Assembly (NCBI RefSeq): GCF_011634835.1
Contig: NZ_SIRP01000001.1
Coordinates: forward strand, 2,601,355 to 2,665,354
Source of the DNA: Isoptericola sp. BMS4
GTDB taxonomy: Bacteria; Actinomycetota; Actinomycetes; Actinomycetales; Cellulomonadaceae
Reading direction: 5' to 3'
DNA length: 64,000 bases
Below are positions 1 to 64,000 of the stretch, piece by piece. Under the pieces are notes generated by a model, which saw nothing but the letters and a program-made list of their open reading frames with translations, ran no database searches and had not been told where the DNA came from. Position numbers and translations under genes: made by a program. Position 1 is the stretch's first letter, and each line of letters opens with the position of its first letter.

Positions 1-174
1 CGGGTCGATCTGGTACTTGGCGACGAGCGGGCCCGCGATGACCGGTGCGACCAGCAGCACGGCGTTCACGATGGCCGACACGACGCCGACGAACACGTAG
101 ATCTGTCTGCTGCGGTCGTGCGTCTCGTCCTGGGTGGGGCTTCCCGTGGTCAGGGAGCCGGTCGGTGCCGTCAT
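1..174 (-). CDS. N-terminus of a putative membrane transporter (truncated by window edge)
   Basis: Reading leftward, the 58 visible residues begin with a polar, likely cytoplasmic stretch (about residues 1-24) followed by one strongly hydrophobic helix (about 25-50), which is how many transporters start. The ATG is preceded by a clear AGGAGG at a 6-nt spacing, so the start is well supported. It lies 64 bp after the amidohydrolase stop and reads the same way, so it is probably the last visible gene of the permease-moaF-amidohydrolase operon. The rest of the gene lies outside the window, so the family cannot be named. An MFS-type carrier is a guess from the N-terminus alone. Confidence 0.6.
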   Translation of the reverse strand, partial: MTAPTGSLTTGSPTQDETHDRSRQIYVFVGVVSAIVNAVLLVAPVIAGPLVAKYQIDP

Positions 175-238
175 GGTCGCCTCCTCGCGTGGTACGGCTG
201 GGTCTCAGGGCACGGGTCGTCGCACCGGGACGGCACGG

Positions 239-1813
239 TCACGTCTCCGCCCCGGTGACCGCGTGGACGAGCTCGCCGGCGACGTACGTCTCGGTGACGA
301 CGGCCTCCCCGATCCGGTCCTCCGGGACGGTGAACAGGTCGCGGTCGAGGACGATGTAGTCGGCGGCCTTGCCCGCCTCGAGCGTCCCCCGCTCGGAGCC
401 CCTGCCGACCGCCTGCGCGCCGACGCGGGTCACCGCGGCGAGCGCCGTCTCGAGCGGCACCGGGTGCGTCGCGTGCTGCACCGCGCCCTGGACGCCGGGG
501 AAGAGGTTGGGGTCCGGGGTGATGATCCAGTCCGAGCCGATGGTCATGCGGACGCCCTCGTCGATCATCCGGGAGAACCAGAAGCCCTCGCTCAGCCCGT
601 ACTCGGGGACGTGCCACAGCGCTGGGGACATCTCCGCGGTCATGTCGAGCTCGGCGATGCGCCGGTAGTCCGGCTCGGAGACGAATCCCGCATGGGCGAT
701 CTCGTGCGGGCGTCCCGGGCCGTTGACCGCCCGGACCCGCTCCACCGCGTCGAGCGCGACCCGCACCGCTCCGGCCCCGGCGCAGTGCACCTTGACCGTC
801 CGGCCGTCAGCGTCGAACCTCCGCACGACGTCGAACAGCTCCTGCTCCTGGACGAGGAGCCACTCGTCCTCGACCTCACCGTCCGCGGAGATCGGGGCGT
901 GCGTCGGGACGGGAGGCAGGGGCGCGCCGTCCATCCACACCTTGACGAAGCGGGTGTCGACGAGGTCCGTGGACCAGCGTCCGGGGTCGTCGAGCAGGCG
1001 GTCGAGTGCCTCCGCGCTCGCCATCCCGAAGCCCTCGTTGCGCCAGACGAGGTGGGCGGCGACCCGCAGCCGCAGGCGGCCCTGCCGGTCGAGCTCCTGG
1101 TACGCCTCCAGCGCCTGGCGGGAGGCCGAGGCCTCCTGCACCGACGTGATGCCGTAGCGGTGGCACATCCCGACGGCCCACTCGACGGCGTCGCGGTAGA
1201 CGTCGGCCCCGGGCTCGGGCACGGCGCGGAGCACCTTCCATGTCGCCTCCTCGATCAGCTCACCCGTCATCACGCCATCGGCGTCACGCCGGTAGCGACC
1301 GCCGTGCCCGTACTCGTCGCCCTCGTCGACGCCGGCACGGCGCAGCGCCTCCGAGTTCGCGACGCCGTGGTGGATCGAGTAGTCGTACAGGAAGAGCGGC
1401 GTGTCCGGGTACTGCTCGTCGAGCTGCCTGCGCGTCAACCGCCCCGGGTCGTCGTCGGCTGAGAACACCTCGCCCCCGACCACCCACGCGTCGTGGCCGC
1501 CACACACGTGGCCCGGCGGCCGTGCGGCGACCAGCTCGTCGACGACCTGCCCCGGCGGTGCGAAGGCGGGGAGCCGGACCTCGTGGCGGTACTTCATCCC
1601 GGCCGCGAGGAGGTGGGTGTGCGCGTCGTGCAGGCCGGGCATGAGCATCCTGCCGGCGAGGTCGACCTCTCGGGCCCCGCGGCCCGCAGTGGCCCGCGCC
1701 TCCTCCAGCGGCCCGGCGAACACGATCCGAGCACCGTCGACGACGAGCGCCTCGGCGAACGGTGCCCCGGGTACAGCGGTGAAGATGCGCCCGTCGCGGT
1801 AGATCGTCGTCAT
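239..1813 (-). CDS. Metal-dependent amidohydrolase (YtcJ/amidohydrolase_3 type)
   Basis: Predicted zinc hydrolase of the amidohydrolase superfamily, 524 aa, close to the usual length of YtcJ-like proteins. Visible signatures are the N-terminal beta-sandwich strand followed by the metal motif HAHTH (His65/His67), later histidines in HCAGAGAV and HEIAHAGF, and the late GSDW motif with the metal/catalytic Asp near residue 428, then a C-terminal beta domain ending in the dynein-like AGKAADYIVLD segment. The ATG at MTTIYRDG is chosen because homologous proteins begin with such a strand; the longer upstream reading has no conserved sequence. It sits between moaF and a membrane protein, so it probably hydrolyses an amide, N-acyl amine or cyclic intermediate of the amine pathway. 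The substrate is not predictable from sequence. Confidence 0.85.
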   Translation of the reverse strand: MTTIYRDGRIFTAVPGAPFAEALVVDGARIVFAGPLEEARATAGRGAREVDLAGRMLMPGLHDAHTHLLAAGMKYRHEVRLPAFAPPGQVVDELVAARPPGHVCGGHDAWVVGGEVFSADDDPGRLTRRQLDEQYPDTPLFLYDYSIHHGVANSEALRRAGVDEGDEYGHGGRYRRDADGVMTGELIEEATWKVLRAVPEPGADVYRDAVEWAVGMCHRYGITSVQEASASRQALEAYQELDRQGRLRLRVAAHLVWRNEGFGMASAEALDRLLDDPGRWSTDLVDTRFVKVWMDGAPLPPVPTHAPISADGEVEDEWLLVQEQELFDVVRRFDADGRTVKVHCAGAGAVRVALDAVERVRAVNGPGRPHEIAHAGFVSEPDYRRIAELDMTAEMSPALWHVPEYGLSEGFWFSRMIDEGVRMTIGSDWIITPDPNLFPGVQGAVQHATHPVPLETALAAVTRVGAQAVGRGSERGTLEAGKAADYIVLDRDLFTVPEDRIGEAVVTETYVAGELVHAVTGAET

Positions 1814-1867
1814 CGGACCATTCCTGTCGTGCGAGTCATCGTCGTCTCCTTCGCAGGTTCGGGGTGC

Positions 1868-1903
1868 GGGTGTGCCGGGCGGCGGACGCCGCCCGGCACA
1901 CCC
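1868..1903 (-). terminator. Strong hairpin between moaF and the amidohydrolase gene
   Basis: Perfect 16-bp inverted repeat (arms 1868-1883 and 1888-1903) closed by the tetraloop GGAC, starting 2 bp after the moaF stop codon. It has no long T-tract, as is common for terminators in GC-rich actinobacteria. Because the downstream gene reads the same way, it probably reduces read-through or protects the 3' end of the upstream message rather than ending the operon. Confidence 0.7.
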
Positions 1904-1905
1904 GG

Positions 1906-2724
1906 TCATCCCTCGGGGTAGGGCGTGTCGCTCAGAATCGTGAACCGGCTGTCGAACGGGATGTGGACCGGCGCGAGCGTCGGCCCGTCCCAGCAGTACA
2001 TGCGCCCGACCGAGCGCTTGTTGGCGAGGTCGATGGTCACGATCGACTCGACCGGCATCACCGTCTCGCTCCAGTGCAGGATGACGATGTCGTCCGCGAG
2101 CTCGAAGACCTGGATCGGGTCCACGTCCGCCAGACCGGCCTCGCCGCCTCGCACGCAGTGCCAGACGAAGGTGCCGGAGTTGAGGTACACGTGCTCGTAG
2201 TGCTCGGTCGGGCTGTAGCGGTAGTAGATTCGCTTGCCGACCAGTGCGCTCGTCCGGTCGCGGCCGTCGATCTCCCCCGTGCCGACGACCCGGCCCGCGA
2301 GGATGTCGGTGCGCATCCGGACGGCGCCGTCGCGGTCGCGGAACGAGGAGTCGGCGACGGTCACCTTCCCGTCGTTGCGGTCGAGGATCATCGAGACGTC
2401 GCTCGCCCTGGTGCCCTCACCCTTGACGAAGTCGACGAAGAAGATGCCCGGACGCACCTCTACCGCCCGGTACTCGTGCGTGCCGGTCGCACCGGCACCG
2501 TCGCCCTCCGTGATGGTCCACGTCACCTCGCCCTGGTCGAACAGGTGGCTGATCGTCCAACCGTTCTCGAACCGGACGTCGATCGGAGGGCCCTCCAGGG
2601 CCTCGCTGGCGGGCAGGCTCGGCTCGCCGAAGCCGTCGACCATGACGGTGACGTCGGGCCACTCGTCGGTGGGCACGAAGCCCTGGTCCTCGGGGGCGCG
2701 GGGGCTCCGGGCGGACGTGGTCAT
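1906..2724 (-). CDS. moaF: MoaF family protein (monoamine regulon)
   Basis: 272-aa soluble protein that I recognise as MoaF: two consecutive beta-rich lipocalin-like halves, the N-terminal about residues 25-140 (DVRFENGWTISHLF, EYRAVEVRPGIFFVDF) and the C-terminal about 155-270 (YYRYSPTEHYEHVYLNSGTF, SVGRMYCWDG). In Klebsiella moaF is in the monoamine-regulated moaEF operon. Despite the name used in some databases it has no demonstrated link to molybdopterin synthesis. Its biochemical role is not established. The neighbours here, an APC permease upstream and a TetR-co-regulated flavin monoamine oxidase, strengthen the amine-catabolism assignment. The start at MTTSARSP follows an AGAGGAA-type ribosome site. 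Probably cytoplasmic; no signal peptide. Confidence 0.85.
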   Translation of the reverse strand: MTTSARSPRAPEDQGFVPTDEWPDVTVMVDGFGEPSLPASEALEGPPIDVRFENGWTISHLFDQGEVTWTITEGDGAGATGTHEYRAVEVRPGIFFVDFVKGEGTRASDVSMILDRNDGKVTVADSSFRDRDGAVRMRTDILAGRVVGTGEIDGRDRTSALVGKRIYYRYSPTEHYEHVYLNSGTFVWHCVRGGEAGLADVDPIQVFELADDIVILHWSETVMPVESIVTIDLANKRSVGRMYCWDGPTLAPVHIPFDSRFTILSDTPYPEG

Positions 2725-2771
2725 GGTGGTTCCTCTCTGCGGGGACGGTGGTGCGGGGTCGTGCCGGCCGG

Positions 2772-4217
2772 TCACCCGGCGGCCGCCACGACGGTCTGGT
2801 AGTCGATGCCCTTGCGGAACCGCGGCAGGAGGGCCCCGCCCGCGAAGGCGAGCGGGATCAGCCAGAGAAGCTGCTTCGCCGTGGCGCCGTCGCTGAAGAG
2901 CAGCGCGTCGTAGTTCGCCAGTGCGATGCCGAGCATCGTGGCCATGAGGGCGAGGGCGACGACGGGGGCGACGCGAGTCGCCCAGAACCCGCGCTCGACG
3001 TCCTCGCGGAGGAAGAAGGCGAGGATGGCGAGCGAGGCGAGCGCCATCATGACGATGAAGCCGGTGGTGCCGAGGGCGACGAACCACGCGTACACGACCT
3101 CGATCGGGGCCGCCCCCGCCCACAGGAACGCGGTCACGACGGCCGCGACGAGGAGGCCGCCGGCCAGAGCCGCCCTGGCCGGGGTTCGGGACCGCGAGGA
3201 CACGACGGCCAGGCCCCGCGGCAGCACCCGCGCCCGGGCGAGCGCGAAGCAGTAGCGCGCGAACATGTTCTGCATCCCGATGAGCATCGCGACGAAGCTC
3301 GAGACGACGAGGACCTGCATGGTGACGTCGAGCCACGGGCCGACGTACTGAGCGGCGAGGGTGAAGACGATGCCGGCGAGGTCGTCCGTCGCGGCCTCCT
3401 GGACCGCTCCCGGCCCGACGGCGTAGCTCACGGCCCACGTCGCGGACGTGTAGAAGACGCCGACGAAGAGGATCACGGCGTACAGGGCCCGCGGGATCGT
3501 GCGGCGCGGTGCGCGGGCCTCCTCGCTGAAGACGGTCGTCGCCTCGAACGTCGTGAAGCAGGCGAAGACGAACAGCACCGCGACCCCGAACCCCGGGCTG
3601 GCGAGCTGTGCGGGCTGGAAGCTCACGAGGGACGGGTCGTCGCCGGGCGCGCCCGCGAGGATGCCGACGACGAGCGTCGCGACTGCGGCGATCTCGAGCA
3701 CCAGGAGGACGCCGAGGACGCGGAGGTTCAGGGTGACGCCCCGCATGGTCAGCACGGTGGTCACGCCGAGCGCGCCGAGGACCCAGGCCCAGACCGGCAG
3801 CTCGAGACCGAGCCACTGGGTGGCGAGCTGCTGCGCGAACACGCCGAACTGCGCCCAGAGACCCACCTGGAGCGCGACGTAGGTGACGATCACGATGCCG
3901 GCTGCCCCGGTCGCGGCGTGGGGGCCGAGCCCCCGGGCGATGTACGCGACGAATCCTCCGGCGCTCACCACGTGCCGGCTCATCCGCAGGTAGCCGACCG
4001 AGAAGACCCCGATGACGAGGGCGACCAGCACGTAGACGAGCGGGACGCCGGGGCCCAGGATCGAGAAGAGCACGGGGCCGGCTCCGACGAACGCCGCCAT
4101 CGGCGCCGCAGCCGCGATCACGAAGAACGCGATCCCGACGAAGCCGAGGCTGTTCGGCGCCAGCCCCGTCCCGGTCCTCGCGCTGTCGGTTCTCGGCTGC
4201 TCTGTCGTCTTGCTCAC
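2772..4217 (-). CDS. APC family amino acid/amine permease
   Basis: 481-aa integral membrane protein with about 12 hydrophobic helices, typical of the amino acid-polyamine-organocation superfamily. The first helix carries IAFFVIAAAAPMAAF, with the unwound glycine-rich stretch characteristic of this fold, and a later helix carries FACFTTFEATTVFSEEARAP, the conserved FE.....EE.. motif. The start is the GTG of VSKTTEQP, preceded by AAGGAGG; longer in-frame readings run into the promoter. It is the first gene of the leftward operon with moaF and the amidohydrolase, so import of an amine or amine precursor is the likely role. The promoter upstream contains the TetR-type operator at 4340-4355. Substrate specificity cannot be read from sequence. 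Confidence 0.85.
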   Translation of the reverse strand: MSKTTEQPRTDSARTGTGLAPNSLGFVGIAFFVIAAAAPMAAFVGAGPVLFSILGPGVPLVYVLVALVIGVFSVGYLRMSRHVVSAGGFVAYIARGLGPHAATGAAGIVIVTYVALQVGLWAQFGVFAQQLATQWLGLELPVWAWVLGALGVTTVLTMRGVTLNLRVLGVLLVLEIAAVATLVVGILAGAPGDDPSLVSFQPAQLASPGFGVAVLFVFACFTTFEATTVFSEEARAPRRTIPRALYAVILFVGVFYTSATWAVSYAVGPGAVQEAATDDLAGIVFTLAAQYVGPWLDVTMQVLVVSSFVAMLIGMQNMFARYCFALARARVLPRGLAVVSSRSRTPARAALAGGLLVAAVVTAFLWAGAAPIEVVYAWFVALGTTGFIVMMALASLAILAFFLREDVERGFWATRVAPVVALALMATMLGIALANYDALLFSDGATAKQLLWLIPLAFAGGALLPRFRKGIDYQTVVAAAG

Positions 4218-4339
4218 GGGGCCCTCCTTCGGACCGACGGACGATGCTGCGGGTCGATGCCCGGGACGGCGCATGGACGCCGTCGTCCCTCCCACCGGCG
4301 TCGTGCCGGGGCGCCACGAGAATGTGCTGCGACCCACAC

Positions 4340-4367
4340 CTAAGCACTTGCTCAGTTCTGGTGTCAA
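4340..4367 (-). promoter_or_regulatory. Promoter and TetR-type operator of the permease-moaF operon
   Basis: On the minus strand a perfect TTGACA (4367-4362) is followed 6 nt later by the imperfect palindrome read on the plus strand as CTAAGCACTTGCTCAG (4340-4355). Arms of 7 bp match at 6 of 7 positions around a 2-bp centre. The operator fills the spacer towards the expected -10 position, a classical repression geometry. The same motif with the same placement relative to a -35 box occurs at 5031-5046 in front of the amine oxidase gene. Confidence 0.75.
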
Positions 4368-4408
4368 CACCTCCGCAGCGACCGCCGCGCGGCGACTATG
4401 CTGCGGAC

Positions 4409-4993
4409 GTGGCAGGAGCAGGGAGAACCCTCGGATACGGCGAGGGCAAGGAGGCACTCCTGAGGGCGACGGTCCGGGTCGTCGCGACGAAAGGGCTGCG
4501 AGGCCTCACGTTCCGGGCCGTGGCGGAGGAGGCCGGGGTCACGAACACGCTGATCGCCCACCACTTCGGCTCGCGCGACAACCTCCTGGCCGCGGCGCTC
4601 GACTGGAGCGCAGACCGCTCGATCGCCGCCGCCGACCTGTCGGAGTACGCGACCGACGCCGCGGCGTACCGCGCGGCGCTCGTCGAGAACGTGCTGTCGG
4701 ACCCGGACGTCGAGATCTTCCAGTTCGAGATGATCCTCGAGTCCAGCCGTCGCCCGGAGCTGCAGCCGGCCATCCGAGGCCTTTATCGTCGCTACGTGGC
4801 CGACCTCGCCGCCGGTCGCGCGCTGCTGCGACAGCCGGGGACCGACGCGCTCGACCTCGCCCTCTTCGCCGCGCTCGACGGGCTCATGCTGCAGTTCCTG
4901 AGCCGGGCCATCACCGCCGACCAGCTGGCGGACGCCGTCGACGCGCTCGCCGACGCCGTCAACATGGGACACGAGCGGGTCGTCGCGGACTGA
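4409..4993 (+). CDS. TetR family repressor of the amine regulon
   Basis: 194-aa regulator with the N-terminal TetR helix-turn-helix (about residues 13-60; RGLTFRAVAEEAG then TLIAHHFGSRDNLLAAAL) and an all-helical ligand-binding C-terminal domain. The GTG at 4409 gives the usual family length and starts just before the conserved GEGKEALLRATVRVVATKG; the reading frame is open further upstream but would run through the divergent promoter. It sits between the two copies of the palindrome CTAAGCA-N2-TGCTTAG, one for the leftward operon and one for the monoamine oxidase gene, and is the obvious candidate to bind both. The ligand is likely an amine, aldehyde or acid of the pathway (inference). Confidence 0.85.
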   Translation: MAGAGRTLGYGEGKEALLRATVRVVATKGLRGLTFRAVAEEAGVTNTLIAHHFGSRDNLLAAALDWSADRSIAAADLSEYATDAAAYRAALVENVLSDPDVEIFQFEMILESSRRPELQPAIRGLYRRYVADLAAGRALLRQPGTDALDLALFAALDGLMLQFLSRAITADQLADAVDALADAVNMGHERVVAD

Positions 4994-5019
4994 CCCGGCC
5001 ACCCCTCGGCGCCACGCCC

Positions 5020-5049
5020 TTGACGAAAAACTAAGCAGTTGCTTAGTTA
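5020..5049 (+). promoter_or_regulatory. Promoter and TetR-type operator of the monoamine oxidase gene
   Basis: A -35-like TTGACG (5020-5025) is followed 5 nt later by the perfect palindrome CTAAGCAGTTGCTTAG (5031-5046; 7-bp arms, 2-bp centre), which runs into the -10 position (TAGTTA, 5044-5049). The arrangement mirrors that at 4340-4367. Binding of a dimeric regulator here would block polymerase. Confidence 0.75.
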
Positions 5050-5092
5050 GGGCGACGAGGCACCGTCGCCGCACCGTCGAGGAGGACGCATC

Positions 5093-6409
5093 ATGAACAA
5101 CACGCCCGACCGCAGCGCCGGTCCACGACCTGACACCGACGTCGTCGTGGTCGGCGCGGGCTTCGCGGGGCTCACCGCCGCCCGCGAGCTTTCCCGTGCC
5201 GGCCGCCGCGTCGTCGTGCTCGAGGCACGGGACCGCCACGGCGGCCGCACGTGGCTGGACGAACGACTGGGGCTCGACCTGGAGCTCGGCGGCACCTGGG
5301 TGCACTGGACCCAGCCCCACGTCTGGGCGGAGCTGCGCCGGTACGGCATCGGCGTCGTCCCGAGCCCCCGACCCCGGCGCGCGCACTGGTGGGACGGCAC
5401 GCGCGTCGTCACCGGTTCCCCCGACGACCTGATCGCCCTGCTCGACCGGCCCAACTCCCTGCTCACCGCCCGCAGCAGGGAGGTCTTCCCCCTGCCGTTC
5501 GCACCGCTGGACCTCCCCCTGCCCGACGGGTTGGACCACGTCACGCTGCGGGACGCCATCGACGCCCTACCGGTCACGGCTGAGGAGCGATCGCTCCTGG
5601 CCGCCTTCTGGACGCTGAACTTCAACGGGCACCTTGACGACGCCGCCCTGACCCAGGCCCTGCGATGGGTGGCGCTCACCAACGGGGACTGGAAGGTCGC
5701 GTTCGAGGCCTGCGCCAGCTACAGGATCGCCGGCGGGACCCGGACCCTCGCCTCGGCGATGCGCGCCGACACGGACGCGGAGCTCCGGTTCGGCGCCGAC
5801 GTGCGAGCCGTGGACACCCGTGGCGACGTCGCCCGCGTCGTCATGGCGGACGGGACGATGCTGACGGCTCACGACGTCGTCATCACGGCGCCCCTGCACG
5901 CGCTCGCCCGCATCGAACTCCCCCGGCCGGTACCCGCACCCGTGGACGCGGCCGTGACCCGCGGGCAGGTCGGGCTCGGCACCAAGGTGTGGTTCACCGT
6001 CGACGGCGAGCTCGACCCGTTCGTCGCCCTGGGAGCCGCCGACTGGCCGCTCACCTTCCTCCAGTCCGAGTACGTCCACGACGGCAGGACCTTCGTCATC
6101 GGCTTCGGCCCGGACGCGGGCCGACTCGACCCGACCGACCGGCGCACCGTCCAGGCCGCGGCCGACCGGCTCGTCCCCGGATTGGCCGTCAGCGAGAGCA
6201 CGGGCCACGACTGGGTCGCGGACGAGTACGCCGGCGAGACCTGGCCGATGCACCGCGCCGGCTTCCTGACCACTTCGCTGGAAGCGCTCCGGTCCCCGCT
6301 GCACGGCCGCGTCCACCTCGCGGGATCCGACGTGGCCGACGGCTGGGGCGGCTTCATCGACGGGGCGATCGAGAGCGGCATGACCGTCGCGCGTCGCCTC
6401 GTCGGCTGA
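5093..6409 (+). CDS. Flavin monoamine oxidase
   Basis: 438-aa FAD amine oxidase predicted to oxidise a primary amine to an aldehyde with release of ammonia and H2O2. It has the N-terminal dinucleotide-binding GAGFAG (residues 21-26) with Glu44 for ribose binding, the GGRTW signature (50-54), a lysine in GLGTKVWF (Lys298) at the place of the conserved flavin N5-contacting lysine, and the C-terminal GWGGFIDGAIESG segment that closes the FAD site. The ATG follows GAGGAGG. No signal peptide, so cytosolic. Its promoter carries the same operator as the permease-moaF operon, so substrate import and oxidation are co-regulated. Tyramine, dopamine or phenylethylamine are plausible substrates given the homoprotocatechuate genes downstream, but this is inference. 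Confidence 0.88.
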   Translation: MNNTPDRSAGPRPDTDVVVVGAGFAGLTAARELSRAGRRVVVLEARDRHGGRTWLDERLGLDLELGGTWVHWTQPHVWAELRRYGIGVVPSPRPRRAHWWDGTRVVTGSPDDLIALLDRPNSLLTARSREVFPLPFAPLDLPLPDGLDHVTLRDAIDALPVTAEERSLLAAFWTLNFNGHLDDAALTQALRWVALTNGDWKVAFEACASYRIAGGTRTLASAMRADTDAELRFGADVRAVDTRGDVARVVMADGTMLTAHDVVITAPLHALARIELPRPVPAPVDAAVTRGQVGLGTKVWFTVDGELDPFVALGAADWPLTFLQSEYVHDGRTFVIGFGPDAGRLDPTDRRTVQAAADRLVPGLAVSESTGHDWVADEYAGETWPMHRAGFLTTSLEALRSPLHGRVHLAGSDVADGWGGFIDGAIESGMTVARRLVG

Positions 6410-6436
6410 GCACCGAGCCGCCTCCTGATCGAGGGC

Positions 6437-8335
6437 TCAGCCCCCGAACACCCCCGCGAGGAACTCCCCCAGCTCGTCGGTCGCGGTGAGCGGCAGCACG
6501 TGGGCCACGTACTGGTCGGGGCGGACGACGACGACCACGCCGTCGCGCGACAGCTCGCGCTCCGCGAAGATGTCGGTGGCGGTCCACACGGTGGGCCCGG
6601 CGGCGTAGACCTTCTCCCAGTCGGTGAGCCCGAGCGGGCCGGTCCTCGGCCGGAACACCTCGGGCACCTCGGCGAGGTCCACGTCCTCGAAGCCCTGCTG
6701 GTAGACCACCTTGACGTCGAACACGGCGTCGACGTCGGCCCCGGCCGGGGTGAACCGGGCCACGGGGGACTCCGGCGAGGCGAGCCACGCCGCCCACGCG
6801 GCGAGCGCCGACTCCTCGCCCGCCCGGGGCGCGTCCGCGAACGCGTAGACGCGCCACCGCCCGTCGGCCTTGGCGTGGTGCCCCAGGTGGACGGCGTTGC
6901 CGTCGCACACGCGCGTCACCTCGGCGGACTTGAACCGCTTGCCGACGGGGAAGCCGCCGGCGAGCCCCTGGTGGGCGTCGCCCGCCACGATCGACGACGG
7001 CCCGTACTGCGTCATGAACCCCGACGGGAACTCGGACGTGGCCAGGTAGTGGTCGGCGAGCTCCTGCGGGTCGGAGATCTCCTCGGGCTTGCGGGCCATG
7101 AGGCTCGACCACTCCCGGTCGAAGTCGATGAGCTGCTGCGCGACGGGCTGGCGCTCGGCCGAGTACGTGGCCAGCAGCGGCTCGGGCGCGAGACCGGAGA
7201 GCACGGACCCGAGCTTCCAGCCCAGGTTGAAGCCGTCCTGCATCGAGACGTTCATCCCCTGGCCGGCCTTGGCGCTGTGGGTGTGGCAGGCGTCGCCGGT
7301 GAGGAAGACGCGCGGGGTGCGGTGCTCGGAGCCCTCGGGGACGTCGTCGAACTTGTCGGTGACGCGGTGGCCGACCTCGTACACGCTGTGCCAGGCGACC
7401 TCCTTCACGTCGAGCGTGTAGGGCGCGAGGATCTCGTTGGCCCGGCGGACGATCTCCTCGATCGGCGTGCTGCGCACACGGTGGTGGTCGTCCGGGGGGA
7501 CCTCGCCCAGGTCGATGTACATGCGGCTGAGGTACCCGCCCTCGCGGGGGATGTGCAGGATGTTTCCCGCCTCGGCGTTGATCGCGCACTTGATGCGCCA
7601 GTCCGGGAAGTCCGTGTTGACGAGCACGTCCATGACGCCCCAGGCGTGCGCCGCGAACTCGCCGACGTGCTTGCGCCCGATCGCCTCGCGCACCGCGCTG
7701 CGGGCGCCGTCGCACCCGGCGACGTACTTGGCCCGCACGGAGCGTTCCTCGCCGGCGCGGTCGCCCGCGACGTGCCGCAGGCGCACCTCGACGGGGTGCT
7801 CGCCCGCGTCGTCGCCGTCGTGCACGGTGAGCCCGAGGAACTCGATCCCGTAGTCGGGCACGATCCGGCCCGGCCCGAGCGCGGCGGCCTCGGCGAAGTA
7901 GTCGAGCACGCGCGCCTGGTTGACGATGAGGTGCGGGAACTCGCTGATCTTGAGGCCGTAGTCCTCGGTGCGCGAGGTGCGGACGATGTGCTTCGGGTCC
8001 TGGGGGTCAGGGCCCCAGAAGTTCATCCAGCCGATGTTGTACGCCTCGGCGGTGATCCGCTCCGCGAACCCGAACGCCTGGAACGTCTCGACGCTGCGGG
8101 GCTGGATGCCGTCGGCCTGGCCGAGCTCGAGCCGCCCCTCGCGCCGCTCGACGATCCGCGTGGTGACGTCGGGGTACTGGGACATCTGGGCCGCCAGCAG
8201 CATCCCCGCGGGGCCGGAGCCCACGATCAGGACGTCGACGACGTCGGGCAGCTCGTCGGGCCGGTCGATCCCGGTGCCGGCAGCCGGGGCGACCCGCGGG
8301 TCTCCCGACACGTAACCGTGGTGGTGGAACTGCAC
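6437..8335 (-). CDS. FAD-dependent aromatic monooxygenase (MobA/phenol 2-monooxygenase family)
   Basis: 632-aa class A flavoprotein hydroxylase. The N-terminus MQFHHHGYVSGDPR and the GSGPAG motif (39-44) match the MobA (3-hydroxybenzoate 4-hydroxylase)/phenol 2-monooxygenase group. A GQADGIQPRS motif and the second FAD motif GDACHTHSAKAGQGMN (about 345-360) follow, and the C-terminal ~190 residues form the thioredoxin-like dimerisation domain (DVDAVFDVKVVYQQGF). The GTG start follows AGGAG. It is divergent from an IclR gene with repeated motifs between them, so probably induced by an aromatic acid. In this context it could hydroxylate 4-hydroxyphenylacetate or a hydroxybenzoate; no hpaBC is present in the window. 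NADPH would be the expected donor. Confidence 0.85.
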   Translation of the reverse strand: MQFHHHGYVSGDPRVAPAAGTGIDRPDELPDVVDVLIVGSGPAGMLLAAQMSQYPDVTTRIVERREGRLELGQADGIQPRSVETFQAFGFAERITAEAYNIGWMNFWGPDPQDPKHIVRTSRTEDYGLKISEFPHLIVNQARVLDYFAEAAALGPGRIVPDYGIEFLGLTVHDGDDAGEHPVEVRLRHVAGDRAGEERSVRAKYVAGCDGARSAVREAIGRKHVGEFAAHAWGVMDVLVNTDFPDWRIKCAINAEAGNILHIPREGGYLSRMYIDLGEVPPDDHHRVRSTPIEEIVRRANEILAPYTLDVKEVAWHSVYEVGHRVTDKFDDVPEGSEHRTPRVFLTGDACHTHSAKAGQGMNVSMQDGFNLGWKLGSVLSGLAPEPLLATYSAERQPVAQQLIDFDREWSSLMARKPEEISDPQELADHYLATSEFPSGFMTQYGPSSIVAGDAHQGLAGGFPVGKRFKSAEVTRVCDGNAVHLGHHAKADGRWRVYAFADAPRAGEESALAAWAAWLASPESPVARFTPAGADVDAVFDVKVVYQQGFEDVDLAEVPEVFRPRTGPLGLTDWEKVYAAGPTVWTATDIFAERELSRDGVVVVVRPDQYVAHVLPLTATDELGEFLAGVFGG

Positions 8336-8402
8336 GGGTACTCCTCATCGTCGTCGATGCGCTCCCCGACTCCGCCGTCGAGGCCTTGCACGTCACGGTG
8401 CG

Positions 8403-8443
8403 TCGTTCTATATTCGAACGAGGCGTTCTACTATTGTTCAATG
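8403..8443. promoter_or_regulatory. Putative IclR operators in the divergent promoter region
   Basis: TCGTTC (8403-8408) and GAACGA (8416-8421) form a perfect inverted repeat with a 7-nt AT-rich spacer. The half-motif CGTTCTA is repeated 20 bp on (8404-8410 and 8424-8430), followed by a weaker GTTCAA mirror. This patch is much more AT-rich than its surroundings and lies between the divergent monooxygenase and IclR genes, as expected for a bidirectional control region with binding sites about two helical turns apart. Confidence 0.55.
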
Positions 8444-8508
8444 TAGCCCATGTCCGGGGAATCCCTCAACGGTGCCTCCGGGATGGATGCCCCCACCGGA
8501 GGACGACG

Positions 8509-9216
8509 ATGACCGAGCAGGCCCGTGGAGGCGCCGTGTCCCAGACGCTCAGCCGCGGCATCCGCGTGCTCGAGATCCTGGCCGACGCAGGCGAGCCGCT
8601 GACCATCGACGGCGTGGCGCAGGCCCTGGGCGTCCACCGGTCGATCGCGTACCGGCTCCTGCGGACCCTCGAGCACCACGGGCTCGTCGTGCGCGACGCG
8701 AACGGGCGCGTGACGCTCGGCCCGCGCATGGCCGCGCTCGCCGCCGGCGTCGCGCACGACCTGCAGGCCGAGGCGCTGCCGGAGCTGACCGCCGTCGCCA
8801 ACGAGCTGGGGATGACGTGCTTCCTGGCGGTGCTCGACCACGACGAGTGCGTGACCCTGGTGAGCGTCGAGCCGCGGCACGCCGTCGCGCCCGTGGCGCA
8901 GCGGCCGGGCACCCGCCACCCGGTCACGGCCGGCGCACCGGGCAAGGCGATCCTGTCCCTGCTGCCCCCGGCGCAGTGGCCGGCGGCGTCGCCGGACGCC
9001 GCCCGCGCCGTGGCCGAGGCGGCGGCACGCGGCTACGCAACCAGCCACGACGAGGTGATCCCGAGCCTGCGGTCCGTCGCCGTGCCGCTGGCGGTGCGCG
9101 GACGGGGCCCCGCGGCGCTCGCCGTCGTGCACGTGTCGGGGGACGCCGACGACGCCCGGATCGCGGAGCGCCTCACCCGGTCGGCCCGCGCCGTGCGGGA
9201 CGCGCTCGGCGGCTGA
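8509..9216 (+). CDS. IclR family transcriptional regulator
   Basis: 235-aa regulator. The N-terminal winged helix-turn-helix (about residues 12-62; LSRGIRVLEILADAGEPLTI, GVHRSIAYRLLRTLEHHG) is followed by the IclR ligand-binding domain (about 75-235), including the CFLAVLDHDECVTLVSVEP strand and the VPLAVRGRGPAALAV region. The ATG is chosen for the GGAGG 6 nt upstream. Its divergent partner is the aromatic monooxygenase, and IclR proteins commonly control such genes (PobR, PcaR), so a role as activator or repressor of that gene is likely. Confidence 0.85.
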   Translation: MTEQARGGAVSQTLSRGIRVLEILADAGEPLTIDGVAQALGVHRSIAYRLLRTLEHHGLVVRDANGRVTLGPRMAALAAGVAHDLQAEALPELTAVANELGMTCFLAVLDHDECVTLVSVEPRHAVAPVAQRPGTRHPVTAGAPGKAILSLLPPAQWPAASPDAARAVAEAAARGYATSHDEVIPSLRSVAVPLAVRGRGPAALAVVHVSGDADDARIAERLTRSARAVRDALGG

Positions 9217-9280
9217 ACGCCCTCCCGGAGCGCCGGACACCCCTCCCCGGCGCGGCGACGGCGTAGTACGCTGAGGCGGA

Positions 9281-9290
9281 TCGTATACGA
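9281..9290. promoter_or_regulatory. Perfect palindrome upstream of the AraC gene
   Basis: TCGTATACGA is a perfect 10-bp palindrome 35 bp before the AraC start. It stands out in GC-rich sequence and may be a regulator half-site pair or part of the promoter. Short, so weak evidence. Confidence 0.3.
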
Positions 9291-9324
9291 AGACGTCGAC
9301 GAATCCGAGAAGTGGGGTGAAGCC

Positions 9325-10296
9325 ATGCCGGCCCTCCTCCGACCCGACGGCGCCGCCACGGCGCCGGCGCAGCCTGTGCAGACCGCCGCCCACGGCATCA
9401 GCGAGTTCCGTGCTGCCGTGGACGCGTCCTTCGTGCCCCTGCACGTCACGAGCCACCGGCCCGACCACTTCCGCGGCGTCCTGCGCGCGACGGTCGTCGA
9501 CGACGTCCACGTCACCGAGCTGCGCGCCACGCCGCACGCCGTCGAGCGCACCCCCGAGCTCGTGGCCCGCGACGACCGCCCCTTCCTCAAGGTCAGCCTC
9601 ATGCTGGCCGGCAGCGCCCTCCTCGTCCAGGACGGACGGGAGGCCGTGCTCTCCCCCGGCGACCTCGCCGTGTACGACACGGGCCGGCCCTACTCGCTCG
9701 AGTTCGACGAGAACATCCGCACCACCGTCCTGATGTTCCCGCGGCACGCCCTCGGCGTCCCGCCCGGCCTCGTCGACGGCCTCACCGCCGTCCGGGTGCC
9801 CGGGTCGCACGGACCCGGCTCGATGGTCTCGCCCTACCTCGCCCACCTGGCGGCAAACCTCGACCAGCTCGGCGGGACCACCGGCGAGCGGCTCGTGCGC
9901 TCGGCCGTGGACCTCGTCTCGACCGTCCTCATGGGCGAGCTCGGCCTGGAGGCGGACGCCGAGGACCCGCACCGCGTGCTCGTGCAGCGCATCCACCGGT
10001 ACATCGACCGGAACCTCGCCTCCCCCGACCTCTCGCCGGGGACGATCGCCGCGGCGCACTTCATCTCGACGCGGCACCTGCACGGGCTGTTCCACGACCG
10101 CGGCACGACCGTCTCGACCTGGATCCGCGAGCGCCGGCTGGAGCAGTGCCGCCGCTCCCTCGCCGACCCGTCCCAGCAGGACCGGCCGGTGGCCGCGATC
10201 GCCGCCCGCTGGGGGTTCGTCGACGCCGCCCACTTCAGCCGCACGTTCAAGGCCGCGTACGGCGTCTCGCCCAGCCGGTACCGCACCACGCACTGA
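9325..10296 (+). CDS. AraC family regulator
   Basis: 323-aa regulator with an N-terminal cupin-like sensing domain of the AraC_binding_2 type (about residues 40-190; KVSLMLAGSALLVQDGREAVLSPGDLAVYD in two parts) and a C-terminal double helix-turn-helix (about 220-320) ending in the hallmark FSRTFKAAYGVSPSRYR. The domain layout is that of FeaR, the E. coli tyramine/phenylethylamine regulator, and of other aromatic-catabolism AraC proteins, which fits the surrounding amine and aromatic genes. The ATG follows GGGGTGAAGCC. It is convergent with the SDR genes, only 14 bp apart. The target genes are unknown. Confidence 0.82.
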   Translation: MPALLRPDGAATAPAQPVQTAAHGISEFRAAVDASFVPLHVTSHRPDHFRGVLRATVVDDVHVTELRATPHAVERTPELVARDDRPFLKVSLMLAGSALLVQDGREAVLSPGDLAVYDTGRPYSLEFDENIRTTVLMFPRHALGVPPGLVDGLTAVRVPGSHGPGSMVSPYLAHLAANLDQLGGTTGERLVRSAVDLVSTVLMGELGLEADAEDPHRVLVQRIHRYIDRNLASPDLSPGTIAAAHFISTRHLHGLFHDRGTTVSTWIRERRLEQCRRSLADPSQQDRPVAAIAARWGFVDAAHFSRTFKAAYGVSPSRYRTTH

Positions 10297-10310
10297 GCCC
10301 CGGGCGGGGC

Positions 10311-11126
10311 CTACCCGTCCGCGGCGTGGTCGAACGCGAGCGTGGGCAGGTCGACGACGTGCGCCCCGCCGTCGGCGACGAGCACCGCGCCCGTGACGTA
10401 CGCCGACTCCGCCGAGCCGAGGAACCGCACGATCGACGCGATCTCCGCCGGCTCGGCGGGCCGGCGCAGCGGCACGTCGCGCGTCACGGTGGCGTACCCG
10501 TCCTCGCGGGAGGCGAGACCGGCCTGCTCGGCCAGCTCGTCCATCTCGCCGTCGGCCATGGGCGTGCGCACCCACCCCGGGCAGACGGCGTTGACCCGCA
10601 CGCCGCGCGTGCCGTAGTCGCGGGCGAGAGTGCGGGTGAGGCCGATGAGCGCGTGCTTGCCCACCGTGTACCCGGCCACGGCCGGGCCGGCGGCCAGCCC
10701 GGCCAGCGACGACACGACGACGATCTGCCCCCGCGTCTCCATCAGGTCCGGCAGGCACTCGCGCGCCGTGGTGAACGCGGTGGTGAGGTTGGCGCGCAGC
10801 GACGCGTCCCACGCGGCGTCGTCCGTGTCCAGCACGGCGGCGAAGCCGTGCCCGCCGGCGTTGGCGACGAGCACGTCGAGGCGCCCGAAGCGCTCGCGGA
10901 CCTTGCTCACCGCCGCGCGCACCGAGGCCGCGTCCGCCGCGTCGGCGACGACGGGCAGCGCACCCGTGGCCTCCGCGACCCGCTCCAGCGGCTCCGGCCG
11001 GCGGCCGAGCACCGCGACGTGCGCGCCCTCCGCGGCGAACCGCTCCGCCACCGCCGCCCCGATGCCGGTGCCGCCGCCGGTGACGACGACGACCCTGCCC
11101 TCCACGCTCGCTCCTGCGAATCCCAT
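10311..11126 (-). CDS. Short-chain dehydrogenase/reductase
   Basis: 271-aa classical SDR. It has the cofactor motif TGGGTGIG (16-23), NAG (89-91) and a catalytic triad of Ser140, Tyr153 and Lys157 (AGYTVGK), with CPGWVRTPM after it. The residues after beta-2 (LGRRPE) carry arginines at the position that favours NADP(H), so NADP dependence is possible. The start is preceded by GAGAGG. It is the second gene of a two-SDR operon transcribed towards the AraC gene. The substrate is unknown; a hydroxy-acid or alcohol intermediate of aromatic breakdown is a reasonable expectation. Confidence 0.82.
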   Translation of the reverse strand: MGFAGASVEGRVVVVTGGGTGIGAAVAERFAAEGAHVAVLGRRPEPLERVAEATGALPVVADAADAASVRAAVSKVRERFGRLDVLVANAGGHGFAAVLDTDDAAWDASLRANLTTAFTTARECLPDLMETRGQIVVVSSLAGLAAGPAVAGYTVGKHALIGLTRTLARDYGTRGVRVNAVCPGWVRTPMADGEMDELAEQAGLASREDGYATVTRDVPLRRPAEPAEIASIVRFLGSAESAYVTGAVLVADGGAHVVDLPTLAFDHAADG

Positions 11127-11147
11127 GCGTCATCCTCTCTCGTCGTG

Positions 11148-11888
11148 TCAGGCCGGGAACCCGGACCGCGCCCCGTACCCGAAGTCGCTGAGGAGCGCCG
11201 TGCCGTTGATGGCGCGGGCCCGCGGCGAGCACAGGAACGCGACGATCGCGGCCGCCTCGTCGGGCGTCTGGACCGGGTAGCCGGCGTCGTCGAACCCGCC
11301 GACGCCGAGGTCGCCCCGGCTCATCGGGGTGTCGACGACGGACGGGCACACGGCCGTCACCCGCACGCCGTCCGGCGCGAGGTCGACGGCGGCCGCCCGC
11401 GCCAGCTGGAGCACCGCGGCCTTGGACGCGCAGTACGGCGCCATTCCCGGGGCGGCGACCAGCGCCGAGTCGCTGGCGACGAGCACGACGGCCGGGTCCC
11501 GGCCGGCGCGCAGCAGCGGCACCGTCGCGCGCAGCAGCAGGAAGCTACCGGTCGCGTTGACGTCGAGCACCTCGCGCCACTGCGCGGGCGTCACCTCGTC
11601 GACGAGCGAGCCGACCGGCCCCGACACCCCGGCGCAGCCGACGACGACGTCGAGGCCGCCGAAGCGCCGGGCGCCGGCCGCCACCGCGGCCGCCACGGCG
11701 TCCGCGTCGGTGACGTCGGCCTCGACCGCGAGCACGTGGTCGACGGGCAGCCCTTCGACGTCCGGCAGGTGCCGGTCGACGAGGACGACGTCGCAGCCCT
11801 CGGCCAGGAGCGTCGCCGCGACGGCGCGCCCGATGCCGCCGGCCGCTCCCGTGACGAGCGCGGTGCGTCCCGCGAGCCCCAGGTCCAT
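11148..11888 (-). CDS. Short-chain dehydrogenase/reductase with a variant NAG motif
   Basis: 246-aa SDR, first gene of the pair. TGAAGGIG (13-20) binds the nucleotide, and Asp38 after beta-2 (LVDRH) suggests NAD(H). Ser139, Tyr152 and Lys156 form the catalytic set (YCASK). The usual NNAG structural motif reads GCAG here (84-87), so the conserved Asn is replaced by Cys, while Asn111 of the tetrad is kept. Start supported by GGGAGG 7 nt upstream. 21 bp separate it from the next SDR. It diverges from the APC permease, with a palindrome in between that could control both directions. Confidence 0.82.
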   Translation of the reverse strand: MDLGLAGRTALVTGAAGGIGRAVAATLLAEGCDVVLVDRHLPDVEGLPVDHVLAVEADVTDADAVAAAVAAGARRFGGLDVVVGCAGVSGPVGSLVDEVTPAQWREVLDVNATGSFLLLRATVPLLRAGRDPAVVLVASDSALVAAPGMAPYCASKAAVLQLARAAAVDLAPDGVRVTAVCPSVVDTPMSRGDLGVGGFDDAGYPVQTPDEAAAIVAFLCSPRARAINGTALLSDFGYGARSGFPA

Positions 11889-12042
11889 GCGTGCGCCTCC
11901 CCGTGTCCGCGGGCGGCCTCGGTGCAGCCCTGCCGCCATCGTGCGCCACCGCCCTGCCCGGACGGAGCGGCCCGCCGGCGGGCCTGCGCTCGCGCAACAG
12001 GGCCGTGCGCTGTGCAGCAAGCCCGCCCCGGTCGGCCCGGCG

Positions 12043-12061
12043 AACAATCGACTCGATCGTT
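12043..12061. promoter_or_regulatory. Putative operator between SDR operon and APC permease
   Basis: AACAATCGA-C-TCGATCGTT is a 19-bp palindrome with 8 of 9 arm positions matching. It lies 30 bp before the permease start and about 155 bp upstream of the divergent SDR gene. Symmetry and location suggest the site of a dimeric regulator; the IclR or AraC protein encoded nearby are candidates, without direct evidence. Confidence 0.45.
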
Positions 12062-12090
12062 GGACCACCGCTGGCGAAGGGGCCACCACT

Positions 12091-13536
12091 ATGAGTACCG
12101 CAACAGCCGAGACCACCGGCCTGCGGCGCAACGCGCTCGGCGTCGCCGCCATCGTGTTCCTCGTGCTGGCGGCGGTCGCGCCGCTGACCGGCATCGTCGT
12201 GGTCGCCTCGCTCGCGATCGCGCTCGGCAACGGCGGCGGCACGCCGATGTCGTTCTTCTTCGTCGCGCTCATCCTGCTGCTGTTCGCCGTCGGGTACGCG
12301 CAGATGTCCAAGCTGCTGGTCAGCGCGGGCGGCTTCTACGCGTTCGTCGTCAAGGGCCTCGGCCGCACCGGCGGGCTCGTCGCCGGCTTCGTCGCGACGA
12401 TCGGCTACAACTTCTTCGTGGCCGGCACCATCGGCACCAGCGGCTTCTTCACGCAGACGATCATGGCCGACCTCACGGGCATCGACCTGCACTGGTACGT
12501 GTGGGGGCTCGTCTCCATCGTGGCCTGCTTCGTCATGGCGCGGACCGGCGTCGACTTCAGCTCCAAGATCCTCGGGGTCGCCCTGGTGCTCGAGGTGCTC
12601 ATGCTCGTGGTCTTCGACATCTCCGTGCTGGTGCAGACCGGCTACGACACGAGCGCGTTCAGCGCCGAGTCGGTGTTCTCCGGCTCCCTGCCGATCGGCC
12701 TGCTGCTGGCCGCCACCGGGTTCCTCGGGTTCGAGGCGACGGCGCTGTTCAGCGAGGAGGCGCGCGACCCGAAGCGCACCATCCCCCGCGCCACCTACAC
12801 CGCGATCACCGCGATCGGCGTCATCCTGGGCGTCACCACCTGGGCCGTGGTGAGCGCCACCGGCGTCGAGCAGGCGCAGCAGTCCGCCCTCGACCACCTC
12901 GCGGCCGGCGACCTCGTGTTCTCCCTGTCGCAGACCTACCTGGGCGGCCCGCTCACCACGCTGATGGAGGTGCTGCTGCTGGTCAGCCTCTTCGCGGCCA
13001 TGCTCGCGTTCCACAACTCCGCCACCCGCTACCTCTACTCCCTCGGCCGCGCCCGGGTGCTGCCCCGCGTGCTCGCGCGCACCCGCGACAACGGTTCACC
13101 GCAGCTCGCGGGTGCGGTGCAGGCGGTCTTCGCCGCGGCGGTGGCCGGGCTGTTCGCCGTCTCCGGCGCCGACCCGATCGGGTCCCTCGTGCCCTCCATG
13201 ATCGGGTTCGGCACCCTCAGCGTGCTCGTGCTCCAGGGACTCGCGGCGCTGTCGATCGTGGTGCACTTCCGCCGGGCCCGCGACCCGCGCGTCTGGAGCA
13301 CGCTGGTGGCGCCGGGCATCGGCTTCCTCGGGCTGCTGTGGATCGTCGTGATGGCGATCGCGAACTTCGACATCGTGGCGGGCTCCGACGCCCTCGCCGT
13401 CCGGATGCTGCCGCTGCTGCTGGTCGTCGCGCTCGTGGGTGGCGTCGCCTACGCCGCCTACCTGCGGCGCCGGCGCCCGGAGGTCTACCAGGGGCTGTCC
13501 GACGACCTCGAGCGGTTCAACGTGCACGCGCACTGA
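12091..13536 (+). CDS. APC family permease
   Basis: 481-aa membrane protein with about 12 helices, a paralogue of the permease at 2772-4217 by length and motifs. It shows IVFLVLAAVAPLTGIVVV in helix 1, the FLGFEATALFSEEARDPKRT motif, and an RYLYSLGRARVLPRVL segment shared with APC amine/amino-acid carriers. ATG with AAGG upstream. It is transcribed alone and diverges from two SDR genes, so it probably imports the compound those enzymes act on. An amine, amino acid or aromatic acid is possible. Confidence 0.83.
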   Translation: MSTATAETTGLRRNALGVAAIVFLVLAAVAPLTGIVVVASLAIALGNGGGTPMSFFFVALILLLFAVGYAQMSKLLVSAGGFYAFVVKGLGRTGGLVAGFVATIGYNFFVAGTIGTSGFFTQTIMADLTGIDLHWYVWGLVSIVACFVMARTGVDFSSKILGVALVLEVLMLVVFDISVLVQTGYDTSAFSAESVFSGSLPIGLLLAATGFLGFEATALFSEEARDPKRTIPRATYTAITAIGVILGVTTWAVVSATGVEQAQQSALDHLAAGDLVFSLSQTYLGGPLTTLMEVLLLVSLFAAMLAFHNSATRYLYSLGRARVLPRVLARTRDNGSPQLAGAVQAVFAAAVAGLFAVSGADPIGSLVPSMIGFGTLSVLVLQGLAALSIVVHFRRARDPRVWSTLVAPGIGFLGLLWIVVMAIANFDIVAGSDALAVRMLPLLLVVALVGGVAYAAYLRRRRPEVYQGLSDDLERFNVHAH

Positions 13537-13617
13537 CCGGGGCGACGACGAGGCCCGGGCCGGGCGACGTGCATCGACCAGACGGGATGCAGTGTTCGAC
13601 GAGGATCGGTGAGCTGT

Positions 13618-15279
13618 TCACCGGGGTCGCTCGTATCGAGCCCCTCGTCTCTGGCCGACGAGCGTCAGGTCGCCGGCCTCGACAAGCCGCTTCAGCGTCG
13701 CTCGCGCCTGCTCCGGACTCGTCTGGCACAGCTCAGCCGCCTGCCCTCGGCGGATCGATCCATAGGCGTCCACGTAGTCGAGGATCATGCGCTGCTGTTG
13801 GAGTGCATCGGCGCCCTTCACACGGACGTAGGCGTTCCGGTCCTGCGCCAGGTCGTAGAACCGTGCGGTGAGGTGCACCCGACGACTCCGGCCTGTTCCG
13901 CGAGCCTCCAAGATGCCGAGCTCGATGAGCCGGGTCGTGATGGTCCGCACCGTCGGGGGGAGCAGCCCGAGGCTCTCCGCGATCTCGGTACTCGTCGCGG
14001 ATCCCCAAGCCTTGATCTCGTGCACCACCCGCAGTTCGTCGAGGGTCAGCGGTCGTTGGCGGTCGTTCTCCCAGACCTGCAGGAAGCGCACCAGGTCGAG
14101 GTCGGCAGCGCCCAGAGGGACGCTCAGGACGACGGTGTCCGACGTCGTCCGCGAGTAGTCGGGTACCTCACGCCCGGCGCGGAGCTGCTGTTCGAACATC
14201 TCGTTCACGCCCTTGCCCTTGCGATCGACAAGGCCCGCCCGCTTGAAGGCGCCCGCGAGGATCGGGCTTCGCGGTCGTGACTGCTCGAGGACGTTCGCTA
14301 CGGTGACGCCCGGCGGGAAGCCGCCGGGGTTCCCGACGACGAACTCGCTGTCAGAGATCCGCACGCTTGTCGGGCCGAGCGCCGCGTAGTCACGGTGCAC
14401 CAGCGCGTTGGCCACCGATTCGCGACGTGTCTTCTCAGGGATGAGATCCACCTCGATCCGGTGCAGCCCCACGACCAGCTCCGTCGTGTCGTTGCGCTGA
14501 TCGATCAGACTCCAGAGCTCTTCGGCCACCCGCTGCAGAGGTCCGACGATCCGCACGTTCGCGGCCTGCTGCCCGACGCTCATGTCTTGGAAGAGGAACT
14601 CCGCGTTCGGGACCCACCGTGCCACGGCGTCGTCATGACCGAAGAGCAGGATCGCACCCAGGCTCACGGGGGCGTCCCGCGGCACGAGTCCCAAGGCCTT
14701 GAGGATGTCATCGTCGGACAGCGTGCCGAGGTCGTCACCGTTCGCCCGACACCGCGACCGGAACCGGTCGAACTCGGCCGGGTCGAGGTCGTCCATCGTC
14801 GCGCCTCGTGCGGTCGCGGACGCGAAGTCCTGGCCCCGCGTGACCATGCCCAACGAGACGATCTCGTGCGCCGTCATCGGCACGCATCCCGGTTCGCCTG
14901 TCGAGTCGAGCGCCCGCCTGGTGAAGGTCCCCTTCTTGGTGCCGACCGGTCCGGGGTCGGCCCTCGGTACGTCGATGCGAACGACCTCGCGCTCATCGAT
15001 CCACTCGACGGTGACCTGCACGGCGAGAGGCGGCTCGGTGTTGTTCTGAATGAGCGCGGCGACCCTGGCAGGGTCGGTGTGATCGCGGTGCCGATGCCTC
15101 GCCCCCACGATGCGGCCGGCGTTGTCCACCCCGAGCAACAGCACGCCGCCGTCACCGTTCGCAAGACATGCCACGGCCTTCGTCAGGTCCGGGTCGCTGT
15201 AGTCGGACTTGAACTCGGTCATCAGTGTCTCGCCTGCAGCGACCAGAGCTCGTGTGTCCACGAGCCCATAGTTGCGCAT
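13618..15279 (-). CDS. AlbA_2/Schlafen-type putative ATP-binding transcriptional regulator
   Basis: 553-aa protein of the RecG-like/AlbA_2 group. The N-terminal AlbA_2 (Schlafen-type) domain covers about residues 15-140 (LMTEFKSDYSDPD, ACLANGDGGVLLLGVDNAGR). A GHKL-ATPase-like region with RRESVANALVHRDY and VGNPGGFPPGV lies at about 300-380, and the C-terminus holds winged helices (LTLDELRVVHEIKAWG; QAAELCQTSPEQARATLKRL). Such proteins are often annotated as helicase-like or transcriptional regulators; function is generally unproven, and some sit near defence loci. It stands alone between metabolic operons and is possibly acquired. The ATG chosen lies in the loop of an inverted repeat and has no Shine-Dalgarno; MTEFKSDY 57 nt downstream is an alternative start. 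Confidence 0.78.
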   Translation of the reverse strand: MRNYGLVDTRALVAAGETLMTEFKSDYSDPDLTKAVACLANGDGGVLLLGVDNAGRIVGARHRHRDHTDPARVAALIQNNTEPPLAVQVTVEWIDEREVVRIDVPRADPGPVGTKKGTFTRRALDSTGEPGCVPMTAHEIVSLGMVTRGQDFASATARGATMDDLDPAEFDRFRSRCRANGDDLGTLSDDDILKALGLVPRDAPVSLGAILLFGHDDAVARWVPNAEFLFQDMSVGQQAANVRIVGPLQRVAEELWSLIDQRNDTTELVVGLHRIEVDLIPEKTRRESVANALVHRDYAALGPTSVRISDSEFVVGNPGGFPPGVTVANVLEQSRPRSPILAGAFKRAGLVDRKGKGVNEMFEQQLRAGREVPDYSRTTSDTVVLSVPLGAADLDLVRFLQVWENDRQRPLTLDELRVVHEIKAWGSATSTEIAESLGLLPPTVRTITTRLIELGILEARGTGRSRRVHLTARFYDLAQDRNAYVRVKGADALQQQRMILDYVDAYGSIRRGQAAELCQTSPEQARATLKRLVEAGDLTLVGQRRGARYERPR

Positions 15280-15289
15280 AACTATGGGC
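15264..15289 (-). promoter_or_regulatory. Inverted repeat enclosing the start codon of the AlbA_2 gene
   Basis: GCCCATAGTT (15264-15273) and AACTATGGGC (15280-15289) are perfect 10-bp arms around the 6-nt spacer that on the minus strand reads ATGCGC and contains the start codon. A related half-motif CATAACT occurs again at 15316-15322. It could be an autorepressor operator over a leaderless start, or an mRNA hairpin presenting the AUG in its loop. Confidence 0.6.
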
Positions 15290-15408
15290 CGCACAATCTT
15301 GTCGGCGCACGGAACCATAACTTTTGAAACGTATGGCGCGTCAGCCGCGGTCGGGCTTCCCGCTGCGGACGGCTTCTTCGTCCGCCGCCTCACCCCAGAA
15401 CGAGAACA

Positions 15409-15438
15409 CCCCGGGCGACGCCGTTGCGTCGCCCGGGG
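15409..15438 (-). terminator. Terminator of the aldehyde dehydrogenase operon
   Basis: Perfect 13-bp stem (15409-15421 / 15426-15438) with a 4-nt loop, 19 bp after the dehydrogenase stop. On the minus strand it is followed by the T-rich run TGTTCTCGTTCT, giving a convincing intrinsic terminator. Confidence 0.8.
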
Positions 15439-15456
15439 CGAGGGGGCCCGGGGGGC

Positions 15457-16884
15457 TCAGCCGCTGATCACCTGCGGCACGGCGACGGACTTCAGACCCT
15501 CGACGCCGAACTCCAGGCCGTAGCCGGAGCCCTTGACGCCGCCGAACGGGACCATGGGGTGCAGGCCGCCGTGCTGGTTGATCCAGACGGTGCCCGCCTC
15601 CAGCCGGGCGGCGACGCGGCGCGCCTCGTCCCGGTCGGACGACCACACCGACGCCCCGAGCCCGGCGTCGAGCCGGTTGGCGCTCGCGACGGCGTCGTCC
15701 ACGTCCGTGTAGCGGATGACGGGCAGCGCGGGGCCGAACTGCTCGGAGTCCACCAGCGGCACGCCGTCAGTGACGTCCGTGACGATGGTGGTCCGGTAGA
15801 ACAGCTCGCCCAGCTCGGGCGCGGGCTCGCCGCCGGTGACGACCCGGCCGCCGCGCGCCTTCGCGTCGTCCACCAGCCGGCGCACGATGTCGTACTGCTG
15901 GGCGTTCTGCAGCGGGCCGAGCACGGAGTCCTCGTCGAGTCCGCGCCCCATGGGCGTGGCCTCCGCGATCTCGGCGAGCGCTGCGACGACGTCGTCGTGG
16001 ATCGAGTCGTGCACGTAGAGGCGCTTGAGCGCCGCGCACGTCTGCCCGGTGTTGATGAACGCTCCCCAGAACAGGTCCTGCGCGATGGCCTGCGGGTCGG
16101 CGTCGGGAAGGACGATGCCCGCGTCGTTGCCGCCCAGCTCGAGGGTGAGGCGGGCGAGGTTGCCGGCGGAGGACTCGATGATCTTGCGGCCCGTGGCCGT
16201 GGAGCCGGTGAACATGATCTTGTCGACGTCGGGGTGGGCGGCCAGCCCGGCGCCGACCTCGCGCTCCCCGGAGACGGCGGTGAGCACGCCGTCGGGCAGG
16301 ACGTCGTTCAGCACGGCGACCATGGCCAGCACGCTCAGCGGCGTGTGCTCGCTGGGCTTCACCACCACGGTGTTGCCCATGCGCAGCGACGGCGCGATCT
16401 GCCAGATGCCGATCATCAGCGGCCAGTTCCACGGACCGATGGCGCCGACGACCCCGACCGGCCTGTAGACGAGCTCCGCGTGGCCGGTCTCGTCGTCGAC
16501 GAGCACCTCGGGCTCCAGCGGGGTGTCGGCCGCGGTGCGCAGCCAGGTGGCGCAGGCGCCGAGCTCGAACCGGGCGTTCGGGCCGTTCAGCGGCTTGCCC
16601 TGCTCGCGCGAGAGCAGCCGGGCCAGCGGCTCGGCCTGCGCCTCGACCGCGTCGGCGGCCCGGTGCAGCAGCGCGCTGCGACGCTCGTGCCCGAGGGCCG
16701 CCCAGCCGGGCTGCGCGGCGCGGGCGGCCGCGACCGCGGCGTCGAGGTCCGCGACCGTGTGGACGGGCGCCCGGCCGAACACCTCGCGCGTGGCGGCGTC
16801 GAGGATCTCGCGCCCCTCGCCGGCGGGCGCCTGGACGCGGTCGAGCAGCGTGCGCTCGTCGAGAGTCTGGGTGGGTGCGGACAT
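15457..16884 (-). CDS. NAD(P)-dependent aldehyde dehydrogenase
   Basis: 475-aa member of the aldehyde dehydrogenase superfamily. It has PWNWPLMIGIW, the FTGSTATGRKI loop, the general base in LELGGNDAGIV, the nucleophile Cys283 in NTGQTCAALKR, and the C-terminal PFGGVKGSGYGLEFG. The start is MSAPTQTL; the longer upstream reading lacks conservation. It follows the MHS transporter gene by 120 bp on the same strand and is transcribed away from the homoprotocatechuate operon. It could oxidise the aromatic aldehyde made by the monoamine oxidase (for example 4-hydroxyphenylacetaldehyde) to the acid; this is contextual inference, since the fold is used for many aldehydes. Confidence 0.85.
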   Translation of the reverse strand: MSAPTQTLDERTLLDRVQAPAGEGREILDAATREVFGRAPVHTVADLDAAVAAARAAQPGWAALGHERRSALLHRAADAVEAQAEPLARLLSREQGKPLNGPNARFELGACATWLRTAADTPLEPEVLVDDETGHAELVYRPVGVVGAIGPWNWPLMIGIWQIAPSLRMGNTVVVKPSEHTPLSVLAMVAVLNDVLPDGVLTAVSGEREVGAGLAAHPDVDKIMFTGSTATGRKIIESSAGNLARLTLELGGNDAGIVLPDADPQAIAQDLFWGAFINTGQTCAALKRLYVHDSIHDDVVAALAEIAEATPMGRGLDEDSVLGPLQNAQQYDIVRRLVDDAKARGGRVVTGGEPAPELGELFYRTTIVTDVTDGVPLVDSEQFGPALPVIRYTDVDDAVASANRLDAGLGASVWSSDRDEARRVAARLEAGTVWINQHGGLHPMVPFGGVKGSGYGLEFGVEGLKSVAVPQVISG

Positions 16885-17004
16885 CAGCGTCTCCCTCGGC
16901 TGTCGTGGCGCGCGGTCTCGCACCGCGCCAGGCCATTCTGGGGACGCACCACCACCGCGGAGTTGTCTCGCAGCGCACCGTTCGTGTCCCGGCGGGAACG
17001 GCCG

Positions 17005-18381
17005 TCAGGCCCGCGAGACCAGGTGGAGCGGGCTCGCGGTCTGCTCGTCCTCGTGCTCCGGGCCGAGGGGGATGCCGGTGCGGTCGCGCAGCATGAGGGT
17101 CCCAGCCAGCCCCAGGAGCGTCATGACCGCCAGGTACACGGTGACCGCCGACGTCGACCCCGTGGTCTGCACGAGCCACGTGGCGATCGTCGGTGCGAAG
17201 GCGCCACCGATGATGGCACCGATCGCGTACGAGATCGACACGCCCGAGAACCGGACGGACGCGGGGAACAGCTCCGAGTAGAGCGCGGGCTGCGGACCGT
17301 AGGTGAAGCCGAGGCCGACCGTGAGGATCGCCAGACCGGCGAAGAGTGTCCCGATGCTGCCGGCGTTCACGAGCGGGAAGAGCGTGAGGACGCCGACGAG
17401 CTGCAGCATCCAGCCCACGACGTAGGTGGTGCGGCGCCCGAGGCGGTCCGAGACGCCGCCGGCCACCCAGGTCGAGACCAGCCAGGTCACGGCCGACCCC
17501 GCGACCGCCCACAGGACCGGGCCGCGATCGAGCGCGAGCGGGCCGTCGGGGTCCGTCGCGTAGTTCTGGATGTACCCGCCGGTGGTCATGTAGCCGACGG
17601 CGCTGTTCCCCGCGAAGACGAACGCGGCGACGACCACCAGAAGGGCGTGCTTGCGGAACAGCTGGACGACCGGCAGGCGGGTCTGCTCCTTGCGCTGCGC
17701 GATCTCGGCGAACACCGGGCTCTCCTCGACCTTCCGGCGCACGTAGTACCCCACGAGGATCAGGACGACCGAGAGCAGGAACGGCACCCGCCAGCCCCAG
17801 TCGAGGAACGCGTCCCCGGGCGCGATCGCTGCCATGAGCGCCATGACGCCCGAGGCGAGCAGGAGGCCGATCGGTACGCCGATCTGCGGCGAGGCGCCGA
17901 AGAGACCGCGCCGCCGCGCGGGGGCGTGCTCGACGGCCATGAGGACCGCGCCGCCCCACTCGCCGCCGGCCGAGACGCCCTGCAGCACGCGCAGCAGGAT
18001 GAGCAGGACCGGCGCGGCGACGCCGATGCTGTCGTACGTCGGGAGGACGCCGACGAGGGCTGTCGCGGCGCCCATGAGGACGAGCGTGACCACGAGCACG
18101 ACGCGGCGGCCGTGCTTGTCGCCGAAGTGGCCGGCGAGGAACGCCCCGAGCGGACGGAACAGGAAGCTGATGCCGACCGTGGCGAAGGACAGGAGCGTCG
18201 CCAGCGCGGGGCCCGCGGGAGCGAAGAACAGCTCACCGAAGACGAGGCCGGCGGCGAAGGCGTAGATGAAGAAGTCGTACCACTCGACGGTGGTCCCGAC
18301 GACGGTCGCGAACACGACGCGTCGTCGATCGGTCAGAGGGGCGGGCGTCCCTGCCGGTGCTGCGGGCTCTGGGCTGTGCAT
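17005..18381 (-). CDS. MFS transporter of the metabolite:H+ symporter (MHS) family
   Basis: 458-aa carrier with 12 predicted helices. It has the MHS-type start VVGTTVEWYDFFIYAFAAG, the GHFGDKHGRR loop between helices 2 and 3, LQGVSAGGEWGGAVLMAVEHAP, and a second-half loop GGVSDRLGRR. MHS proteins import organic and aromatic acids with protons (ShiA, ProP, PcaT relatives). It diverges from the homoprotocatechuate operon, suggesting import of 4-hydroxyphenylacetate, homoprotocatechuate or a related acid. Start supported by GGAGA ahead of the ATG. Probably one transcript with the aldehyde dehydrogenase. Confidence 0.85.
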   Translation of the reverse strand: MHSPEPAAPAGTPAPLTDRRRVVFATVVGTTVEWYDFFIYAFAAGLVFGELFFAPAGPALATLLSFATVGISFLFRPLGAFLAGHFGDKHGRRVVLVVTLVLMGAATALVGVLPTYDSIGVAAPVLLILLRVLQGVSAGGEWGGAVLMAVEHAPARRRGLFGASPQIGVPIGLLLASGVMALMAAIAPGDAFLDWGWRVPFLLSVVLILVGYYVRRKVEESPVFAEIAQRKEQTRLPVVQLFRKHALLVVVAAFVFAGNSAVGYMTTGGYIQNYATDPDGPLALDRGPVLWAVAGSAVTWLVSTWVAGGVSDRLGRRTTYVVGWMLQLVGVLTLFPLVNAGSIGTLFAGLAILTVGLGFTYGPQPALYSELFPASVRFSGVSISYAIGAIIGGAFAPTIATWLVQTTGSTSAVTVYLAVMTLLGLAGTLMLRDRTGIPLGPEHEDEQTASPLHLVSRA

Positions 18382-18528
18382 GGAGTCTCCGGATGACGTC
18401 GTTGTCGGTGGGGCAGGCTCGTACGGTCTGCACGTGTCCCGATGATGATATACGATTTGAGATATTCCATGAACGACCCCCGGGAGCCTCAGGGACGAGG
18501 CCCCGTCCGACTCCACGCGAGGGAGCAC
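18382..18528. promoter_or_regulatory. Divergent control region, MHS transporter / homoprotocatechuate operon
   Basis: 147 bp between divergent starts. Positions 18441-18470 form a conspicuously AT-rich island with GATAT repeated at 18447-18451 and 18461-18465 and a TATACG hexamer that could serve as a -10 element. The GntR regulator encoded second in the operon is the natural candidate to act here. I could not define a convincing operator. Confidence 0.4.
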
Positions 18529-19980
18529 ATGGCCACCGACGACCAGCGGAGACCCGGCAAGATCATCGCCGTCCACCTCAACTACCCCTCGCGCGCCGCG
18601 CAGCGGGGCCGGACGCCGGGCCAGCCGTCCTACTTCCTCAAGCCCGCGTCGTCGCTCGCGCCGACGGGGAGCACGATCGAGCGTCCGCTCGGCACCGAGC
18701 TGCTCGCGTTCGAGGGCGAGGTCGCCATCCGCATCGGCACGCCCGCCCGGTGGGTCTCCCCCGCGGACGGCTGGTCGCACGTCGACGCCGTCACCGCGGC
18801 CAACGACTTCGGCCTCTACGACCTGCGCGCCGCCGACAAGGGCTCCAACCTGCGCAACAAGGGCGGCGACGGCTACACGCCGCTCGGCCCCCGCTGGATC
18901 CCGGCGGCCGACGTCGACCCTGCGGGCCTGCGGGTGCGCACCTGGGTGGACGGCGCGCTGGTGCAGGACGACACCACCGGCACGCTGCTGTTCGACTTCG
19001 GCCGCCTCGTCGCCGACCTCTCCCAGCACCTCACCCTGGAGCCCGGCGACGTCGTCCTCACCGGCACGCCCGCCGGGTCGAGCATCGTGGAGCCCGGGCA
19101 GGTCGTCGAGGTCGAGGTGGACGCCCCGGACGCCCCCGGCGCCCCCTCGAGCGGCCGGCTGGTCACGACCGTCACCGCCGGCACCCGCGAGTTCGGCGAC
19201 TTCGGCTCGAAGCCGTCGGTGGACGACCGGCAGCGGGCCGAGGCGTACGGCACCGAACCGCCCGCGACGGAACCGGCGTTCGTCCTCACCGACGAGCACC
19301 GCGAGCGCTTCGCCGAGGTCGCCGTCGCGACCGTCTCGGCCGCCCTGCGCAAGCGCGGGTACACCGACGTCTTCGTCGAGGGCGTGCACGGCAACCACCC
19401 CGGAGACCGGTTCGTCGGCACCGCCCGCACGCTGCGGCTGATCCCGTTCCGGCCCGACCTGTTCGCCTCCCACGGCGGCGGCTTCAACGCGCAGAAGCGC
19501 GCGTTCGACGCCGTCGAGCCCGGCGAGGTGATCGTCGTCGAGGCGCGCGGCGAGCGCGGCACCGGCACCGTCGGCGACGTGCTCGCCCTGCGCGCGAAGG
19601 TCCGCGGCGCGGCGGCGGTCGTCACCGACGGCGGCGTCCGCGACGCCGACGCCGTCGCGGAGATCGGCATCCCCGTCTTCTCCGCCGGCCCGCACCCGTC
19701 CGTCCTCGGTCGCCGGCACGTGCCGTGGGAGACGGACGTGACGGTCGCGTGCGGCGGCGCCGCCGTCCAGCCCGGCGACGTGGTCGTGGGCGACGGCGAC
19801 GGCGTGCTGGTCATCCCGCCCGCCCTCGTCGAGGAGGTCCTCGCCGAGGCCGAGGCCCAGGAGGCCGCCGACGCGTGGGTGGCCGACCGGGTCGCCGAGG
19901 GCCACCCGGTGGACGGGCTGTTCCCGATGGACGCGCGATGGCGGGCTCGCTACGAGGCCGAGACCGGGGGAGCCCGATGA
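18529..19980 (+). CDS. FAH-domain / RraA-domain fusion, homoprotocatechuate pathway decarboxylase-isomerase
   Basis: 483-aa two-domain protein. The N-terminal FAH domain (about residues 10-225) has the metal ligands Glu62, Glu64 and Asp93, with the same 2- and 29-residue spacing known for HpaG/HpcE, and the GDVVLTGTPAG motif. The C-terminal domain (about 250-455) is RraA-like, with GDVLALRAKVRG and DGGVRD (367-372). In E. coli HpaG both activities (decarboxylation of 5-oxopent-3-ene-1,2,5-tricarboxylate and isomerisation of the product) sit in two tandem FAH halves. Here the second half is an RraA fold, whose relatives are metal-dependent decarboxylases and aldolases of 2-oxo acids. The ATG at 18529 follows GAGGGAG; an in-frame upstream ATG lies in the promoter. 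First gene of the hpa operon. Confidence 0.82.
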   Translation: MATDDQRRPGKIIAVHLNYPSRAAQRGRTPGQPSYFLKPASSLAPTGSTIERPLGTELLAFEGEVAIRIGTPARWVSPADGWSHVDAVTAANDFGLYDLRAADKGSNLRNKGGDGYTPLGPRWIPAADVDPAGLRVRTWVDGALVQDDTTGTLLFDFGRLVADLSQHLTLEPGDVVLTGTPAGSSIVEPGQVVEVEVDAPDAPGAPSSGRLVTTVTAGTREFGDFGSKPSVDDRQRAEAYGTEPPATEPAFVLTDEHRERFAEVAVATVSAALRKRGYTDVFVEGVHGNHPGDRFVGTARTLRLIPFRPDLFASHGGGFNAQKRAFDAVEPGEVIVVEARGERGTGTVGDVLALRAKVRGAAAVVTDGGVRDADAVAEIGIPVFSAGPHPSVLGRRHVPWETDVTVACGGAAVQPGDVVVGDGDGVLVIPPALVEEVLAEAEAQEAADAWVADRVAEGHPVDGLFPMDARWRARYEAETGGAR

Positions 19981-20687
19981 CCACCGCGACCTCCGCCGGG
20001 GCGCCCCGCACCGAGAGCAAGTCCCAGCAGGCGTACCGCTTCGTGCGCGAGCGCATCGAGGACGGCCGCTACGTGCCCGGGTACCGACTGGTGCTCGCGC
20101 AGATCGCGGGCGAGCTCGGCGTGTCCGTCGTGCCGGTGCGCGAGGCGATCCGCCGGCTGGAGGCCGAGGGCCTGGTCACCTACGAGCGCAACGTCGGCGC
20201 CCAGGTCGCCCTGATCCAGGAGACCGAGTACCAGCACACGATGGAGACGCTGGCGCTGGTCGAGGGCTTCGCCACCAGCCTGTCCGCGCCGCTGCTCACC
20301 GCCGACCGGCTCGACGCCGCACGCGCCGTCAACGCCCGGATGCGCCGCTGCCTGGAGGACTTCGACCCGCACCGGTTCACCGAGCTCAACCTCGAGTTCC
20401 ACAGCGTCCTGTTCGAGCCGTGCCCCAACCCGCACGTGCTCGACCTGGTGCACCGGGGCTGGCACCGCATGCGCGTGCTGCGCGACTCGTCGTTCGGGTT
20501 CGTCCCGGGCCGCGCGCACGAGTCCGTCGCCGAGCACGACCAGCTGCTCGACCTCATCGGCGACCTGCAGGCCGGCCGCATCCCCGCCCTCGACCTGGAG
20601 CTGGCGGCCCGCCGCCACCGCACCGCCACCCTGGACGCCGTCCTCGCCTACCAGGCGGACCACCGACCCCACGCTCACGAGCGCTGA
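19977..20687 (+). CDS. GntR family (FCD-type) regulator
   Basis: 236-aa regulator starting within the ATGA overlap of the preceding gene, so translationally coupled. The winged helix (about residues 16-75) contains AYRFVRERIEDGRYVPGYRL and VREAIRRLEAEGLV. The FCD effector domain (about 95-215) has helix motifs LNLEFHSVLF and VAEHDQLLDLI with His residues typical of metal- and ligand-binding FCD proteins. Being the second gene of the homoprotocatechuate operon, it probably autoregulates it in response to an aromatic acid or ring-fission product. Confidence 0.85.
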   Translation: MTTATSAGAPRTESKSQQAYRFVRERIEDGRYVPGYRLVLAQIAGELGVSVVPVREAIRRLEAEGLVTYERNVGAQVALIQETEYQHTMETLALVEGFATSLSAPLLTADRLDAARAVNARMRRCLEDFDPHRFTELNLEFHSVLFEPCPNPHVLDLVHRGWHRMRVLRDSSFGFVPGRAHESVAEHDQLLDLIGDLQAGRIPALDLELAARRHRTATLDAVLAYQADHRPHAHER

Positions 20688-20714
20688 GCGACAGAAGTCC
20701 CGAGGAGTACCGAC

Positions 20715-22220
20715 ATGACGAGCACCCCCACCACCCGGCGCCCCGACGACCTGCCGGAGCGCATCGATCACTACATCGACGGCGAGCGCGTCGGCTCCGT
20801 CGGCGGCGAGACGTTCGACGTTCTCGACCCGGTGACGAACGAGACCTACGTGCAGGCCGCCGCCGGCCAGCAGGCCGACATCGACGCCGCCGTCGCGTCC
20901 GCCCGCCGCGCGTTCACCGAGGGCCCGTGGCCGCGGATGCTGCCGCGCGAGCGCTCCCGCGTGCTGCACCGCATCGCCGACATCGTCGAGTCCCGCGACC
21001 AGCGCCTGGCGGAGCTGGAGTCGTTCGACTCCGGGCTGCCGATCACCCAGGCCCTCGGCCAGGCCCGCCGCGCCGCCGAGAACTTCCGCTTCTTCGCGGA
21101 CCTGATCGTGGCGCAGGCCGACGACACCTACAAGGTGCCCGGCCGCCAGATCAACTACGTCAACCGCAAGCCGATCGGCGTCGCCGGCCTCATCACGCCG
21201 TGGAACACGCCGTTCATGCTGGAGTCGTGGAAGCTCGCGCCCGCGATCGCCACCGGCAACACCGTGGTGCTCAAGCCGGCCGAGTTCACGCCGCTGTCGG
21301 CGTCCCTGTGGGCGGGAATCTTCTCCGAGGCCGGGCTCCCGCAGGGCGTGTTCAACCTCGTCAACGGCCTGGGCGAGGAGGCCGGCGACGCGCTGGTCAA
21401 GCACCCCGACGTCCCGCTCATCTCGTTCACCGGCGAGAGCCGCACCGGGCAGATCATCTTCGGCAACGCGGCCCCGCACCTCAAGGGCCTGTCGATGGAG
21501 CTGGGCGGCAAGTCCCCCGCCGTCGTCTTCGCCGACGCCGACCTGGACGCCGCGATCGACGCGACGATCTTCGGCGTCTTCTCCCTCAACGGGGAGCGCT
21601 GCACCGCGGGCTCGCGGATCCTCGTCGAGCGGTCCGTGTACGACGAGTTCGTCGAGCGCTACGCGGCCCAGGCGAAGCGCGTGCGCGTCGGGATGCCGCA
21701 CGACCCGGCCACCGAGGTCGGCGCGCTCGTGCACCCGGAGCACTTCGAGAAGGTCATGAGCTACGTCGAGCTCGGCAGGTCCGAGGGCCGCCTGGTCGCC
21801 GGCGGCGGCCGCCCCGAGGGCTTCGAGACGGGCAACTTCGTCGCCCCCACGGTCTTCGCCGACGTGAAGCCGGACGCCCGGATCTTCCAGGAGGAGATCT
21901 TCGGCCCGGTCGTGGCGATCACGCCGTTCGACACGGAGGAGGAGGCCCTCGAGCTCGCCAACGGCGTCAAGTACGGCCTGGCCGCGTACGTCTGGACCAA
22001 CGACCTCAAGCGGGCCCACAACTTCTCCCAGGCCGTCGAGGCCGGGATGGTGTGGCTCAACTCGAACAACGTGCGCGACCTGCGCACCCCGTTCGGCGGC
22101 GTGAAGGCCTCCGGCCTCGGCCACGAGGGCGGCTACCGCTCGATCGACTTCTACACCGACCAGCAGGCCGTGCACATCACGCTCGGCAAGGTCCACAACC
22201 CCACGTTCGGCAAGAACTGA
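20715..22220 (+). CDS. hpaE: 5-carboxymethyl-2-hydroxymuconate semialdehyde dehydrogenase
   Basis: 501-aa aldehyde dehydrogenase, assigned to HpaE by sequence style (start DRIDHYIDGERV-like, GLITPWNTPFMLESWKLAPA, GQIIFGNAAPHLKGLSMELGG) and by its place directly before hpaD. It oxidises the semialdehyde from homoprotocatechuate ring cleavage to 5-carboxymethyl-2-hydroxymuconate with NAD. Catalytic Cys296 in NGERCTAGSR and Glu262 in MELGGKSP are intact, and the C-terminus has PFGGVKASGLGHEGG. It follows the GntR gene by 27 bp with AGGAG before the ATG. Cytosolic. Confidence 0.88.
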   Translation: MTSTPTTRRPDDLPERIDHYIDGERVGSVGGETFDVLDPVTNETYVQAAAGQQADIDAAVASARRAFTEGPWPRMLPRERSRVLHRIADIVESRDQRLAELESFDSGLPITQALGQARRAAENFRFFADLIVAQADDTYKVPGRQINYVNRKPIGVAGLITPWNTPFMLESWKLAPAIATGNTVVLKPAEFTPLSASLWAGIFSEAGLPQGVFNLVNGLGEEAGDALVKHPDVPLISFTGESRTGQIIFGNAAPHLKGLSMELGGKSPAVVFADADLDAAIDATIFGVFSLNGERCTAGSRILVERSVYDEFVERYAAQAKRVRVGMPHDPATEVGALVHPEHFEKVMSYVELGRSEGRLVAGGGRPEGFETGNFVAPTVFADVKPDARIFQEEIFGPVVAITPFDTEEEALELANGVKYGLAAYVWTNDLKRAHNFSQAVEAGMVWLNSNNVRDLRTPFGGVKASGLGHEGGYRSIDFYTDQQAVHITLGKVHNPTFGKN

Positions 22221-22249
22221 CCGGCCGAGACCGAAGCAAGGACGCTGAC

Positions 22250-23404
22250 ATGACCCATCTCGACGACCGCACCCTCACCTCCTCGGGCTTCTACGTCTCC
22301 GCCGAGGCCCCGATCCACTCCGACAACCCCGTCCCGACGCCGCAGAGCCCGCCGCCGGACATCCTGCGCTGCGCGTACATGGAGCTCGTCGTGGAGGACC
22401 TGGCGCGCTCGCGGAACTTCTACGTCGACGTGCTCGGCCTGTACGTCACCTCCGAGGACGCCGAGAGCGTGTACCTGCGCTCGACCGAGGAGTTCATCCA
22501 CCACAACCTGGTGCTGCGCCGGGGCCCGGTCGCCGCCGTCGCCGCGTTCTCGTACCGGGTGCGCACGCCGGAGGACCTCGACAAGGCCGTCGCCTTCTAC
22601 ACCGAGCTGGGCTGCGAGGTGCGCCGCGAGCCGGGCGGCTTCACCCAGGGCATCGGCGACTCCGTGCGCGTCGTCGACCCGCTCGGCTTCCCCTACGAGT
22701 TCTTCCACGCCACGGAGCACGTGGAGCGGCTGTCGTGGCGATACGACCTGCACACGCCCGGCGAGCTCGTGCGCCTGGACCACTTCAACCAGGTGACGCC
22801 GGACGTGCCGCGGGCGGTGAAGTTCATGCAGGACCTGGGCTTCCGCGTCACGGAGGACATCCAGGACGACGCCGGCACCGTGTACGCCGCCTGGATGCGC
22901 CGCAAGCCCACCGTGCACGACACGGCGATGACCGGCGGCGACGGCCCCCGCATGCACCACATGGCCTGGTCGACCCACGAGAAGCACAACATCCTCGCGA
23001 TCTGCGACAAGCTCGGCGCCCTGCGGATCTCCGACTGCATCGAGCGCGGCCCGGGCCGCCACGGCGTCTCGAACGCCTTCTACCTGTACCTGCGCGACCC
23101 CGACGGGCACCGCGTCGAGATCTACACGCAGGACTACTACACCGGCGACCCGGACAACCCGGTCGTCACCTGGGACGTGCACGACAACCAGCGCCGCGAC
23201 TGGTGGGGCAACCCCGTCGTGCCGAGCTGGTACACGGAGGCGTCGCTCGTGCTCGACCTCGACGGGAACCCGCAGCCCGTCGTGGCCCGCACGGACGACT
23301 CCGAGATGGAGGTGACGGTCGGCGCCGACGGGTTCTCCTACACCCGCAAGGAGGACGCCGAGGACGGCGCCCTGCAGGGCTTCAAGCTCGGGGAGACGCT
23401 GTGA
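22250..23404 (+). CDS. hpaD: Homoprotocatechuate (3,4-dihydroxyphenylacetate) 2,3-dioxygenase
   Basis: 384-aa type I extradiol dioxygenase resembling the Fe(II) enzyme of Brevibacterium fuscum rather than the two-gene E. coli form. It has two vicinal-oxygen-chelate modules; the metal ligands are His178 (LDHFN), His237 (MHHMAW) and Glu290 (HRVEIYTQDYYTG). These sit at a constant offset of 23 from the His155/His214/Glu267 ligands I recall for the B. fuscum enzyme. It opens the ring of homoprotocatechuate to 5-carboxymethyl-2-hydroxymuconate semialdehyde. The start is MTHLDDRT after AAGGA; a longer in-frame reading belongs to the shadow of hpaE. The C-terminal tail is typical of the family. It overlaps hpaH by GTGA. 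Confidence 0.93.
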   Translation: MTHLDDRTLTSSGFYVSAEAPIHSDNPVPTPQSPPPDILRCAYMELVVEDLARSRNFYVDVLGLYVTSEDAESVYLRSTEEFIHHNLVLRRGPVAAVAAFSYRVRTPEDLDKAVAFYTELGCEVRREPGGFTQGIGDSVRVVDPLGFPYEFFHATEHVERLSWRYDLHTPGELVRLDHFNQVTPDVPRAVKFMQDLGFRVTEDIQDDAGTVYAAWMRRKPTVHDTAMTGGDGPRMHHMAWSTHEKHNILAICDKLGALRISDCIERGPGRHGVSNAFYLYLRDPDGHRVEIYTQDYYTGDPDNPVVTWDVHDNQRRDWWGNPVVPSWYTEASLVLDLDGNPQPVVARTDDSEMEVTVGADGFSYTRKEDAEDGALQGFKLGETL

Positions 23405-24231
23405 GCGGCGCCGGCGAGCGCACGCCCGGTACCGACGGCGAGCGCACGCTCGACGACGTCGCGGTCACCGCGATCGCGGACGAGCTCGCCGAGGCGGACC
23501 GCACCCGCACCCCCGTGCCGCTGCTCACCGCGCGGCACGAGGGGATGACCGTCGCCGACGCGTACGCCGTGCAGCGCACCTGGCGAGAGCGCGGTGTCGC
23601 CCGCGGCCGCCGCGTCGTCGGGCACAAGATCGGCCTGACGTCGAAGGCCATGCAGGCCGCGACCGGCATCACCGAGCCGGACTACGGCGTCATCTTCGAC
23701 GACATGGTGATCGAGTCCGGCACGGCCGTGGAGCACGCCGCGTACTCGAACGTGCGGGTCGAGGTGGAGCTCGCGTTCGTGCTGGCCGAGCCGCTCGCCG
23801 GCCCCGGCGTCACCGTCACGGACGTGCTGCGCGCCACCGAGCGCGTCGTGCCGGCGCTGGAGATCCTCGACGCGCGCGTCGAGATGGCCGGGCGCACCAT
23901 CGTCGACACCATCAGCGACAACGCGGCGATGGGCGCGATGGTGCTCGGCGGGCGCCCGGTGCGGCCCGACGACGTCGACCTGCGCTGGGCCTCCGCCCTC
24001 CTGTACCGCAACGAGACGATCGAGGAGACCGGCGTCGCCGCGGGCGTGCTGGGTCACCCGGCGACCGGCGTCGCCTGGCTCGCGAACAAGCTCGCCGCGC
24101 ACGGCGACTCCCTCGCCGCGGGTGAGACGATCCTGTCCGGGTCGTTCACGCGCCCCACGTGGGTGCACCCGGGCGACACCGTGCACGCCGACTATGGGAC
24201 CCTGGGGGTCGTGACATGCCGCTTCGAGTGA
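23401..24231 (+). CDS. hpaH: 2-oxohepta-3-ene-1,7-dioate hydratase
   Basis: 276-aa hydratase of the HpaH/MhpD group. Conserved blocks include [38 protein letters not shown] (metal ligands Glu), ALEILDARV and [16 protein letters not shown]. It adds water to the 2-oxo-heptenedioate and feeds the HpaI aldolase. The GTG start overlaps the hpaD stop (GTGA), and its end overlaps the hpaI start by 16 bp, so the three are translationally coupled. Confidence 0.9.
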
Positions 24232-25028
24232 CGCCCGACCGCTCCCTCGCCGCCGTCCTCGCGGAGGCCGCCGCGGACGGCCGCCCTGTGACGGGCGCCT
24301 GGTCGTCGATGGGCAGCCCGCTCGCCGCCGAGATCCTCGCCGGCAGCGGCCTCGACGTCGTCCTCGTGGACGGCGAGCACGGGCCCAACGACCTCACGAC
24401 GATCCTCGGCCAGCTGCAGGCGACCGCGGCGTACCCCGTCGCGACGCTGGTGCGGGTGCCTTCCGGCGACGCCGTGCGGCTCAAGCAGGTGCTCGACCTG
24501 GGTGCCGCCAACGTGCTGGTGCCGATGGTCGACTCGGCCGCCGAGGCCGAGGAGGTCGTGCGCGCGGTGCGGTACCCGACCCGCGGGGTGCGGGGCGTGG
24601 GCAGCGCCCTGGCCCGGTCGTCGCGGTGGAACCGCGTGCCCGCCTACCTGTCCGACGCCGACCGGCACGTCACCCTGGTCGTGCAGCTCGAGACCCGCGC
24701 CGCGATCGCCGACGCCGAGCCGATCGCGGCCACGGACGGCGTCGACGCGGTCCTGGTCGGCCCCGCCGACCTCGCCGCGTCGCTCGGCCACCTCGGGCAG
24801 CAGGACCACCCCGAGGTGGTGGACGCCGTGCTCGGCGCGATCGACGCCTGCAAGCGCGCCGGCACGCCCGTCGGCGTCAACGCGTTCGACCCCGCCATGG
24901 CGGACCGCTACCTGGACGCCGGCGCGTCGTACGTCGTCGCCGGCGCGGACGTGACCCTGCTCGCGCGCGGCGCCGAACGGCTCGCGGAGCGCGTGAGCAC
25001 CCGGACGAAGGACGGTGAGACCCGATGA
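24216..25028 (+). CDS. hpaI: 4-hydroxy-2-oxoheptane-1,7-dioate aldolase
   Basis: 270-aa class II pyruvate aldolase. The expected catalytic/metal residues are all present at a uniform +10 offset from E. coli HpaI: His55 (VDGEHGP), Arg80 (LVRVPSG), Glu159 (VQLETR) and Asp185 (GPADLAASLG). It splits 4-hydroxy-2-oxoheptanedioate into pyruvate and succinic semialdehyde. The ATG at MPLRVTPD lies inside hpaH, and the stop overlaps gabD by ATGA. Divalent-metal dependent, cytosolic. Confidence 0.92.
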   Translation: MPLRVTPDRSLAAVLAEAAADGRPVTGAWSSMGSPLAAEILAGSGLDVVLVDGEHGPNDLTTILGQLQATAAYPVATLVRVPSGDAVRLKQVLDLGAANVLVPMVDSAAEAEEVVRAVRYPTRGVRGVGSALARSSRWNRVPAYLSDADRHVTLVVQLETRAAIADAEPIAATDGVDAVLVGPADLAASLGHLGQQDHPEVVDAVLGAIDACKRAGTPVGVNAFDPAMADRYLDAGASYVVAGADVTLLARGAERLAERVSTRTKDGETR

Positions 25029-26518
25029 CCACGACAGCCCTGACCACGGGGACCGGGCCGCGCGAGCGCGCGGCGGAGCTGCTGACGACCACGCCGACCG
25101 GCCTGCTGGTCGGCGGTACCTGGCGCGCCGCGTCCGACGGCGGCACGTTCGCCGTCGAGAACCCGGCCACCGGCGAGGTGCTCGCCCAGGTCGCGTCCGC
25201 CACCTCGGACGACGCCCGCGCCGCGATGGACGCCGCCGCGCAGGCGCAGGCGTCCTGGGGCGCGACGCCGGCGCGCGAGCGCGCGGAGATCCTGCGCCGC
25301 GGGTTCGACCTCGTGCAGTCCCGCCGCGAGGAGCTGGCGCTGCTCATGACGCTCGAGATGGGCAAGCCGCTGGCGGAGGCCCGCGGCGAGGTCACCTACG
25401 GCGGGGAGTTCCTGCGCTGGTTCGCCGAGCAGGCCACGCACGACGAGAGCCGGTACGCGCACTCCCCGGAGGGCACCCTGCGCCTGCTGGTGCAGCGCCG
25501 CCCCGTAGGCCCCTGCCTGCTGATCACCCCGTGGAACTTCCCGCTCGCGATGGCGACCCGCAAGGTGGCTCCGGCCGTGGCGGCGGGCTGCACCATGGTG
25601 CTCAAGCCGGCACGCCTCACCCCGCTCACGTCGATGTACTTCGCCCGGCTCATGGGCGAGGCCGGGCTGCCGGACGGCGTGCTCAACGTGGTGCCGTCGG
25701 CGTCGGCGTCGTCCGTGAGCGAGCCGGTCATGGCCGACCCGCGGCTGCGGAAGATCTCCTTCACCGGGTCGACGCCCGTCGGGCAGTCGCTGCTGCGCTC
25801 CGCGACGCAGAACGTGCTGCGCACGTCGATGGAGCTGGGCGGCAACGCCCCGCTGGTGGTGTTCGACGACGCCGACCTGGACGTCGCCGTCGACGGCGCG
25901 ATGGCGGCCAAGCTGCGCAACGGCGGCGAGGCGTGCACCGCCGCCAACCGGTTCTACGTGCACGAGGACGTGGCCGAGGAGTTCGTCTCGCGGCTGGCGG
26001 AGCGGATGCGCGCCGTCGTCACGGGGAACGGCCTGGACGACGGCGTCACCCTCGGCCCGCTGGTCGAGGCCAAGGCGGTCGACTCGGTGGCGTCCCTGGT
26101 GGACGACGCCGTCGAGCGCGGCGCGCGCGTCGTCGTCGGCGGCTCCCGCGTCGACGGGCCGGGGCACTTCTTCCAGCCCACACTGCTGACCGACGTCCCG
26201 GCCGACGCCCGCTGCATGCGCGAGGAGATCTTCGGCCCCGTGGCGCCCGTGGCGACGTTCCGCACCGAGGACGAGGCCGCCGAGCTCGCCAACTCCACCG
26301 AGTACGGGCTCGCGTCCTACGTGTTCACCACGGACGTGCGCCGCGGCCTCGCGTTCGCCGAGCGGCTCGAGTTCGGGCTGCTGGGCCTCAACGCCGGCGT
26401 CATCTCCAACGCCGCCGCCCCGTTCGGCGGGATGAAGCAGTCCGGCTCCGGCCGCGAGGGCGGCTTCGAGGGTCTCGCCGAGTACCAGGAGGTCCAGTAC
26501 GTCGGTATGCCCCTCTGA
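25025..26518 (+). CDS. gabD: Succinate-semialdehyde dehydrogenase
   Basis: 497-aa aldehyde dehydrogenase that closes the pathway by oxidising succinic semialdehyde from HpaI to succinate. Key residues are Cys304 (NGGEACTAANRFYV) and Glu270 (MELGGNAPLV). ITPWNFPLAMATRKVAPA, TFRTEDEAAELAN and PFGGMKQSGSGREGG are typical of GabD/SSADH. It overlaps hpaI (ATGA) and is the last gene of the operon. Its TGA is the first three bases of a giant palindrome. No cofactor preference is claimed. Confidence 0.9.
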   Translation: MTTTALTTGTGPRERAAELLTTTPTGLLVGGTWRAASDGGTFAVENPATGEVLAQVASATSDDARAAMDAAAQAQASWGATPARERAEILRRGFDLVQSRREELALLMTLEMGKPLAEARGEVTYGGEFLRWFAEQATHDESRYAHSPEGTLRLLVQRRPVGPCLLITPWNFPLAMATRKVAPAVAAGCTMVLKPARLTPLTSMYFARLMGEAGLPDGVLNVVPSASASSVSEPVMADPRLRKISFTGSTPVGQSLLRSATQNVLRTSMELGGNAPLVVFDDADLDVAVDGAMAAKLRNGGEACTAANRFYVHEDVAEEFVSRLAERMRAVVTGNGLDDGVTLGPLVEAKAVDSVASLVDDAVERGARVVVGGSRVDGPGHFFQPTLLTDVPADARCMREEIFGPVAPVATFRTEDEAAELANSTEYGLASYVFTTDVRRGLAFAERLEFGLLGLNAGVISNAAAPFGGMKQSGSGREGGFEGLAEYQEVQYVGMPL

Positions 26519-26593
26519 CAGCGGGTCGGGAACAACCTGGCGGTCGTCACCGGCACCGGTGGCGACCGCCAGGTTGTTCCCGACCCGCTGTCA
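26516..26593. terminator. Giant bidirectional terminator palindrome including both stop codons
   Basis: Arms 26516-26546 and 26563-26593 are perfect 31-bp inverted copies. The left arm begins with the TGA of gabD and the right arm ends with the stop (TCA) of the convergent symporter gene. The interior adds CACCGG-CA-CCGGTG (26548-26561) plus one G-T wobble pair, so an RNA stem of about 38 bp can form in either direction. Confidence 0.88.
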
Positions 26594-28036
26594 GGCGTTG
26601 ACCCGCTCCCGCTCCCGCTCGGGCTCCCAGCACGCGATGCCGGTGACGCCAGGGAGCCGGTCGCGGGTGAACCGCGGATCGAGCCCCTGCTTGCGCTGCG
26701 CGGTGTAGTCGCGCATGAGGCGGAAGGCGACGCCGCTCAGCGGGGCGATCGCCGCGAGGTTGACGAGCGCCATGACCGCCATCGTGGTGTCGGCGAGGGT
26801 CCAGACGACCTGCACCGAGCCGATGGAGCCGAGGAACGCGATCACCAGGAAGACGACCCGGAACGCGGTGAGCGCCTCGGGCCGGCGGGTGAGGAACGCG
26901 ATGTTCGCCTCGCCGTAGTAGTAGTTGCCCAGCACCGACGTGAACGCCAGCAGCAGCAGGATCGCCGTCAGCACGTGCAGCGACCACGTGCCGAGGCTCG
27001 ACTGCAACGCCTCCTGCGTCATGGTCGGGCCGGCGTTCTCCCCGTACGTGGGGGCGGACACGAGCACGATGAACGCGGTGACCGAGCAGACGAGCAGGGT
27101 GTCGATGTAGACGCCGAGGGTCTGCACCAGGCCCTGCTTCACCGGGTGGCTCACGCTCGCGGTGGCGGCCGCGTTCGGCGCCGATCCGAGGCCGGCCTCG
27201 TTGGAGAACATCCCGCGGCGCACGCCCTGGGAGATGGCGGTGCCGACGCCGGCGGCGGCGAACTCCCGGACCCCGACCGCGCTGCCCACGATGGTCCCGA
27301 GGACGTCGGGCACCTTGTCGAGGTTGAGCGCGATCACCAGCAGGCCGAGGAGCATGTAGAGCACCACCATGAGCGGCACGAGCATCTGCGCCGTGCTCGC
27401 GATCCGGTGCAGGCCCCCGAAGATGATCACACCCACCAGGACCACCAGCGCCGCGCCCGTGACGGGCGCGAGCCAGCTCGGCGTCGCGCCGAACAGCTGC
27501 TCGGCCGACGTGCCGAGTGCGCCGGAGATCGTGTTCGCCTGCACCGAGTTGAAGACGAAGCTGAACGTCACGATGATCACGACGGCGAACAGCAGGCCCA
27601 TCCACCGCTTCCCGAGGCCGCGCTCCATGTAGTAGGCGGGGCCGCCGCGGAAGATCTTGCCGTCGCGGACCTTGTAGAGCTGGGCGAGCGTCGACTCGAC
27701 GAAGCTGGCCGAGCCTACGACGAGACCCATCACCCACATCCAGAAGACGGCGCCGGGGCCGCCGAGCGCGATCGCGGTGGCCACGCCCACGATGTTGCCC
27801 GTCCCGATCCGTGCGGCGGCCGAGATCGCGAACGCCTTGAAGGGCGAGACGGGCCGGTGGCCTGGCGTGCCGTCCGGCTTCTCGACGATCGACCGGAACA
27901 TGTCCGGAAGCAGCCGGAGCTGCACCACCCCGGAGCGGACGGTGAACCAGAGGCACAGCGCGGCGAGCACCGGGATGACGAGGTACAGCCAGAGCCCGTT
28001 GTTGAACGCGGCAAGGGCGCCGTTGAAGCTTTCCAT
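26591..28036 (-). CDS. AGCS family Na+/alanine (glycine) symporter
   Basis: 481-aa sodium:amino-acid symporter with about 11-12 helices. Signature blocks are AAARIGTGNIVGVATAIALG, GGPGAVFWMWVMG, GGPAYYMERGLG, GVRRGMFSNEAGLGSAPNAAA and LLAFTSVLGNYYYGE. It imports alanine, glycine or similar small amino acids. ATG supported by GAAAGG. Its stop codon lies in the palindrome shared with gabD. The leader contains GAACCGGTCG twice (28082-28091, 28113-28122), 31 bp apart, of unknown meaning. Confidence 0.88.
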   Translation of the reverse strand: MESFNGALAAFNNGLWLYLVIPVLAALCLWFTVRSGVVQLRLLPDMFRSIVEKPDGTPGHRPVSPFKAFAISAAARIGTGNIVGVATAIALGGPGAVFWMWVMGLVVGSASFVESTLAQLYKVRDGKIFRGGPAYYMERGLGKRWMGLLFAVVIIVTFSFVFNSVQANTISGALGTSAEQLFGATPSWLAPVTGAALVVLVGVIIFGGLHRIASTAQMLVPLMVVLYMLLGLLVIALNLDKVPDVLGTIVGSAVGVREFAAAGVGTAISQGVRRGMFSNEAGLGSAPNAAATASVSHPVKQGLVQTLGVYIDTLLVCSVTAFIVLVSAPTYGENAGPTMTQEALQSSLGTWSLHVLTAILLLLAFTSVLGNYYYGEANIAFLTRRPEALTAFRVVFLVIAFLGSIGSVQVVWTLADTTMAVMALVNLAAIAPLSGVAFRLMRDYTAQRKQGLDPRFTRDRLPGVTGIACWEPERERERVNA

Positions 28037-28183
28037 GGTCGTGCAGGCCTTTCGGTCGCGTCAGTCCCGACGTCGGAGGCGGAACCGGTCGGTGACCTTA
28101 GCGAACCATCTCGAACCGGTCGTTCATCGGTACCGACTCGCCCCGGAGCGGTGAGGGCGGACGAACTTCCCCTGGGCCCCCAC

Positions 28184-28202
28184 TTTGGTTAGGCTCCCCT
28201 AA
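28184..28202 (+). promoter_or_regulatory. IdeR/DmdR-type iron box
   Basis: TTTGGTTAGGCTCCCCTAA matches the 19-bp DtxR/IdeR consensus at 16 positions by my count. It lies 42 bp upstream of the iron-siderophore binding-protein start and overlaps a plausible promoter, so the operon should be repressed when iron is sufficient. Confidence 0.75.
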
Positions 28203-28244
28203 GCCCCCTGCCCCGTCCCTCGACCGACCCTGCGGAGAACACCT

Positions 28245-29294
28245 GTGCAGACCACCACACGCCGTCGTGCGCTGACGACCGTCGCCGCGGCCGCGGCCGC
28301 CGCCACGCTGCTCGCCTCCTGCGCGAGCGGGACGGACTCGCCCGGCGAGGGCGACGCGAGCCCCGACACGGCCACCGAAGCAGCCTTCGAGCCCGTCACC
28401 ATCACGCACGCCCTCGGCGAGGCCGAGATCACGGAGAAGCCGGAGCGCGTCGTCACGCTCGGCCAGGGATCGACGGAGACCGCCATCGCGCTCGGCACCG
28501 TGCCCGTCGGGATCGAGGAGTACCCGTGGGGCGCCGACGACACCGGCTACCTGCCGTGGATCCACGAGGCCGTCGAGGCCGAGGGCGCCGACCTGCCGGA
28601 GCAGTTCACCGGAGGCACCGAGCTCGACGTCGAGGCGATCCTCGAGCTCGAGCCCGACCTGATCCTCGCCCCCTGGTCCGGCATCACCCAGGACCAGTAC
28701 GACCTGCTGGCGGACATCGCCCCCACCGTGGCGTACCCCGAGCAGCCGTGGACCATCGAGTGGGACGAGCAGATCACCACGATCGGCGAGGCCATGGGGC
28801 AGAAGGGCGAGGCGGAGCAGCTCGTCACCGACCTCGAGACCCAGCTCGACGGCGCCGCGAAGCCCGAGTACGACGGCATCACGTTCTCGTACATCTACAC
28901 CGACGGGCCCGGCACCCTCGGCGTCTTCCTGCCCGACGAGCAGCGCGCCGCCATGGTGAGCGCCCTCGGCCTCACCATCGACCCCGTCGTCGACGAGCTC
29001 GGCGAGTACGAGGTCGCGGGCACCGACTCCGCCGTCATCGGCCTGGAGAACGCCGACATGCTCGCCGACTCCGACCTGATCTTCACGTTCTACTCCGACG
29101 CCGAGACGCGGAAGCAGATCGAGTCGCAGAAGCTGTACGAGCAGATCCCGGCGATCGAGCGCGACTCCGTCGTCGCGGCCGAGGACCAGTCGTTCGTGAC
29201 GGCGTCGTCCATGATCAACCCGCTCACCGTCCCGTGGACGCTGGAGCGCTACGTCCCGCTCATCGACGAGGCCGTGGCGAAGCTCGACCGGTGA
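28245..29294 (+). CDS. Iron-siderophore ABC transporter substrate-binding lipoprotein
   Basis: 349-aa FecB/FhuD-type periplasmic-binding protein. The signal peptide carries RRR and the lipobox LLASC (Cys26), followed by a Ser/Asp/Glu-rich linker; the ligand domain shows ERVVTLGQGSTETAIALG, LDVEAILELEPDLILAPWSG and PLTVPWTLERYVPLIDEAVAK. The GTG start follows GGAG. It is the first gene behind an iron box and overlaps the permease (GTGA). It captures a ferric siderophore outside the membrane; which siderophore cannot be told. Confidence 0.9.
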   Translation: MQTTTRRRALTTVAAAAAAATLLASCASGTDSPGEGDASPDTATEAAFEPVTITHALGEAEITEKPERVVTLGQGSTETAIALGTVPVGIEEYPWGADDTGYLPWIHEAVEAEGADLPEQFTGGTELDVEAILELEPDLILAPWSGITQDQYDLLADIAPTVAYPEQPWTIEWDEQITTIGEAMGQKGEAEQLVTDLETQLDGAAKPEYDGITFSYIYTDGPGTLGVFLPDEQRAAMVSALGLTIDPVVDELGEYEVAGTDSAVIGLENADMLADSDLIFTFYSDAETRKQIESQKLYEQIPAIERDSVVAAEDQSFVTASSMINPLTVPWTLERYVPLIDEAVAKLDR

Positions 29295-30340
29295 CGACGA
29301 CGGCCCGCCCGGCCGGCTCCCCCGCCCGCACGCCCGCACGCCGCACCGGCGTGCGGGCGTCGCGCGCGCTCACCGTGCTGACGGCGTCCGTCGTGCTGCT
29401 GGCCGTCGTCGCCGTCGTCAGCCTCTTCGCCGGCAGCAAGGACACCGGCCTCGGCGACGTGCTGCCGGTCCTGACCGGCGGCGGGGACGAGTACGTGCGG
29501 GCCGTGGTCGACTCGCGCGTGGCGCGCACGGCCCTCGGCGCGCTCGTCGGGGCCGCGCTGGCCGCCTCCGGCGTCGTGGTGCAGGGGATCACCCGCAACC
29601 CCCTCGGGGAGCCCGGGCTGCTGGGGGTCACCGTCGGCGCGTCGGCCGCGATCGTCACCGCGACGGCGTTCTTCGGCTTCACGGGCGGCAGCGCCACCGT
29701 GTGGGTCGCCCTCCCGGGCGCGGTCGCGGCCGTCGTCGTGGTGGTCGCGCTCGGCCGGCGCTCCGGCAGCGACAGCGTCGTGCCGCTGGTGCTGGCCGGC
29801 GCCGTGCTGTCCGCCGTCCTGTACGCGTACATCCAGGCGATGGTGCTGTCGCGGCCCGACGTCTTCGACTCCTACCGGCGCTGGGTGGTCGGCTCCCTGG
29901 CCGGCGCCGACCTCGCGACGCTGCAGGCTGTGGCCCCCGCTGCCGTGGTCGGGGCCCTCGGCGCGCTCGCGCTGTCGTCGTCGCTCGACACGCTCTCGCT
30001 CGGCGACGAGCTCGCGACGTCGCTCGGCGTGCGCGTGCCGCTCGTCCGGGGTCTGGGCATCGCCGCGGCGACGCTCCTCGCGGCCGCGGCGACCGCGGCC
30101 GCGGGCCCGATCGCCTTCGTCGGCCTGGCCGTGCCGCACGTCGTACGCGCCCTCGTCGGCACCGCGCACCGCTGGCAGCTGCCGACGGCGCTCGTGCTCG
30201 GCGCCGCGCTGCTCGTCGTGGCGGACGTGCTCGCGCGCGTCGTCGCACGGCCCAACGAGCTCATGGTGGGAGTGGTCACCGCGTTCGTCGGCGCCCCGTT
30301 CCTGCTGCTGGCCGTGCGCCGCGGCAAGGTGACCTCTTGA
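29291..30340 (+). CDS. FecCD-type siderophore ABC permease
   Basis: 349-aa permease with about 9-10 helices. Typical blocks are SRVARTALGALVGAALAASGVVVQGITRNPLGEP (read in two parts) and the cytoplasmic GLAVPHVVRALVG loop that contacts the ATPase. GTG start in the GTGA overlap with the binding protein; stop overlaps the second permease. It forms a heterodimeric channel with the next gene product. Confidence 0.9.
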   Translation: MTTTARPAGSPARTPARRTGVRASRALTVLTASVVLLAVVAVVSLFAGSKDTGLGDVLPVLTGGGDEYVRAVVDSRVARTALGALVGAALAASGVVVQGITRNPLGEPGLLGVTVGASAAIVTATAFFGFTGGSATVWVALPGAVAAVVVVVALGRRSGSDSVVPLVLAGAVLSAVLYAYIQAMVLSRPDVFDSYRRWVVGSLAGADLATLQAVAPAAVVGALGALALSSSLDTLSLGDELATSLGVRVPLVRGLGIAAATLLAAAATAAAGPIAFVGLAVPHVVRALVGTAHRWQLPTALVLGAALLVVADVLARVVARPNELMVGVVTAFVGAPFLLLAVRRGKVTS

Positions 30341-31371
30341 GGTCGGGACGCCGGTGGGTGCGCGCGGGCACCGTCCTCGCCGTCCCGTACCAGGTGCGCA
30401 CCGCGCGCGTCCTGACGGCGCTGGCCCTGGTGCTGGTCGCGCTGGCCGCGGCGACGCTCGCGCTCGGTGACCTCGGGCTGTCGCCGGCGGACGCGCTCGC
30501 CGCGCTCCGCGGTGACGCCGGCACGAAGACCACGTTCGTCCTCGAGCGGATCCGCGGCCCGCGGCTGCTCGTCGGGGCGGGCGTCGGCGTGGCGCTCGGG
30601 CTGTCCGGTGCCCTGTTCCAGACGGTGACCCGGAACCCGCTCGGCAGCCCCGACGTCATCGGCCTCGGCGCGGGCGCCGGGGCGGGCGTCGCGGTGTTCA
30701 CCCTGCTGGTCCCCGGCTCCGTGCCGGCCCCGGTCGGGGCGGTGGTCGGTGCCGTGGCCGCCATCGGGCTCGTGTACCTGGCCACCGGTACCGGCTTCTC
30801 CTCCCCCGCCCGCCTCATCGTCACCGGTATCGGCGTCGCGGCGATGGCCACCGCCGTCACCCAGTACGTCGTCGCCGTGATGCTGCGCGACCAGGGCGCC
30901 GAGCTGGCCGCCTACGTCGTCGGGTCCCTCGGCTCGCGCTCCATGGAGCACGTGGCCCAGATCGCCGTGGCCCTCGTGGTCCTCGTCCCGTGCGTGGCGA
31001 TGCTCGCCCACCGGCTCGCCGTCGCCGACATGGGCGACCCGCTCACGGACGCGCTGGGGGCCCGGTCCGCGCAGACCCGTACGCTGGCGATCGTGCTGTC
31101 GGTGCTGCTGTCCGCCGCCGCCGTGGCGGTGTCCGGCCCGATCACGTTCGTCGCGCTGGCCGCCCCGCACGTCGCCCGCATGCTCACGCGGGCACCCGGC
31201 CCGAACCTCGCCGCCGCGGCCGTCACCGGCGCCGTGCTGGTGGTCGGCGCGGACCTGCTGGTGCAGCACGTCCCGTTCCTGGAGGGCCTGCCCGTCGGCG
31301 TCGTCACGGGCGGCCTCGGCGGCCTGTACCTGGGCTACCTGCTGACGACCGGATGGAAGAGGACACGGTGA
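30337..31371 (+). CDS. FecCD-type siderophore ABC permease (second subunit)
   Basis: 344-aa partner permease with the same family marks: GPRLLVGAGVGVALGLSGA, QTVTRNPLGSPDVIGLGAGA and ALAAPHVARMLT as coupling loop. The start is most simply the TTG in the TTGA overlap with the preceding stop (30337); a GTG at 30358 is an alternative that would shorten it by 7 residues. Its stop overlaps the ATPase GTG. Confidence 0.88.
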   Translation: MRSGRRWVRAGTVLAVPYQVRTARVLTALALVLVALAAATLALGDLGLSPADALAALRGDAGTKTTFVLERIRGPRLLVGAGVGVALGLSGALFQTVTRNPLGSPDVIGLGAGAGAGVAVFTLLVPGSVPAPVGAVVGAVAAIGLVYLATGTGFSSPARLIVTGIGVAAMATAVTQYVVAVMLRDQGAELAAYVVGSLGSRSMEHVAQIAVALVVLVPCVAMLAHRLAVADMGDPLTDALGARSAQTRTLAIVLSVLLSAAAVAVSGPITFVALAAPHVARMLTRAPGPNLAAAAVTGAVLVVGADLLVQHVPFLEGLPVGVVTGGLGGLYLGYLLTTGWKRTR

Positions 31372-32186
31372 ACCGGACCGCACCCGAGCAGCACCGACCC
31401 GGGATCACCGCGACCGGCCTCACCGTCGGGTACGGCGCGACGACGGTGCTCGACAGCCTGGACCTGGAGCTCCCCGCCGGCGCGTTCACGGCCGTCGTCG
31501 GCCCCAACGGCTGCGGCAAGTCCACCCTCGTGCGGGCTCTCGCGCGGACGCTGCGGCCCACCGCCGGCCGCGTGGCCCTCGACGGCCGCCCGCTGGACGA
31601 GTGGCGTCCCAAGCACCTCGCCCGCCACCTGGCGTTCCTGCCGCAGGACCCGGTGGTGCCCGACGGCGTCACGGTGCACGGCCTGGTCGCGCGCGGCCGC
31701 CACCCGTACCACTCGCCGCTGCGCCAGTGGGCGCCCGGCGACGACGAGGCCGTCGCCGCCGCGATGGCCGCCACCGGCGTCGACGCGCGGCCGGACGTGC
31801 CGGTCGACTCCCTGTCCGGCGGCCAGCGGCAGCGGGCGTGGATCGCCATGACCCTGGCGCAGGACACGCGCTACGTGCTGCTCGACGAGCCGACGTCGTT
31901 CCTCGACCTGTCGCACCAGATCGACGTGCTGCACCTCTGCCAGGAGATGCGCGACCGGGGGCGGACCGTCGTCGCCGTGCTGCACGACCTCAACCAGGCC
32001 GCCCGCTACGCCGACCACCTCGTCGTGATGCGCGACGGCGCCGTGCACGCGCAGGGCGCCCCCGAGGCCGTGCTGGGCGGCGAGCCCGGCGCCGCGCTCG
32101 TGCGCGACGTGTTCGACCTTCCCTGCGAGATCGCGAAGGACCCGCAGAGCGGCACGCCCATGGTCGTGCCGCTCGCCCGCCCCTGA
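31368..32186 (+). CDS. Siderophore ABC transporter ATP-binding protein
   Basis: 272-aa FecE/FhuC-type ATPase. Walker A GPNGCGKST (residues 45-53), Q-loop FLPQDP, signature LSGGQRQR, Walker B YVLLDEPT and the switch histidine in AVLHDLNQAARYAD are intact. GTG start in a GTGA overlap with GAAGAGG upstream; an ATG five codons earlier is possible. It energises iron-siderophore uptake and is the last gene of the iron-box operon. Confidence 0.92.
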   Translation: MNRTAPEQHRPGITATGLTVGYGATTVLDSLDLELPAGAFTAVVGPNGCGKSTLVRALARTLRPTAGRVALDGRPLDEWRPKHLARHLAFLPQDPVVPDGVTVHGLVARGRHPYHSPLRQWAPGDDEAVAAAMAATGVDARPDVPVDSLSGGQRQRAWIAMTLAQDTRYVLLDEPTSFLDLSHQIDVLHLCQEMRDRGRTVVAVLHDLNQAARYADHLVVMRDGAVHAQGAPEAVLGGEPGAALVRDVFDLPCEIAKDPQSGTPMVVPLARP

Positions 32187-32188
32187 GC

Positions 32189-32256
32189 TTCGTTCGGCAG
32201 TCCGGTACTCGCTCGGCACCTGCGGGCACCGAATGAGTACCGGACTGCCGAACGAA
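32189..32256. terminator. Long bidirectional terminator palindrome
   Basis: Perfect 22-bp arms (32189-32210 and 32235-32256) separated by 24 nt that can pair further (TCGG/CCGA). It fills the gap between the convergent stop codons of the iron ABC ATPase and the E2 gene, so it should terminate both. Confidence 0.85.
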
Positions 32257-32263
32257 ACCGGGG

Positions 32264-33709
32264 TCAGCCCCAGACGAGTCCGCGGGCCGGCTCCTCGAGC
32301 ACCCTCGCGACGTCTGCCAGGTAGCGCGCGGCAAGCTCGCCGTCGACCAGGCGGTGGTCGACGGACAGTGCGAGCTGGGTGACCCAGCGGGGCTTGATCT
32401 TGCCCTTGTGCACCCACGGCTGCTTGCGGATGGCGCCGAACGCGAGGATGGCGGCCTCGCCGGGGTTGAGGATCGGCGTGCCGGTGTCGGTGCCGAAGAT
32501 CCCGACGTTCGTGATCGTGATCGTGCCGTCCGACATCGCGGCGGGCGAGGTGCGGCCCGCACGGGCGGTGGCGGTCAGGTCGGCGATCGCCGACGCCAGC
32601 CCGAGCAGGTCGAGGGTGTGCGCGTCCTTGATGTTCGGCACGACCAGCCCGCGCGGGGTCGCGGCTGCGACGCCGAGGTTCACGTAGTGCTTGTAGACGA
32701 TCTCCTGGGAGGAGTCGTCCCAGCTCGCGTTGATCTCGGGGTGCCGGTTGACGGCGAGCAGCATCGCCTTGACCGCCACGAGCAGCGGCGTGACCCGCAC
32801 GTCGGCGAAGTCGCGGTCCTCCTTCAGCCGGGCGACGAGCTTCATCGTCCTGGTCACGTCGACGGTCTGGAAGACGGTGACGTGCGGTGCGGTGAACGCG
32901 CTGGCCACCATCGCCTCGGCGGTGCGCTTGCGCACGGACTTCACCGGCACGCGGGTCTCGCGGCCGTCCTGGGTGACCGTGCCGGACGCGAGCCAGGGCT
33001 GGTCGTCGTCGGCGTACGTGGCCAGGGCCTTGGGGGCGGCGGCCTCATGGTACGCGACGACGTCCTCCCGCGTGACGATCCCGCCGGGGCCGGTCGCGTG
33101 CACGGACGCGAGCTCGACGCCGAGGTCCTTGGCGAGCTTGCGTACCGGCGGCTTCGCGAGCACGCGGGCGCGCTGCGCCGACGACGACCCGTCCGGCGCG
33201 GCCGGGACGCTCGCCATCGCCTTCTCGATGACGGGGCCCGACGGCGCCGCGACAGGTGCGGGAGCCGGTACCGGCGTGGGCTCCACCGGTGCGGCCGGCG
33301 CCGGGGCCGGAGCGGCCGTCGCGGCGGCGTCCGCGCCACCCCGCCGACGGCGGCGCCGCCCGGAGGACGCGCCGTCGCCGGTGCCGTACCCGACGAGCAC
33401 GGACCCGGACCCCTCGCCGGCCGCGGTGTCGGACTCAGGGGCTGGCGTGCCGCCCGACGGTTCCTCCGCGCCGGTGGCGACCTCGATGATCGGGGTGCCG
33501 ACGTCGACGGTGGTGCCCTCCTCGGCCAGCAGCGCCGTGACGGTGCCGGCCCACGGCGACGGCAGCTCGACGAGCGACTTGGCGCTCTCGATCTCCACGA
33601 TCACCTGGTTGACGGCGACGGTGTCGCCGACGGCGACGCGCCACTCCACGATCTCGGCCTCGGTGAGGCCCTCCCCCACGTCGGGCAGCGGGAACCGCTG
33701 GGTCGTCAT
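32264..33709 (-). CDS. bkdC: Dihydrolipoamide acyltransferase, E2 of branched-chain 2-oxoacid dehydrogenase
   Basis: 481-aa E2 core. One N-terminal lipoyl domain (1-78) with the lipoylated Lys44 in EIESAKSLVEL, an Ala/Pro-rich linker, a peripheral subunit-binding domain (about 182-217; VRKLAKDLGVELASVHATGP) and a catalytic domain ending with His452 in DHRLVDGELAARYL. It transfers branched acyl groups to CoA. ATG supported by GGAGGAGAA. Last gene of a three-gene operon; no E3 lipoamide dehydrogenase is in the window. A pyruvate-specific role is less likely given the E1 alpha type. Confidence 0.9.
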   Translation of the reverse strand: MTTQRFPLPDVGEGLTEAEIVEWRVAVGDTVAVNQVIVEIESAKSLVELPSPWAGTVTALLAEEGTTVDVGTPIIEVATGAEEPSGGTPAPESDTAAGEGSGSVLVGYGTGDGASSGRRRRRRGGADAAATAAPAPAPAAPVEPTPVPAPAPVAAPSGPVIEKAMASVPAAPDGSSSAQRARVLAKPPVRKLAKDLGVELASVHATGPGGIVTREDVVAYHEAAAPKALATYADDDQPWLASGTVTQDGRETRVPVKSVRKRTAEAMVASAFTAPHVTVFQTVDVTRTMKLVARLKEDRDFADVRVTPLLVAVKAMLLAVNRHPEINASWDDSSQEIVYKHYVNLGVAAATPRGLVVPNIKDAHTLDLLGLASAIADLTATARAGRTSPAAMSDGTITITNVGIFGTDTGTPILNPGEAAILAFGAIRKQPWVHKGKIKPRWVTQLALSVDHRLVDGELAARYLADVARVLEEPARGLVWG

Positions 33710-33729
33710 CGTTCTCCTCCGGTCCGCTC

Positions 33730-34731
33730 TCAGTGGGCCAGCACGCGGTCGACGGCGTCCAGGACGCGGTCGACGCTCGGCAGGTACTCGTGCTCCAGCT
33801 TGGCCACGGGGTAGGGCGCGTGGAACCCGCCGACGCGCACCACGGGGGCCTCCAGCGAGTAGAAGCACTCCTCGCTCACGCGGGCCGCGACCTCGGCACC
33901 CGAGCCGTGGAACGACGGGGCCTCGTGCACGACGACGCAGCGCCCGGTCCGCTTCACGGACTCGGCGACGGCGGGCACGTCGAGGGGCGAGATCGCCCTC
34001 AGGTCGACGACCTCGGCGCTGGTGCCCTCGGCGCTCAGCGCGTCGGCGGCCTTGAGGGCCGTCGCGACGGTCGGCCCGTAGGCGACGAGCGTGACGTCGG
34101 TGCCCGAGCGCGCGACTCGCGCGCGGTTCAGCACATCCGCCGCCCCGGCGTCCCGCGCCGACGGGTAGGGGCTCGTCGTGACCTCGCCCTTGGTCCAGTA
34201 CCGGCCCTTGGGCTCGAAGAACAGCACCGGGTCCGGGGACGCCACCGCGGCGCGGATCATGTCGTACGCGTCCTGCGGGGTTCCCGGCGACACGACGCGG
34301 AGACCCGGGGTGTGGGCGAACAGCGCCTCGGGGCTCTCCGAGTGGTGCTCGATCGCGCCGATGCCGCCGCCGTACGGGATGCGGATGACCACGGGCACCT
34401 GCAGGCGGCCGCGCGAGCGGTAGTGCATCTTGGCCAGCTGGGTGGTGATCTGGTCGTAGGCGGGGAAGACGAAGCCGTCGAACTGGATCTCGCACACCGG
34501 CCGGTACCCGCGCAGCGCGAGGCCGATGGCGGTGCCGACGATGCCGGACTCCGCCAGCGGGGTGTCGACGACGCGGTCCTCGCCGAAGTCCTTCTGCAGC
34601 CCCTCGGTGATGCGGAAGACGCCGCCCAGGCGGCCGACGTCCTCGCCCATGACGAGCACCTTCTCGTCGGACTCCAGCGCGGAGCGCAGCCCCTCGGTGA
34701 GGGCGCGGGCGAAGGTGAGGGTCTCGCTCAT
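33730..34731 (-). CDS. bkdB: 2-oxoisovalerate dehydrogenase E1 beta subunit
   Basis: 333-aa E1 beta: MGEDVGRLGGVFRITEGL, VDTPLAESGIVGTAIGLALRG, EIQFDGFVFPAYDQI, and the C-terminal transketolase domain with VVHEAPSFHGSGAEVAA. It pairs with E1 alpha to decarboxylate branched-chain 2-oxo acids with thiamine diphosphate. The ATG overlaps the E1 alpha stop (ATGA); 20 bp separate it from the E2 start. Confidence 0.9.
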   Translation of the reverse strand: MSETLTFARALTEGLRSALESDEKVLVMGEDVGRLGGVFRITEGLQKDFGEDRVVDTPLAESGIVGTAIGLALRGYRPVCEIQFDGFVFPAYDQITTQLAKMHYRSRGRLQVPVVIRIPYGGGIGAIEHHSESPEALFAHTPGLRVVSPGTPQDAYDMIRAAVASPDPVLFFEPKGRYWTKGEVTTSPYPSARDAGAADVLNRARVARSGTDVTLVAYGPTVATALKAADALSAEGTSAEVVDLRAISPLDVPAVAESVKRTGRCVVVHEAPSFHGSGAEVAARVSEECFYSLEAPVVRVGGFHAPYPVAKLEHEYLPSVDRVLDAVDRVLAH

Positions 34732-35903
34732 CGGGCCGCCTCCGTCGTCTGGTCGGTCTCGCGCTCGTACTGCTGGTACCAGGCCCGCTCGGCGGCGACC
34801 TGCGCGTGCTCGGTGGCGTACACGTGCTCGAACATCGCGGTGGACGGCGGGGCGCCGAGCTCGCGCACCTCGGCGCGCAGCCGCTCGCCCAGCGCGTCCG
34901 CCTCCTCCTCGACGCCGGCGGCCCACGCGTCGTCCCAGTCGCCCTCCGCGCGCAGCAGCGCCGCCACCCGGTCGATCGGGTCGCGCTGGCGCCAGTGCTC
35001 CTCCTCGGCGCGGTCGCGGTACTTCGTGGGGTCGTCGGACGTCGTGTGCGCGCCCATGCGGTACGTGTAGGCCTCGATGAACGTCGGCCCGCCGCCGGAG
35101 CGCGCCCGCTCCAGGGCCTCGGCCGTCACGGCGTAGCAGGCGAGGACGTCGTTGCCGTCCACCCGCACGCTCGGCACGCCGAACCCCTCGCCGCGCCGGT
35201 ACAGCGGAGACCGCGACTGACGCGTCGTCGGCTCGGAGATGGCCCACTGGTTGTTCTGGCAGAAGAACACGACGGGCGCGCCGTTGACGGCGGCGAAGAC
35301 GAGGCCCTCGCTGACGTCGCCCTGACTGGTGGCGCCGTCGCCGAAGTAGGTCACGACCGCGCCGTCTCGCGCGGGGTCCCCCGTGCCGACGGCGCCGTCA
35401 CGCTGCATCCCCATGGCGTAGCCGGTGGCGTGCAGCACGTGAGAGCCGATGACGAGCGTGTACAGCTGGACGCCGTGCTCGGCCGGGTCCCAGCCGCCGT
35501 GGTCCTCACCGCGGAACAGGCGCAGCCGGTCCACGGGGTCGACGCCGCGCACGTGCAGCACGCCCTGCTCCCGGTAGGACGGGAAGACGTGGTCCTGCGG
35601 GGCCAGCGCGTACGCCGACCCCACCTGGGCGGCCTCCTGGCCACGGCCCTGCGCGTACAGCGCGAGCTCGCCCTGGCGCTGCAGGGCCGTGGCCTCGTCG
35701 TCGAACCGCCGCGTCAGCACCATGTCGCGGTACATCGCACGCAGGTCCTCGGAGGTGAGGTGGTCGACTCGCGAACGGTAGGTCGCGTTGTCGGGTTCGA
35801 CGACACGCTCGCCGGTGGGCGAGACGAGCTGGACGAGGGGCGTGACGTCGACGGGGGCGACGTCGGCCCCGGCGGGGGCCTCGCCGGGCTGGGGGTTCGG
35901 CAC
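34728..35903 (-). CDS. bkdA: 2-oxoisovalerate dehydrogenase E1 alpha subunit
   Basis: 391-aa thiamine diphosphate-dependent E1 alpha. The cofactor motif starts at GDG (188-190) and ends at Asn218 in FCQNNQW. RMGAHTTSDDPTKYRD is the phosphorylation-loop-type region that separates branched-chain E1 alpha from many pyruvate enzymes. Start is GTG with AAGGAG. First gene of the bkd operon, serving valine/leucine/isoleucine breakdown or branched fatty-acid primers, which are important in actinobacteria. Upstream lie tandem palindromes at 35991-36025. Confidence 0.9.
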   Translation of the reverse strand: MPNPQPGEAPAGADVAPVDVTPLVQLVSPTGERVVEPDNATYRSRVDHLTSEDLRAMYRDMVLTRRFDDEATALQRQGELALYAQGRGQEAAQVGSAYALAPQDHVFPSYREQGVLHVRGVDPVDRLRLFRGEDHGGWDPAEHGVQLYTLVIGSHVLHATGYAMGMQRDGAVGTGDPARDGAVVTYFGDGATSQGDVSEGLVFAAVNGAPVVFFCQNNQWAISEPTTRQSRSPLYRRGEGFGVPSVRVDGNDVLACYAVTAEALERARSGGGPTFIEAYTYRMGAHTTSDDPTKYRDRAEEEHWRQRDPIDRVAALLRAEGDWDDAWAAGVEEEADALGERLRAEVRELGAPPSTAMFEHVYATEHAQVAAERAWYQQYERETDQTTEAAR

Positions 35904-35990
35904 GCGTTCTCCTTCGCTGGCGGCCCCGGTCGGGGCTGGGCTGCTCCGGCACGAGCGAGGTTCCCGGCGGGTGCGGGTGCACCCGGAAGG

Positions 35991-36025
35991 AACCTACGCC
36001 TTCGTAGCCTACGCCAGCGTAGGTT
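35991..36025. promoter_or_regulatory. Tandem palindromic operators of the bkd operon
   Basis: Two 14-bp palindromes, CTACGCCTTCGTAG (35994-36007, 5-bp arms) and CTACGCCAGCGTAG (36009-36022, 6-bp arms), repeat at a 15-bp period and are enclosed by AACCTACGC/GCGTAGGTT. They are 90-120 bp upstream of the bkdA start, a promoter position. The binding protein is not encoded next to them. Confidence 0.6.
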
Positions 36026-36074
36026 GTGGTCCATGGGGAGCACCCCCCGGCGTCGGTGCCAATGTCCCCCCGCT

Positions 36075-36099
36075 CGGATTGGAGGAATCCTCCAATCCG
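36075..36099. repeat. Perfect 25-bp palindrome of unknown role
   Basis: Arms of 12 bp (CGGATTGGAGGA and its complement) around a single central base. It is too far from the csp gene stop to be its main terminator and is separate from the CTACG repeats, so it may be a further regulator site upstream of bkd, or a second hairpin. Confidence 0.55.
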
Positions 36100-36153
36100 C
36101 GCCGCGGCCGGTGACGTCGGGTCGGGACGTCCGACCGGCCCGGAACAGCGAGA

Positions 36154-36182
36154 AGGCAGGGCCGCGATTCGCGGCCCTGCCT
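36154..36182 (-). terminator. Terminator of the cold-shock gene
   Basis: Perfect 14-bp arms around one central base, 44 bp after the cspA-like stop; on the minus strand it is followed by TTCTCGCTG. A strong GC-rich intrinsic terminator. Confidence 0.75.
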
Positions 36183-36225
36183 CCTGGTGTCGGCCCCGAG
36201 CGTCACGCACAGGGCCGGAAGCTCG

Positions 36226-36429
36226 TCAGATCGAGCGGATGTTCGACGCCTGCAGGCCCTTGGGCCCCTGGGTGACGTCGAACTCGACCTTCTGGTTCTC
36301 GGCGAGGGTGCGGAAGCCGTCGGCGGCGATCGCGCTGTAGTGCGCGAACACGTCAGCCGTGCCGTCCTCGGGGGCGATGAAGCCGAACCCCTTCTCCTCG
36401 TTGAACCACTTCACAGTTCCGGTGGTCAT
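36226..36429 (-). CDS. cspA: Cold-shock protein (CspA family)
   Basis: 67-aa single cold-shock domain, full length. The RNA-binding motifs KGFGFI (RNP1) and VFAHYSAI (RNP2) are intact, after the invariant GTVKWFN start. It acts as an RNA chaperone. The ATG overlaps the stop of an upstream reading frame (ATGA), an uncommon arrangement for csp genes, which usually have long leaders. Confidence 0.95.
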
Positions 36430-36788
36430 GATGTCTTCTCTCGTTGATGCGACGGACCCGCGAACGTGGGTCCGGTCGTCGCGCCCGAGGGGCGCGGACG
36501 GTGGGTGCGGCGCGCGCGTCGGGCGCACGCCGTGCCGGGGCGGGGCTGCGTGTGCAGTCGCATGGCCTCGGCCAGGGTGGCGGCCACGCCGATCGGCCGC
36601 GTGTAGCGGTCGTGGGCGCGGAAGCCGTCGGGAAGTCGGGCGATCAGGCCGGCGTACTCGCCTGCGACCGTCGCGACCCAGAGGTCGTCGTCGGCGCGGC
36701 GCCACACGGGGGCCGGTCCTGTGCCGCGGTCGGTCGAGGACCGGGGTGCGGGCACGGGACGTTCAAGGATGGAAGTCGTGATGCTCAC
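36426..36788 (-). CDS. Uncharacterised 120-aa protein upstream of and overlapping cspA
   Basis: From the GTG at 36788 (preceded by a GGAGCGAGAG stretch) a 120-codon frame ends in the ATGA overlap with cspA. The middle part ([20 protein letters not shown] then [18 protein letters not shown]) looks like a small beta-rich domain with real protein character. The last ~45 residues are Arg/Pro/Thr-rich and low in information. No family recognised. If translated, it would couple to the cold-shock gene. The N-terminus could lie further upstream. Confidence 0.5.
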
Positions 36789-36960
36789 TGCTCTCGCTCC
36801 GCGCACGGTGGGCGGAGATCGTCGGGTGCGACGGGCGGGCCGTCGGTGCGCGGGTTCTCGCTTCGATGCTGAGGAACCGAAGAGGGTCGCAGCTCCGGGC
36901 CGCGACGACGTGCGCACAGCCAGGGTACACGACCGGCCTCCGGGCCTTCCCGCGGACGGG

Positions 36961-37227
36961 TCAGACGACGGGCGGCCGCCCGGCGCGCAGCGCCTCCCGC
37001 TCGCGCAGCACGGGCCAGCGCGAGAACGCGAAGACCAGGAACATCACCAGGTTGAGGATCGGGACGATCCCGACGAGCACCCACCAGCCCGAGTAGCCCG
37101 CCTTCTGGATGATCCGGATGTACGCGACCAGGATCACGACCAGGAACGTGAGGTACACGGCGACGGCGGCGCCGCCGAGGAGCCACCCGTAGTCGTCGGC
37201 GAGCTGGTCGTAGTTCACGTCGTCCAT
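36961..37227 (-). CDS. Small two-helix membrane protein
   Basis: 88-aa protein with an acidic N-terminus (MDDVNYDQLADDYGW), two hydrophobic helices (about 16-37 and 46-66) separated by a short loop containing KAGYSGWWVL, and a basic tail. The AGYSGWW-VPILN pattern recalls DUF805-like small membrane proteins. It is transcribed in the same direction as the flanking genes but with its own spacing. Function unknown. Confidence 0.7.
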   Translation of the reverse strand: MDDVNYDQLADDYGWLLGGAAVAVYLTFLVVILVAYIRIIQKAGYSGWWVLVGIVPILNLVMFLVFAFSRWPVLREREALRAGRPPVV

Positions 37228-37279
37228 GTGCGTGAAGTCTTCCCCGGTCTCGCCTGGCCGCAACCGGAGGCCTCGCGGT

Positions 37280-38371
37280 TCAGGTGCCGTCCCGCCGCCA
37301 GGAGTCGCCGTCCTGGTCGTACCACCAGCCCTCGACGGCGCCGGGCGCGGGCGACGCGGCGGCGAACCAGTACGTCGCGTCCGGGTCCCATCCGGCGAGC
37401 ACGGACGCGACGCCGTCGGCGACGGGCACAGGAAGGCCCGCCGTCGTGACGTAGCCGCGCACGGTGAGGTGAACGGCGTCCGCCTCACCGGCCACCGCCG
37501 ACCAGTCCGGCTGCACCCAGGCGCCGTCGCGGCCGGTGGTCCGGTACCAGTCGTGGCGGCGCGACGCCGTGACGACGAGCGGGTGCCGGCGGCACAGGTC
37601 CGCCCAGTCGTCCGGGCCGTCGACCGTCAGGACCCGGGCGCCCGGCGCCGGCACGACCGGCCGGACCGTGGCCCGCTCCCAGCCGAACGAGTCCTCGACC
37701 AGCCACAGACCCACCGGGCCGGCGGTGCCTAGGTCGCGGGTGCTGCGCTGCAGCTCCCGCGGCGGCGCGGACCACCAGATCCCGCCCCATCCGGCCGTCG
37801 GGTCGGCGGGGCGCTCCCACACCGCGCGCAGTTCGTCCTCGACGGCGTCGGTGCGCCACGCGGCCAGCAGCCCGTCGACGTCGTCGGGCATCCCGCTCGG
37901 GGTGTCCGGCCGCCCGTCCTCGTGCCAGACCACCTCGCGGTCCGCGCCGGCGGGCACCGGATCCGACCACCACCCGACGCACGCCGTCGAGACCAGGTGC
38001 TCCGCGACGCGCCCAAGCGCCGCCGAGACCTCCGGCATCGCGGCCAGCACGTCCGGGCCGTCCGGTTCCTGCCAGTAGCGCGCCGTCGCGACCATCTCCA
38101 CCAGCGCCGCGAGCACGACCCGCTCGTCGAGGTCGGCGAGCGGCACGGCGTCGAGGCGGCGCACGACGTCGGCCGGGGTCAGCCGCGGCCGCGCCTCCGT
38201 GCCCGGGCCGAACATGACGACCGACGTGCCCGCGCCCGGGTCGAGGTCGTACGAGGCGTGAAACACGGCCTGGTAGACCTCGTCGTCGAGCAGCTGTGCG
38301 AGCTCCAGGCACAGCCGGCGCCCGCGCGGCCCGGACAGCAGCGCGGCCGGGTCGAGGGACGTGGCGGTCAC
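37280..38371 (-). CDS. Uncharacterised 363-aa cytosolic protein
   Basis: Starts at a GTG (MTATSLDPAALLSGPRGRRL) and shows no signal peptide or membrane helix. The first ~130 residues are helix-rich; the rest is rich in Trp, Asp and Pro (for example GGIWWSAPPRELQRS, GLWLVEDSFGWERATVRPV, VEGWWYDQDGDSW). I do not recognise a family; the Trp-rich C-terminus suggests a beta-rich, possibly SMI1/KNR4- or WW-like module. No catalytic motif seen. It is downstream of no obvious operon partner. Confidence 0.65.
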   Translation of the reverse strand: MTATSLDPAALLSGPRGRRLCLELAQLLDDEVYQAVFHASYDLDPGAGTSVVMFGPGTEARPRLTPADVVRRLDAVPLADLDERVVLAALVEMVATARYWQEPDGPDVLAAMPEVSAALGRVAEHLVSTACVGWWSDPVPAGADREVVWHEDGRPDTPSGMPDDVDGLLAAWRTDAVEDELRAVWERPADPTAGWGGIWWSAPPRELQRSTRDLGTAGPVGLWLVEDSFGWERATVRPVVPAPGARVLTVDGPDDWADLCRRHPLVVTASRRHDWYRTTGRDGAWVQPDWSAVAGEADAVHLTVRGYVTTAGLPVPVADGVASVLAGWDPDATYWFAAASPAPGAVEGWWYDQDGDSWRRDGT

Positions 38372-38455
38372 CCCACGAGCGTAGGAGCGCCGCCCCCGCC
38401 CGTCCCGGCTTTTCTCGTCGCGGTCGAGGGCATGCGTCCCGCGCGACGGGGTCGC

Positions 38456-38487
38456 GTGCCCGGCGAGCGACTCGGCCCGCCGGGCAC
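38456..38487 (-). terminator. Hairpin downstream of the secreted GH32 gene
   Basis: GTGCCCGGC (38456-38464) and GCCGGGCAC (38479-38487) form a 9-bp stem with a 14-nt loop, 18 bp after the stop codon. Likely the terminator of the fructan locus, though without a clear T-tract. Confidence 0.5.
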
Positions 38488-38505
38488 ACGACGTCCGGGC
38501 CGCGC

Positions 38506-40074
38506 TCAGAGCTCCCGGACGGTGATCCCGGAGAACGTGCCCGTGCCGCCGTCGGCGTACAGCGAGATCCCGTCGTCGCCGTCGACGAAGTACACCTGCT
38601 GGGACAGGACGGTGTGGCCGGCGTCGACGAACACCTCCACGCTCTGCATGTCGACGAGCACCCGCAGGTGGACCAGGCGCGCGGCGGGGTCGATCGGAGC
38701 CTCGGCCTGGGTGAACTCTCCGAAGGAGTACTCCGGCCGGTCGGACGGGCCGCGGTCCACGTAGAGCCGGTCCCCGAAGACGCCGATGTTGGTGTGCCGG
38801 GACCCGTCTGCGGAGCGGCCGACGGAGACGCCGATGTTCTGCAGCGACTCCCACGACATGTCGAGCTCGAGCTCGTACGACCGGCCGGTCCACGGCAGGA
38901 CGACGGAGCCGTCGACGACCTGGTCGGGCAGGGTCGTCGTCGACGCGACGTGGTCACGCAGTGCGGGCACGGGCTCGCTGAGCAGCGAGTACCAGCCGCC
39001 GGGCTGGCGCACGAGCCGGATCTCGCGGACCACGGAGTTCTGCCCGTTGTAGCCGTCGGTGGCGTCGGTGGGCACGTCCCGGGCGGCGTACTTCCAGTTG
39101 TTCATCCAGGCGACGGCGTACCGCACGTGGTCGGGGTCGGTGCGGTCCGGCCAGGTGACGGCGGCGTACCAGTCCCACCCGCGGTCGAGCCACTGGGGGG
39201 TGAGGTCGTCCGCCACGAACGTCGTGCCGTCCCACGCGCCCGTCCAGTACGCGTAGGTCATGGGCAGCCCGACACCCCAGGCGTCCATGCTGGCGGCGAA
39301 CACCCAGTGGTGGGTGCCGTCGTCAGCGGTGATCTCGAACAGGTCGGGGCACTCGATGCCACCGAGGTCCGGGTCGCCGGCGTCGACGATGTAGTCGAAG
39401 TTCGACGTCCAGGTCCAGTCGCGCAGGTTCGGCGACGTGTAGAACGACGCGTACCTGCGCCGGCCGATGACGCAGACCCACTCGCCGCGGACGGCGTCCC
39501 AATGGACCTTCGGGTCGCGGAACCACTCGGCGTTCTCGATCTCCTCCGGGGTCTCGGCGGTGCGCCCGTCGGTGTTGACGATCACGGGGTCCGGCAGCCG
39601 GGTGAACGTCGCTCCGCCGTCCGTGGACCAGTAGAGGTACTGCTCCTGGTAGCGGCGCACCCCGTCGGTGGGCTGGGTGGCCAGCGCGACGACGGCCCCG
39701 GCGCCGTAGCCCGCGGTGTTCGCCGCATCGACCACGGCGGAGCCGGACCAGACGGGGAAGTCCGGCTCCAGCGGGATGGCGACGCCGTGATGCGTGAACG
39801 CCACGCAGTCCGTGGTCGTGGCGTGGTCCCAGCCGCCGTCGGCGTTGTTGGTGTCGGAGTGCAGGTAGTAGAGGCGGTAGGCGCCGTCGACGTCGATCGG
39901 CCGCTGCGGGTCGCAGAGCCACCCGGCCGGCGGGGTCAGGTGGTAGCGGGCGCGCAGCGAGCCCACAGCGCTCGCCCGGGGCGCGGGGGCGAGGTGCATC
40001 GCGGGGGCGAGGCCCGCGGCGAGGGCGCCGACGCCCACGGAGCGCAGCAGGGAGCGGCGGGAGAGGTGTGTCAT
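38506..40074 (-). CDS. Secreted GH32 levanase/levan fructotransferase-like enzyme
   Basis: 522-aa exported glycosidase. A Tat signal (LSRRSLLRSVGVGALAAGL, cleavage near residue 37) leads to a five-bladed GH32 propeller and a C-terminal beta-sandwich. Catalytic residues: nucleophile Asp55 in WLCDPQRP, stabiliser Asp187 in FRDPKV, acid/base Glu241 in ECPDLFE. The usual NDPN(G) motif reads CDPQ, a variant I associate with levan-specific enzymes including levan fructotransferases. It would attack levan outside the cell, with the products imported by the ABC system encoded upstream. ATG after AAAGG; a LacI-type operator lies at 40125-40140. Exo-levanase is the alternative. Confidence 0.85.
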   Translation of the reverse strand: MTHLSRRSLLRSVGVGALAAGLAPAMHLAPAPRASAVGSLRARYHLTPPAGWLCDPQRPIDVDGAYRLYYLHSDTNNADGGWDHATTTDCVAFTHHGVAIPLEPDFPVWSGSAVVDAANTAGYGAGAVVALATQPTDGVRRYQEQYLYWSTDGGATFTRLPDPVIVNTDGRTAETPEEIENAEWFRDPKVHWDAVRGEWVCVIGRRRYASFYTSPNLRDWTWTSNFDYIVDAGDPDLGGIECPDLFEITADDGTHHWVFAASMDAWGVGLPMTYAYWTGAWDGTTFVADDLTPQWLDRGWDWYAAVTWPDRTDPDHVRYAVAWMNNWKYAARDVPTDATDGYNGQNSVVREIRLVRQPGGWYSLLSEPVPALRDHVASTTTLPDQVVDGSVVLPWTGRSYELELDMSWESLQNIGVSVGRSADGSRHTNIGVFGDRLYVDRGPSDRPEYSFGEFTQAEAPIDPAARLVHLRVLVDMQSVEVFVDAGHTVLSQQVYFVDGDDGISLYADGGTGTFSGITVREL

Positions 40075-40124
40075 GACAAGGCCTTTCTTGTCGGGGATCG
40101 CGGCCGGTCGGCCGCTGGACACGT

Positions 40125-40140
40125 GATCAATCGCTTGATC
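40125..40140 (-). promoter_or_regulatory. LacI-type operator before the secreted GH32 gene
   Basis: GATCAATCGCTTGATC, extended to an 18-bp near-palindrome TGATCA...TGATCA (40124-40141), 50 bp upstream of the start. It matches the two operators at 45931 and 45952 and carries the central CG step typical of LacI-family sites. Confidence 0.75.
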
Positions 40141-40228
40141 ACAGGCGTGGGACACCGGCGTCCCACGCACCGGGGCCGGTCGGGGCGTCAGCCCGTCGTG
40201 CCGGGCACCGGCCCCGGGAGCGTCGGGT

Positions 40229-41263
40229 TCACGCGGTCACGGTGAGCACGGACCCGCGCTCCACCGGCGGGCACTCGATCGTCAGCCGGTCCGCGGCCCC
40301 GGCCGGGACGCCGTCGAGCAACGCCCGCACACCGGCGACGCCGAGCTCGTAGTGCGGAAGGGCGACGGTGCTGAGCCCGGGCCGCAGGTGCGCGGCGATG
40401 ATCTCCTGGTTGTCGAAGCCCACCACCGAGACGTCGTCGGGGATCCGCAGCCCGCGCTCCTTGAGCCCGTCGTAGAGCCCCTGCGCGACGCGGTCGTTGT
40501 GGCAGCACACCCCGGTCGCGCCCGAGGCGACGACACGCTCGACGCAGGCGTATCCGCCCTCCTGGGCGGACTCGGCCTCCATGATCAGCGCCGGGTCCTC
40601 GGGGATGCCCGCCTCGGCGAGGGCGTGCCGGTAGCCCGCGAGACGGCCCTGCTTGGCGGGCGACTCGGTGGTGGTGTTGATGAACGCGATCCGGCGGTGC
40701 CCGGCGGCGATGAGCATCCGCGCGGCGGCGAGCCCGCCGCCGACCTCGTCGGGCACGACGGCGAACGGGCCGCCGTCGGCGAAGCAGTTCACCAGCACCG
40801 TGTCGGTCTCCGACAGGCCGGCGGGCGGCACGACCTCGCGGTGGTACCAGGTCGAGTAGAGGATGCCGTGCACCTTGTGCTCCAGGAGCATCGCGATCGC
40901 CCGCTCCTCTGCCTCGGGGTTCCCCTCGCTGTTCGCGATGAGGAGCATGTACCCGCGCGACCACGCCTCGTCCTGGGCGCCGTGCACCACCTGGCCGGCG
41001 AACGGGGTCGAGGCGATGCCGTCGGTGACCAGCCCGATGAACCGCGACTCGCCGTGCACGAGGTTCTTCGCGAGCGCGTTCGGCCGGTAGCCGAGCTCGT
41101 CGATCGCGGCGAGGACCCGCGCGCGTGCCGCGTCGCCGATGCGCGCGTTCTTCTTGCCGTTGGCCACCAGGGACACCGTCGAGACCGACACGCCCGCCCG
41201 GGCCGCCACCTCCTTCAGAGTGACCGGACGCCGGCGCCCCTCGCTCCCAGACATCGCCGTCAT
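40229..41263 (-). CDS. LacI family repressor of the fructan locus
   Basis: 344-aa regulator. The DNA-binding domain (about residues 13-60) has VTLKEVAARAGVSVSTVSLV and the hinge LGYRPNALAKNLV; the rest is a periplasmic-binding-like sugar sensor with VCCHNDRVAQGLYDGLKERG and DDVSVVGFDNQEI. The first ATG overlaps the permease stop (ATGA); an ATG three codons later is an alternative. It is inside the operon it should control and is the likely ligand of the three GATCAA-N4-TTGATC sites. The inducer is probably a fructo-oligosaccharide. Confidence 0.88.
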   Translation of the reverse strand: MTAMSGSEGRRRPVTLKEVAARAGVSVSTVSLVANGKKNARIGDAARARVLAAIDELGYRPNALAKNLVHGESRFIGLVTDGIASTPFAGQVVHGAQDEAWSRGYMLLIANSEGNPEAEERAIAMLLEHKVHGILYSTWYHREVVPPAGLSETDTVLVNCFADGGPFAVVPDEVGGGLAAARMLIAAGHRRIAFINTTTESPAKQGRLAGYRHALAEAGIPEDPALIMEAESAQEGGYACVERVVASGATGVCCHNDRVAQGLYDGLKERGLRIPDDVSVVGFDNQEIIAAHLRPGLSTVALPHYELGVAGVRALLDGVPAGAADRLTIECPPVERGSVLTVTA

Positions 41264-42099
41264 CCCTTCGCCGCCCCGCTCTCGAGCCCCTGGATCATCG
41301 CCTTGTTGAGCACCAGGAATACCAGCATGAGCGGGGTGATCGTGACGCAGACCGCGGCGAACGTCGCCGTCCAGTCGACGTTGCCCATCGCCCCGATGTA
41401 GTTCTGCAGCCCCAGCGGGATCGTCTTCAGGCCGTCGGAGAGCACGAACGTGTTCGCGAAGATGAAGTCGTTCCAGATGAAGATGCTGTTGACCAGGACG
41501 ATCGTCACGATCGTGTTGAGCGACAGCGGCAGGGTGATCTGCCCGAAGATGCGGTACGGGCCCGCGCCGTCGAGCGACGCCGCCTCGTACGTCTCCGGCG
41601 GGATGTAGTGGTAGAAGGACGAGAACAGGTAGATCGACATCGGCAGCGCGAACCCGGCCAGCGGGATGATCATCGAGCCGTACGTGTCGAGCAGGCCGAC
41701 TGCCGCGTAGTCGATGAACAGCGGCACCAGCGCGATCTGCACCGGCACGATGATCCCGATGAGGAACAGCCCCCGCACGAACCCGCGCAGGCGGAACCCG
41801 AGCACCTCCAGGGCGTACGCCGCCATCATGCCGAGGGCCACGATGAGCAGGTTCGCGCCGAAGGTCACGACCAGGCTGTTGAGGATGTTCAGCCCGAGGT
41901 TGCCGGTCTCGAACGCCCGCGCAAAGTTGTCCAGGGTGAGCGCGCCCGGGAGCGAGAACGGGTTGGACGACGCGAAGTCCTGCTCGGGGCGCAGTGCCGT
42001 GAGGAAGAGCCAGGCCAGGGGATAGACCTGGGCGACGACGATGAGGCCGACGAACACCCCGTTGAGGGACCGGTGCACGTCGAGACGCTCGCGTCTCAT
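41260..42099 (-). CDS. Carbohydrate ABC transporter permease (MalG type)
   Basis: 279-aa inner-membrane subunit with about six helices; the EAA coupling loop reads YEAASLDGAGPYRIFGQITLP. The start overlaps the first permease stop (ATGA), and its stop overlaps the LacI start. CUT1 family; the ATPase is not in this locus and is presumably a shared MsmK-type subunit encoded elsewhere. Confidence 0.9.
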   Translation of the reverse strand: MRRERLDVHRSLNGVFVGLIVVAQVYPLAWLFLTALRPEQDFASSNPFSLPGALTLDNFARAFETGNLGLNILNSLVVTFGANLLIVALGMMAAYALEVLGFRLRGFVRGLFLIGIIVPVQIALVPLFIDYAAVGLLDTYGSMIIPLAGFALPMSIYLFSSFYHYIPPETYEAASLDGAGPYRIFGQITLPLSLNTIVTIVLVNSIFIWNDFIFANTFVLSDGLKTIPLGLQNYIGAMGNVDWTATFAAVCVTITPLMLVFLVLNKAMIQGLESGAAKG

Positions 42100-42977
42100 G
42101 CGTTCTCCTTCCGCCGCAGCAGCGCGATGATCAGGCCCACGGCGACGAGACACTCGACGACGATGAAGACCGAGATGGCGCTGGCGTACCCGTAGTCGGT
42201 GTGGCTGAACGCCGACTTGTACATGTAGGTGGTGACGAGCTCGGACGCCTGCCCCGGGCCGCCGTTCGTGAGCAGGTAGGGGATGTCGAAACCGCGCAGC
42301 GCGTAGGTCGTGGCCATGATCGCGGTCGTGACCCACACCGGGCGGATGTACGGGAAGCGGATCTTGGTGAAGACCTGCCAGCGGCTCGCGCCGTCGAGCC
42401 GCGCGGCCTCCTCCAGCTCGGCCGGCACGGCCATGAGGGCCGCGTAGATGATGAGCATGTACAGGCCGGTGAACCGCCACCCTTCGGGGACGGAGACGGC
42501 CACGAGCACGGTGGACACGTTCGACAGCCACGCCTGCTGCAGCCCGTCCAGCCCCACCATGTCGAGGGCCTGGTTGAGCAGGCCCACCGGGTCGAGCGAG
42601 TAGATCTGCCGGAACAGGAAGGCGATCGCGACGGTGGAGATCACCGCGGGCAGCAGGTACAGGGTCTTGATCAGCTCGCGGCCCCGCCGCAGCGCGACGA
42701 GCAGGCTCGCGACGACGAGCGCGCCGCCGAGCTGGAGCACCAGGCAGATCGCCAGGTACCCGAGCGTGTTGGCGAACGCCTGCCAGAAGACGTCGTCGCG
42801 GCCGAGCATCCGGACGTAGTTGTCCAGGCCGACGAACTCCATCGGCGTGATCCCGTCCCAGCGGAACAGGCTCAGACCGAGCGACTGCAGGATGGGCAGC
42901 AGCACGGCGACGCCGTAGAGCAGCAGCGGTGGCAGGAGGAAGACGAGAACCGCGACTCTCGATCGGTGCGGAAGCAT
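42096..42977 (-). CDS. Carbohydrate ABC transporter permease (MalF type)
   Basis: 293-aa permease with about six helices and the EAA loop LEEAARLDGASRWQVFTKIRFP (read as two pieces around SRW). It starts 44 bp after the binding-protein stop and forms the channel with the MalG-type partner for fructan oligosaccharides. Confidence 0.9.
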   Translation of the reverse strand: MLPHRSRVAVLVFLLPPLLLYGVAVLLPILQSLGLSLFRWDGITPMEFVGLDNYVRMLGRDDVFWQAFANTLGYLAICLVLQLGGALVVASLLVALRRGRELIKTLYLLPAVISTVAIAFLFRQIYSLDPVGLLNQALDMVGLDGLQQAWLSNVSTVLVAVSVPEGWRFTGLYMLIIYAALMAVPAELEEAARLDGASRWQVFTKIRFPYIRPVWVTTAIMATTYALRGFDIPYLLTNGGPGQASELVTTYMYKSAFSHTDYGYASAISVFIVVECLVAVGLIIALLRRKENA

Positions 42978-43021
42978 GGGACCTCAGGGGGTGGTCGGGG
43001 GACGGCGGTCGGGGGCGGCGG

Positions 43022-44371
43022 TCACTCGAACGCGGCCGCGCCGTGCTCGGCGATCGTGGCGTCCATGGTGGTGACGAACTCGTCGGCGGTGATGTCACCC
43101 TGGACGAGGAGGGTGAGCTCCTGCTGCAGCCGGGAGTTGGACGTCGGGTCGAGCTGCGTGTCCCACGGCATCGCGCTCACGTCCCCCACGGCGTCGGCCT
43201 CGGCGACCGCGCGCTCGTACAGCGGCGTCGCGTTGTCGGGGATCGTGGTCTCCGCCGTCGTCGTGGGCGAGATCGCGCCCGTCTTCGCGTACAGCTCGGG
43301 GTAGCGCGTGAGGGCGAACTCGAGGAAGTCGCGCACCAGCGGGTCGTAGGTGCGGGCGTTCACGGCCATGCCGATGCCCGACGGCGAGACGTACTCGTTC
43401 TCCGCGGTCGCGGCGCCGTCGGTCACCGGGAGCGTGAAGTAGTCCACGTCGTCCCGAACGCCGGCGTCGAGCGCGTCCGTGGCGAGGTTCGCGAGCTCCC
43501 AGGTGCCGATGTTGTAGACGGCGGCCTTGCCGGAGGTGAACAGCGCCTGCGCGTCGGCGTAGCCGGTGGACGAGAAGCCCTCCTGGAAGCAGCCGGCCTC
43601 CCCGAGGGCGGCGATCCACGCCACGGCGTCGCGGCCGACGGGGTCGGCGAGGCTCGCGTCGGCGCGCTTGAGGTCGCGGACGAAGTCGTTGCCGGACGCG
43701 CGGAACGGCTGGTACGCCATGTACCGCTCGAGCGGCCACTGGTCCTGGCCGTCCAGCGCGATCGGGGTGGTGCCCGCCGCGCGCAGGTCCTCGCACATCG
43801 CCGGGAAGTCGTCGAGGGTAGCGGGCACCTCGACGCCCGCCTTCTCGAACAGCGCGGTGTTGTACCAGAACAGCTCCACCTGGAACTCGAACGGCACCAT
43901 GTACAGCGACCCGTCGTCGAATCGCTGGTAGCTCAGCGCGGCCGGCCGGTAGTCGTCGTGGACGCCGATGTCCGTCAGCAGCGCCTCCGCGTCCATCATC
44001 CGCCCCTGGTCGGCAAGCTTCTGGGCGAAGGGGGTCGCGTCGATGTCGAACAGCTCGGGCAGCTCCTTGGCGGCGGCGAGGGTCTCGAGCCGCTGGATGT
44101 AGGACGGGCGGTCCGGGGTGGTGATGAGGTTGAGCTCGAAGCCCGGGTGCTCGGCGGCGTACTCGTCGGCGAGCTGTTCCATGGTGGTGATCACGCCGCC
44201 GTCGGCAGGTCGGGAGAGCAGCCACGAGATCTCGCGGGGCTCCACCTCCCCGGCGGGCGCGACGTCGGCGGGGTCGGTGCCGCCCCCGCCGAGACCACCT
44301 CCGGAGCAGCCGGCCAGGAGCAGGGCGGTCGCGGCCGCACCGGCGGCCACCGTGAGTCGGGTGGGGTTCAT
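43022..44371 (-). CDS. Carbohydrate ABC transporter substrate-binding lipoprotein (fructan locus)
   Basis: 449-aa CUT1 binding protein. Signal peptide with lipobox LLAGC (Cys22) and a Gly-rich linker; ligand domain with LPELFDIDATPFAQKLADQG, LYMVPFEFQVELFWYNTALF and VYNIGTWELANLA. It would present oligofructans or difructose anhydride to the permeases. It follows the intracellular GH32 gene by 47 bp, where a weak half-operator (CGCTCGATCA on the minus strand) is visible. Confidence 0.9.
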   Translation of the reverse strand: MNPTRLTVAAGAAATALLLAGCSGGGLGGGGTDPADVAPAGEVEPREISWLLSRPADGGVITTMEQLADEYAAEHPGFELNLITTPDRPSYIQRLETLAAAKELPELFDIDATPFAQKLADQGRMMDAEALLTDIGVHDDYRPAALSYQRFDDGSLYMVPFEFQVELFWYNTALFEKAGVEVPATLDDFPAMCEDLRAAGTTPIALDGQDQWPLERYMAYQPFRASGNDFVRDLKRADASLADPVGRDAVAWIAALGEAGCFQEGFSSTGYADAQALFTSGKAAVYNIGTWELANLATDALDAGVRDDVDYFTLPVTDGAATAENEYVSPSGIGMAVNARTYDPLVRDFLEFALTRYPELYAKTGAISPTTTAETTIPDNATPLYERAVAEADAVGDVSAMPWDTQLDPTSNSRLQQELTLLVQGDITADEFVTTMDATIAEHGAAAFE

Positions 44372-44418
44372 CGTCGTCTCCGTTGATCGAGCGGATGGGG
44401 TCAGGGTGAACAGGTCAA

Positions 44419-45912
44419 TCAGGACGTGGCGGCAACGGCCGCGGGGACGGGTTCCGGCGCCGGCCGGTCGCCGCGGGTCGTGACGGCGAGGTCGGCGCGC
44501 ACGACGCCGTCGGCGGCGAAGACGCCGATCCGGTCGCCGGCGCGGCGGTGGACCCGGGTGCTCAGCGACACGTCACCGTCGAGCGTCGCCTGGAGGATCT
44601 CGCCGTCGACGACCACGTCGAGGCGGTGGCGGCCGGCCCGCAGGTCGCAGGGGCGTTCGAGCTCGACCGCATGCGGGACGTCGCCGGAGATCTGCCACTG
44701 CTCGCCGCCGGTCCGGCGGCGGGGCCAGCGGTCGAGCACCAGGCGTCCGCGGCGGGGTTCGAGGCGCAGCGCCCAGGCCTCGTCGCCGTCGTCGCTCGCG
44801 TGCAGCAGCAGCCCGGTCTCCGCGCACGCGGCGCGGCCGGTGGCGTCGGCGGGGATCTCGACGTCGAGGCGGACGCGGTACCGGTCGGGGACGTCGCCGT
44901 CGGCGAGGACCGCGTCGTACCCGTCGGGGCGCCCGACCGCCGCCTCCCCCGCGTCGCCGAGGGTGACCGGCAGAGGCTCGGCGAACGAGTCGAGCACCTC
45001 GGCCGGGATCGCGAACCCGAGCGTGCCGTCGTCGTGCCGGCGCGCCTCCAGCGTGGCGAGCGTGCCCGCCCACTCCCAGGGGCCGTCGTCGTGGCCGCCC
45101 TCACGGGTGGCGATCCAGCCGAAGAAGACGCGCCGCCCGTCGCGCTCGGCCGACTTGGCGGCGTAGAAGGACCGGCCGTCGATCGTGTCGCGCTCGGGCG
45201 CGACCCACGGGCCGGCGAGGGAGCGCGCCATCCGGTAGCGCGTGGCGAAGGCGTCGGAGAACTCGGAGTAGACGAGGTACCACCAGTCGCCCCACCGGAA
45301 GACGTCGGGGCACTCGTGCGCCACGTGGCGGCCCGGGTCCCACAGGGGCCCCACGGGCTCCCAGTGCCGCAGGTCGTGGGACGTGAGCTGGGCGAGGACG
45401 CCGCGGCGGCGCTGCGGACCGGCGTCGTGGCGGGCGGTGACGATCATGCGCCACAGGCCGGCCGCGTCGTCGCGGAGCACGAACGGGTCGCGCCAGTCGC
45501 CGGTCTCGTACCCTGGCCCGGCGCCGAACGTGTCCTCCGGCAGCTTGGTCCAGGTGCGCATGTCGTCCGTGCTGACGGCGTGCATGACGAGCTGGAGGGG
45601 CCGGCCGTCGGCACCGCACCGGTCCGGATTCTGGCCGGTGTAGAACAGGTGGTGCGTCCCGTCGTCGTCGGTGACGACGCTGCCGGTGTAGACGTTGAGG
45701 TCCGGCGCGTCCGGGCCTCCGCTCGGCACGGCGAGGCCGCGGTCCTCGTAGCGCACGAGGTCGTCGGTGACGACGAGGTGCCACGGCATCCCCGCCGACG
45801 GCGTCTCGCGCCGCTCGTGCAGGTAGTACAGCCAGAACGCGTCGTCGCGCCCGACGGGGATGACGTCACCGACCCAGGCGCCGGCCGGGCGGTAGTACGT
45901 GGTCTCCGACAA
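44419..45912 (-). CDS. Intracellular GH32 fructosidase
   Basis: 497-aa GH32 protein without signal peptide, so it should split imported fructan products in the cytosol. Nucleophile Asp16 in AWVGDVIPV, stabiliser Asp142 in WRDPF, acid/base Glu200 in ECPDVF, and a C-terminal beta-sandwich from about 330. The start is a TTG (45912) with GGAG 7-8 nt before it; the reading frame continues upstream only through the operators. First gene of the fructan operon. It differs clearly from the secreted GH32, so the two probably act on different substrates. Confidence 0.87.
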   Translation of the reverse strand: MSETTYYRPAGAWVGDVIPVGRDDAFWLYYLHERRETPSAGMPWHLVVTDDLVRYEDRGLAVPSGGPDAPDLNVYTGSVVTDDDGTHHLFYTGQNPDRCGADGRPLQLVMHAVSTDDMRTWTKLPEDTFGAGPGYETGDWRDPFVLRDDAAGLWRMIVTARHDAGPQRRRGVLAQLTSHDLRHWEPVGPLWDPGRHVAHECPDVFRWGDWWYLVYSEFSDAFATRYRMARSLAGPWVAPERDTIDGRSFYAAKSAERDGRRVFFGWIATREGGHDDGPWEWAGTLATLEARRHDDGTLGFAIPAEVLDSFAEPLPVTLGDAGEAAVGRPDGYDAVLADGDVPDRYRVRLDVEIPADATGRAACAETGLLLHASDDGDEAWALRLEPRRGRLVLDRWPRRRTGGEQWQISGDVPHAVELERPCDLRAGRHRLDVVVDGEILQATLDGDVSLSTRVHRRAGDRIGVFAADGVVRADLAVTTRGDRPAPEPVPAAVAATS

Positions 45913-45930
45913 CGAAACTCCTCGGGTCGT

Positions 45931-45973
45931 GATCAAACGCTTGATCTTCATGATCAAACGCTTGAGCAAGATA
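45931..45973 (-). promoter_or_regulatory. Fructan operon promoter with two LacI operators
   Basis: GATCAAACGCTTGATC (45931-45946) and GATCAAACGCTTGAGC (45952-45967) repeat at a 21-bp period, two helical turns. Directly upstream on the minus strand is a -10-like TATCTT (45973-45968), with TTGTCG 18 nt further as a weak -35. Binding would block the start region of the operon. Confidence 0.8.
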
Positions 45974-46016
45974 GCAGGAGCATCCCGGAGACGACAAGGG
46001 GTGGCACCTGACGCGT

Positions 46017-46062
46017 GTTGTCAGGCTCTGCGCGAGGTATACCTCGCACAGAGCCTGACAAC
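46017..46062. terminator. 46-bp palindrome with one mismatch
   Basis: Outer arms GTTGTCAGGCTCTG (46017-46030) and their complement (46049-46062) enclose the perfect 16-bp palindrome GCGAGGTATACCTCGC, with a single C/A mismatch between. It lies 12 bp beyond the stop of the decayed SRPBCC fragment and is probably that gene's old terminator; it also insulates the fructan promoter. Confidence 0.65.
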
Positions 46063-46073
46063 TCGCTCAGGGA

Positions 46074-46208
46074 TCACACCGGCTCCCGCCACACCACCCG
46101 CTGCCGCGGCCGCAGCTGGATGACCTCCATGTCGAAGCCGCCGTCCGGGAACCGGAACTCCAGGAAGCCGCCGAGGCCGGCGTCCCCTGCGTCTTCTCCG
46201 TCAACCAT
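46074..46208 (-). pseudogene. Remnant of an SRPBCC/AHSA1-domain protein
   Basis: The translated fragment (from an ATG at 46208) keeps the pattern DAGLGGFLEFRFPDGGFDMEV then QLRPRQRVVWREP and a stop, which resembles the central strands of an Aha1/START-like SRPBCC domain, but the first part and the C-terminal helix of the ~140-residue family are absent. I read it as a broken gene. It could be a chance resemblance, since the piece is only 44 residues. Confidence 0.5.
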
Positions 46209-46297
46209 CAGTTGCGAATGGTCGGAGAGGCGCGGACCCCGAGGTCGTGTCGGTGGCACACGGAACGCTCGTGAAGACGACGACGAAGGGACACGTC

Positions 46298-46687
46298 ATG
46301 ACCGCACCCACGCCGGTGAACCCGCCGCAGCTGCACCAGAACCCCGCCTTCGCCTGGGGCATGATCCTGCCCGCCGGGCGCACGCTGTACGTCGGCGGCC
46401 AGAACGGCACCGGGCCTGACGGCGCGATCGTCGACGGCGGGCTCGGCCCGCAGACGGAGCAGGCCCTGCGCAACGTGCTCGCCGTCCTCGCCGAGGCCGG
46501 CACCGACGCCGAGCACGTCGCCAAGCTGACGATCTACCTGGACCCGTCCGTCGACCCGAACGCGGCCTACGCCGCGTCCGCGAAGGTCTGGCGCTCCCGC
46601 ACCGCCGTCACCGTGCTCGCCGTCGCACCCGCCCGCCCCGGAGCCCTTGTCGAGGTCGAGGCCGTCGCGGCGGTGCCGGAGGGCTGA
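46298..46687 (+). CDS. RidA family enamine/imine deaminase
   Basis: 129-aa YjgF/YER057c/UK114 protein, full length. TLYVGGQNGTGPDGAIV, QTEQALRNVLAVLAEAG, VAKLTIYLDP and the closing ARPGALVEVEAVA are family marks. RidA proteins hydrolyse reactive enamines and imines from PLP enzymes; the distant family branches vary, and the usual catalytic Arg is replaced by the RPGALVE context, so activity is not certain. ATG after AAGGG. Confidence 0.85.
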   Translation: MTAPTPVNPPQLHQNPAFAWGMILPAGRTLYVGGQNGTGPDGAIVDGGLGPQTEQALRNVLAVLAEAGTDAEHVAKLTIYLDPSVDPNAAYAASAKVWRSRTAVTVLAVAPARPGALVEVEAVAAVPEG

Positions 46688-46714
46688 TCCGCCTCAGCCG
46701 CCTACGCTCGACCC

Positions 46715-46975
46715 GTGCGCACGCCCCGTCTCCACGCCCTCGCCCGGGTCGTCACCCTCGTCGCGCTGGTGCTGGCGGTGGCCGACGGGTTCCGGTGGGG
46801 CAACCGCTGGTACCTGTCGACGGCGTTCGGCGACGCGGGCAGCCCCGGCCACGCCGCGGACCTCCTGGCCTCGGCGCACGGCGCGCTGCTCCACGGCCTG
46901 GGGTGGCTCGCGCTGGCGGTCGCGGCAGGCGCCGTCGGCTGGCAGCTGCGGGTCGTCAGACGGCAGGGCGCCTGA
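46715..46975 (+). CDS. Small two-helix membrane protein, apparently leaderless
   Basis: 86-aa protein starting at GTG, with hydrophobic helices at about 10-24 and 58-78 and a basic C-terminus. A TACGCT -10-like hexamer ends 6 nt before the GTG, so transcription probably begins at the start codon, as is common in actinobacteria. Its end overlaps the convergent MerR gene by 20 bp. No family recognised. Confidence 0.6.
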   Translation: MRTPRLHALARVVTLVALVLAVADGFRWGNRWYLSTAFGDAGSPGHAADLLASAHGALLHGLGWLALAVAAGAVGWQLRVVRRQGA

Positions 46976-47516
46976 CGACCCCGGCCGACACAGTGATGCG
47001 ATCGTCTTCCGTACCGTCGTACAGCAGCACGATCTCTCCATCGGTCCGTGGCAGGCGACGGGACAGCTCGCTCACCGCATGACCGATCTCGGTCTCGTCG
47101 AGGACGGTGGCGCTCAGCCCCCAGAGGTCGAGGCTGGGCAGGGTCGTGAGGGACAGGTTCATGATGATCTCCTGGGACTTGCTCCGGATGACGTCCAAGC
47201 GGTGCTGGACGTGGACCAGACGCGTCGAGGCCTCGGTGATCTGCTGCTGCAGGACATCCGCCTGGTGAGCCAGAAGCGATTCCAGCGCGAGCTGCCCGAT
47301 CTGCGGGTCGAGCAGCTGACCGATCTCGGTCAGGCCGAACCCGAGCGCGCGCAGCTCCGTGATGGCTCGAACACGCCCCAGCTGGCTCTCCTGGTAGCGC
47401 CGGTAGCCGGTCATGGGCTCGATGACTGCCGGGGCCAGCAATCCCATGTCCTCCCAGTGCCGCAGCATTCGCCGCGAGACACCGGTGCTGTGCGCGATCT
47501 CTCCGATGCTCAACAT
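46956..47516 (-). CDS. MerR family transcriptional regulator
   Basis: 186-aa regulator. The N-terminal winged helix has LSIGEIAHSTGVSRRMLRHW and GYRRYQESQLGRVRAITELR, followed by a long coiled helix (about 70-120) and a C-terminal effector part. The start is ATG at 47516; a GTG four codons upstream is possible. On its promoter side TGACACCGTGTGA (47538-47550) is a near-palindrome preceded by TTGACC on the minus strand, the type of spaced element MerR proteins bind, suggesting autoregulation. Inducer unknown; multidrug-type ligands are common in this branch. Confidence 0.8.
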   Translation of the reverse strand: MLSIGEIAHSTGVSRRMLRHWEDMGLLAPAVIEPMTGYRRYQESQLGRVRAITELRALGFGLTEIGQLLDPQIGQLALESLLAHQADVLQQQITEASTRLVHVQHRLDVIRSKSQEIIMNLSLTTLPSLDLWGLSATVLDETEIGHAVSELSRRLPRTDGEIVLLYDGTEDDRITVSAGVVRRPAV

Positions 47517-47602
47517 GTCGACCCCCACCAGACCGCATCACACGGTGTCAAGGTCAACGACCCGAGACGAGGCGGTTCGCCCACCGCCTGCGGTCAGCCC
47601 GC

Positions 47603-48829
47603 CTATCGCCGACGCGTGGCGAGGAACTCCGCGATCCGGCCGATGGCCTCGGTGAGGACCTCCTCGTCCGGAAGGGTGACGAGACGGAAGTGGTCGGGCG
47701 CGAACCAGTTGAACCCGGTGCCGTGGGTGACGAGGATCTTCTTGGCCCGCAGCAGGTCGATGACGAACTGCTCGTCGTCCTCGATGGGGTACATCTCGGG
47801 GTCCAGGCGCGGGAAGCAGTACAGCGCACCCCGCGGCCGCACCGACGTCACGCCGGGGATCTCGTTGAGCAGCTTGTCGGCGAGCATCGCCTGGTCGTAG
47901 AACCGCCCGCCCGGCACGATCAGCTCGTCGATGGACTGGTACCCGCCGAGCGCCGTCTGGATGGCGTGCTGCGCCGGCACGTTGGCGCACATGCGCATGT
48001 TGGCCAGCAGCGTGAGGCCCTCGAGGAACTCGCCCGCCGTCTCCTTGGGGCCGGAGACCATGACCCAGCCGGCGCGGTAGCCGCACACCCGGTACGCCTT
48101 GGACAGCCCGGAGAACGTCAGGCACAGCACGTCCGAGCCCGCGGCCGCCGCGGCGTGGTGGTGGGTGGCGCCGTCGAACAGGATCTTCTCGTAGATCTCG
48201 TCGGTGAGGACCACGAGGTCGTGACGGCGGGCGATGTCCACCATCGCCTCGACCATCTCCTTGCTGTACACGGCGCCCGTGGGGTTGTTCGGGTTGATGA
48301 TCACCATGGCGTGCGTGTTCTCGGTGATCTTCGACTCGAGGTCCTCGAGGTCCGGCATCCAGCCGTTCTCCTCGTCGCACCGGTAGTGCACGGGTGTGCC
48401 GCCGCACAGGGTGACGGCGCCCGTCCACAGCGGGTAGTCCGGCGCGGGCACGAGGATCTCGTTGCCGTCGTCGACGAACGCCTGCAGCACCATGGAGATG
48501 AGCTCGGAGACGCCGTTGCCGATGAACACGTCGTCGACCATCGTGTCGCGCAGCCCGCGGGACTGGTAGTACTGCGCGACGGCGGTGCGTGCGGCGTAGA
48601 TCCCCCGCGAGTCGCTGTACCCCTGCGCCTCGGGCAGGTGGTGCACGACGTCGGCGAGGATCGCCTCCGGTGCCTCGAAGCCGAACGGCGCCGTGTTGCC
48701 GATGTTCAGCTTGAGGATGCGGTGGCCCTCTGCCTCGAGGCGCTGGGCCTCGGTCAGGATCGGGCCGCGGACGTCGTAGCGGACTCCGCGGAGCTTCTGG
48801 GACTGCCGGATGGTACGCACGGTCCCCAT
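47603..48829 (-). CDS. alaA: PLP-dependent aminotransferase (AlaA-type, alanine/valine)
   Basis: 408-aa class I/II aminotransferase. The Schiff-base lysine is Lys244 in FSGLSKAYRVCGYRAGW; NPNNPTGAVYSKE and DEIYEKILFDG follow the family pattern. The N-terminus IRQSQKLRGVRYDVRGPIL is characteristic of AlaA/AlaT-like glutamate-pyruvate aminotransferases. The start may be either of two adjacent ATGs (48832 or 48829), with no strong ribosome site, so possibly leaderless. Cytosolic, central amino-acid metabolism. It is transcribed alone between MerR and the glycosidase gene. Confidence 0.88.
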   Translation of the reverse strand: MGTVRTIRQSQKLRGVRYDVRGPILTEAQRLEAEGHRILKLNIGNTAPFGFEAPEAILADVVHHLPEAQGYSDSRGIYAARTAVAQYYQSRGLRDTMVDDVFIGNGVSELISMVLQAFVDDGNEILVPAPDYPLWTGAVTLCGGTPVHYRCDEENGWMPDLEDLESKITENTHAMVIINPNNPTGAVYSKEMVEAMVDIARRHDLVVLTDEIYEKILFDGATHHHAAAAAGSDVLCLTFSGLSKAYRVCGYRAGWVMVSGPKETAGEFLEGLTLLANMRMCANVPAQHAIQTALGGYQSIDELIVPGGRFYDQAMLADKLLNEIPGVTSVRPRGALYCFPRLDPEMYPIEDDEQFVIDLLRAKKILVTHGTGFNWFAPDHFRLVTLPDEEVLTEAIGRIAEFLATRRR

Positions 48830-48919
48830 CATCCCGTGCCGAGCGCCGTGGTGGGTACGGCCGATCCGCGACGAGTGGCCCGATCTGCTCGCGTTCACGG
48901 CCGAGTCGGCCCGCGGAAG

Positions 48920-48959
48920 GGGCATGGCCACCACGACGGCGGTCGTGGTGGCCATGCCC
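48920..48959 (-). terminator. Terminator of the GH36-to-glycosidase operon
   Basis: Perfect 18-bp arms (48920-48937 and 48942-48959) with the loop GGCG, 13 bp after the glycosidase stop. The same hairpin could also limit read-through into the aminotransferase gene. Confidence 0.8.
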
Positions 48960-48972
48960 GGATCCGACGTCG

Positions 48973-51879
48973 TCAGCCGATGAGCGTGAACGTCGTCTCG
49001 GTGGTGTTTCCGAGCATGTCGTACACGACGAGCGTGTTCTCGCCGCGCTGGGCGCCGAAGCGCCCCCTCGTGACCTTGTCCAGGTCGAAGCGCTCGGCAC
49101 CGCCCAGATCCTGCTCGACGCCGTTCAGCGTCAGGCGGTCGAGGCCCGCCGCCCCGGCCACCAGCGTGAACGACACCTTGCGGTACGTGCCGTCCGAGCC
49201 GACCGTGAACCTCGCACCCTCCTTGATCGACACCTCGGGCGGCGAGCCCGCCGACTCGTTGGCCACGTCGAGCACCAGCGGGGCGAGCGCGAGCCTGTCG
49301 AGGTTCGGTGCCCATCCGGAGGCGTTCCCCAGGGTGAGCGCACCGTCGTCGGTCGTCAGATCGAGCGGGACCGTGTGGGTCCAGAACCCCTGCCACGAGT
49401 AGTTGTGCCGGTAGGCGCCCCGCGTCGTCGTGCCGCCTTCCTCGGTGATGTCGAGGAACCGCGTGACCACGTCGGTGTTGTAGGCGTGACCGGTGTTCTT
49501 CTCGGCGTTGGCGTAGTCGGCCACGAAGTTGTAGGCACCCGCGGGCACGCCCTCCGGCCGCTGCCAGACGGCGTAGCTGTCGGCGCCGCCGCCGAGCCAG
49601 CCCACGTTGTCGCCCGAGACGTTGGTCGGCTCTGCGACGGCGTCGACCCGTGCCCCGCCGTGCAGCTCCAGGGCGTCCTCCGCCTCGACCTCGACGACGG
49701 CCTCGTCGCCCTCCGCGGCACGCACGGTGCGCAACGACGTGAGGTCGACCTGGTCCTGCGCCCGGACCGTGATCTCGGTGATGCCCTGGGCCAGGTGGAG
49801 GCGGACCGTCGAGCTCCAGCGCCCGGCGTCGGCCGCCGTGAGACCCTCGACCGGGCGGCCGTTGACCTCGAGCCCGAGCCCGGTGGCCTGCGCCGCCGCA
49901 TAGTCGAGCGTGACGTCGTGGTAGCCGGTGTCCCGTGCGGCGACGTAGAACGTGGCCGCACCGTCGGCGTCGAGGCGGACGTCGCCGGCGGTGGCCGACC
50001 CGTCGAACAGCACCGAACCGCCGTCGATCCGGGCGAGGTGTGCCGGGTAGACCTCGGCGTCCGGTCCGGCCACGCGGGACAGCTCGAGCTTGTCCACGGT
50101 GACGTTCGACCCGGGCAGCACGGTGGACCCGTCGATGCTGGTGCGCAGCGACAGCTCCCGCGTCCCGGCCTCGAGGTCGACGAGCACCTCGGCGCTGCCG
50201 CGGTACCGGGCGTTGAAGCCGGCCTCGTACTGCACCGTCGCGGCGTGCTCGCCGTCCACGAACAGCGCGTGGCGTCCCGCCACGGTGGTCCCCGCCACCA
50301 CACGCAGCCGGTACGTGCCGGACTCGGGCACCTCGACCGGCCAGGTCAAGGACGAGTCGGGTGACGTCAGACCACTGACGTCGTGCTGGTTCGACGCCGC
50401 GAAGGTCCAGTTGTCGTCGGCGGGCTGGTGGTCCACGGTCGCGTTGTGGAGGGTCGTGTCCTCGGCCTCGACGACGTCGCGCCAGGTCGAGTCGACCTCA
50501 GGCTGCTCGGCGAGCGGCGGGGTGACGACGAGCTGGTAGGCCGAGTGGCGGTTGTCGTTCGGCACGTCGACCTGGATCGAGCCGTCCGCCACCTCCACGC
50601 GGTCGGCGACGACGACCGGCGGGTTCAGCGCCGCGCCCTCCTGACCGGACCACTCGGCCTCACGCACCTGCACGTCCACCGTGTCCCCGAAGACCTCGGT
50701 GTCGATCCCGTCGATCTCGACCCGGACGTCCTCGCTCCCGCCGCCGAAGATCGCGGTCGCCTGCCGGCCCTCGGTGTCGATCGTGGCCGTGCCCTGCAGC
50801 GTGTCGACGGCGTCGAGCGCCGGCGGCGTGAGCTCGACGGTCTCGCCGGTGAGGTCGGCATACCACTTGAGCAGCCACCACGCGCCGTTGGCGCTGTTGT
50901 TCTTGGCCATGTTGTCGTTCAGGTTGCCGGCGAAGGTCCAGTACGCGGTCTGCGCGTCGACCTTCTCGTCCTCGAACATCGACAGCCACTGCACCAGCTG
51001 ACCGGGCACCGACATGTCACGACGCATCGCGTACTCGGTGATGTTCACCGGGAGCGGCCCGACGCCGACCTCCTGCTCGATCTGCCGGAACTCCGCGAGG
51101 TGCGACCGGAACGTCGCGAGGTTCTCGCGCCCGAGCTCGTGCCAGGTCCAGATGTCCGGCAGCGTGCCGTTGGCCTTCGCGGACTCGAGGATCTCGCGCG
51201 TGCTGCCCCCGTGCCACCAGGCGTCGCCCGGGCCGGCGATCCGCGCCTCGGGGTAGATCTCCTTGATCGTGGTGTAGGCGGCCTCCCAGTCGGCGAGGAA
51301 GGTGTCGCGCATGGTGTCCCAGTCGCCGTACCAGTTGATGCCGTCGGGCTCGTTGAACGGAGTGAAGACGTAGCGCTCGGGGTAGGCGGACTCCTCGACG
51401 ATGCTCGTGACCACGGTGCGCACGATCTCGAGGTAGGTGTCGAAGTCCTCGGGGCGCTGGCCGCCGTTGTAGGGCCAGTCGGGGTAGTAGTCCTGGATGT
51501 TGACCATCAGGTACTCGCCCCCGTTCTCGAAGAGCGACCGCTCGACCTCGAGCGGATCCCCGTTCGGGTGCTGCTCCCCGTGGGGCGCCTTCTGGGTGAC
51601 GTTGGTGGGGCGCGCACCGGCGACGATCGCGTCGGTCGGCACGCCGTCGTCACCCAGGCCGTAGAGCATCCCCGACGCCCCGCCCTGGAAGTCCCCCGTC
51701 GTGGCGGCGAGGTCGATCTCGATGACCTCCGGGTCGGCGGCCGCCGCCGCGCTCATCGGCAGCACCGCGCCCGCGGCGCCGACGGCCGCCGCCGCGGCCA
51801 CGGCGACGCCCCGCCGCATCCTGCGGGCGCGGTCGCCCACGCCCCCGTCGCTTCGTCTCCTGCTCGAACGGTCATGCAT
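48973..51879 (-). CDS. Large secreted clan GH-A-like glycosidase with carbohydrate-binding modules
   Basis: 968-aa exported protein: basic N-terminus, hydrophobic signal and AAAAADPE cleavage region near residue 50. A (beta/alpha)8-like domain (about 55-380) has TPFNEPDGINWYGDW with the candidate acid/base Glu177 and NITEYAMRRD with the candidate nucleophile Glu282, the strand-4/strand-7 pattern of clan A and most like GH39. Then come a beta domain and two CBM35/CBM6-like modules (about 465-600 and 690-860; VVEAEDTTLHNATVDHQ and VEAEDALELHGGARVD start them). The ATG at 51879 follows AAGGAG. Last gene of an operon with an alpha-galactosidase and ABC importer, so it should release an alpha-galactosylated sugar outside the cell. 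Family not fixed. Confidence 0.7.
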   Translation of the reverse strand: MHDRSSRRRSDGGVGDRARRMRRGVAVAAAAAVGAAGAVLPMSAAAAADPEVIEIDLAATTGDFQGGASGMLYGLGDDGVPTDAIVAGARPTNVTQKAPHGEQHPNGDPLEVERSLFENGGEYLMVNIQDYYPDWPYNGGQRPEDFDTYLEIVRTVVTSIVEESAYPERYVFTPFNEPDGINWYGDWDTMRDTFLADWEAAYTTIKEIYPEARIAGPGDAWWHGGSTREILESAKANGTLPDIWTWHELGRENLATFRSHLAEFRQIEQEVGVGPLPVNITEYAMRRDMSVPGQLVQWLSMFEDEKVDAQTAYWTFAGNLNDNMAKNNSANGAWWLLKWYADLTGETVELTPPALDAVDTLQGTATIDTEGRQATAIFGGGSEDVRVEIDGIDTEVFGDTVDVQVREAEWSGQEGAALNPPVVVADRVEVADGSIQVDVPNDNRHSAYQLVVTPPLAEQPEVDSTWRDVVEAEDTTLHNATVDHQPADDNWTFAASNQHDVSGLTSPDSSLTWPVEVPESGTYRLRVVAGTTVAGRHALFVDGEHAATVQYEAGFNARYRGSAEVLVDLEAGTRELSLRTSIDGSTVLPGSNVTVDKLELSRVAGPDAEVYPAHLARIDGGSVLFDGSATAGDVRLDADGAATFYVAARDTGYHDVTLDYAAAQATGLGLEVNGRPVEGLTAADAGRWSSTVRLHLAQGITEITVRAQDQVDLTSLRTVRAAEGDEAVVEVEAEDALELHGGARVDAVAEPTNVSGDNVGWLGGGADSYAVWQRPEGVPAGAYNFVADYANAEKNTGHAYNTDVVTRFLDITEEGGTTTRGAYRHNYSWQGFWTHTVPLDLTTDDGALTLGNASGWAPNLDRLALAPLVLDVANESAGSPPEVSIKEGARFTVGSDGTYRKVSFTLVAGAAGLDRLTLNGVEQDLGGAERFDLDKVTRGRFGAQRGENTLVVYDMLGNTTETTFTLIG

Positions 51880-51955
51880 GCAACTCACTCCTTCGTGATG
51901 GTTGTCGTCACCGGGACACGCCGTTCCGGCGCGCCCCGGTGGTGTCGTGGCCGGT

Positions 51956-53302
51956 CTACTGCTGGAGGACGGCGTCGATCTGCTCGTCGGCGACCGTCAG
52001 AGACGACGCGTCCGCGTTGCCGAGATAGATGTCCTCGAAGGCGACGGACGCGATCGCGTTGACGTCACCCGCGTTCAGGGTGATGGGCGGCAGGAAGGTG
52101 CGGCCCTCCTCCTCGTAGCTGAAGAACGCCGAGACGTCCCAGCCCTTCTCGTCGAAGGCGGCCAGTGCCTTCTCCGAGGACTCGGGGATCGCGGGGAACA
52201 CCACGGCGTGCTCCGCGACGATGTCCTGGCAGTCCGTCGAGCCGAGGAACTGGACCCACTTCCAGGCGCCCTCCTTGTTGTCCGACGAGGCACTGATGGA
52301 GTCGGCGACGCCGTTGAACAGGGACGCGCGCTCCCCTTCAGGGCCGACGGGGCCCGGCGCGATGCCGACGTCTACGCCGTCGAGCTCCATGAAGGACCCG
52401 GTCGCCCAGGAGCCGTTGGTGCCCATGGCGACCTGGCCCGAGCCGACCTGGGTGGGCGTCTCGTCCGAGAAGACGCCGGCGGCGGGCGCGTAGCCCTTCT
52501 CGGCAAGGCCGTAGAACCAGTCGATCGCCTTCTGGAACTCGGGGTCGTCGAAGTTGTAGCGGGTGCCCCACGGGTTCGTGTCGAGGTAGTCCCAGTCGAG
52601 CGTGCCGGTGAAGTTGGCCCACTGCATCTGCCCCGTCTCCTCGAAGTTCGGGTTGATGCCGAGCCCGTACACCTCGACCGCCGAGGGGTCGAAACCCTCC
52701 TCGTCACCGCGGACCCCGTTCGCGTCGACCGTGAGGTGGGCGACGATCTCCTCGAAGGTGCCGCCGTCGTCAGGGTTCCAGTCGGCGGCCCACAGGTCCT
52801 CCGACGTGATCCCCGCCTCGTCCAGCATCGCGGTGTTGTAGAAGAAGGCGGTGGTGTCCCAGTCCTTCGGCAGGCCGTACGTGGAGCCGTCGGCGTACTG
52901 CCACGGGTCGAGCAGGCCGTCGGCGTAGACGCTCGTGTCGAACCCGTCCCGCTCGATCATCTCGTCGAGGGCCACGACCTGGCCCTGGGTGGCGAACTCG
53001 CCGTACTTCGACAGGTGGTCGACGAACACGTCCGGACCAGAACCGCCGACGAACGAGGCGGTGAGCTTGGTCCAGTAGTCGTCCCACGCGAACTGCTCGA
53101 TCTTCACGGTGGTGTCCGGGTTCGCCTCGGTGAACGCGTCCGCGCACGCCTGATAGGCCGGGAGCTGGTTGGAGTCCCACAGCCAGTAGGTGATCTCCCC
53201 GGCTCCGTCGCCGCCCGACCCCGACCCCCCGCCCGAAGAGCAGGCGCTCAGGGCGAGAGCGACCACGCCCACGAGCGCTGCCGGTGCTGTCTTGCGCTTC
53301 AT
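51956..53302 (-). CDS. Carbohydrate ABC transporter substrate-binding lipoprotein (GH36 locus)
   Basis: 448-aa CUT1 binding protein with lipobox ALSAC (Cys21) and a Ser/Gly linker. Ligand domain marks are TYWLWDSNQLPAYQACADAF, KDWDTTAFFYNTAMLDEAG and GTNGSWATGSF; aromatic residues are abundant as in oligosaccharide binders. ATG after AAAAGGAG. A small hairpin (51909-51941) in the 76-bp gap after its stop may lower expression of the glycosidase relative to the binding protein. Confidence 0.9.
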   Translation of the reverse strand: MKRKTAPAALVGVVALALSACSSGGGSGSGGDGAGEITYWLWDSNQLPAYQACADAFTEANPDTTVKIEQFAWDDYWTKLTASFVGGSGPDVFVDHLSKYGEFATQGQVVALDEMIERDGFDTSVYADGLLDPWQYADGSTYGLPKDWDTTAFFYNTAMLDEAGITSEDLWAADWNPDDGGTFEEIVAHLTVDANGVRGDEEGFDPSAVEVYGLGINPNFEETGQMQWANFTGTLDWDYLDTNPWGTRYNFDDPEFQKAIDWFYGLAEKGYAPAAGVFSDETPTQVGSGQVAMGTNGSWATGSFMELDGVDVGIAPGPVGPEGERASLFNGVADSISASSDNKEGAWKWVQFLGSTDCQDIVAEHAVVFPAIPESSEKALAAFDEKGWDVSAFFSYEEEGRTFLPPITLNAGDVNAIASVAFEDIYLGNADASSLTVADEQIDAVLQQ

Positions 53303-53393
53303 TGATGTCTCCTTTTCGCAGTCATCCGCGTCGATGGTGCGGAGTGGTGGTGTGACGCAGGGAGGCGGCACGGTGCCGTCCCGGTGGCCCGCA

Positions 53394-54344
53394 TCACTTG
53401 ATCCCGGTGAAGCCGATCGAGTTGACGATGCGGCGAGCGAAGGCGCCGAAGAGCACGAGCATGGGCAGGGCGGCGAGCAGGGTCGCTGCCATGAGTCCCG
53501 CCCAGTCGGGTGCGGACTGCGGCGCCTGGGCACGGAAGATGCCCAGCGCCAGCGTCAGGACGCGCGACTGGTCCGACTGGCTCACGAGGAGCGGCCACAG
53601 GTAGTCGTTCCACGCGGTCATGTAGGTGAGGATCGCCAGGGTGGCGACGGCCGGTGACGCCATCGGCAGGATGATGGTGAAGAAGGTCCGGAACCTCCCG
53701 GCACCGTCGAGCCGGGCCGCCTCCTCGATCTCGACGCTGATGCCGGCGAAGAACTGCCGCAGGAAGAACACCGCGAACGGCGTCATGATCATCGTGGGCA
53801 GCGCGATGCCGGGCAGCGTGTCCAACAGGCCGAGATCGCGGATCAGCAGGAAGTTGGGCAGCAGCGTGAAGATGACCGGCACCATGAGCCCGGCCAGGAA
53901 GACGCCGAAGACGACGTCCCTCCCCGGCCAGCGCAGGCGGGCGAAGGCGTACGCGGCCATCGCCGAGAAGAAGATCTGGAAGACGGTGACCAGCGTGGCC
54001 ACGATCACCGAGTTCATCAGGTAGAGCGGGAAGTCCAGCGAGGCCCCCGAGCCGCCGTCGGCCAGCGACTCGGCCGCCGTGGCCAGCCCGAGCGCCCGGC
54101 GGAACCCCTCGACGCTGAGGCCGACGGGCAGCGGGTCGGCCGCGCCGCCGGGCAGTGCGGCGTTGGTGGACAGCGCTGTGCGCAGCATCCAGTAGAAGGG
54201 GAAGAGCGTCGCGAGCATCACGAGCGCCAGGACGAGCCAGCCGAGGAACCGGCCGGCGGAGGGCCGGCGACGGCGCCGGCGGACCTCGCCGGACGACGGC
54301 TCAGGGGCCGTGGTTGCGGTGGGCGACGGAGCGGTGGTGGTCAT
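53394..54344 (-). CDS. Carbohydrate ABC transporter permease (MalG type)
   Basis: 316-aa permease with a basic cytosolic N-terminal extension (RRRRRR) and about six helices; coupling loop EIEEAARLDGAGRFRTFFTI. It starts 7 bp after its partner's stop and lies 91 bp before the binding-protein start. Pairs with the next permease. Confidence 0.9.
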   Translation of the reverse strand: MTTTAPSPTATTAPEPSSGEVRRRRRRPSAGRFLGWLVLALVMLATLFPFYWMLRTALSTNAALPGGAADPLPVGLSVEGFRRALGLATAAESLADGGSGASLDFPLYLMNSVIVATLVTVFQIFFSAMAAYAFARLRWPGRDVVFGVFLAGLMVPVIFTLLPNFLLIRDLGLLDTLPGIALPTMIMTPFAVFFLRQFFAGISVEIEEAARLDGAGRFRTFFTIILPMASPAVATLAILTYMTAWNDYLWPLLVSQSDQSRVLTLALGIFRAQAPQSAPDWAGLMAATLLAALPMLVLFGAFARRIVNSIGFTGIK

Positions 54345-54351
54345 CGGTGCC

Positions 54352-55290
54352 TCACGCCATGTCGTTCTGGTTGGCCCGGGTGAGCCGGAACTGGACGATC
54401 GAGATGGTCGCGAGGACGACCATGAGTGCCACGGACATCGCCGAGGCGTAGCCGAAGTCGTACCCGCGGCTGAAGGCGACCTCGTAGATGTAGTACTGGA
54501 TGACGTTCGAGGCGTTGGCCGGGCCGCCCTGGGTCGCGACGGAGACCGTGTCGAAGACCTGGAACGACCCGATCATCGTCACGATGAGGACCAGCCCCAG
54601 GTACGGGCGCAGCAGCGGCATCGTGATCGACCGGAACATCCGCAGCTCGGACGCGCCGTCGACCCGGCCCGCCTCGTAGAGGTTCTCGGGGATGGTCTGC
54701 AGCCCGGCGAACACCAGCAGGGCCGTGTACCCGGCGTGCCGCCACACGTTGACGAGCGCGATGGTCGGGATCACCAGCGACTGGTCGCCGAAGAACATCA
54801 CCCGGTCCCAGCCCAGCGCCTCGATCACCTCGTTGACGAACCCGAGCTGGTAGTCGAGCAGCATCAGGAACAGCATCGCGGCGACCACGTTGGACACCAG
54901 GTACGGCGTGAGGACGATGCCCCGGACCACCATCGACTTCGTCAGCCGGTGCATGAGGACCGCGACGAGGACGGCCAGGACGGTCTGGATGCCGATGTTG
55001 AGGACGACGTACCACAGCGTCACCCCGAAGGCGTTCCAGAACACCGGGTCGTCCGCGAGACGTCGGTAGTTCTCGAGGCCGATGAACCCGCCGGTCTGGA
55101 AGGCCGTCGTGTCGGTGAAGCTCAGCCAGATGCCGCGGAGGGTCGGCCACAGCAGGAAGACGACGAACCCGACGGTCGCCGGCAGGATGAACACGAGCGC
55201 GGCGGGGAGGTCGCCGAGGTTGCGCGAGCGTCGGCCGGCCGAGCTCCGGGGTGCCGCCGTCGTGGTCGGTGCGTCCGTCACGGCGCTCAT
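54352..55290 (-). CDS. Carbohydrate ABC transporter permease (MalF type)
   Basis: 312-aa permease with about six helices; coupling loop YEAGRVDGASELRMFRSITMP and the TQGGPANASNVIQYYIYEVAF segment typical of CUT1 MalF proteins. The ATG overlaps the alpha-galactosidase stop (ATGA), linking import and cleavage in one transcript. Confidence 0.9.
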   Translation of the reverse strand: MSAVTDAPTTTAAPRSSAGRRSRNLGDLPAALVFILPATVGFVVFLLWPTLRGIWLSFTDTTAFQTGGFIGLENYRRLADDPVFWNAFGVTLWYVVLNIGIQTVLAVLVAVLMHRLTKSMVVRGIVLTPYLVSNVVAAMLFLMLLDYQLGFVNEVIEALGWDRVMFFGDQSLVIPTIALVNVWRHAGYTALLVFAGLQTIPENLYEAGRVDGASELRMFRSITMPLLRPYLGLVLIVTMIGSFQVFDTVSVATQGGPANASNVIQYYIYEVAFSRGYDFGYASAMSVALMVVLATISIVQFRLTRANQNDMA

Positions 55291-57476
55291 CGCACGGCCT
55301 CCACGTGGATCAGGGCGCTGTGGTCCGGGTCCAGCGCCGGGACGCTCACCCCGGCGTCCGCGAGCGCCGCGCCGGACAGCCAGAGGCCGGACTGCCACCA
55401 CGCCGGATAGACGCGGGGGCCGGTCTGGCTCGCCACGTCGGGACCGGACGGCCGCACGTGGTAGGTGCGGTCGCGGTCCAGGCCGGGCAGGCGCACCCGG
55501 CCCGGCGGCCACGTGACGTGACGCTCGTTCACCGTGACGGAGTACAGGGCCTCCGAGCGGTCCGGGCGGACCGCCCCGTGCAACCAGAGGTCGCCCGCCT
55601 CGAGGGACCGCCGGACGGTGGTGCCGGTGTGCACGAGGTCGCGTACCTCCTTGTAGTACTCGACCCAGGCGCGCAGCTCGGCGCGTTCGGTCGCGTCGGC
55701 GGCCGAGAGGTCCCACTCGATACCGAAGTGCCCGAACAGCGCGGTCGCGGCACGGAACGACAGGTCGAGCCGCCGGCCCGTCGTGTGGGCGCGGTCGGCG
55801 CCGACGTGGCTGCCCACCAGCTCCGGGGGAAGGAGCTGCGCCGTCCAGCGCTGGATCTGCTGACGTTCGCGCGCGTCGATGCAGTCCGAGGCCCAGACGC
55901 GGTCGGTGCGTTCGAGGACCTCCAGGTCGATCCGTGCGCCGCCCGAGGAGCAGGACTCGATCTCGATCCCGGGGTGGGCGGCGCGGATCGCGTCCATGAG
56001 CTGGTAGGCGGCGAGCGTCTGCTCGTGGACCCCGGCGCGGCCCGTGCGCGTGGAGCCGGCGTCGACGAGGTCCCGGTTGTGGTCCCACTTCACGAAGTCG
56101 ACGCTCAGCTCGGCCAGGACGGCGGACATGCTCGTCAGCACGTGCTCGAACGCTTCGGGGTGGGTCAGGTCGAGGACCTGCTGCCGGCGGGCCTCGACCG
56201 GCAGGCGGCCGGGGACCTGCAGGATCCACTCGGGATGGGCGGAGGCGACCTCGGAGCGGATGTTGACCATCTCCGGCTCGAACCAGAGGCCGAACTCCAT
56301 CCCGAGCCCGCGGACGTGCTCGACGAGCTTCTTGAGCCGGCCGTCGCCCCACACGTCCTCGGCGACGTGCCAGTCGCCCAGGCCCGAGGAGTCGTCCCGG
56401 CGGGAGCCGAACCAGCCGTCGTCGAGCACGTACCGCTCGACGCCGATCTCAGCGGCCCGGTCCGCGAGCTCGGTGAGCCGTTCGAGGTCGTGGTCGAAGT
56501 AGACGGCCTCCCAGACGTTCATCGTCACCGGCCGGGCCGTGCGGGGGTGGTGCGGCCGCGACCGCAGGTAGGTGTGGAACCGGCCGGCGAGCTCGTCGAG
56601 GCCGACGGCGTGCCCGGCGAAGAGGCGCGGCGAGGAGTAGGTCTCGCCCGGGGCGAGCTCGACCTCTCCCGGCAGGAGAAGCTCACCGCCGCTGAGCAAC
56701 CGGTGGCCGTCGAACGCGCGCTCGGCCGCCACCTGATGGTTGCCGCTGAACGCGACGTGCAGGCCCCAGACCTCGCCGCGGTCGAAGTCGAAGCCGGGCT
56801 CTCCGGCCACCAGGACGGTCGCGGCGTCCGCGCCGGTCCGGCCGTGGCGACCCTCGCGCAGGTGGGTGCCGACGGTCATCGCGCGGCGCTGCGGCACCCG
56901 CTCCTTGGCCCAGCGCCCGGCGAGGTCCATGATCTCGTCGGCCGACGTCGGCACGGGGAGGGCCAGACGCAGGGCGTCGACGACGTAGGTCTCCTCGCCG
57001 AGGTTCGTCACCGCTCCACGCAGCCGCAGCAGGCCGGACGGCAGGAGCTCGATCTCGAGCTCGAGGCGCAGCGCGGCGCGGTCGTCGACCGCCGTCGTCG
57101 TCACCGCTCCCCCGGCGTCGTCGTGCCGGACGGCGGTGGCCACCGGCGTGAACCGCGGGGTCCAGGCGGTGCCTTCGCGGTGTCCTTCGAGCCCGGGGGC
57201 GCCGGTCCATCCGGTCCATGCCTCGGGCAGGACCGCGACGGGCACGTGGCCGTCGACGCCGTTGGTCGCCAACGCAGGGGAGGCGGCCGCCTCGAGGTCC
57301 GCCAGACCTGGCTCGTCGAGGGGGCCCGGGTCCGCGCCCCAGTGGACGACCACCGGCAGTGCGTCCTGCGGCAGGGCGAGCACGACCGCCACGCCCGCTG
57401 CCGCCAGCTGCACCACTGGAGGCCAGGCGCTCTCCGTGCGGGCGGACGCGCCCTCGACCTTCGGCATGATGCCCAC
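55287..57476 (-). CDS. GH36 alpha-galactosidase (intracellular)
   Basis: 729-aa GH36 enzyme without signal peptide. The catalytic nucleophile is Asp465 in FVKWDHNRDL and the acid/base is Asp531 in WASDCIDARERQQIQ; VLDDGWFGSRRDD, GLWFEPEMVN and ESCSSGGARID are family blocks. It should hydrolyse imported alpha-galactosides; GH36 relatives acting on beta-L-arabinopyranosides are an alternative. The GTG at 57476 has AAGGGG at an 8-nt spacing, better than the ATG three codons later. First gene of the operon, behind two LacI-type sites. Confidence 0.88.
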   Translation of the reverse strand: MGIMPKVEGASARTESAWPPVVQLAAAGVAVVLALPQDALPVVVHWGADPGPLDEPGLADLEAAASPALATNGVDGHVPVAVLPEAWTGWTGAPGLEGHREGTAWTPRFTPVATAVRHDDAGGAVTTTAVDDRAALRLELEIELLPSGLLRLRGAVTNLGEETYVVDALRLALPVPTSADEIMDLAGRWAKERVPQRRAMTVGTHLREGRHGRTGADAATVLVAGEPGFDFDRGEVWGLHVAFSGNHQVAAERAFDGHRLLSGGELLLPGEVELAPGETYSSPRLFAGHAVGLDELAGRFHTYLRSRPHHPRTARPVTMNVWEAVYFDHDLERLTELADRAAEIGVERYVLDDGWFGSRRDDSSGLGDWHVAEDVWGDGRLKKLVEHVRGLGMEFGLWFEPEMVNIRSEVASAHPEWILQVPGRLPVEARRQQVLDLTHPEAFEHVLTSMSAVLAELSVDFVKWDHNRDLVDAGSTRTGRAGVHEQTLAAYQLMDAIRAAHPGIEIESCSSGGARIDLEVLERTDRVWASDCIDARERQQIQRWTAQLLPPELVGSHVGADRAHTTGRRLDLSFRAATALFGHFGIEWDLSAADATERAELRAWVEYYKEVRDLVHTGTTVRRSLEAGDLWLHGAVRPDRSEALYSVTVNERHVTWPPGRVRLPGLDRDRTYHVRPSGPDVASQTGPRVYPAWWQSGLWLSGAALADAGVSVPALDPDHSALIHVEAVR

Positions 57477-57515
57477 TCGCGCAACCCCTTCGTCGCACCC
57501 GCTGCGTCGCGGATG

Positions 57516-57577
57516 GTTCTGCAAACGTTGGTCAGACGCTAGCGGGTGTTGGGCTCGTTCTGCAAACGTTGGTCAGA
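57516..57577 (-). promoter_or_regulatory. Promoter of the GH36 operon flanked by duplicated LacI-type operators
   Basis: TCTGCAAACGTTGGTCAGA, within identical 21-bp copies at 57516-57536 and 57557-57577 (41-bp period), has the LacI-family core CNAACGTTNG. Between them the minus strand offers -35 TTGCAG (57565-57560, inside the upstream copy) and -10 TAGCGT (57541-57536) with an 18-nt spacer. The two operators therefore overlap both ends of the promoter. Confidence 0.78.
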
Positions 57578-57680
57578 AATGAAGTGGCGGATTTCACCCG
57601 GAGCCACTTTTGCGGGACCGCCGGCAGCTCGTCGGCGCACAGCACCGCCGCAGCCGCCGGGCGCCGGGGAGACGCCGCCG

Positions 57681-58697
57681 TCAGGCGGGTGGTGCGGCGG
57701 TGCTGGACCGCACGACGAGGCGCGGGGAGGCGGACGTGCTCCGCGGCTTGCGTCCCGTCGCAGTCCACTCGGCGAGTAGCTGGAACGTCCGCCGCCCCAG
57801 CCCGACGAAGTCCTGCGACACCGTCGTCAGCGGCGGCGTCCACATGCGCGCGAACGGCTGGTCGTCGAACCCGACCACGCTGATGTCGTCCGGAACCCGG
57901 CGCCCGGCCTCGGCGAGCGCGCGCATCACACCGATGGCGAGCTCGTCGTTGCCGCAGAGCACCGCCGTCACGGAAGGGTCCCGCGCGAGCCGCTGACCGG
58001 CGTCGTAGCCCGAGTCCGGGTCGTAGCTCGCCTGGATGACCTTCGGGGGCTCGACGCCGGCGGCCTTCATCGCCGCGCGCCATCCCCAGCTGCGCCCCGA
58101 CCGGGCACGCGTCGCCGGGATCGCGACGTGGTGAACCGTACGGTGACCGAGGCCCAGCAAGTACTCGGTCGCCTCGCGCCCCCCGGCCTCGTCGTCCAGG
58201 AACGCGTGGGGCCTCGATCCCACCTTGCGCCGCGCACCCGCTGCGGCGACGACCGGCAGAGACTCCGGCAGGGCGTCCAGCGTCGCGACGCCGAGGGCAT
58301 CGAACTCCACCACGATCGCTCCGGCCAACGGCTGAGAGAGCACCAGGTCCACGGCGCCCTTCATCGCGTCCGGTTCCTCCGACTCGATGACGCCGATCGT
58401 CACCACGAAACCCGAGGCCCGAGCCGCCTCCTCGATCCCCTGCAGCGTCGCCGCGTACCCGTAGCGCACCGTGTTCCTGGCCAGCACCGCCACGGTCGAC
58501 CGCCGGCCGCTGACCAAGGTCTGCGCCGCCGCGTTGGGCCGGTAGCCGAGCTCGGCCACAGCCGCCTCGACACGGGCGCGCAGCCCCTCGCTGACCGGCG
58601 TGCGGCCCGTCAGCACCCTGGACACCGTGGAGAGGCTCACGCCGGCACGTTCCGCCACGTCGCGAAGCACGGGAGGCTGCTGTTCCGGTCGAAGCAC
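57681..58697 (-). CDS. LacI family repressor of the GH36 locus
   Basis: 338-aa regulator: HTH VLRDVAERAGVSLSTVSRVL, hinge LGYRPNAAAQTLVSGRRSTV, and sugar-sensing core ending in VLCGNDELAIGVMRALAEAG and DDISVVGFDDQPFARMWTPP. The GTG at 58697 follows the -10-like TACTCT by 6 nt, so it appears leaderless. It is the direct upstream neighbour of the operon and the natural binder of the duplicated sites at 57516-57577. Likely induced by the imported oligosaccharide. Confidence 0.87.
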   Translation of the reverse strand: MLRPEQQPPVLRDVAERAGVSLSTVSRVLTGRTPVSEGLRARVEAAVAELGYRPNAAAQTLVSGRRSTVAVLARNTVRYGYAATLQGIEEAARASGFVVTIGVIESEEPDAMKGAVDLVLSQPLAGAIVVEFDALGVATLDALPESLPVVAAAGARRKVGSRPHAFLDDEAGGREATEYLLGLGHRTVHHVAIPATRARSGRSWGWRAAMKAAGVEPPKVIQASYDPDSGYDAGQRLARDPSVTAVLCGNDELAIGVMRALAEAGRRVPDDISVVGFDDQPFARMWTPPLTTVSQDFVGLGRRTFQLLAEWTATGRKPRSTSASPRLVVRSSTAAPPA

Positions 58698-59015
58698 AGA
58701 TGAAGAGTATCCGCCGGCATCGCGCCACGGCGGCCCGTCGCATCCGCACGACCCTCCCCGTGCTGACGTGAGACCTCCACGCCCGCGGGACGAACCCACC
58801 CCGACGGCAGCAGGCACGTTCTGTCGTTCGTAACTGTGAAGTTTTGATACCTGTCACAGAATCGCAACAAGCATGCACACGCCTTGACGAACACCGGGCG
58901 TTCGGACATTGTTGGCGGCAGACAACCGAGTAGTGGCCAGATGGCGGGCTTGAACCGCACTGGTGCACGACAGCCGCCCCCTCGATGCCGAGGAACGACC
59001 CACAGGGATGTGGCC
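58698..59015. promoter_or_regulatory. 318-bp divergent control region
   Basis: No gene seen. Near the left end is the leaderless LacI promoter. Further right, CTGTGA (58834-58839) and TCACAG (58854-58859) form a 6-bp inverted repeat with a 14-nt AT-rich spacer, and TTGACG (58884-58889) is a good -35 overlapping a second inverted repeat CGAAC/GTTCG (58888-58892, 58900-58904), with CATTGT at the -10 distance. This probably drives the rightward ABC operon. Confidence 0.5.
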
Positions 59016-59942
59016 ATGACGGTCTCAGAAGTTCACACAACAAAACACACAGAATCACAACAGGCACCACGACGGCTCAGCGACGGACAGTTCGCCGTCC
59101 TCCTGCTGCTGCCGGGCGTGGCGCTGCTCGCCGGCGTGGTCCTCTACCCGCTGGTCGCGGCGCTCGTCACCGCGTTCTTCGAGCAGAGCCTGGTGATCCC
59201 CGGGCGCACGTTCGTCGGGCTGCAGAACATCGTCGACGTGCTGCAGGGCGACTTCCTGAGGCTCCTCGGCCAGACGCTCGTCTTCACCGTCGGCACCACG
59301 GTCCTGCCGTTCGTGGTCGGGTTCGCCCTCGCCCTGGCGCTCAACACGAAGATTCGTGGCGCGAAGGTGCTGCGCGGCCTGATGCTCATCCCCTGGCTGG
59401 TGCCCGGCGTCGTCGTGTCGTTCCTGTGGATGTGGATCTTCAACGCCAACTACGGTGTGATGAACGCCCTGCTCGAGACGCTCGGCCTCGTCGACGGCCC
59501 CCAGGCGTGGCTGGCCCAGCCGGGCACCGCGATGGGCGCCGTGATCCTCGCCAAGACCTGGCAGTCCTTCCCCTGGATGATGGTCATGCTGCTCGCGGGC
59601 CTGCAGACCGTCCCCGGCGAGCTGCACGAGGCCGCCGAGATGGACGGCGCGGGCACGGTCCGCCGCTTCCTCGCGATCACGCTGCCCCACCTCAAGGGGA
59701 TCGTCGGCCTCGTGCTGCTGCTGGAGTTCATCTGGAACTTCCAGCACTTCGACATCATCTACGTCCTCACGGGCGGTGGCCCCGCGGGCGCCACCCAGAC
59801 GTTCGCCACCGCCGTCTACGAGACGGCGTTCCACGGCTTCGACCTCGGCCGCGCCGGCGCGCTCGGCCTGCTGTGGATGGTCCTGCTGATGGGGCTCGTC
59901 GTCGTGTACGTCCGCTTCTCGGAGAAGGGAGAGGAGCGATGA
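59016..59942 (+). CDS. Carbohydrate ABC transporter permease (MalF type), third locus
   Basis: 308-aa permease with about six helices; coupling loop LHEAAEMDGAGTVRRFLAITLP and VLTGGGPAGATQTFATAVYE near the end. The chosen ATG gives a short polar N-terminus; its ribosome site is weak. It overlaps the next permease by ATGA. No regulator gene is adjacent on this side. Confidence 0.87.
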   Translation: MTVSEVHTTKHTESQQAPRRLSDGQFAVLLLLPGVALLAGVVLYPLVAALVTAFFEQSLVIPGRTFVGLQNIVDVLQGDFLRLLGQTLVFTVGTTVLPFVVGFALALALNTKIRGAKVLRGLMLIPWLVPGVVVSFLWMWIFNANYGVMNALLETLGLVDGPQAWLAQPGTAMGAVILAKTWQSFPWMMVMLLAGLQTVPGELHEAAEMDGAGTVRRFLAITLPHLKGIVGLVLLLEFIWNFQHFDIIYVLTGGGPAGATQTFATAVYETAFHGFDLGRAGALGLLWMVLLMGLVVVYVRFSEKGEER

Positions 59943-60877
59943 GCGCGACGACGCAGCTCCCCGCCACCCCGCCGTCGGGCCGGGCGCCCGCGGCCACGAC
60001 CGCCCCCGCGCCCGCGCCCGCCCCACGGCGGCGCCGGGCCGCCCTGCGCTCCGAGCGCCCCGGCGTGCGCCTCGCCGCCTGGGTCACGGTGGTCGTGTGC
60101 GGCGGCTTCGGCCTCCTGCCCGTCTACTGGCTGCTCGCCACCGCGCTCACCCCGCGCGACCAGGTGTTCGCCTACCCGCCGCGCCTGTTCCCCGCCGCGC
60201 CCACGCTCGACGCCTTCGCAGCCCTCGCGTCGAACGAGCAGCTGTTCGTCTACCTGCGCAACAGCGTCGTCGTCTCGGTCATCACGGCCGTGCTGTCGGT
60301 GCTCGTCTCCGCGTACATGGGGTACTCGTTCTCCAAGTTCCGCTACCGCGGGCGCCGGTCCCTCATGTACCTGGTGCTCGCGTCGCAGATGTTCCCCCAG
60401 GCGCTGCTGCTCGTCACCCTCTACAGCGTGTTCAGCGCGTACGGGCTGCTCAACACGTACACCGCGCTGGTGCTGAGCTTCACCACGTTCACGCTGCCGC
60501 TGTGCGTGTGGATGCTCAAGGGCTTCTTCGACACCATCCCCGACGAGCTCGTCGAGGCCGCCCGCGTGGACGGAGCGTCCCGGCTCCGGATCATCCACTC
60601 GATCGTGCTGCCGCTCGCGGCGCCCGGCCTCATCGCCGCCGGCCTGTTCGCCTTCGTCCGCGGCTGGAACGACTTCATCTTCGCGCTCACCCTCGCCGGC
60701 CCGGACAAGCAGACGCTGCCGCCCGGCCTCGTGAACACGTTCATCGGCGAGGCGTCGACGGCGTGGCCTGAGCTCATGGCGGCCTCGCTCGTCGTGTCCC
60801 TGCCCGTCGCCATCGCCTTCATCGCCCTGCAGAAGTACCTGGTCGGCGGCCTCACCGCCGGCGCGGTCAAGGGCTGA
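59939..60877 (+). CDS. Carbohydrate ABC transporter permease (MalG type), third locus
   Basis: 312-aa permease with an Ala/Pro-rich cytosolic N-terminus (about 1-38) and about six helices; coupling loop LVEAARVDGASRLRIIHSIVLP. GAGGAG precedes the ATG, which overlaps the partner's stop. Confidence 0.9.
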   Translation: MSATTQLPATPPSGRAPAATTAPAPAPAPRRRRAALRSERPGVRLAAWVTVVVCGGFGLLPVYWLLATALTPRDQVFAYPPRLFPAAPTLDAFAALASNEQLFVYLRNSVVVSVITAVLSVLVSAYMGYSFSKFRYRGRRSLMYLVLASQMFPQALLLVTLYSVFSAYGLLNTYTALVLSFTTFTLPLCVWMLKGFFDTIPDELVEAARVDGASRLRIIHSIVLPLAAPGLIAAGLFAFVRGWNDFIFALTLAGPDKQTLPPGLVNTFIGEASTAWPELMAASLVVSLPVAIAFIALQKYLVGGLTAGAVKG

Positions 60878-60942
60878 CCGCGCGCACCCACCCCGAACCC
60901 GCACCACATCTTTCGACCCGACCCTCGAAGCGGAGGACCCCC

Positions 60943-62247
60943 ATGACCACGCCCATCCCCCACACCGCGCTCACGCGCCGCCACCTGTTCCAGCTGCTCG
61001 GTCTCGGTGCCGGCACCGCGGCCCTCGCCGCGTGCGCGCCGTCGGCCGGCGGGTCGGCGGGCACGGCCGCCACGGGCGGCGGCGCGAAGACGGACTTCGC
61101 GTTCTCGTCCTGGTCGCTGACCGAGGAGACGGCCGCCCCGGCGATCCAGTCGCTTCTCGGCGCCTACGGCGACGACAACGGCGTCTCGATCGAGGAGGTG
61201 TCCTACCCGTACAACGAGTACATCAGCCAGCTGACGCTCCAGGTGCAGGGCGGCCAGTTCACCGGCGCCGCCCACGTCGACGTCGCGTGGCTCGGCTCGC
61301 TCGCCGCCCTCGGCAAGCTGCAGGACCTCGGGCCGCTCGCCGAGGGCGTCGACTACACCGAGGCGGGGCTCACGGCCGCGCAGTTCGACGGCGTCCAGTA
61401 CGGTCTGCCGTGGAACATCGGCGCCATCGGCCTGGTCACGAACAGCGCCATGCTGGCCAAGGCCGGGGTCGACGAGTTCCCCGTCACCATCGACGACTTC
61501 ACCACGGCGCTGACGAAGATCAAGAAGCTCGGCGACGGCGTCATCCCCTACGCCGCGTCGACCAAGGCGGCACAGCTCAAGGACATCCTCATCTGGATGG
61601 AGACGTTCGGCAGCCCCCTGCTGGACGGCAGCACCGTCACCATCGGCGACGACGCCAGCGTCGAGGCCGTCACCTGGTACAAGGAGCTCTACGACAAGGG
61701 CCTCATCGCGCCCGACGTCGACCGGTTCGACGCCCGGTCCCTGTTCGCCCAGGGGCGCACCCCGATCTACGACGACGCGATCGTCGGCCGGGACGCGGTC
61801 GTCACCGAGTCCCCCGACAAGGACCTGGCGGGCAAGCTCGCCGCGCAGTCGCGCCCCGTGCTCGCCGCGGGCGACACCCCGCGCGCCCTCGTGTGGGGCG
61901 GAGCGATCGCCGTCGTCGACGGCGAGGGCGCGGAGACCGCCGCGGACTTCGCCCGGTGGGTGACCTCCGACCCGGACGCCGCGCGGGAGTACTTCGAGGA
62001 GCGGGGGCTGCCGCCGGCCACCGAGTCGGCGCTGGCGCTGCCCGAGGTCGCGGCCGACGAGTTCGGCGCCCAGTTCAGCGAGCGCATCACGGCCACGGCG
62101 ACGTCGAACCCGTTCTGGGCCTACCCGCAGTACGCACAGATCGAGTCCGCCATCGCCGAGCAGGTGCAGGCCGTGCTGGTCGGCAGCAAGGACGCGAAGT
62201 CGGCCATGGCGCACGCGGGCGAGACCGCCCAGGGCCTCATCGACTGA
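60943..62247 (+). CDS. Carbohydrate ABC transporter substrate-binding lipoprotein, Tat type
   Basis: 434-aa binding protein with a twin-arginine signal (TRRHLFQLLGLGAG) and lipobox LAAC (Cys31), so probably exported folded and then lipidated. The CUT1 ligand domain has FSSWSLTEETAAPAIQSLLG, QYGLPWNIGAIGLVTNSAML and ALVWGGAIAVVDG. Unlike the other two loci, the binding protein follows the permeases. GGAGG precedes the ATG. The C-terminus carries no unusual extension. Confidence 0.9.
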   Translation: MTTPIPHTALTRRHLFQLLGLGAGTAALAACAPSAGGSAGTAATGGGAKTDFAFSSWSLTEETAAPAIQSLLGAYGDDNGVSIEEVSYPYNEYISQLTLQVQGGQFTGAAHVDVAWLGSLAALGKLQDLGPLAEGVDYTEAGLTAAQFDGVQYGLPWNIGAIGLVTNSAMLAKAGVDEFPVTIDDFTTALTKIKKLGDGVIPYAASTKAAQLKDILIWMETFGSPLLDGSTVTIGDDASVEAVTWYKELYDKGLIAPDVDRFDARSLFAQGRTPIYDDAIVGRDAVVTESPDKDLAGKLAAQSRPVLAAGDTPRALVWGGAIAVVDGEGAETAADFARWVTSDPDAAREYFEERGLPPATESALALPEVAADEFGAQFSERITATATSNPFWAYPQYAQIESAIAEQVQAVLVGSKDAKSAMAHAGETAQGLID

Positions 62248-62258
62248 GCGGAGGAACC

Positions 62259-64000
62259 ATGCGACGACACTCCATCCCCCGACGACCCACCGCGCTCGCG
62301 GCCGCGGCGACCGCCCTCGCGGCGGCCGCCACGGTCGGCGCGGCCACCCCGCCCGCCACGGCTGACGCACCGCACCGAGCGATGCCGTTCACGGCGCAGG
62401 TCGGCGAGCTCCCGTTCCCCGTCGACCCCACGAACAACGCCGGCTGGTGGACGCCGCTGGACGTCGTCGACGGCGTCACCTACGTCGCCTACGACGCGCC
62501 CGCGGCCGACGCCGGGCGCCACGAGGTGCACGTCGCTGCCCGTGGCGCCGACGGCACGTGGACCGACGGCTGCCTGCAGGCGGGCGACGGCGGCTGCGTG
62601 ACGTTCCTCGACGACTCGGGCCACAACCAGCCGTCGATCATCGTGGACGGCGACGGCTACATCCACGCGTTCGCCTCCATGCACCACGTGCCGTGGCAGT
62701 ACTACCGGTCCACCGCCCCCGGGGACGTCACGTCGCTGGTGGACGTCAGCTCCGAGATGCCCGACCAGGGCGTGCCGATCACCTACCCGGTGACGGCCCG
62801 CGGCACCGACGGCGACGTGTACGTCATGGTGCGCGGCGGCCGCGACGGCGCCACGATCCGCGACGGACGCCTCTACCGGTACGACACGGCGACCCACGAC
62901 TGGTCGCGGGTGGCGGTGTTCGCGTCGGCGACCGGCGCGTCGGTGTACCCCGACGACCTGGAGGTCGGCACGGACGGGCGGCTGCACGTGCTGTGGGAGT
63001 GGCACCGCTGGGCGGCGGGCCCGTACCGGCACGCCGGCTCGTACGCCGTGTACGACCCGGCGGACGGCTCGTGGAGCGACGCCGCCGGCAACGCCGTCAC
63101 GACGCCGATCACCCCGGACGCCGGCGGCGCCGTGCTCTACCAGCCGTTCGCGGCCGGGGAGACGCTGCAGACCGACGCCCCGACCGTGCAGACGGCCAAG
63201 CTGGCGGTGCACGGCGACGAGCTCGCCGGCGTCGTCTACCGCTACGCCGAGGCCCTGCCGGACGGCACCGCCGACCGGTTCGACGTGCGCTTCGCCCGCT
63301 GGGACGGCAGCGCCTGGCAGCGGGAGACGATCGTCGACGCCGAGGCGCTCGGCAGCGACATCGACACGATCGCGGCCCTGGACGCCACCTCCGCCGGGGG
63401 CATCACCCGCGCGTACGCCGTCGTCACGGGCACCGTGGACGGCGCGGCGCGCAGCAAGGTCGTGCGCGCCGAGCAGGTGACCGGCGAGACGTCCTGGCGC
63501 TACGGCGCGATCGGCGGCACCCAGCCCGGCCAGCAGCGCATCGCCGCGCGGACCACGCCGACCGGCGCCGACGTGCTGTACCTCAGCGCGTCGCAGACCG
63601 GCCCGACGTCCGGCACGCTGTTCGTCGCCGACGTCCCGCGCACGGGCGGGGCGATCCCCGGCGAGCCGCTCGCCGACGTCGTCGCCGACGTGAGCGACGG
63701 CGGTGACGGGGACGACGGCGGCACGGTCGGCGACAACCTGGCGCTCGGCGCCACGACCACCGTCTCGTCCGTGCTGCGCGCGGACACCGGCGGCGAGAAG
63801 GCCGTGGACGGCGGCCTGACCGACGACAGCCGCTGGGTCTCCGCCGTCGGCGACACCACCCCGACGATCACCGTCGACTGGGGCGCCGCGGAGGCCGTGT
63901 CCACGGTCCGCGTGCACAGCGGCTACCGCGCCGCGATCGACCCGGCGAGCGCCGTGCTGCGCGACTTCACCGTCGAGCTGCACACGCCCGCCGGCTGGGC
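62259..64000 (+). CDS. Secreted BNR_4-like beta-propeller with CBM32-like domain (partial at window edge)
   Basis: 580 residues visible, open at the right edge. The signal peptide is about residues 1-36. The propeller (about 45-470) resembles BNR_4 proteins: GHNQPSIIVDGDGYIHAF with His122, ASMHHVPWQYYRST with His142/143, then TYPVTARG (Tyr176) and VMVRGG (Arg192). The His-20-His and Tyr-16-Arg spacing is what I recall from propeller-fold PL25 lyases, and related propellers include GH145/PL42 enzymes acting on rhamnose-glucuronate ends. After an Asp/Gly linker a F5/8 type C (CBM32-like) domain begins near 490. GGAGGAA precedes the ATG, 11 bp after the binding-protein stop. Enzyme class unproven. 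Confidence 0.7.
   Translation, partial: MRRHSIPRRPTALAAAATALAAAATVGAATPPATADAPHRAMPFTAQVGELPFPVDPTNNAGWWTPLDVVDGVTYVAYDAPAADAGRHEVHVAARGADGTWTDGCLQAGDGGCVTFLDDSGHNQPSIIVDGDGYIHAFASMHHVPWQYYRSTAPGDVTSLVDVSSEMPDQGVPITYPVTARGTDGDVYVMVRGGRDGATIRDGRLYRYDTATHDWSRVAVFASATGASVYPDDLEVGTDGRLHVLWEWHRWAAGPYRHAGSYAVYDPADGSWSDAAGNAVTTPITPDAGGAVLYQPFAAGETLQTDAPTVQTAKLAVHGDELAGVVYRYAEALPDGTADRFDVRFARWDGSAWQRETIVDAEALGSDIDTIAALDATSAGGITRAYAVVTGTVDGAARSKVVRAEQVTGETSWRYGAIGGTQPGQQRIAARTTPTGADVLYLSASQTGPTSGTLFVADVPRTGGAIPGEPLADVVADVSDGGDGDDGGTVGDNLALGATTTVSSVLRADTGGEKAVDGGLTDDSRWVSAVGDTTPTITVDWGAAEAVSTVRVHSGYRAAIDPASAVLRDFTVELHTPAGW

Follow-up and report, generated by a model that had tools for sequence, protein, structure and literature searches.

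We confirmed that the gene at positions 18529 to 19980 (+ strand) of the window, a stretch of 64,000 nucleotides from Isoptericola sp. BMS4, encodes a real fusion protein in which a fumarylacetoacetate hydrolase (FAH) domain is followed by an RraA-like domain, with both metal motifs intact. Tight evidence from gene neighborhoods and genome searches indicates that this fusion occupies the place of HpaF and HpaG in the homoprotocatechuate pathway of actinobacteria. The assignment draws on the partnership of the fusion with HpaE and HpaD, taken together with the missing HpaF and HpaG.

The open frame encodes 483 amino acids (P0001), and a Pfam search found a single PF01557 stretch followed by PF03737. 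The FAH domain, which resembles the decarboxylase half of HpaG (HpaG-C), spans residues 11 to 215 (18559..19173, +). The RraA-like domain, which has the RraA fold, spans residues 267 to 428 (19327..19812, +). Between them lies a linker of about residues 221 to 252 (19189..19284, +) that is partly of low confidence in the structure model, with pLDDT below 50 at residues 224 to 234 and 239 to 249. Mean pairwise identity is 47% over residues 222 to 255 versus 69% and 66% in the two domains. Motifs and invariant positions were counted over 115 fusion sequences, the window's protein among them. The predicted metal ligands of the FAH domain, Glu62 and Glu64 (codons for Glu62-Gly63-Glu64 at 18712..18720, +) and Asp93 (18805..18807, +), are invariant in all 115; for the two glutamates we assume the role they have in the FAH family. 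In the RraA half, Asp350 (19576..19578, +) and Arg371-Asp372 (19639..19644, +) align with 3noj and make up what we take to be the motif named D-X20-R-D, which is present as GD-X20-RD in 115/115 sequences. The sequence-only reading had called both sites intact, and the alignments agree. An assembly or frame artifact was ruled out: 115 fusions were collected, the window's included, and each flagged stop marks the end of a gene. PF02962, the HpaF CHM isomerase family, was absent from the protein's Pfam matches at E values up to 0.001.

The fusion is a common, already catalogued actinobacterial family. The NCBIfam model NF009399/PRK12764, "fumarylacetoacetate hydrolase family protein," describes the same two-domain protein as the window's and matches residues 5 to 479 with 789.9 bits (cut-off, 444). 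Its name refers to the FAH half only and gives no reaction or pathway. The fusion is annotated "putative Dimethylmenaquinone methyltransferase" on plasmid pTC2 of Paenarthrobacter aurescens TC1 and "fumarylacetoacetate hydrolase family protein" on a Rhodococcus plasmid; on both, it is followed by a GntR gene and then hpaE. A literature search returned no paper mentioning PRK12764 and none with both RraA and fumarylacetoacetate. Using RraA halves as the query against genome contigs, we found at least 558 relatives, and the best 80 of these were 78 fused and 2 split forms. Carriers among the matches listed were Arthrobacter (including A. globiformis NBRC 12137), Leifsonia, Cryobacterium, Amycolatopsis, Actinokineospora, Streptosporangium, Streptomyces, and others. 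In a phylum-wide sample of 396 genomes, 10 had an RraA-half match at E values up to 1e-45, 7 of them from the host's order. The other three were a stand-alone form (L092, genome G254), a fused form (L098, genome G477), and a weaker match in G173, where no hpa cluster was seen. The domain search thus confirmed both folds and the spread of the fusion. Because the family is common and catalogued, the novelty is smaller than the sequence-only reading suggested. The rearranged division of labor that it had proposed stands as the best reading but is not peculiar to this genome.

The RraA half also passes the model for an RraA-like subfamily, NF006093/PRK08245 (223.6 bits; cut-off, 208). PRK08245-like genes (L046 to L050 and L099) served only as the tree outgroup; no HpaE, HpaD, HpaH, or HpaI match lay near L046 to L050, and only a 33% HpaI match lay near L099. 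A second RraA-like gene of the host genome (G000:C1:731359-732030) is PRK08245-like by its tree position, and no hpa gene match was found near it apart from a GntR regulator.

In the window, the fusion gene heads a run of genes on the + strand. It is followed by a GntR/FCD-family regulator (19977..20687; PF00392, PF07729), the CHMS dehydrogenase HpaE (20715..22220; TIGR02299, 659.6 bits; cut-off, 638.35), and a glyoxalase-fold 3,4-dihydroxyphenylacetate 2,3-dioxygenase, HpaD (22250..23404; TIGR02295, 428.7 bits; cut-off, 321.4; PF00903). Next come the 2-oxohept-4-ene-1,7-dioate hydratase HpaH (23401..24231; TIGR02312, 353.5 bits; cut-off, 351.5), an HpaI-like aldolase (24234..25028; PF03328) whose best match, TIGR02311, is under its cut-off (292.8 versus 368.8 bits), and a succinate-semialdehyde dehydrogenase-like gene (25025..26518) under that of TIGR01780 (560 versus 646.35 bits). 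Divergent from these is an MFS metabolite transporter gene (17005..18390, −, start approximate; PF07690/PF00083).

The same partnership emerged from an even sample of 149 genomes of the host's order. The fusion exceeded its cut-off in 34 of them, and HpaE at E values up to 1e-160 occurred in the same 34 (32 over its cut-off), a coincidence with a naive chance of 2e-34 when relatedness is ignored. The fusion adjoins HpaE and HpaD in 34/34. Within the stretches around the 33 other fusion loci, HpaE and HpaD were present in 33, HpaH in 31, an HpaI-like aldolase in 29, a GntR regulator in 29, and an MFS match in 17, and the window's order of FAH-RraA, GntR, HpaE, HpaD, HpaH, and HpaI recurred in 23.

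HpaG-C (TIGR02303) exceeded its cut-off in 0/149, while two control genomes were over it. HpaF (PF02962) was found in 2/149 (G065 and G121), both fusion carriers, on a contig other than that of the hpa cluster. HpaG-N (TIGR02305) exceeded its cut-off in none of 12 fusion genomes, the host's included, an absence that weighs little because no control genome exceeded it either. PF01361 tautomerases were present in 5 of the 12 and absent in 7, the host among the latter. The sequence-only reading had claimed that the fusion replaces the tandem-FAH HpaG and that HpaF is missing. Both claims were supported in the host genome, where a search for a conventional hpaF and hpaG elsewhere found no HpaF, no PF01361 tautomerase, and no HpaG over cut-off. 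We propose that the fusion replaces the function of HpaF (PF02962) and of 4-OT tautomerases (PF01361). The host has three more FAH genes beyond the fusion and HpaH, one of which reaches 210 bits against HpaG-C and so stays below the cut-off. We take this gene to be probably unrelated to the pathway, because HpaG-C matches at E values up to 1e-52 occur in 94/149 genomes, of which at least 60 lack the fusion. In Rhodococcus ruber, the homoprotocatechuate cluster has been described with a 4-oxalocrotonate tautomerase (PMC6498646). The hpaGLEDHI-gabD2 cluster of Corynebacterium aurimucosum (PMC2830990) has the window's gene order by gene name and is without hpaF, which is assigned to cauri_0890 elsewhere; in the excerpted text of that paper, HpaG is not presented as a fusion of FAH with RraA.

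Compared with known enzymes, the FAH half is nearer to HpaG-C than to HpaG-N by score, metal ligands, and fold. It scores 126.9 bits against TIGR02303 (HpaG-C; cut-off, 276.4) and 77.2 against TIGR02305 (HpaG-N; cut-off, 228.65). It aligns to residues 217 to 429 of 1i7o, the C-domain of HpcE, and keeps the Glu-x-Glu that in the alignment is missing from the HpcE N-domain. A Glu/Asp metal triad has been reported for the HpcE C-domain (PMC12718150). TIGR02312 was not among the matches of the FAH half, which was rejected as a second HpaH. The fusion takes the same pathway place as the bifunctional OPET decarboxylase/HHDD isomerase HpaG/HpcE of Escherichia coli and, like it, has a metal-binding FAH domain with the triad of the decarboxylase half (Glu62, Glu64, Asp93). 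It has only this one FAH half, however; its second unit is RraA-like rather than FAH, and it stays under both HpaG cut-offs. In Acinetobacter, the same place is taken by separate OPETD and HHDDI proteins; there, as in the fusion, two units are held together.

The RraA half shares its fold and the D-X20-R-D positions with the HMG/CHA aldolase LigK/PcmE (3noj; PMC5065237), which belongs to a different pathway and is not fused to FAH. That enzyme is reported to be a magnesium-binding class II pyruvate aldolase with oxaloacetate decarboxylase activity via a pyruvate enolate, and it exchanges pyruvate methyl protons with solvent (PMC5065237). By description, the RraA half can also be likened to FlDet of alginate catabolism, an RraA-like dehydratase/decarboxylase acting on a 2-oxo acid, with a different substrate and pathway (PMC8563752). 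The RraA half did not reach the LigK cut-offs (TIGR02798, 82.9 versus 304.5 bits; NF006731, 89.7 versus 179 bits) or that of the RNase E regulator RraA (NF006875, 46.4 versus 136 bits). Its nearest solved relative is RraAS2, a member of the RNase ES inhibitor family by title.

From these likenesses we infer the reaction of each half and any channeling between them. Our tentative preference is that the FAH half is a metal-dependent OPET decarboxylase and the RraA half a metal-enolate isomerase that stands in for HpaG-N and perhaps for HpaF. The fusion would take 5-carboxymethyl-2-hydroxymuconate (CHM), made by HpaE, to 2-oxohept-ene-1,7-dioate (OHED), used by HpaH. With its Glu62/Glu64/Asp93 metal site, the FAH half would bind OPET by its 2-oxo acid end and take off one carboxylate, giving a dienol or dienolate. 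At the D-X20-R-D metal site, the RraA half would bind the 2-hydroxy or 2-oxo acid end and shift a proton on the metal-bound dienolate, turning HHDD into OHED in place of HpaG-N; it may also turn CHM into OPET in place of HpaF. The fusion would hold the enol intermediate between adjacent sites, as the OPETD-HHDDI complex reportedly helps in Acinetobacter. There, the decarboxylase reportedly performs best when it is complexed with the isomerase and CHMI is also present (PMC12718150), which gives a reason for the fusion.

We assign OPET decarboxylation to the FAH half because it is nearer to the HpaG decarboxylase half and because FAH is the part it has in common with FAH-only hpa clusters; by elimination, the proton shift on the dienolate would fall to the RraA half. 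Such a shift is chemically possible, since the HMG/CHA aldolase uses a pyruvate enolate and exchanges methyl protons. Against FAH as the decarboxylase, the FAH half scores below both HpaG cut-offs, and the Curtobacterium stretches examined have FAH but show no HpaE. It is unlikely that the RraA half is an isomerase that covers both the HpaF and HpaG-N steps, with one fused protein leading from CHM to OHED. What counts against an isomerase is that the RraA-fold enzymes of the papers cited here are an aldolase/decarboxylase (PMC5065237) and a dehydratase/decarboxylase (PMC8563752) rather than isomerases.

Those same activities lend weight to the reverse assignment, in which the RraA half would be the OPET decarboxylase and the FAH half the HHDD isomerase, as do the motif kept in 115/115 sequences and the lone RraA genes beside HpaH in L038 and L039, where there is no fused FAH half. 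We regard this as rather doubtful, since the FAH half resembles the HpaG decarboxylase half and keeps its metal ligands, and HpaE-HpaD clusters exist with FAH and without RraA in the stretch. The sequence-only reading had hinted at RraA as a decarboxylase or aldolase. The chemistry would allow this, but it is the FAH half that resembles the decarboxylase part of HpaG, which favors RraA as the isomerase. Taken as a whole, its interpretation is partly supported.

The RraA half may also act elsewhere. CHM isomerization is reported to be partly spontaneous, and HHDDI left hydratase activity unchanged in Acinetobacter (PMC12718150), so an isomerase may be unneeded. The FAH half would then suffice, with decarboxylation followed by spontaneous isomerization, and the RraA half would be a second aldolase or oxaloacetate decarboxylase or a structural or regulatory module. 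The occurrence of FAH-only hpa clusters and the kinship with RraAS2 fit this explanation. We nevertheless consider it improbable: the RraA catalytic motif is kept in 115/115 sequences, L038 to L040 keep RraA without fused FAH beside HpaI and, in two, HpaH, and an HpaI-like aldolase is already present in 29/33 fetched fusion clusters.

Natural variants bear on our preferred assignment of FAH as decarboxylase and RraA as isomerase. Four clusters outside the host's order (L088 to L091) have FAH with HpaE and HpaD and no RraA in the stretch; of the three FAH pieces scanned, two (L089 and L091) exceed the cut-off for HpaG-C and one (L090) is under it (259.6 versus 276.4 bits). Because such FAH-only HpaE-HpaD clusters occur, FAH appears to be the common part and RraA the variable part. 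The FAH-only matches L041 to L045 were rejected as pathway variants; they are of a different type. L045 carries a LigB-like dioxygenase that scores 130 bits against TIGR02298, below that model's cut-off, and L043 has, by eye, a similar-looking gene. Split forms also occur. In Curtobacterium pusillum (L108), genes for RraA, a DapA-type aldolase, and FAH lie in a row on the same strand, and the RraA gene scores 306.5 bits against the C-half of NF009399 and the FAH gene 354.0 bits against its N-half. L167 has a similar split arrangement, and no HpaE was found in the fetched stretch of either. In L098, L103, L104, and L108, the fusion or split cluster includes a DapA-type aldolase (TIGR02313-like in L108, judged by eye in the others), and no HpaH match lies in the stretch.

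RraA without a fused FAH half occurs in 3/10 sampled genomes of one family (f9, genus g14; L038 to L040). The lone RraA lies beside HpaI in all three and beside HpaH in two (L038 and L039); in G117, HpaH is about 13 kb from its RraA gene. Their HpaD is divergent, sharing 37 to 38% identity with that of the window, and in L038 it exceeds the TIGR02295 cut-off. At E values up to 1e-100, no HpaE was found in G089 or G145, and one match of 45% identity was found in G117. These RraA sequences nest inside the fusion RraA (tree support, 95/89 and 95/96), with weakly supported inner forks, and a topology that groups all six stand-alone RraA forms in one clade was rejected (p-AU 0.001). The HpaH of L038 and L039 nests inside fusion-cluster HpaH (support, 100/99). 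Because both nest in this way, the RraA and HpaH of L038 to L040 most likely descend from a fusion cluster.

At first sight, L038 to L040 lost FAH and HpaE jointly, which would tie FAH to HpaE. This is weakened by a second-type FAH gene about 15 to 23 kb away in 3/3 genomes, 30 to 33% identical to the window's FAH half. Its nearest model is NF053535 (sugar-acid hydrolase), and its HpaG-C score of 182 to 190 bits does not reach the cut-off. An SSADH homologue (62 to 66%) and an Amidohydro_2 gene lie near it in 3/3, and RidA-family genes follow it in both genomes scanned. Because of these further genes on the contigs, we lowered our confidence in FAH as the decarboxylase and in an RraA isomerase covering both the HpaF and HpaG-N steps, and raised it in the reverse assignment. 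As evidence on domain roles, the loss pattern is ambiguous; it shows that the RraA half can persist without its FAH partner and is silent on its reaction. The two halves might instead act on different substrates, for example, the homoprotocatechuate triacid and a second ring-cleavage product, each being decarboxylated. The lone RraA would suit this idea, lying in an island that has a divergent HpaD and more FAH, SSADH, and Amidohydro_2 genes but lacks a true HpaE; so would the L098 fusion, which is accompanied by a DapA-type aldolase and for which no HpaH was seen. We think it quite improbable, given that the 33 other order fusions adjoin an HpaE and an HpaD that each share over 60% identity with those of the window. 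The contigs of L187 to L189 are the same as those of the L038 to L040 island, with which Curtobacterium L108 and L167 have several genes in common by eye. DUF3500 genes lie near the divergent HpaD in L039, L040, and L094, and an MTHFR-like gene lies in L040.

The window also holds genes for a flavin amine oxidase (5093 to 6409, +), a FAD monooxygenase with a phenol-hydroxylase dimerization domain (6437 to 8335, −), amino acid permease-family proteins (2772 to 4457, −; 11995 to 13536, +), and an aldehyde dehydrogenase (15457 to 16923, −). Together with the hpa cluster, these flanking genes probably make up an island that handles phenolic amines (tyramine, for example) feeding homoprotocatechuate. 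Between the amine and hpa genes lies a gene for a protein with a Schlafen AlbA_2 domain and a RecG-C-like ATP-binding domain (13618 to 15393, −). A similar monooxygenase adjoins the fusion on two plasmids (L183 and L184), and a primary-amine oxidase is also present in L184.

The middle of the homoprotocatechuate pathway is reported to be poorly understood even in proteobacteria, where the roles of the two HpaG domains are ambiguous (PMC12718150). Actinobacteria appear to run the same pathway segment with a nonhomologous second domain. What is new here is the tight evidence placing the fusion in the actinobacterial HpaF/HpaG position and the range of natural variants, which are fused, split, or single-domain. 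Since fused, split, FAH-only, and RraA-only forms all exist in nature, the domain-by-domain assignment is directly testable. Assigning the halves would give a function to a common family that is now named by one half only, and if the RraA half is an isomerase, isomerization could join the reactions credited to the RraA fold.
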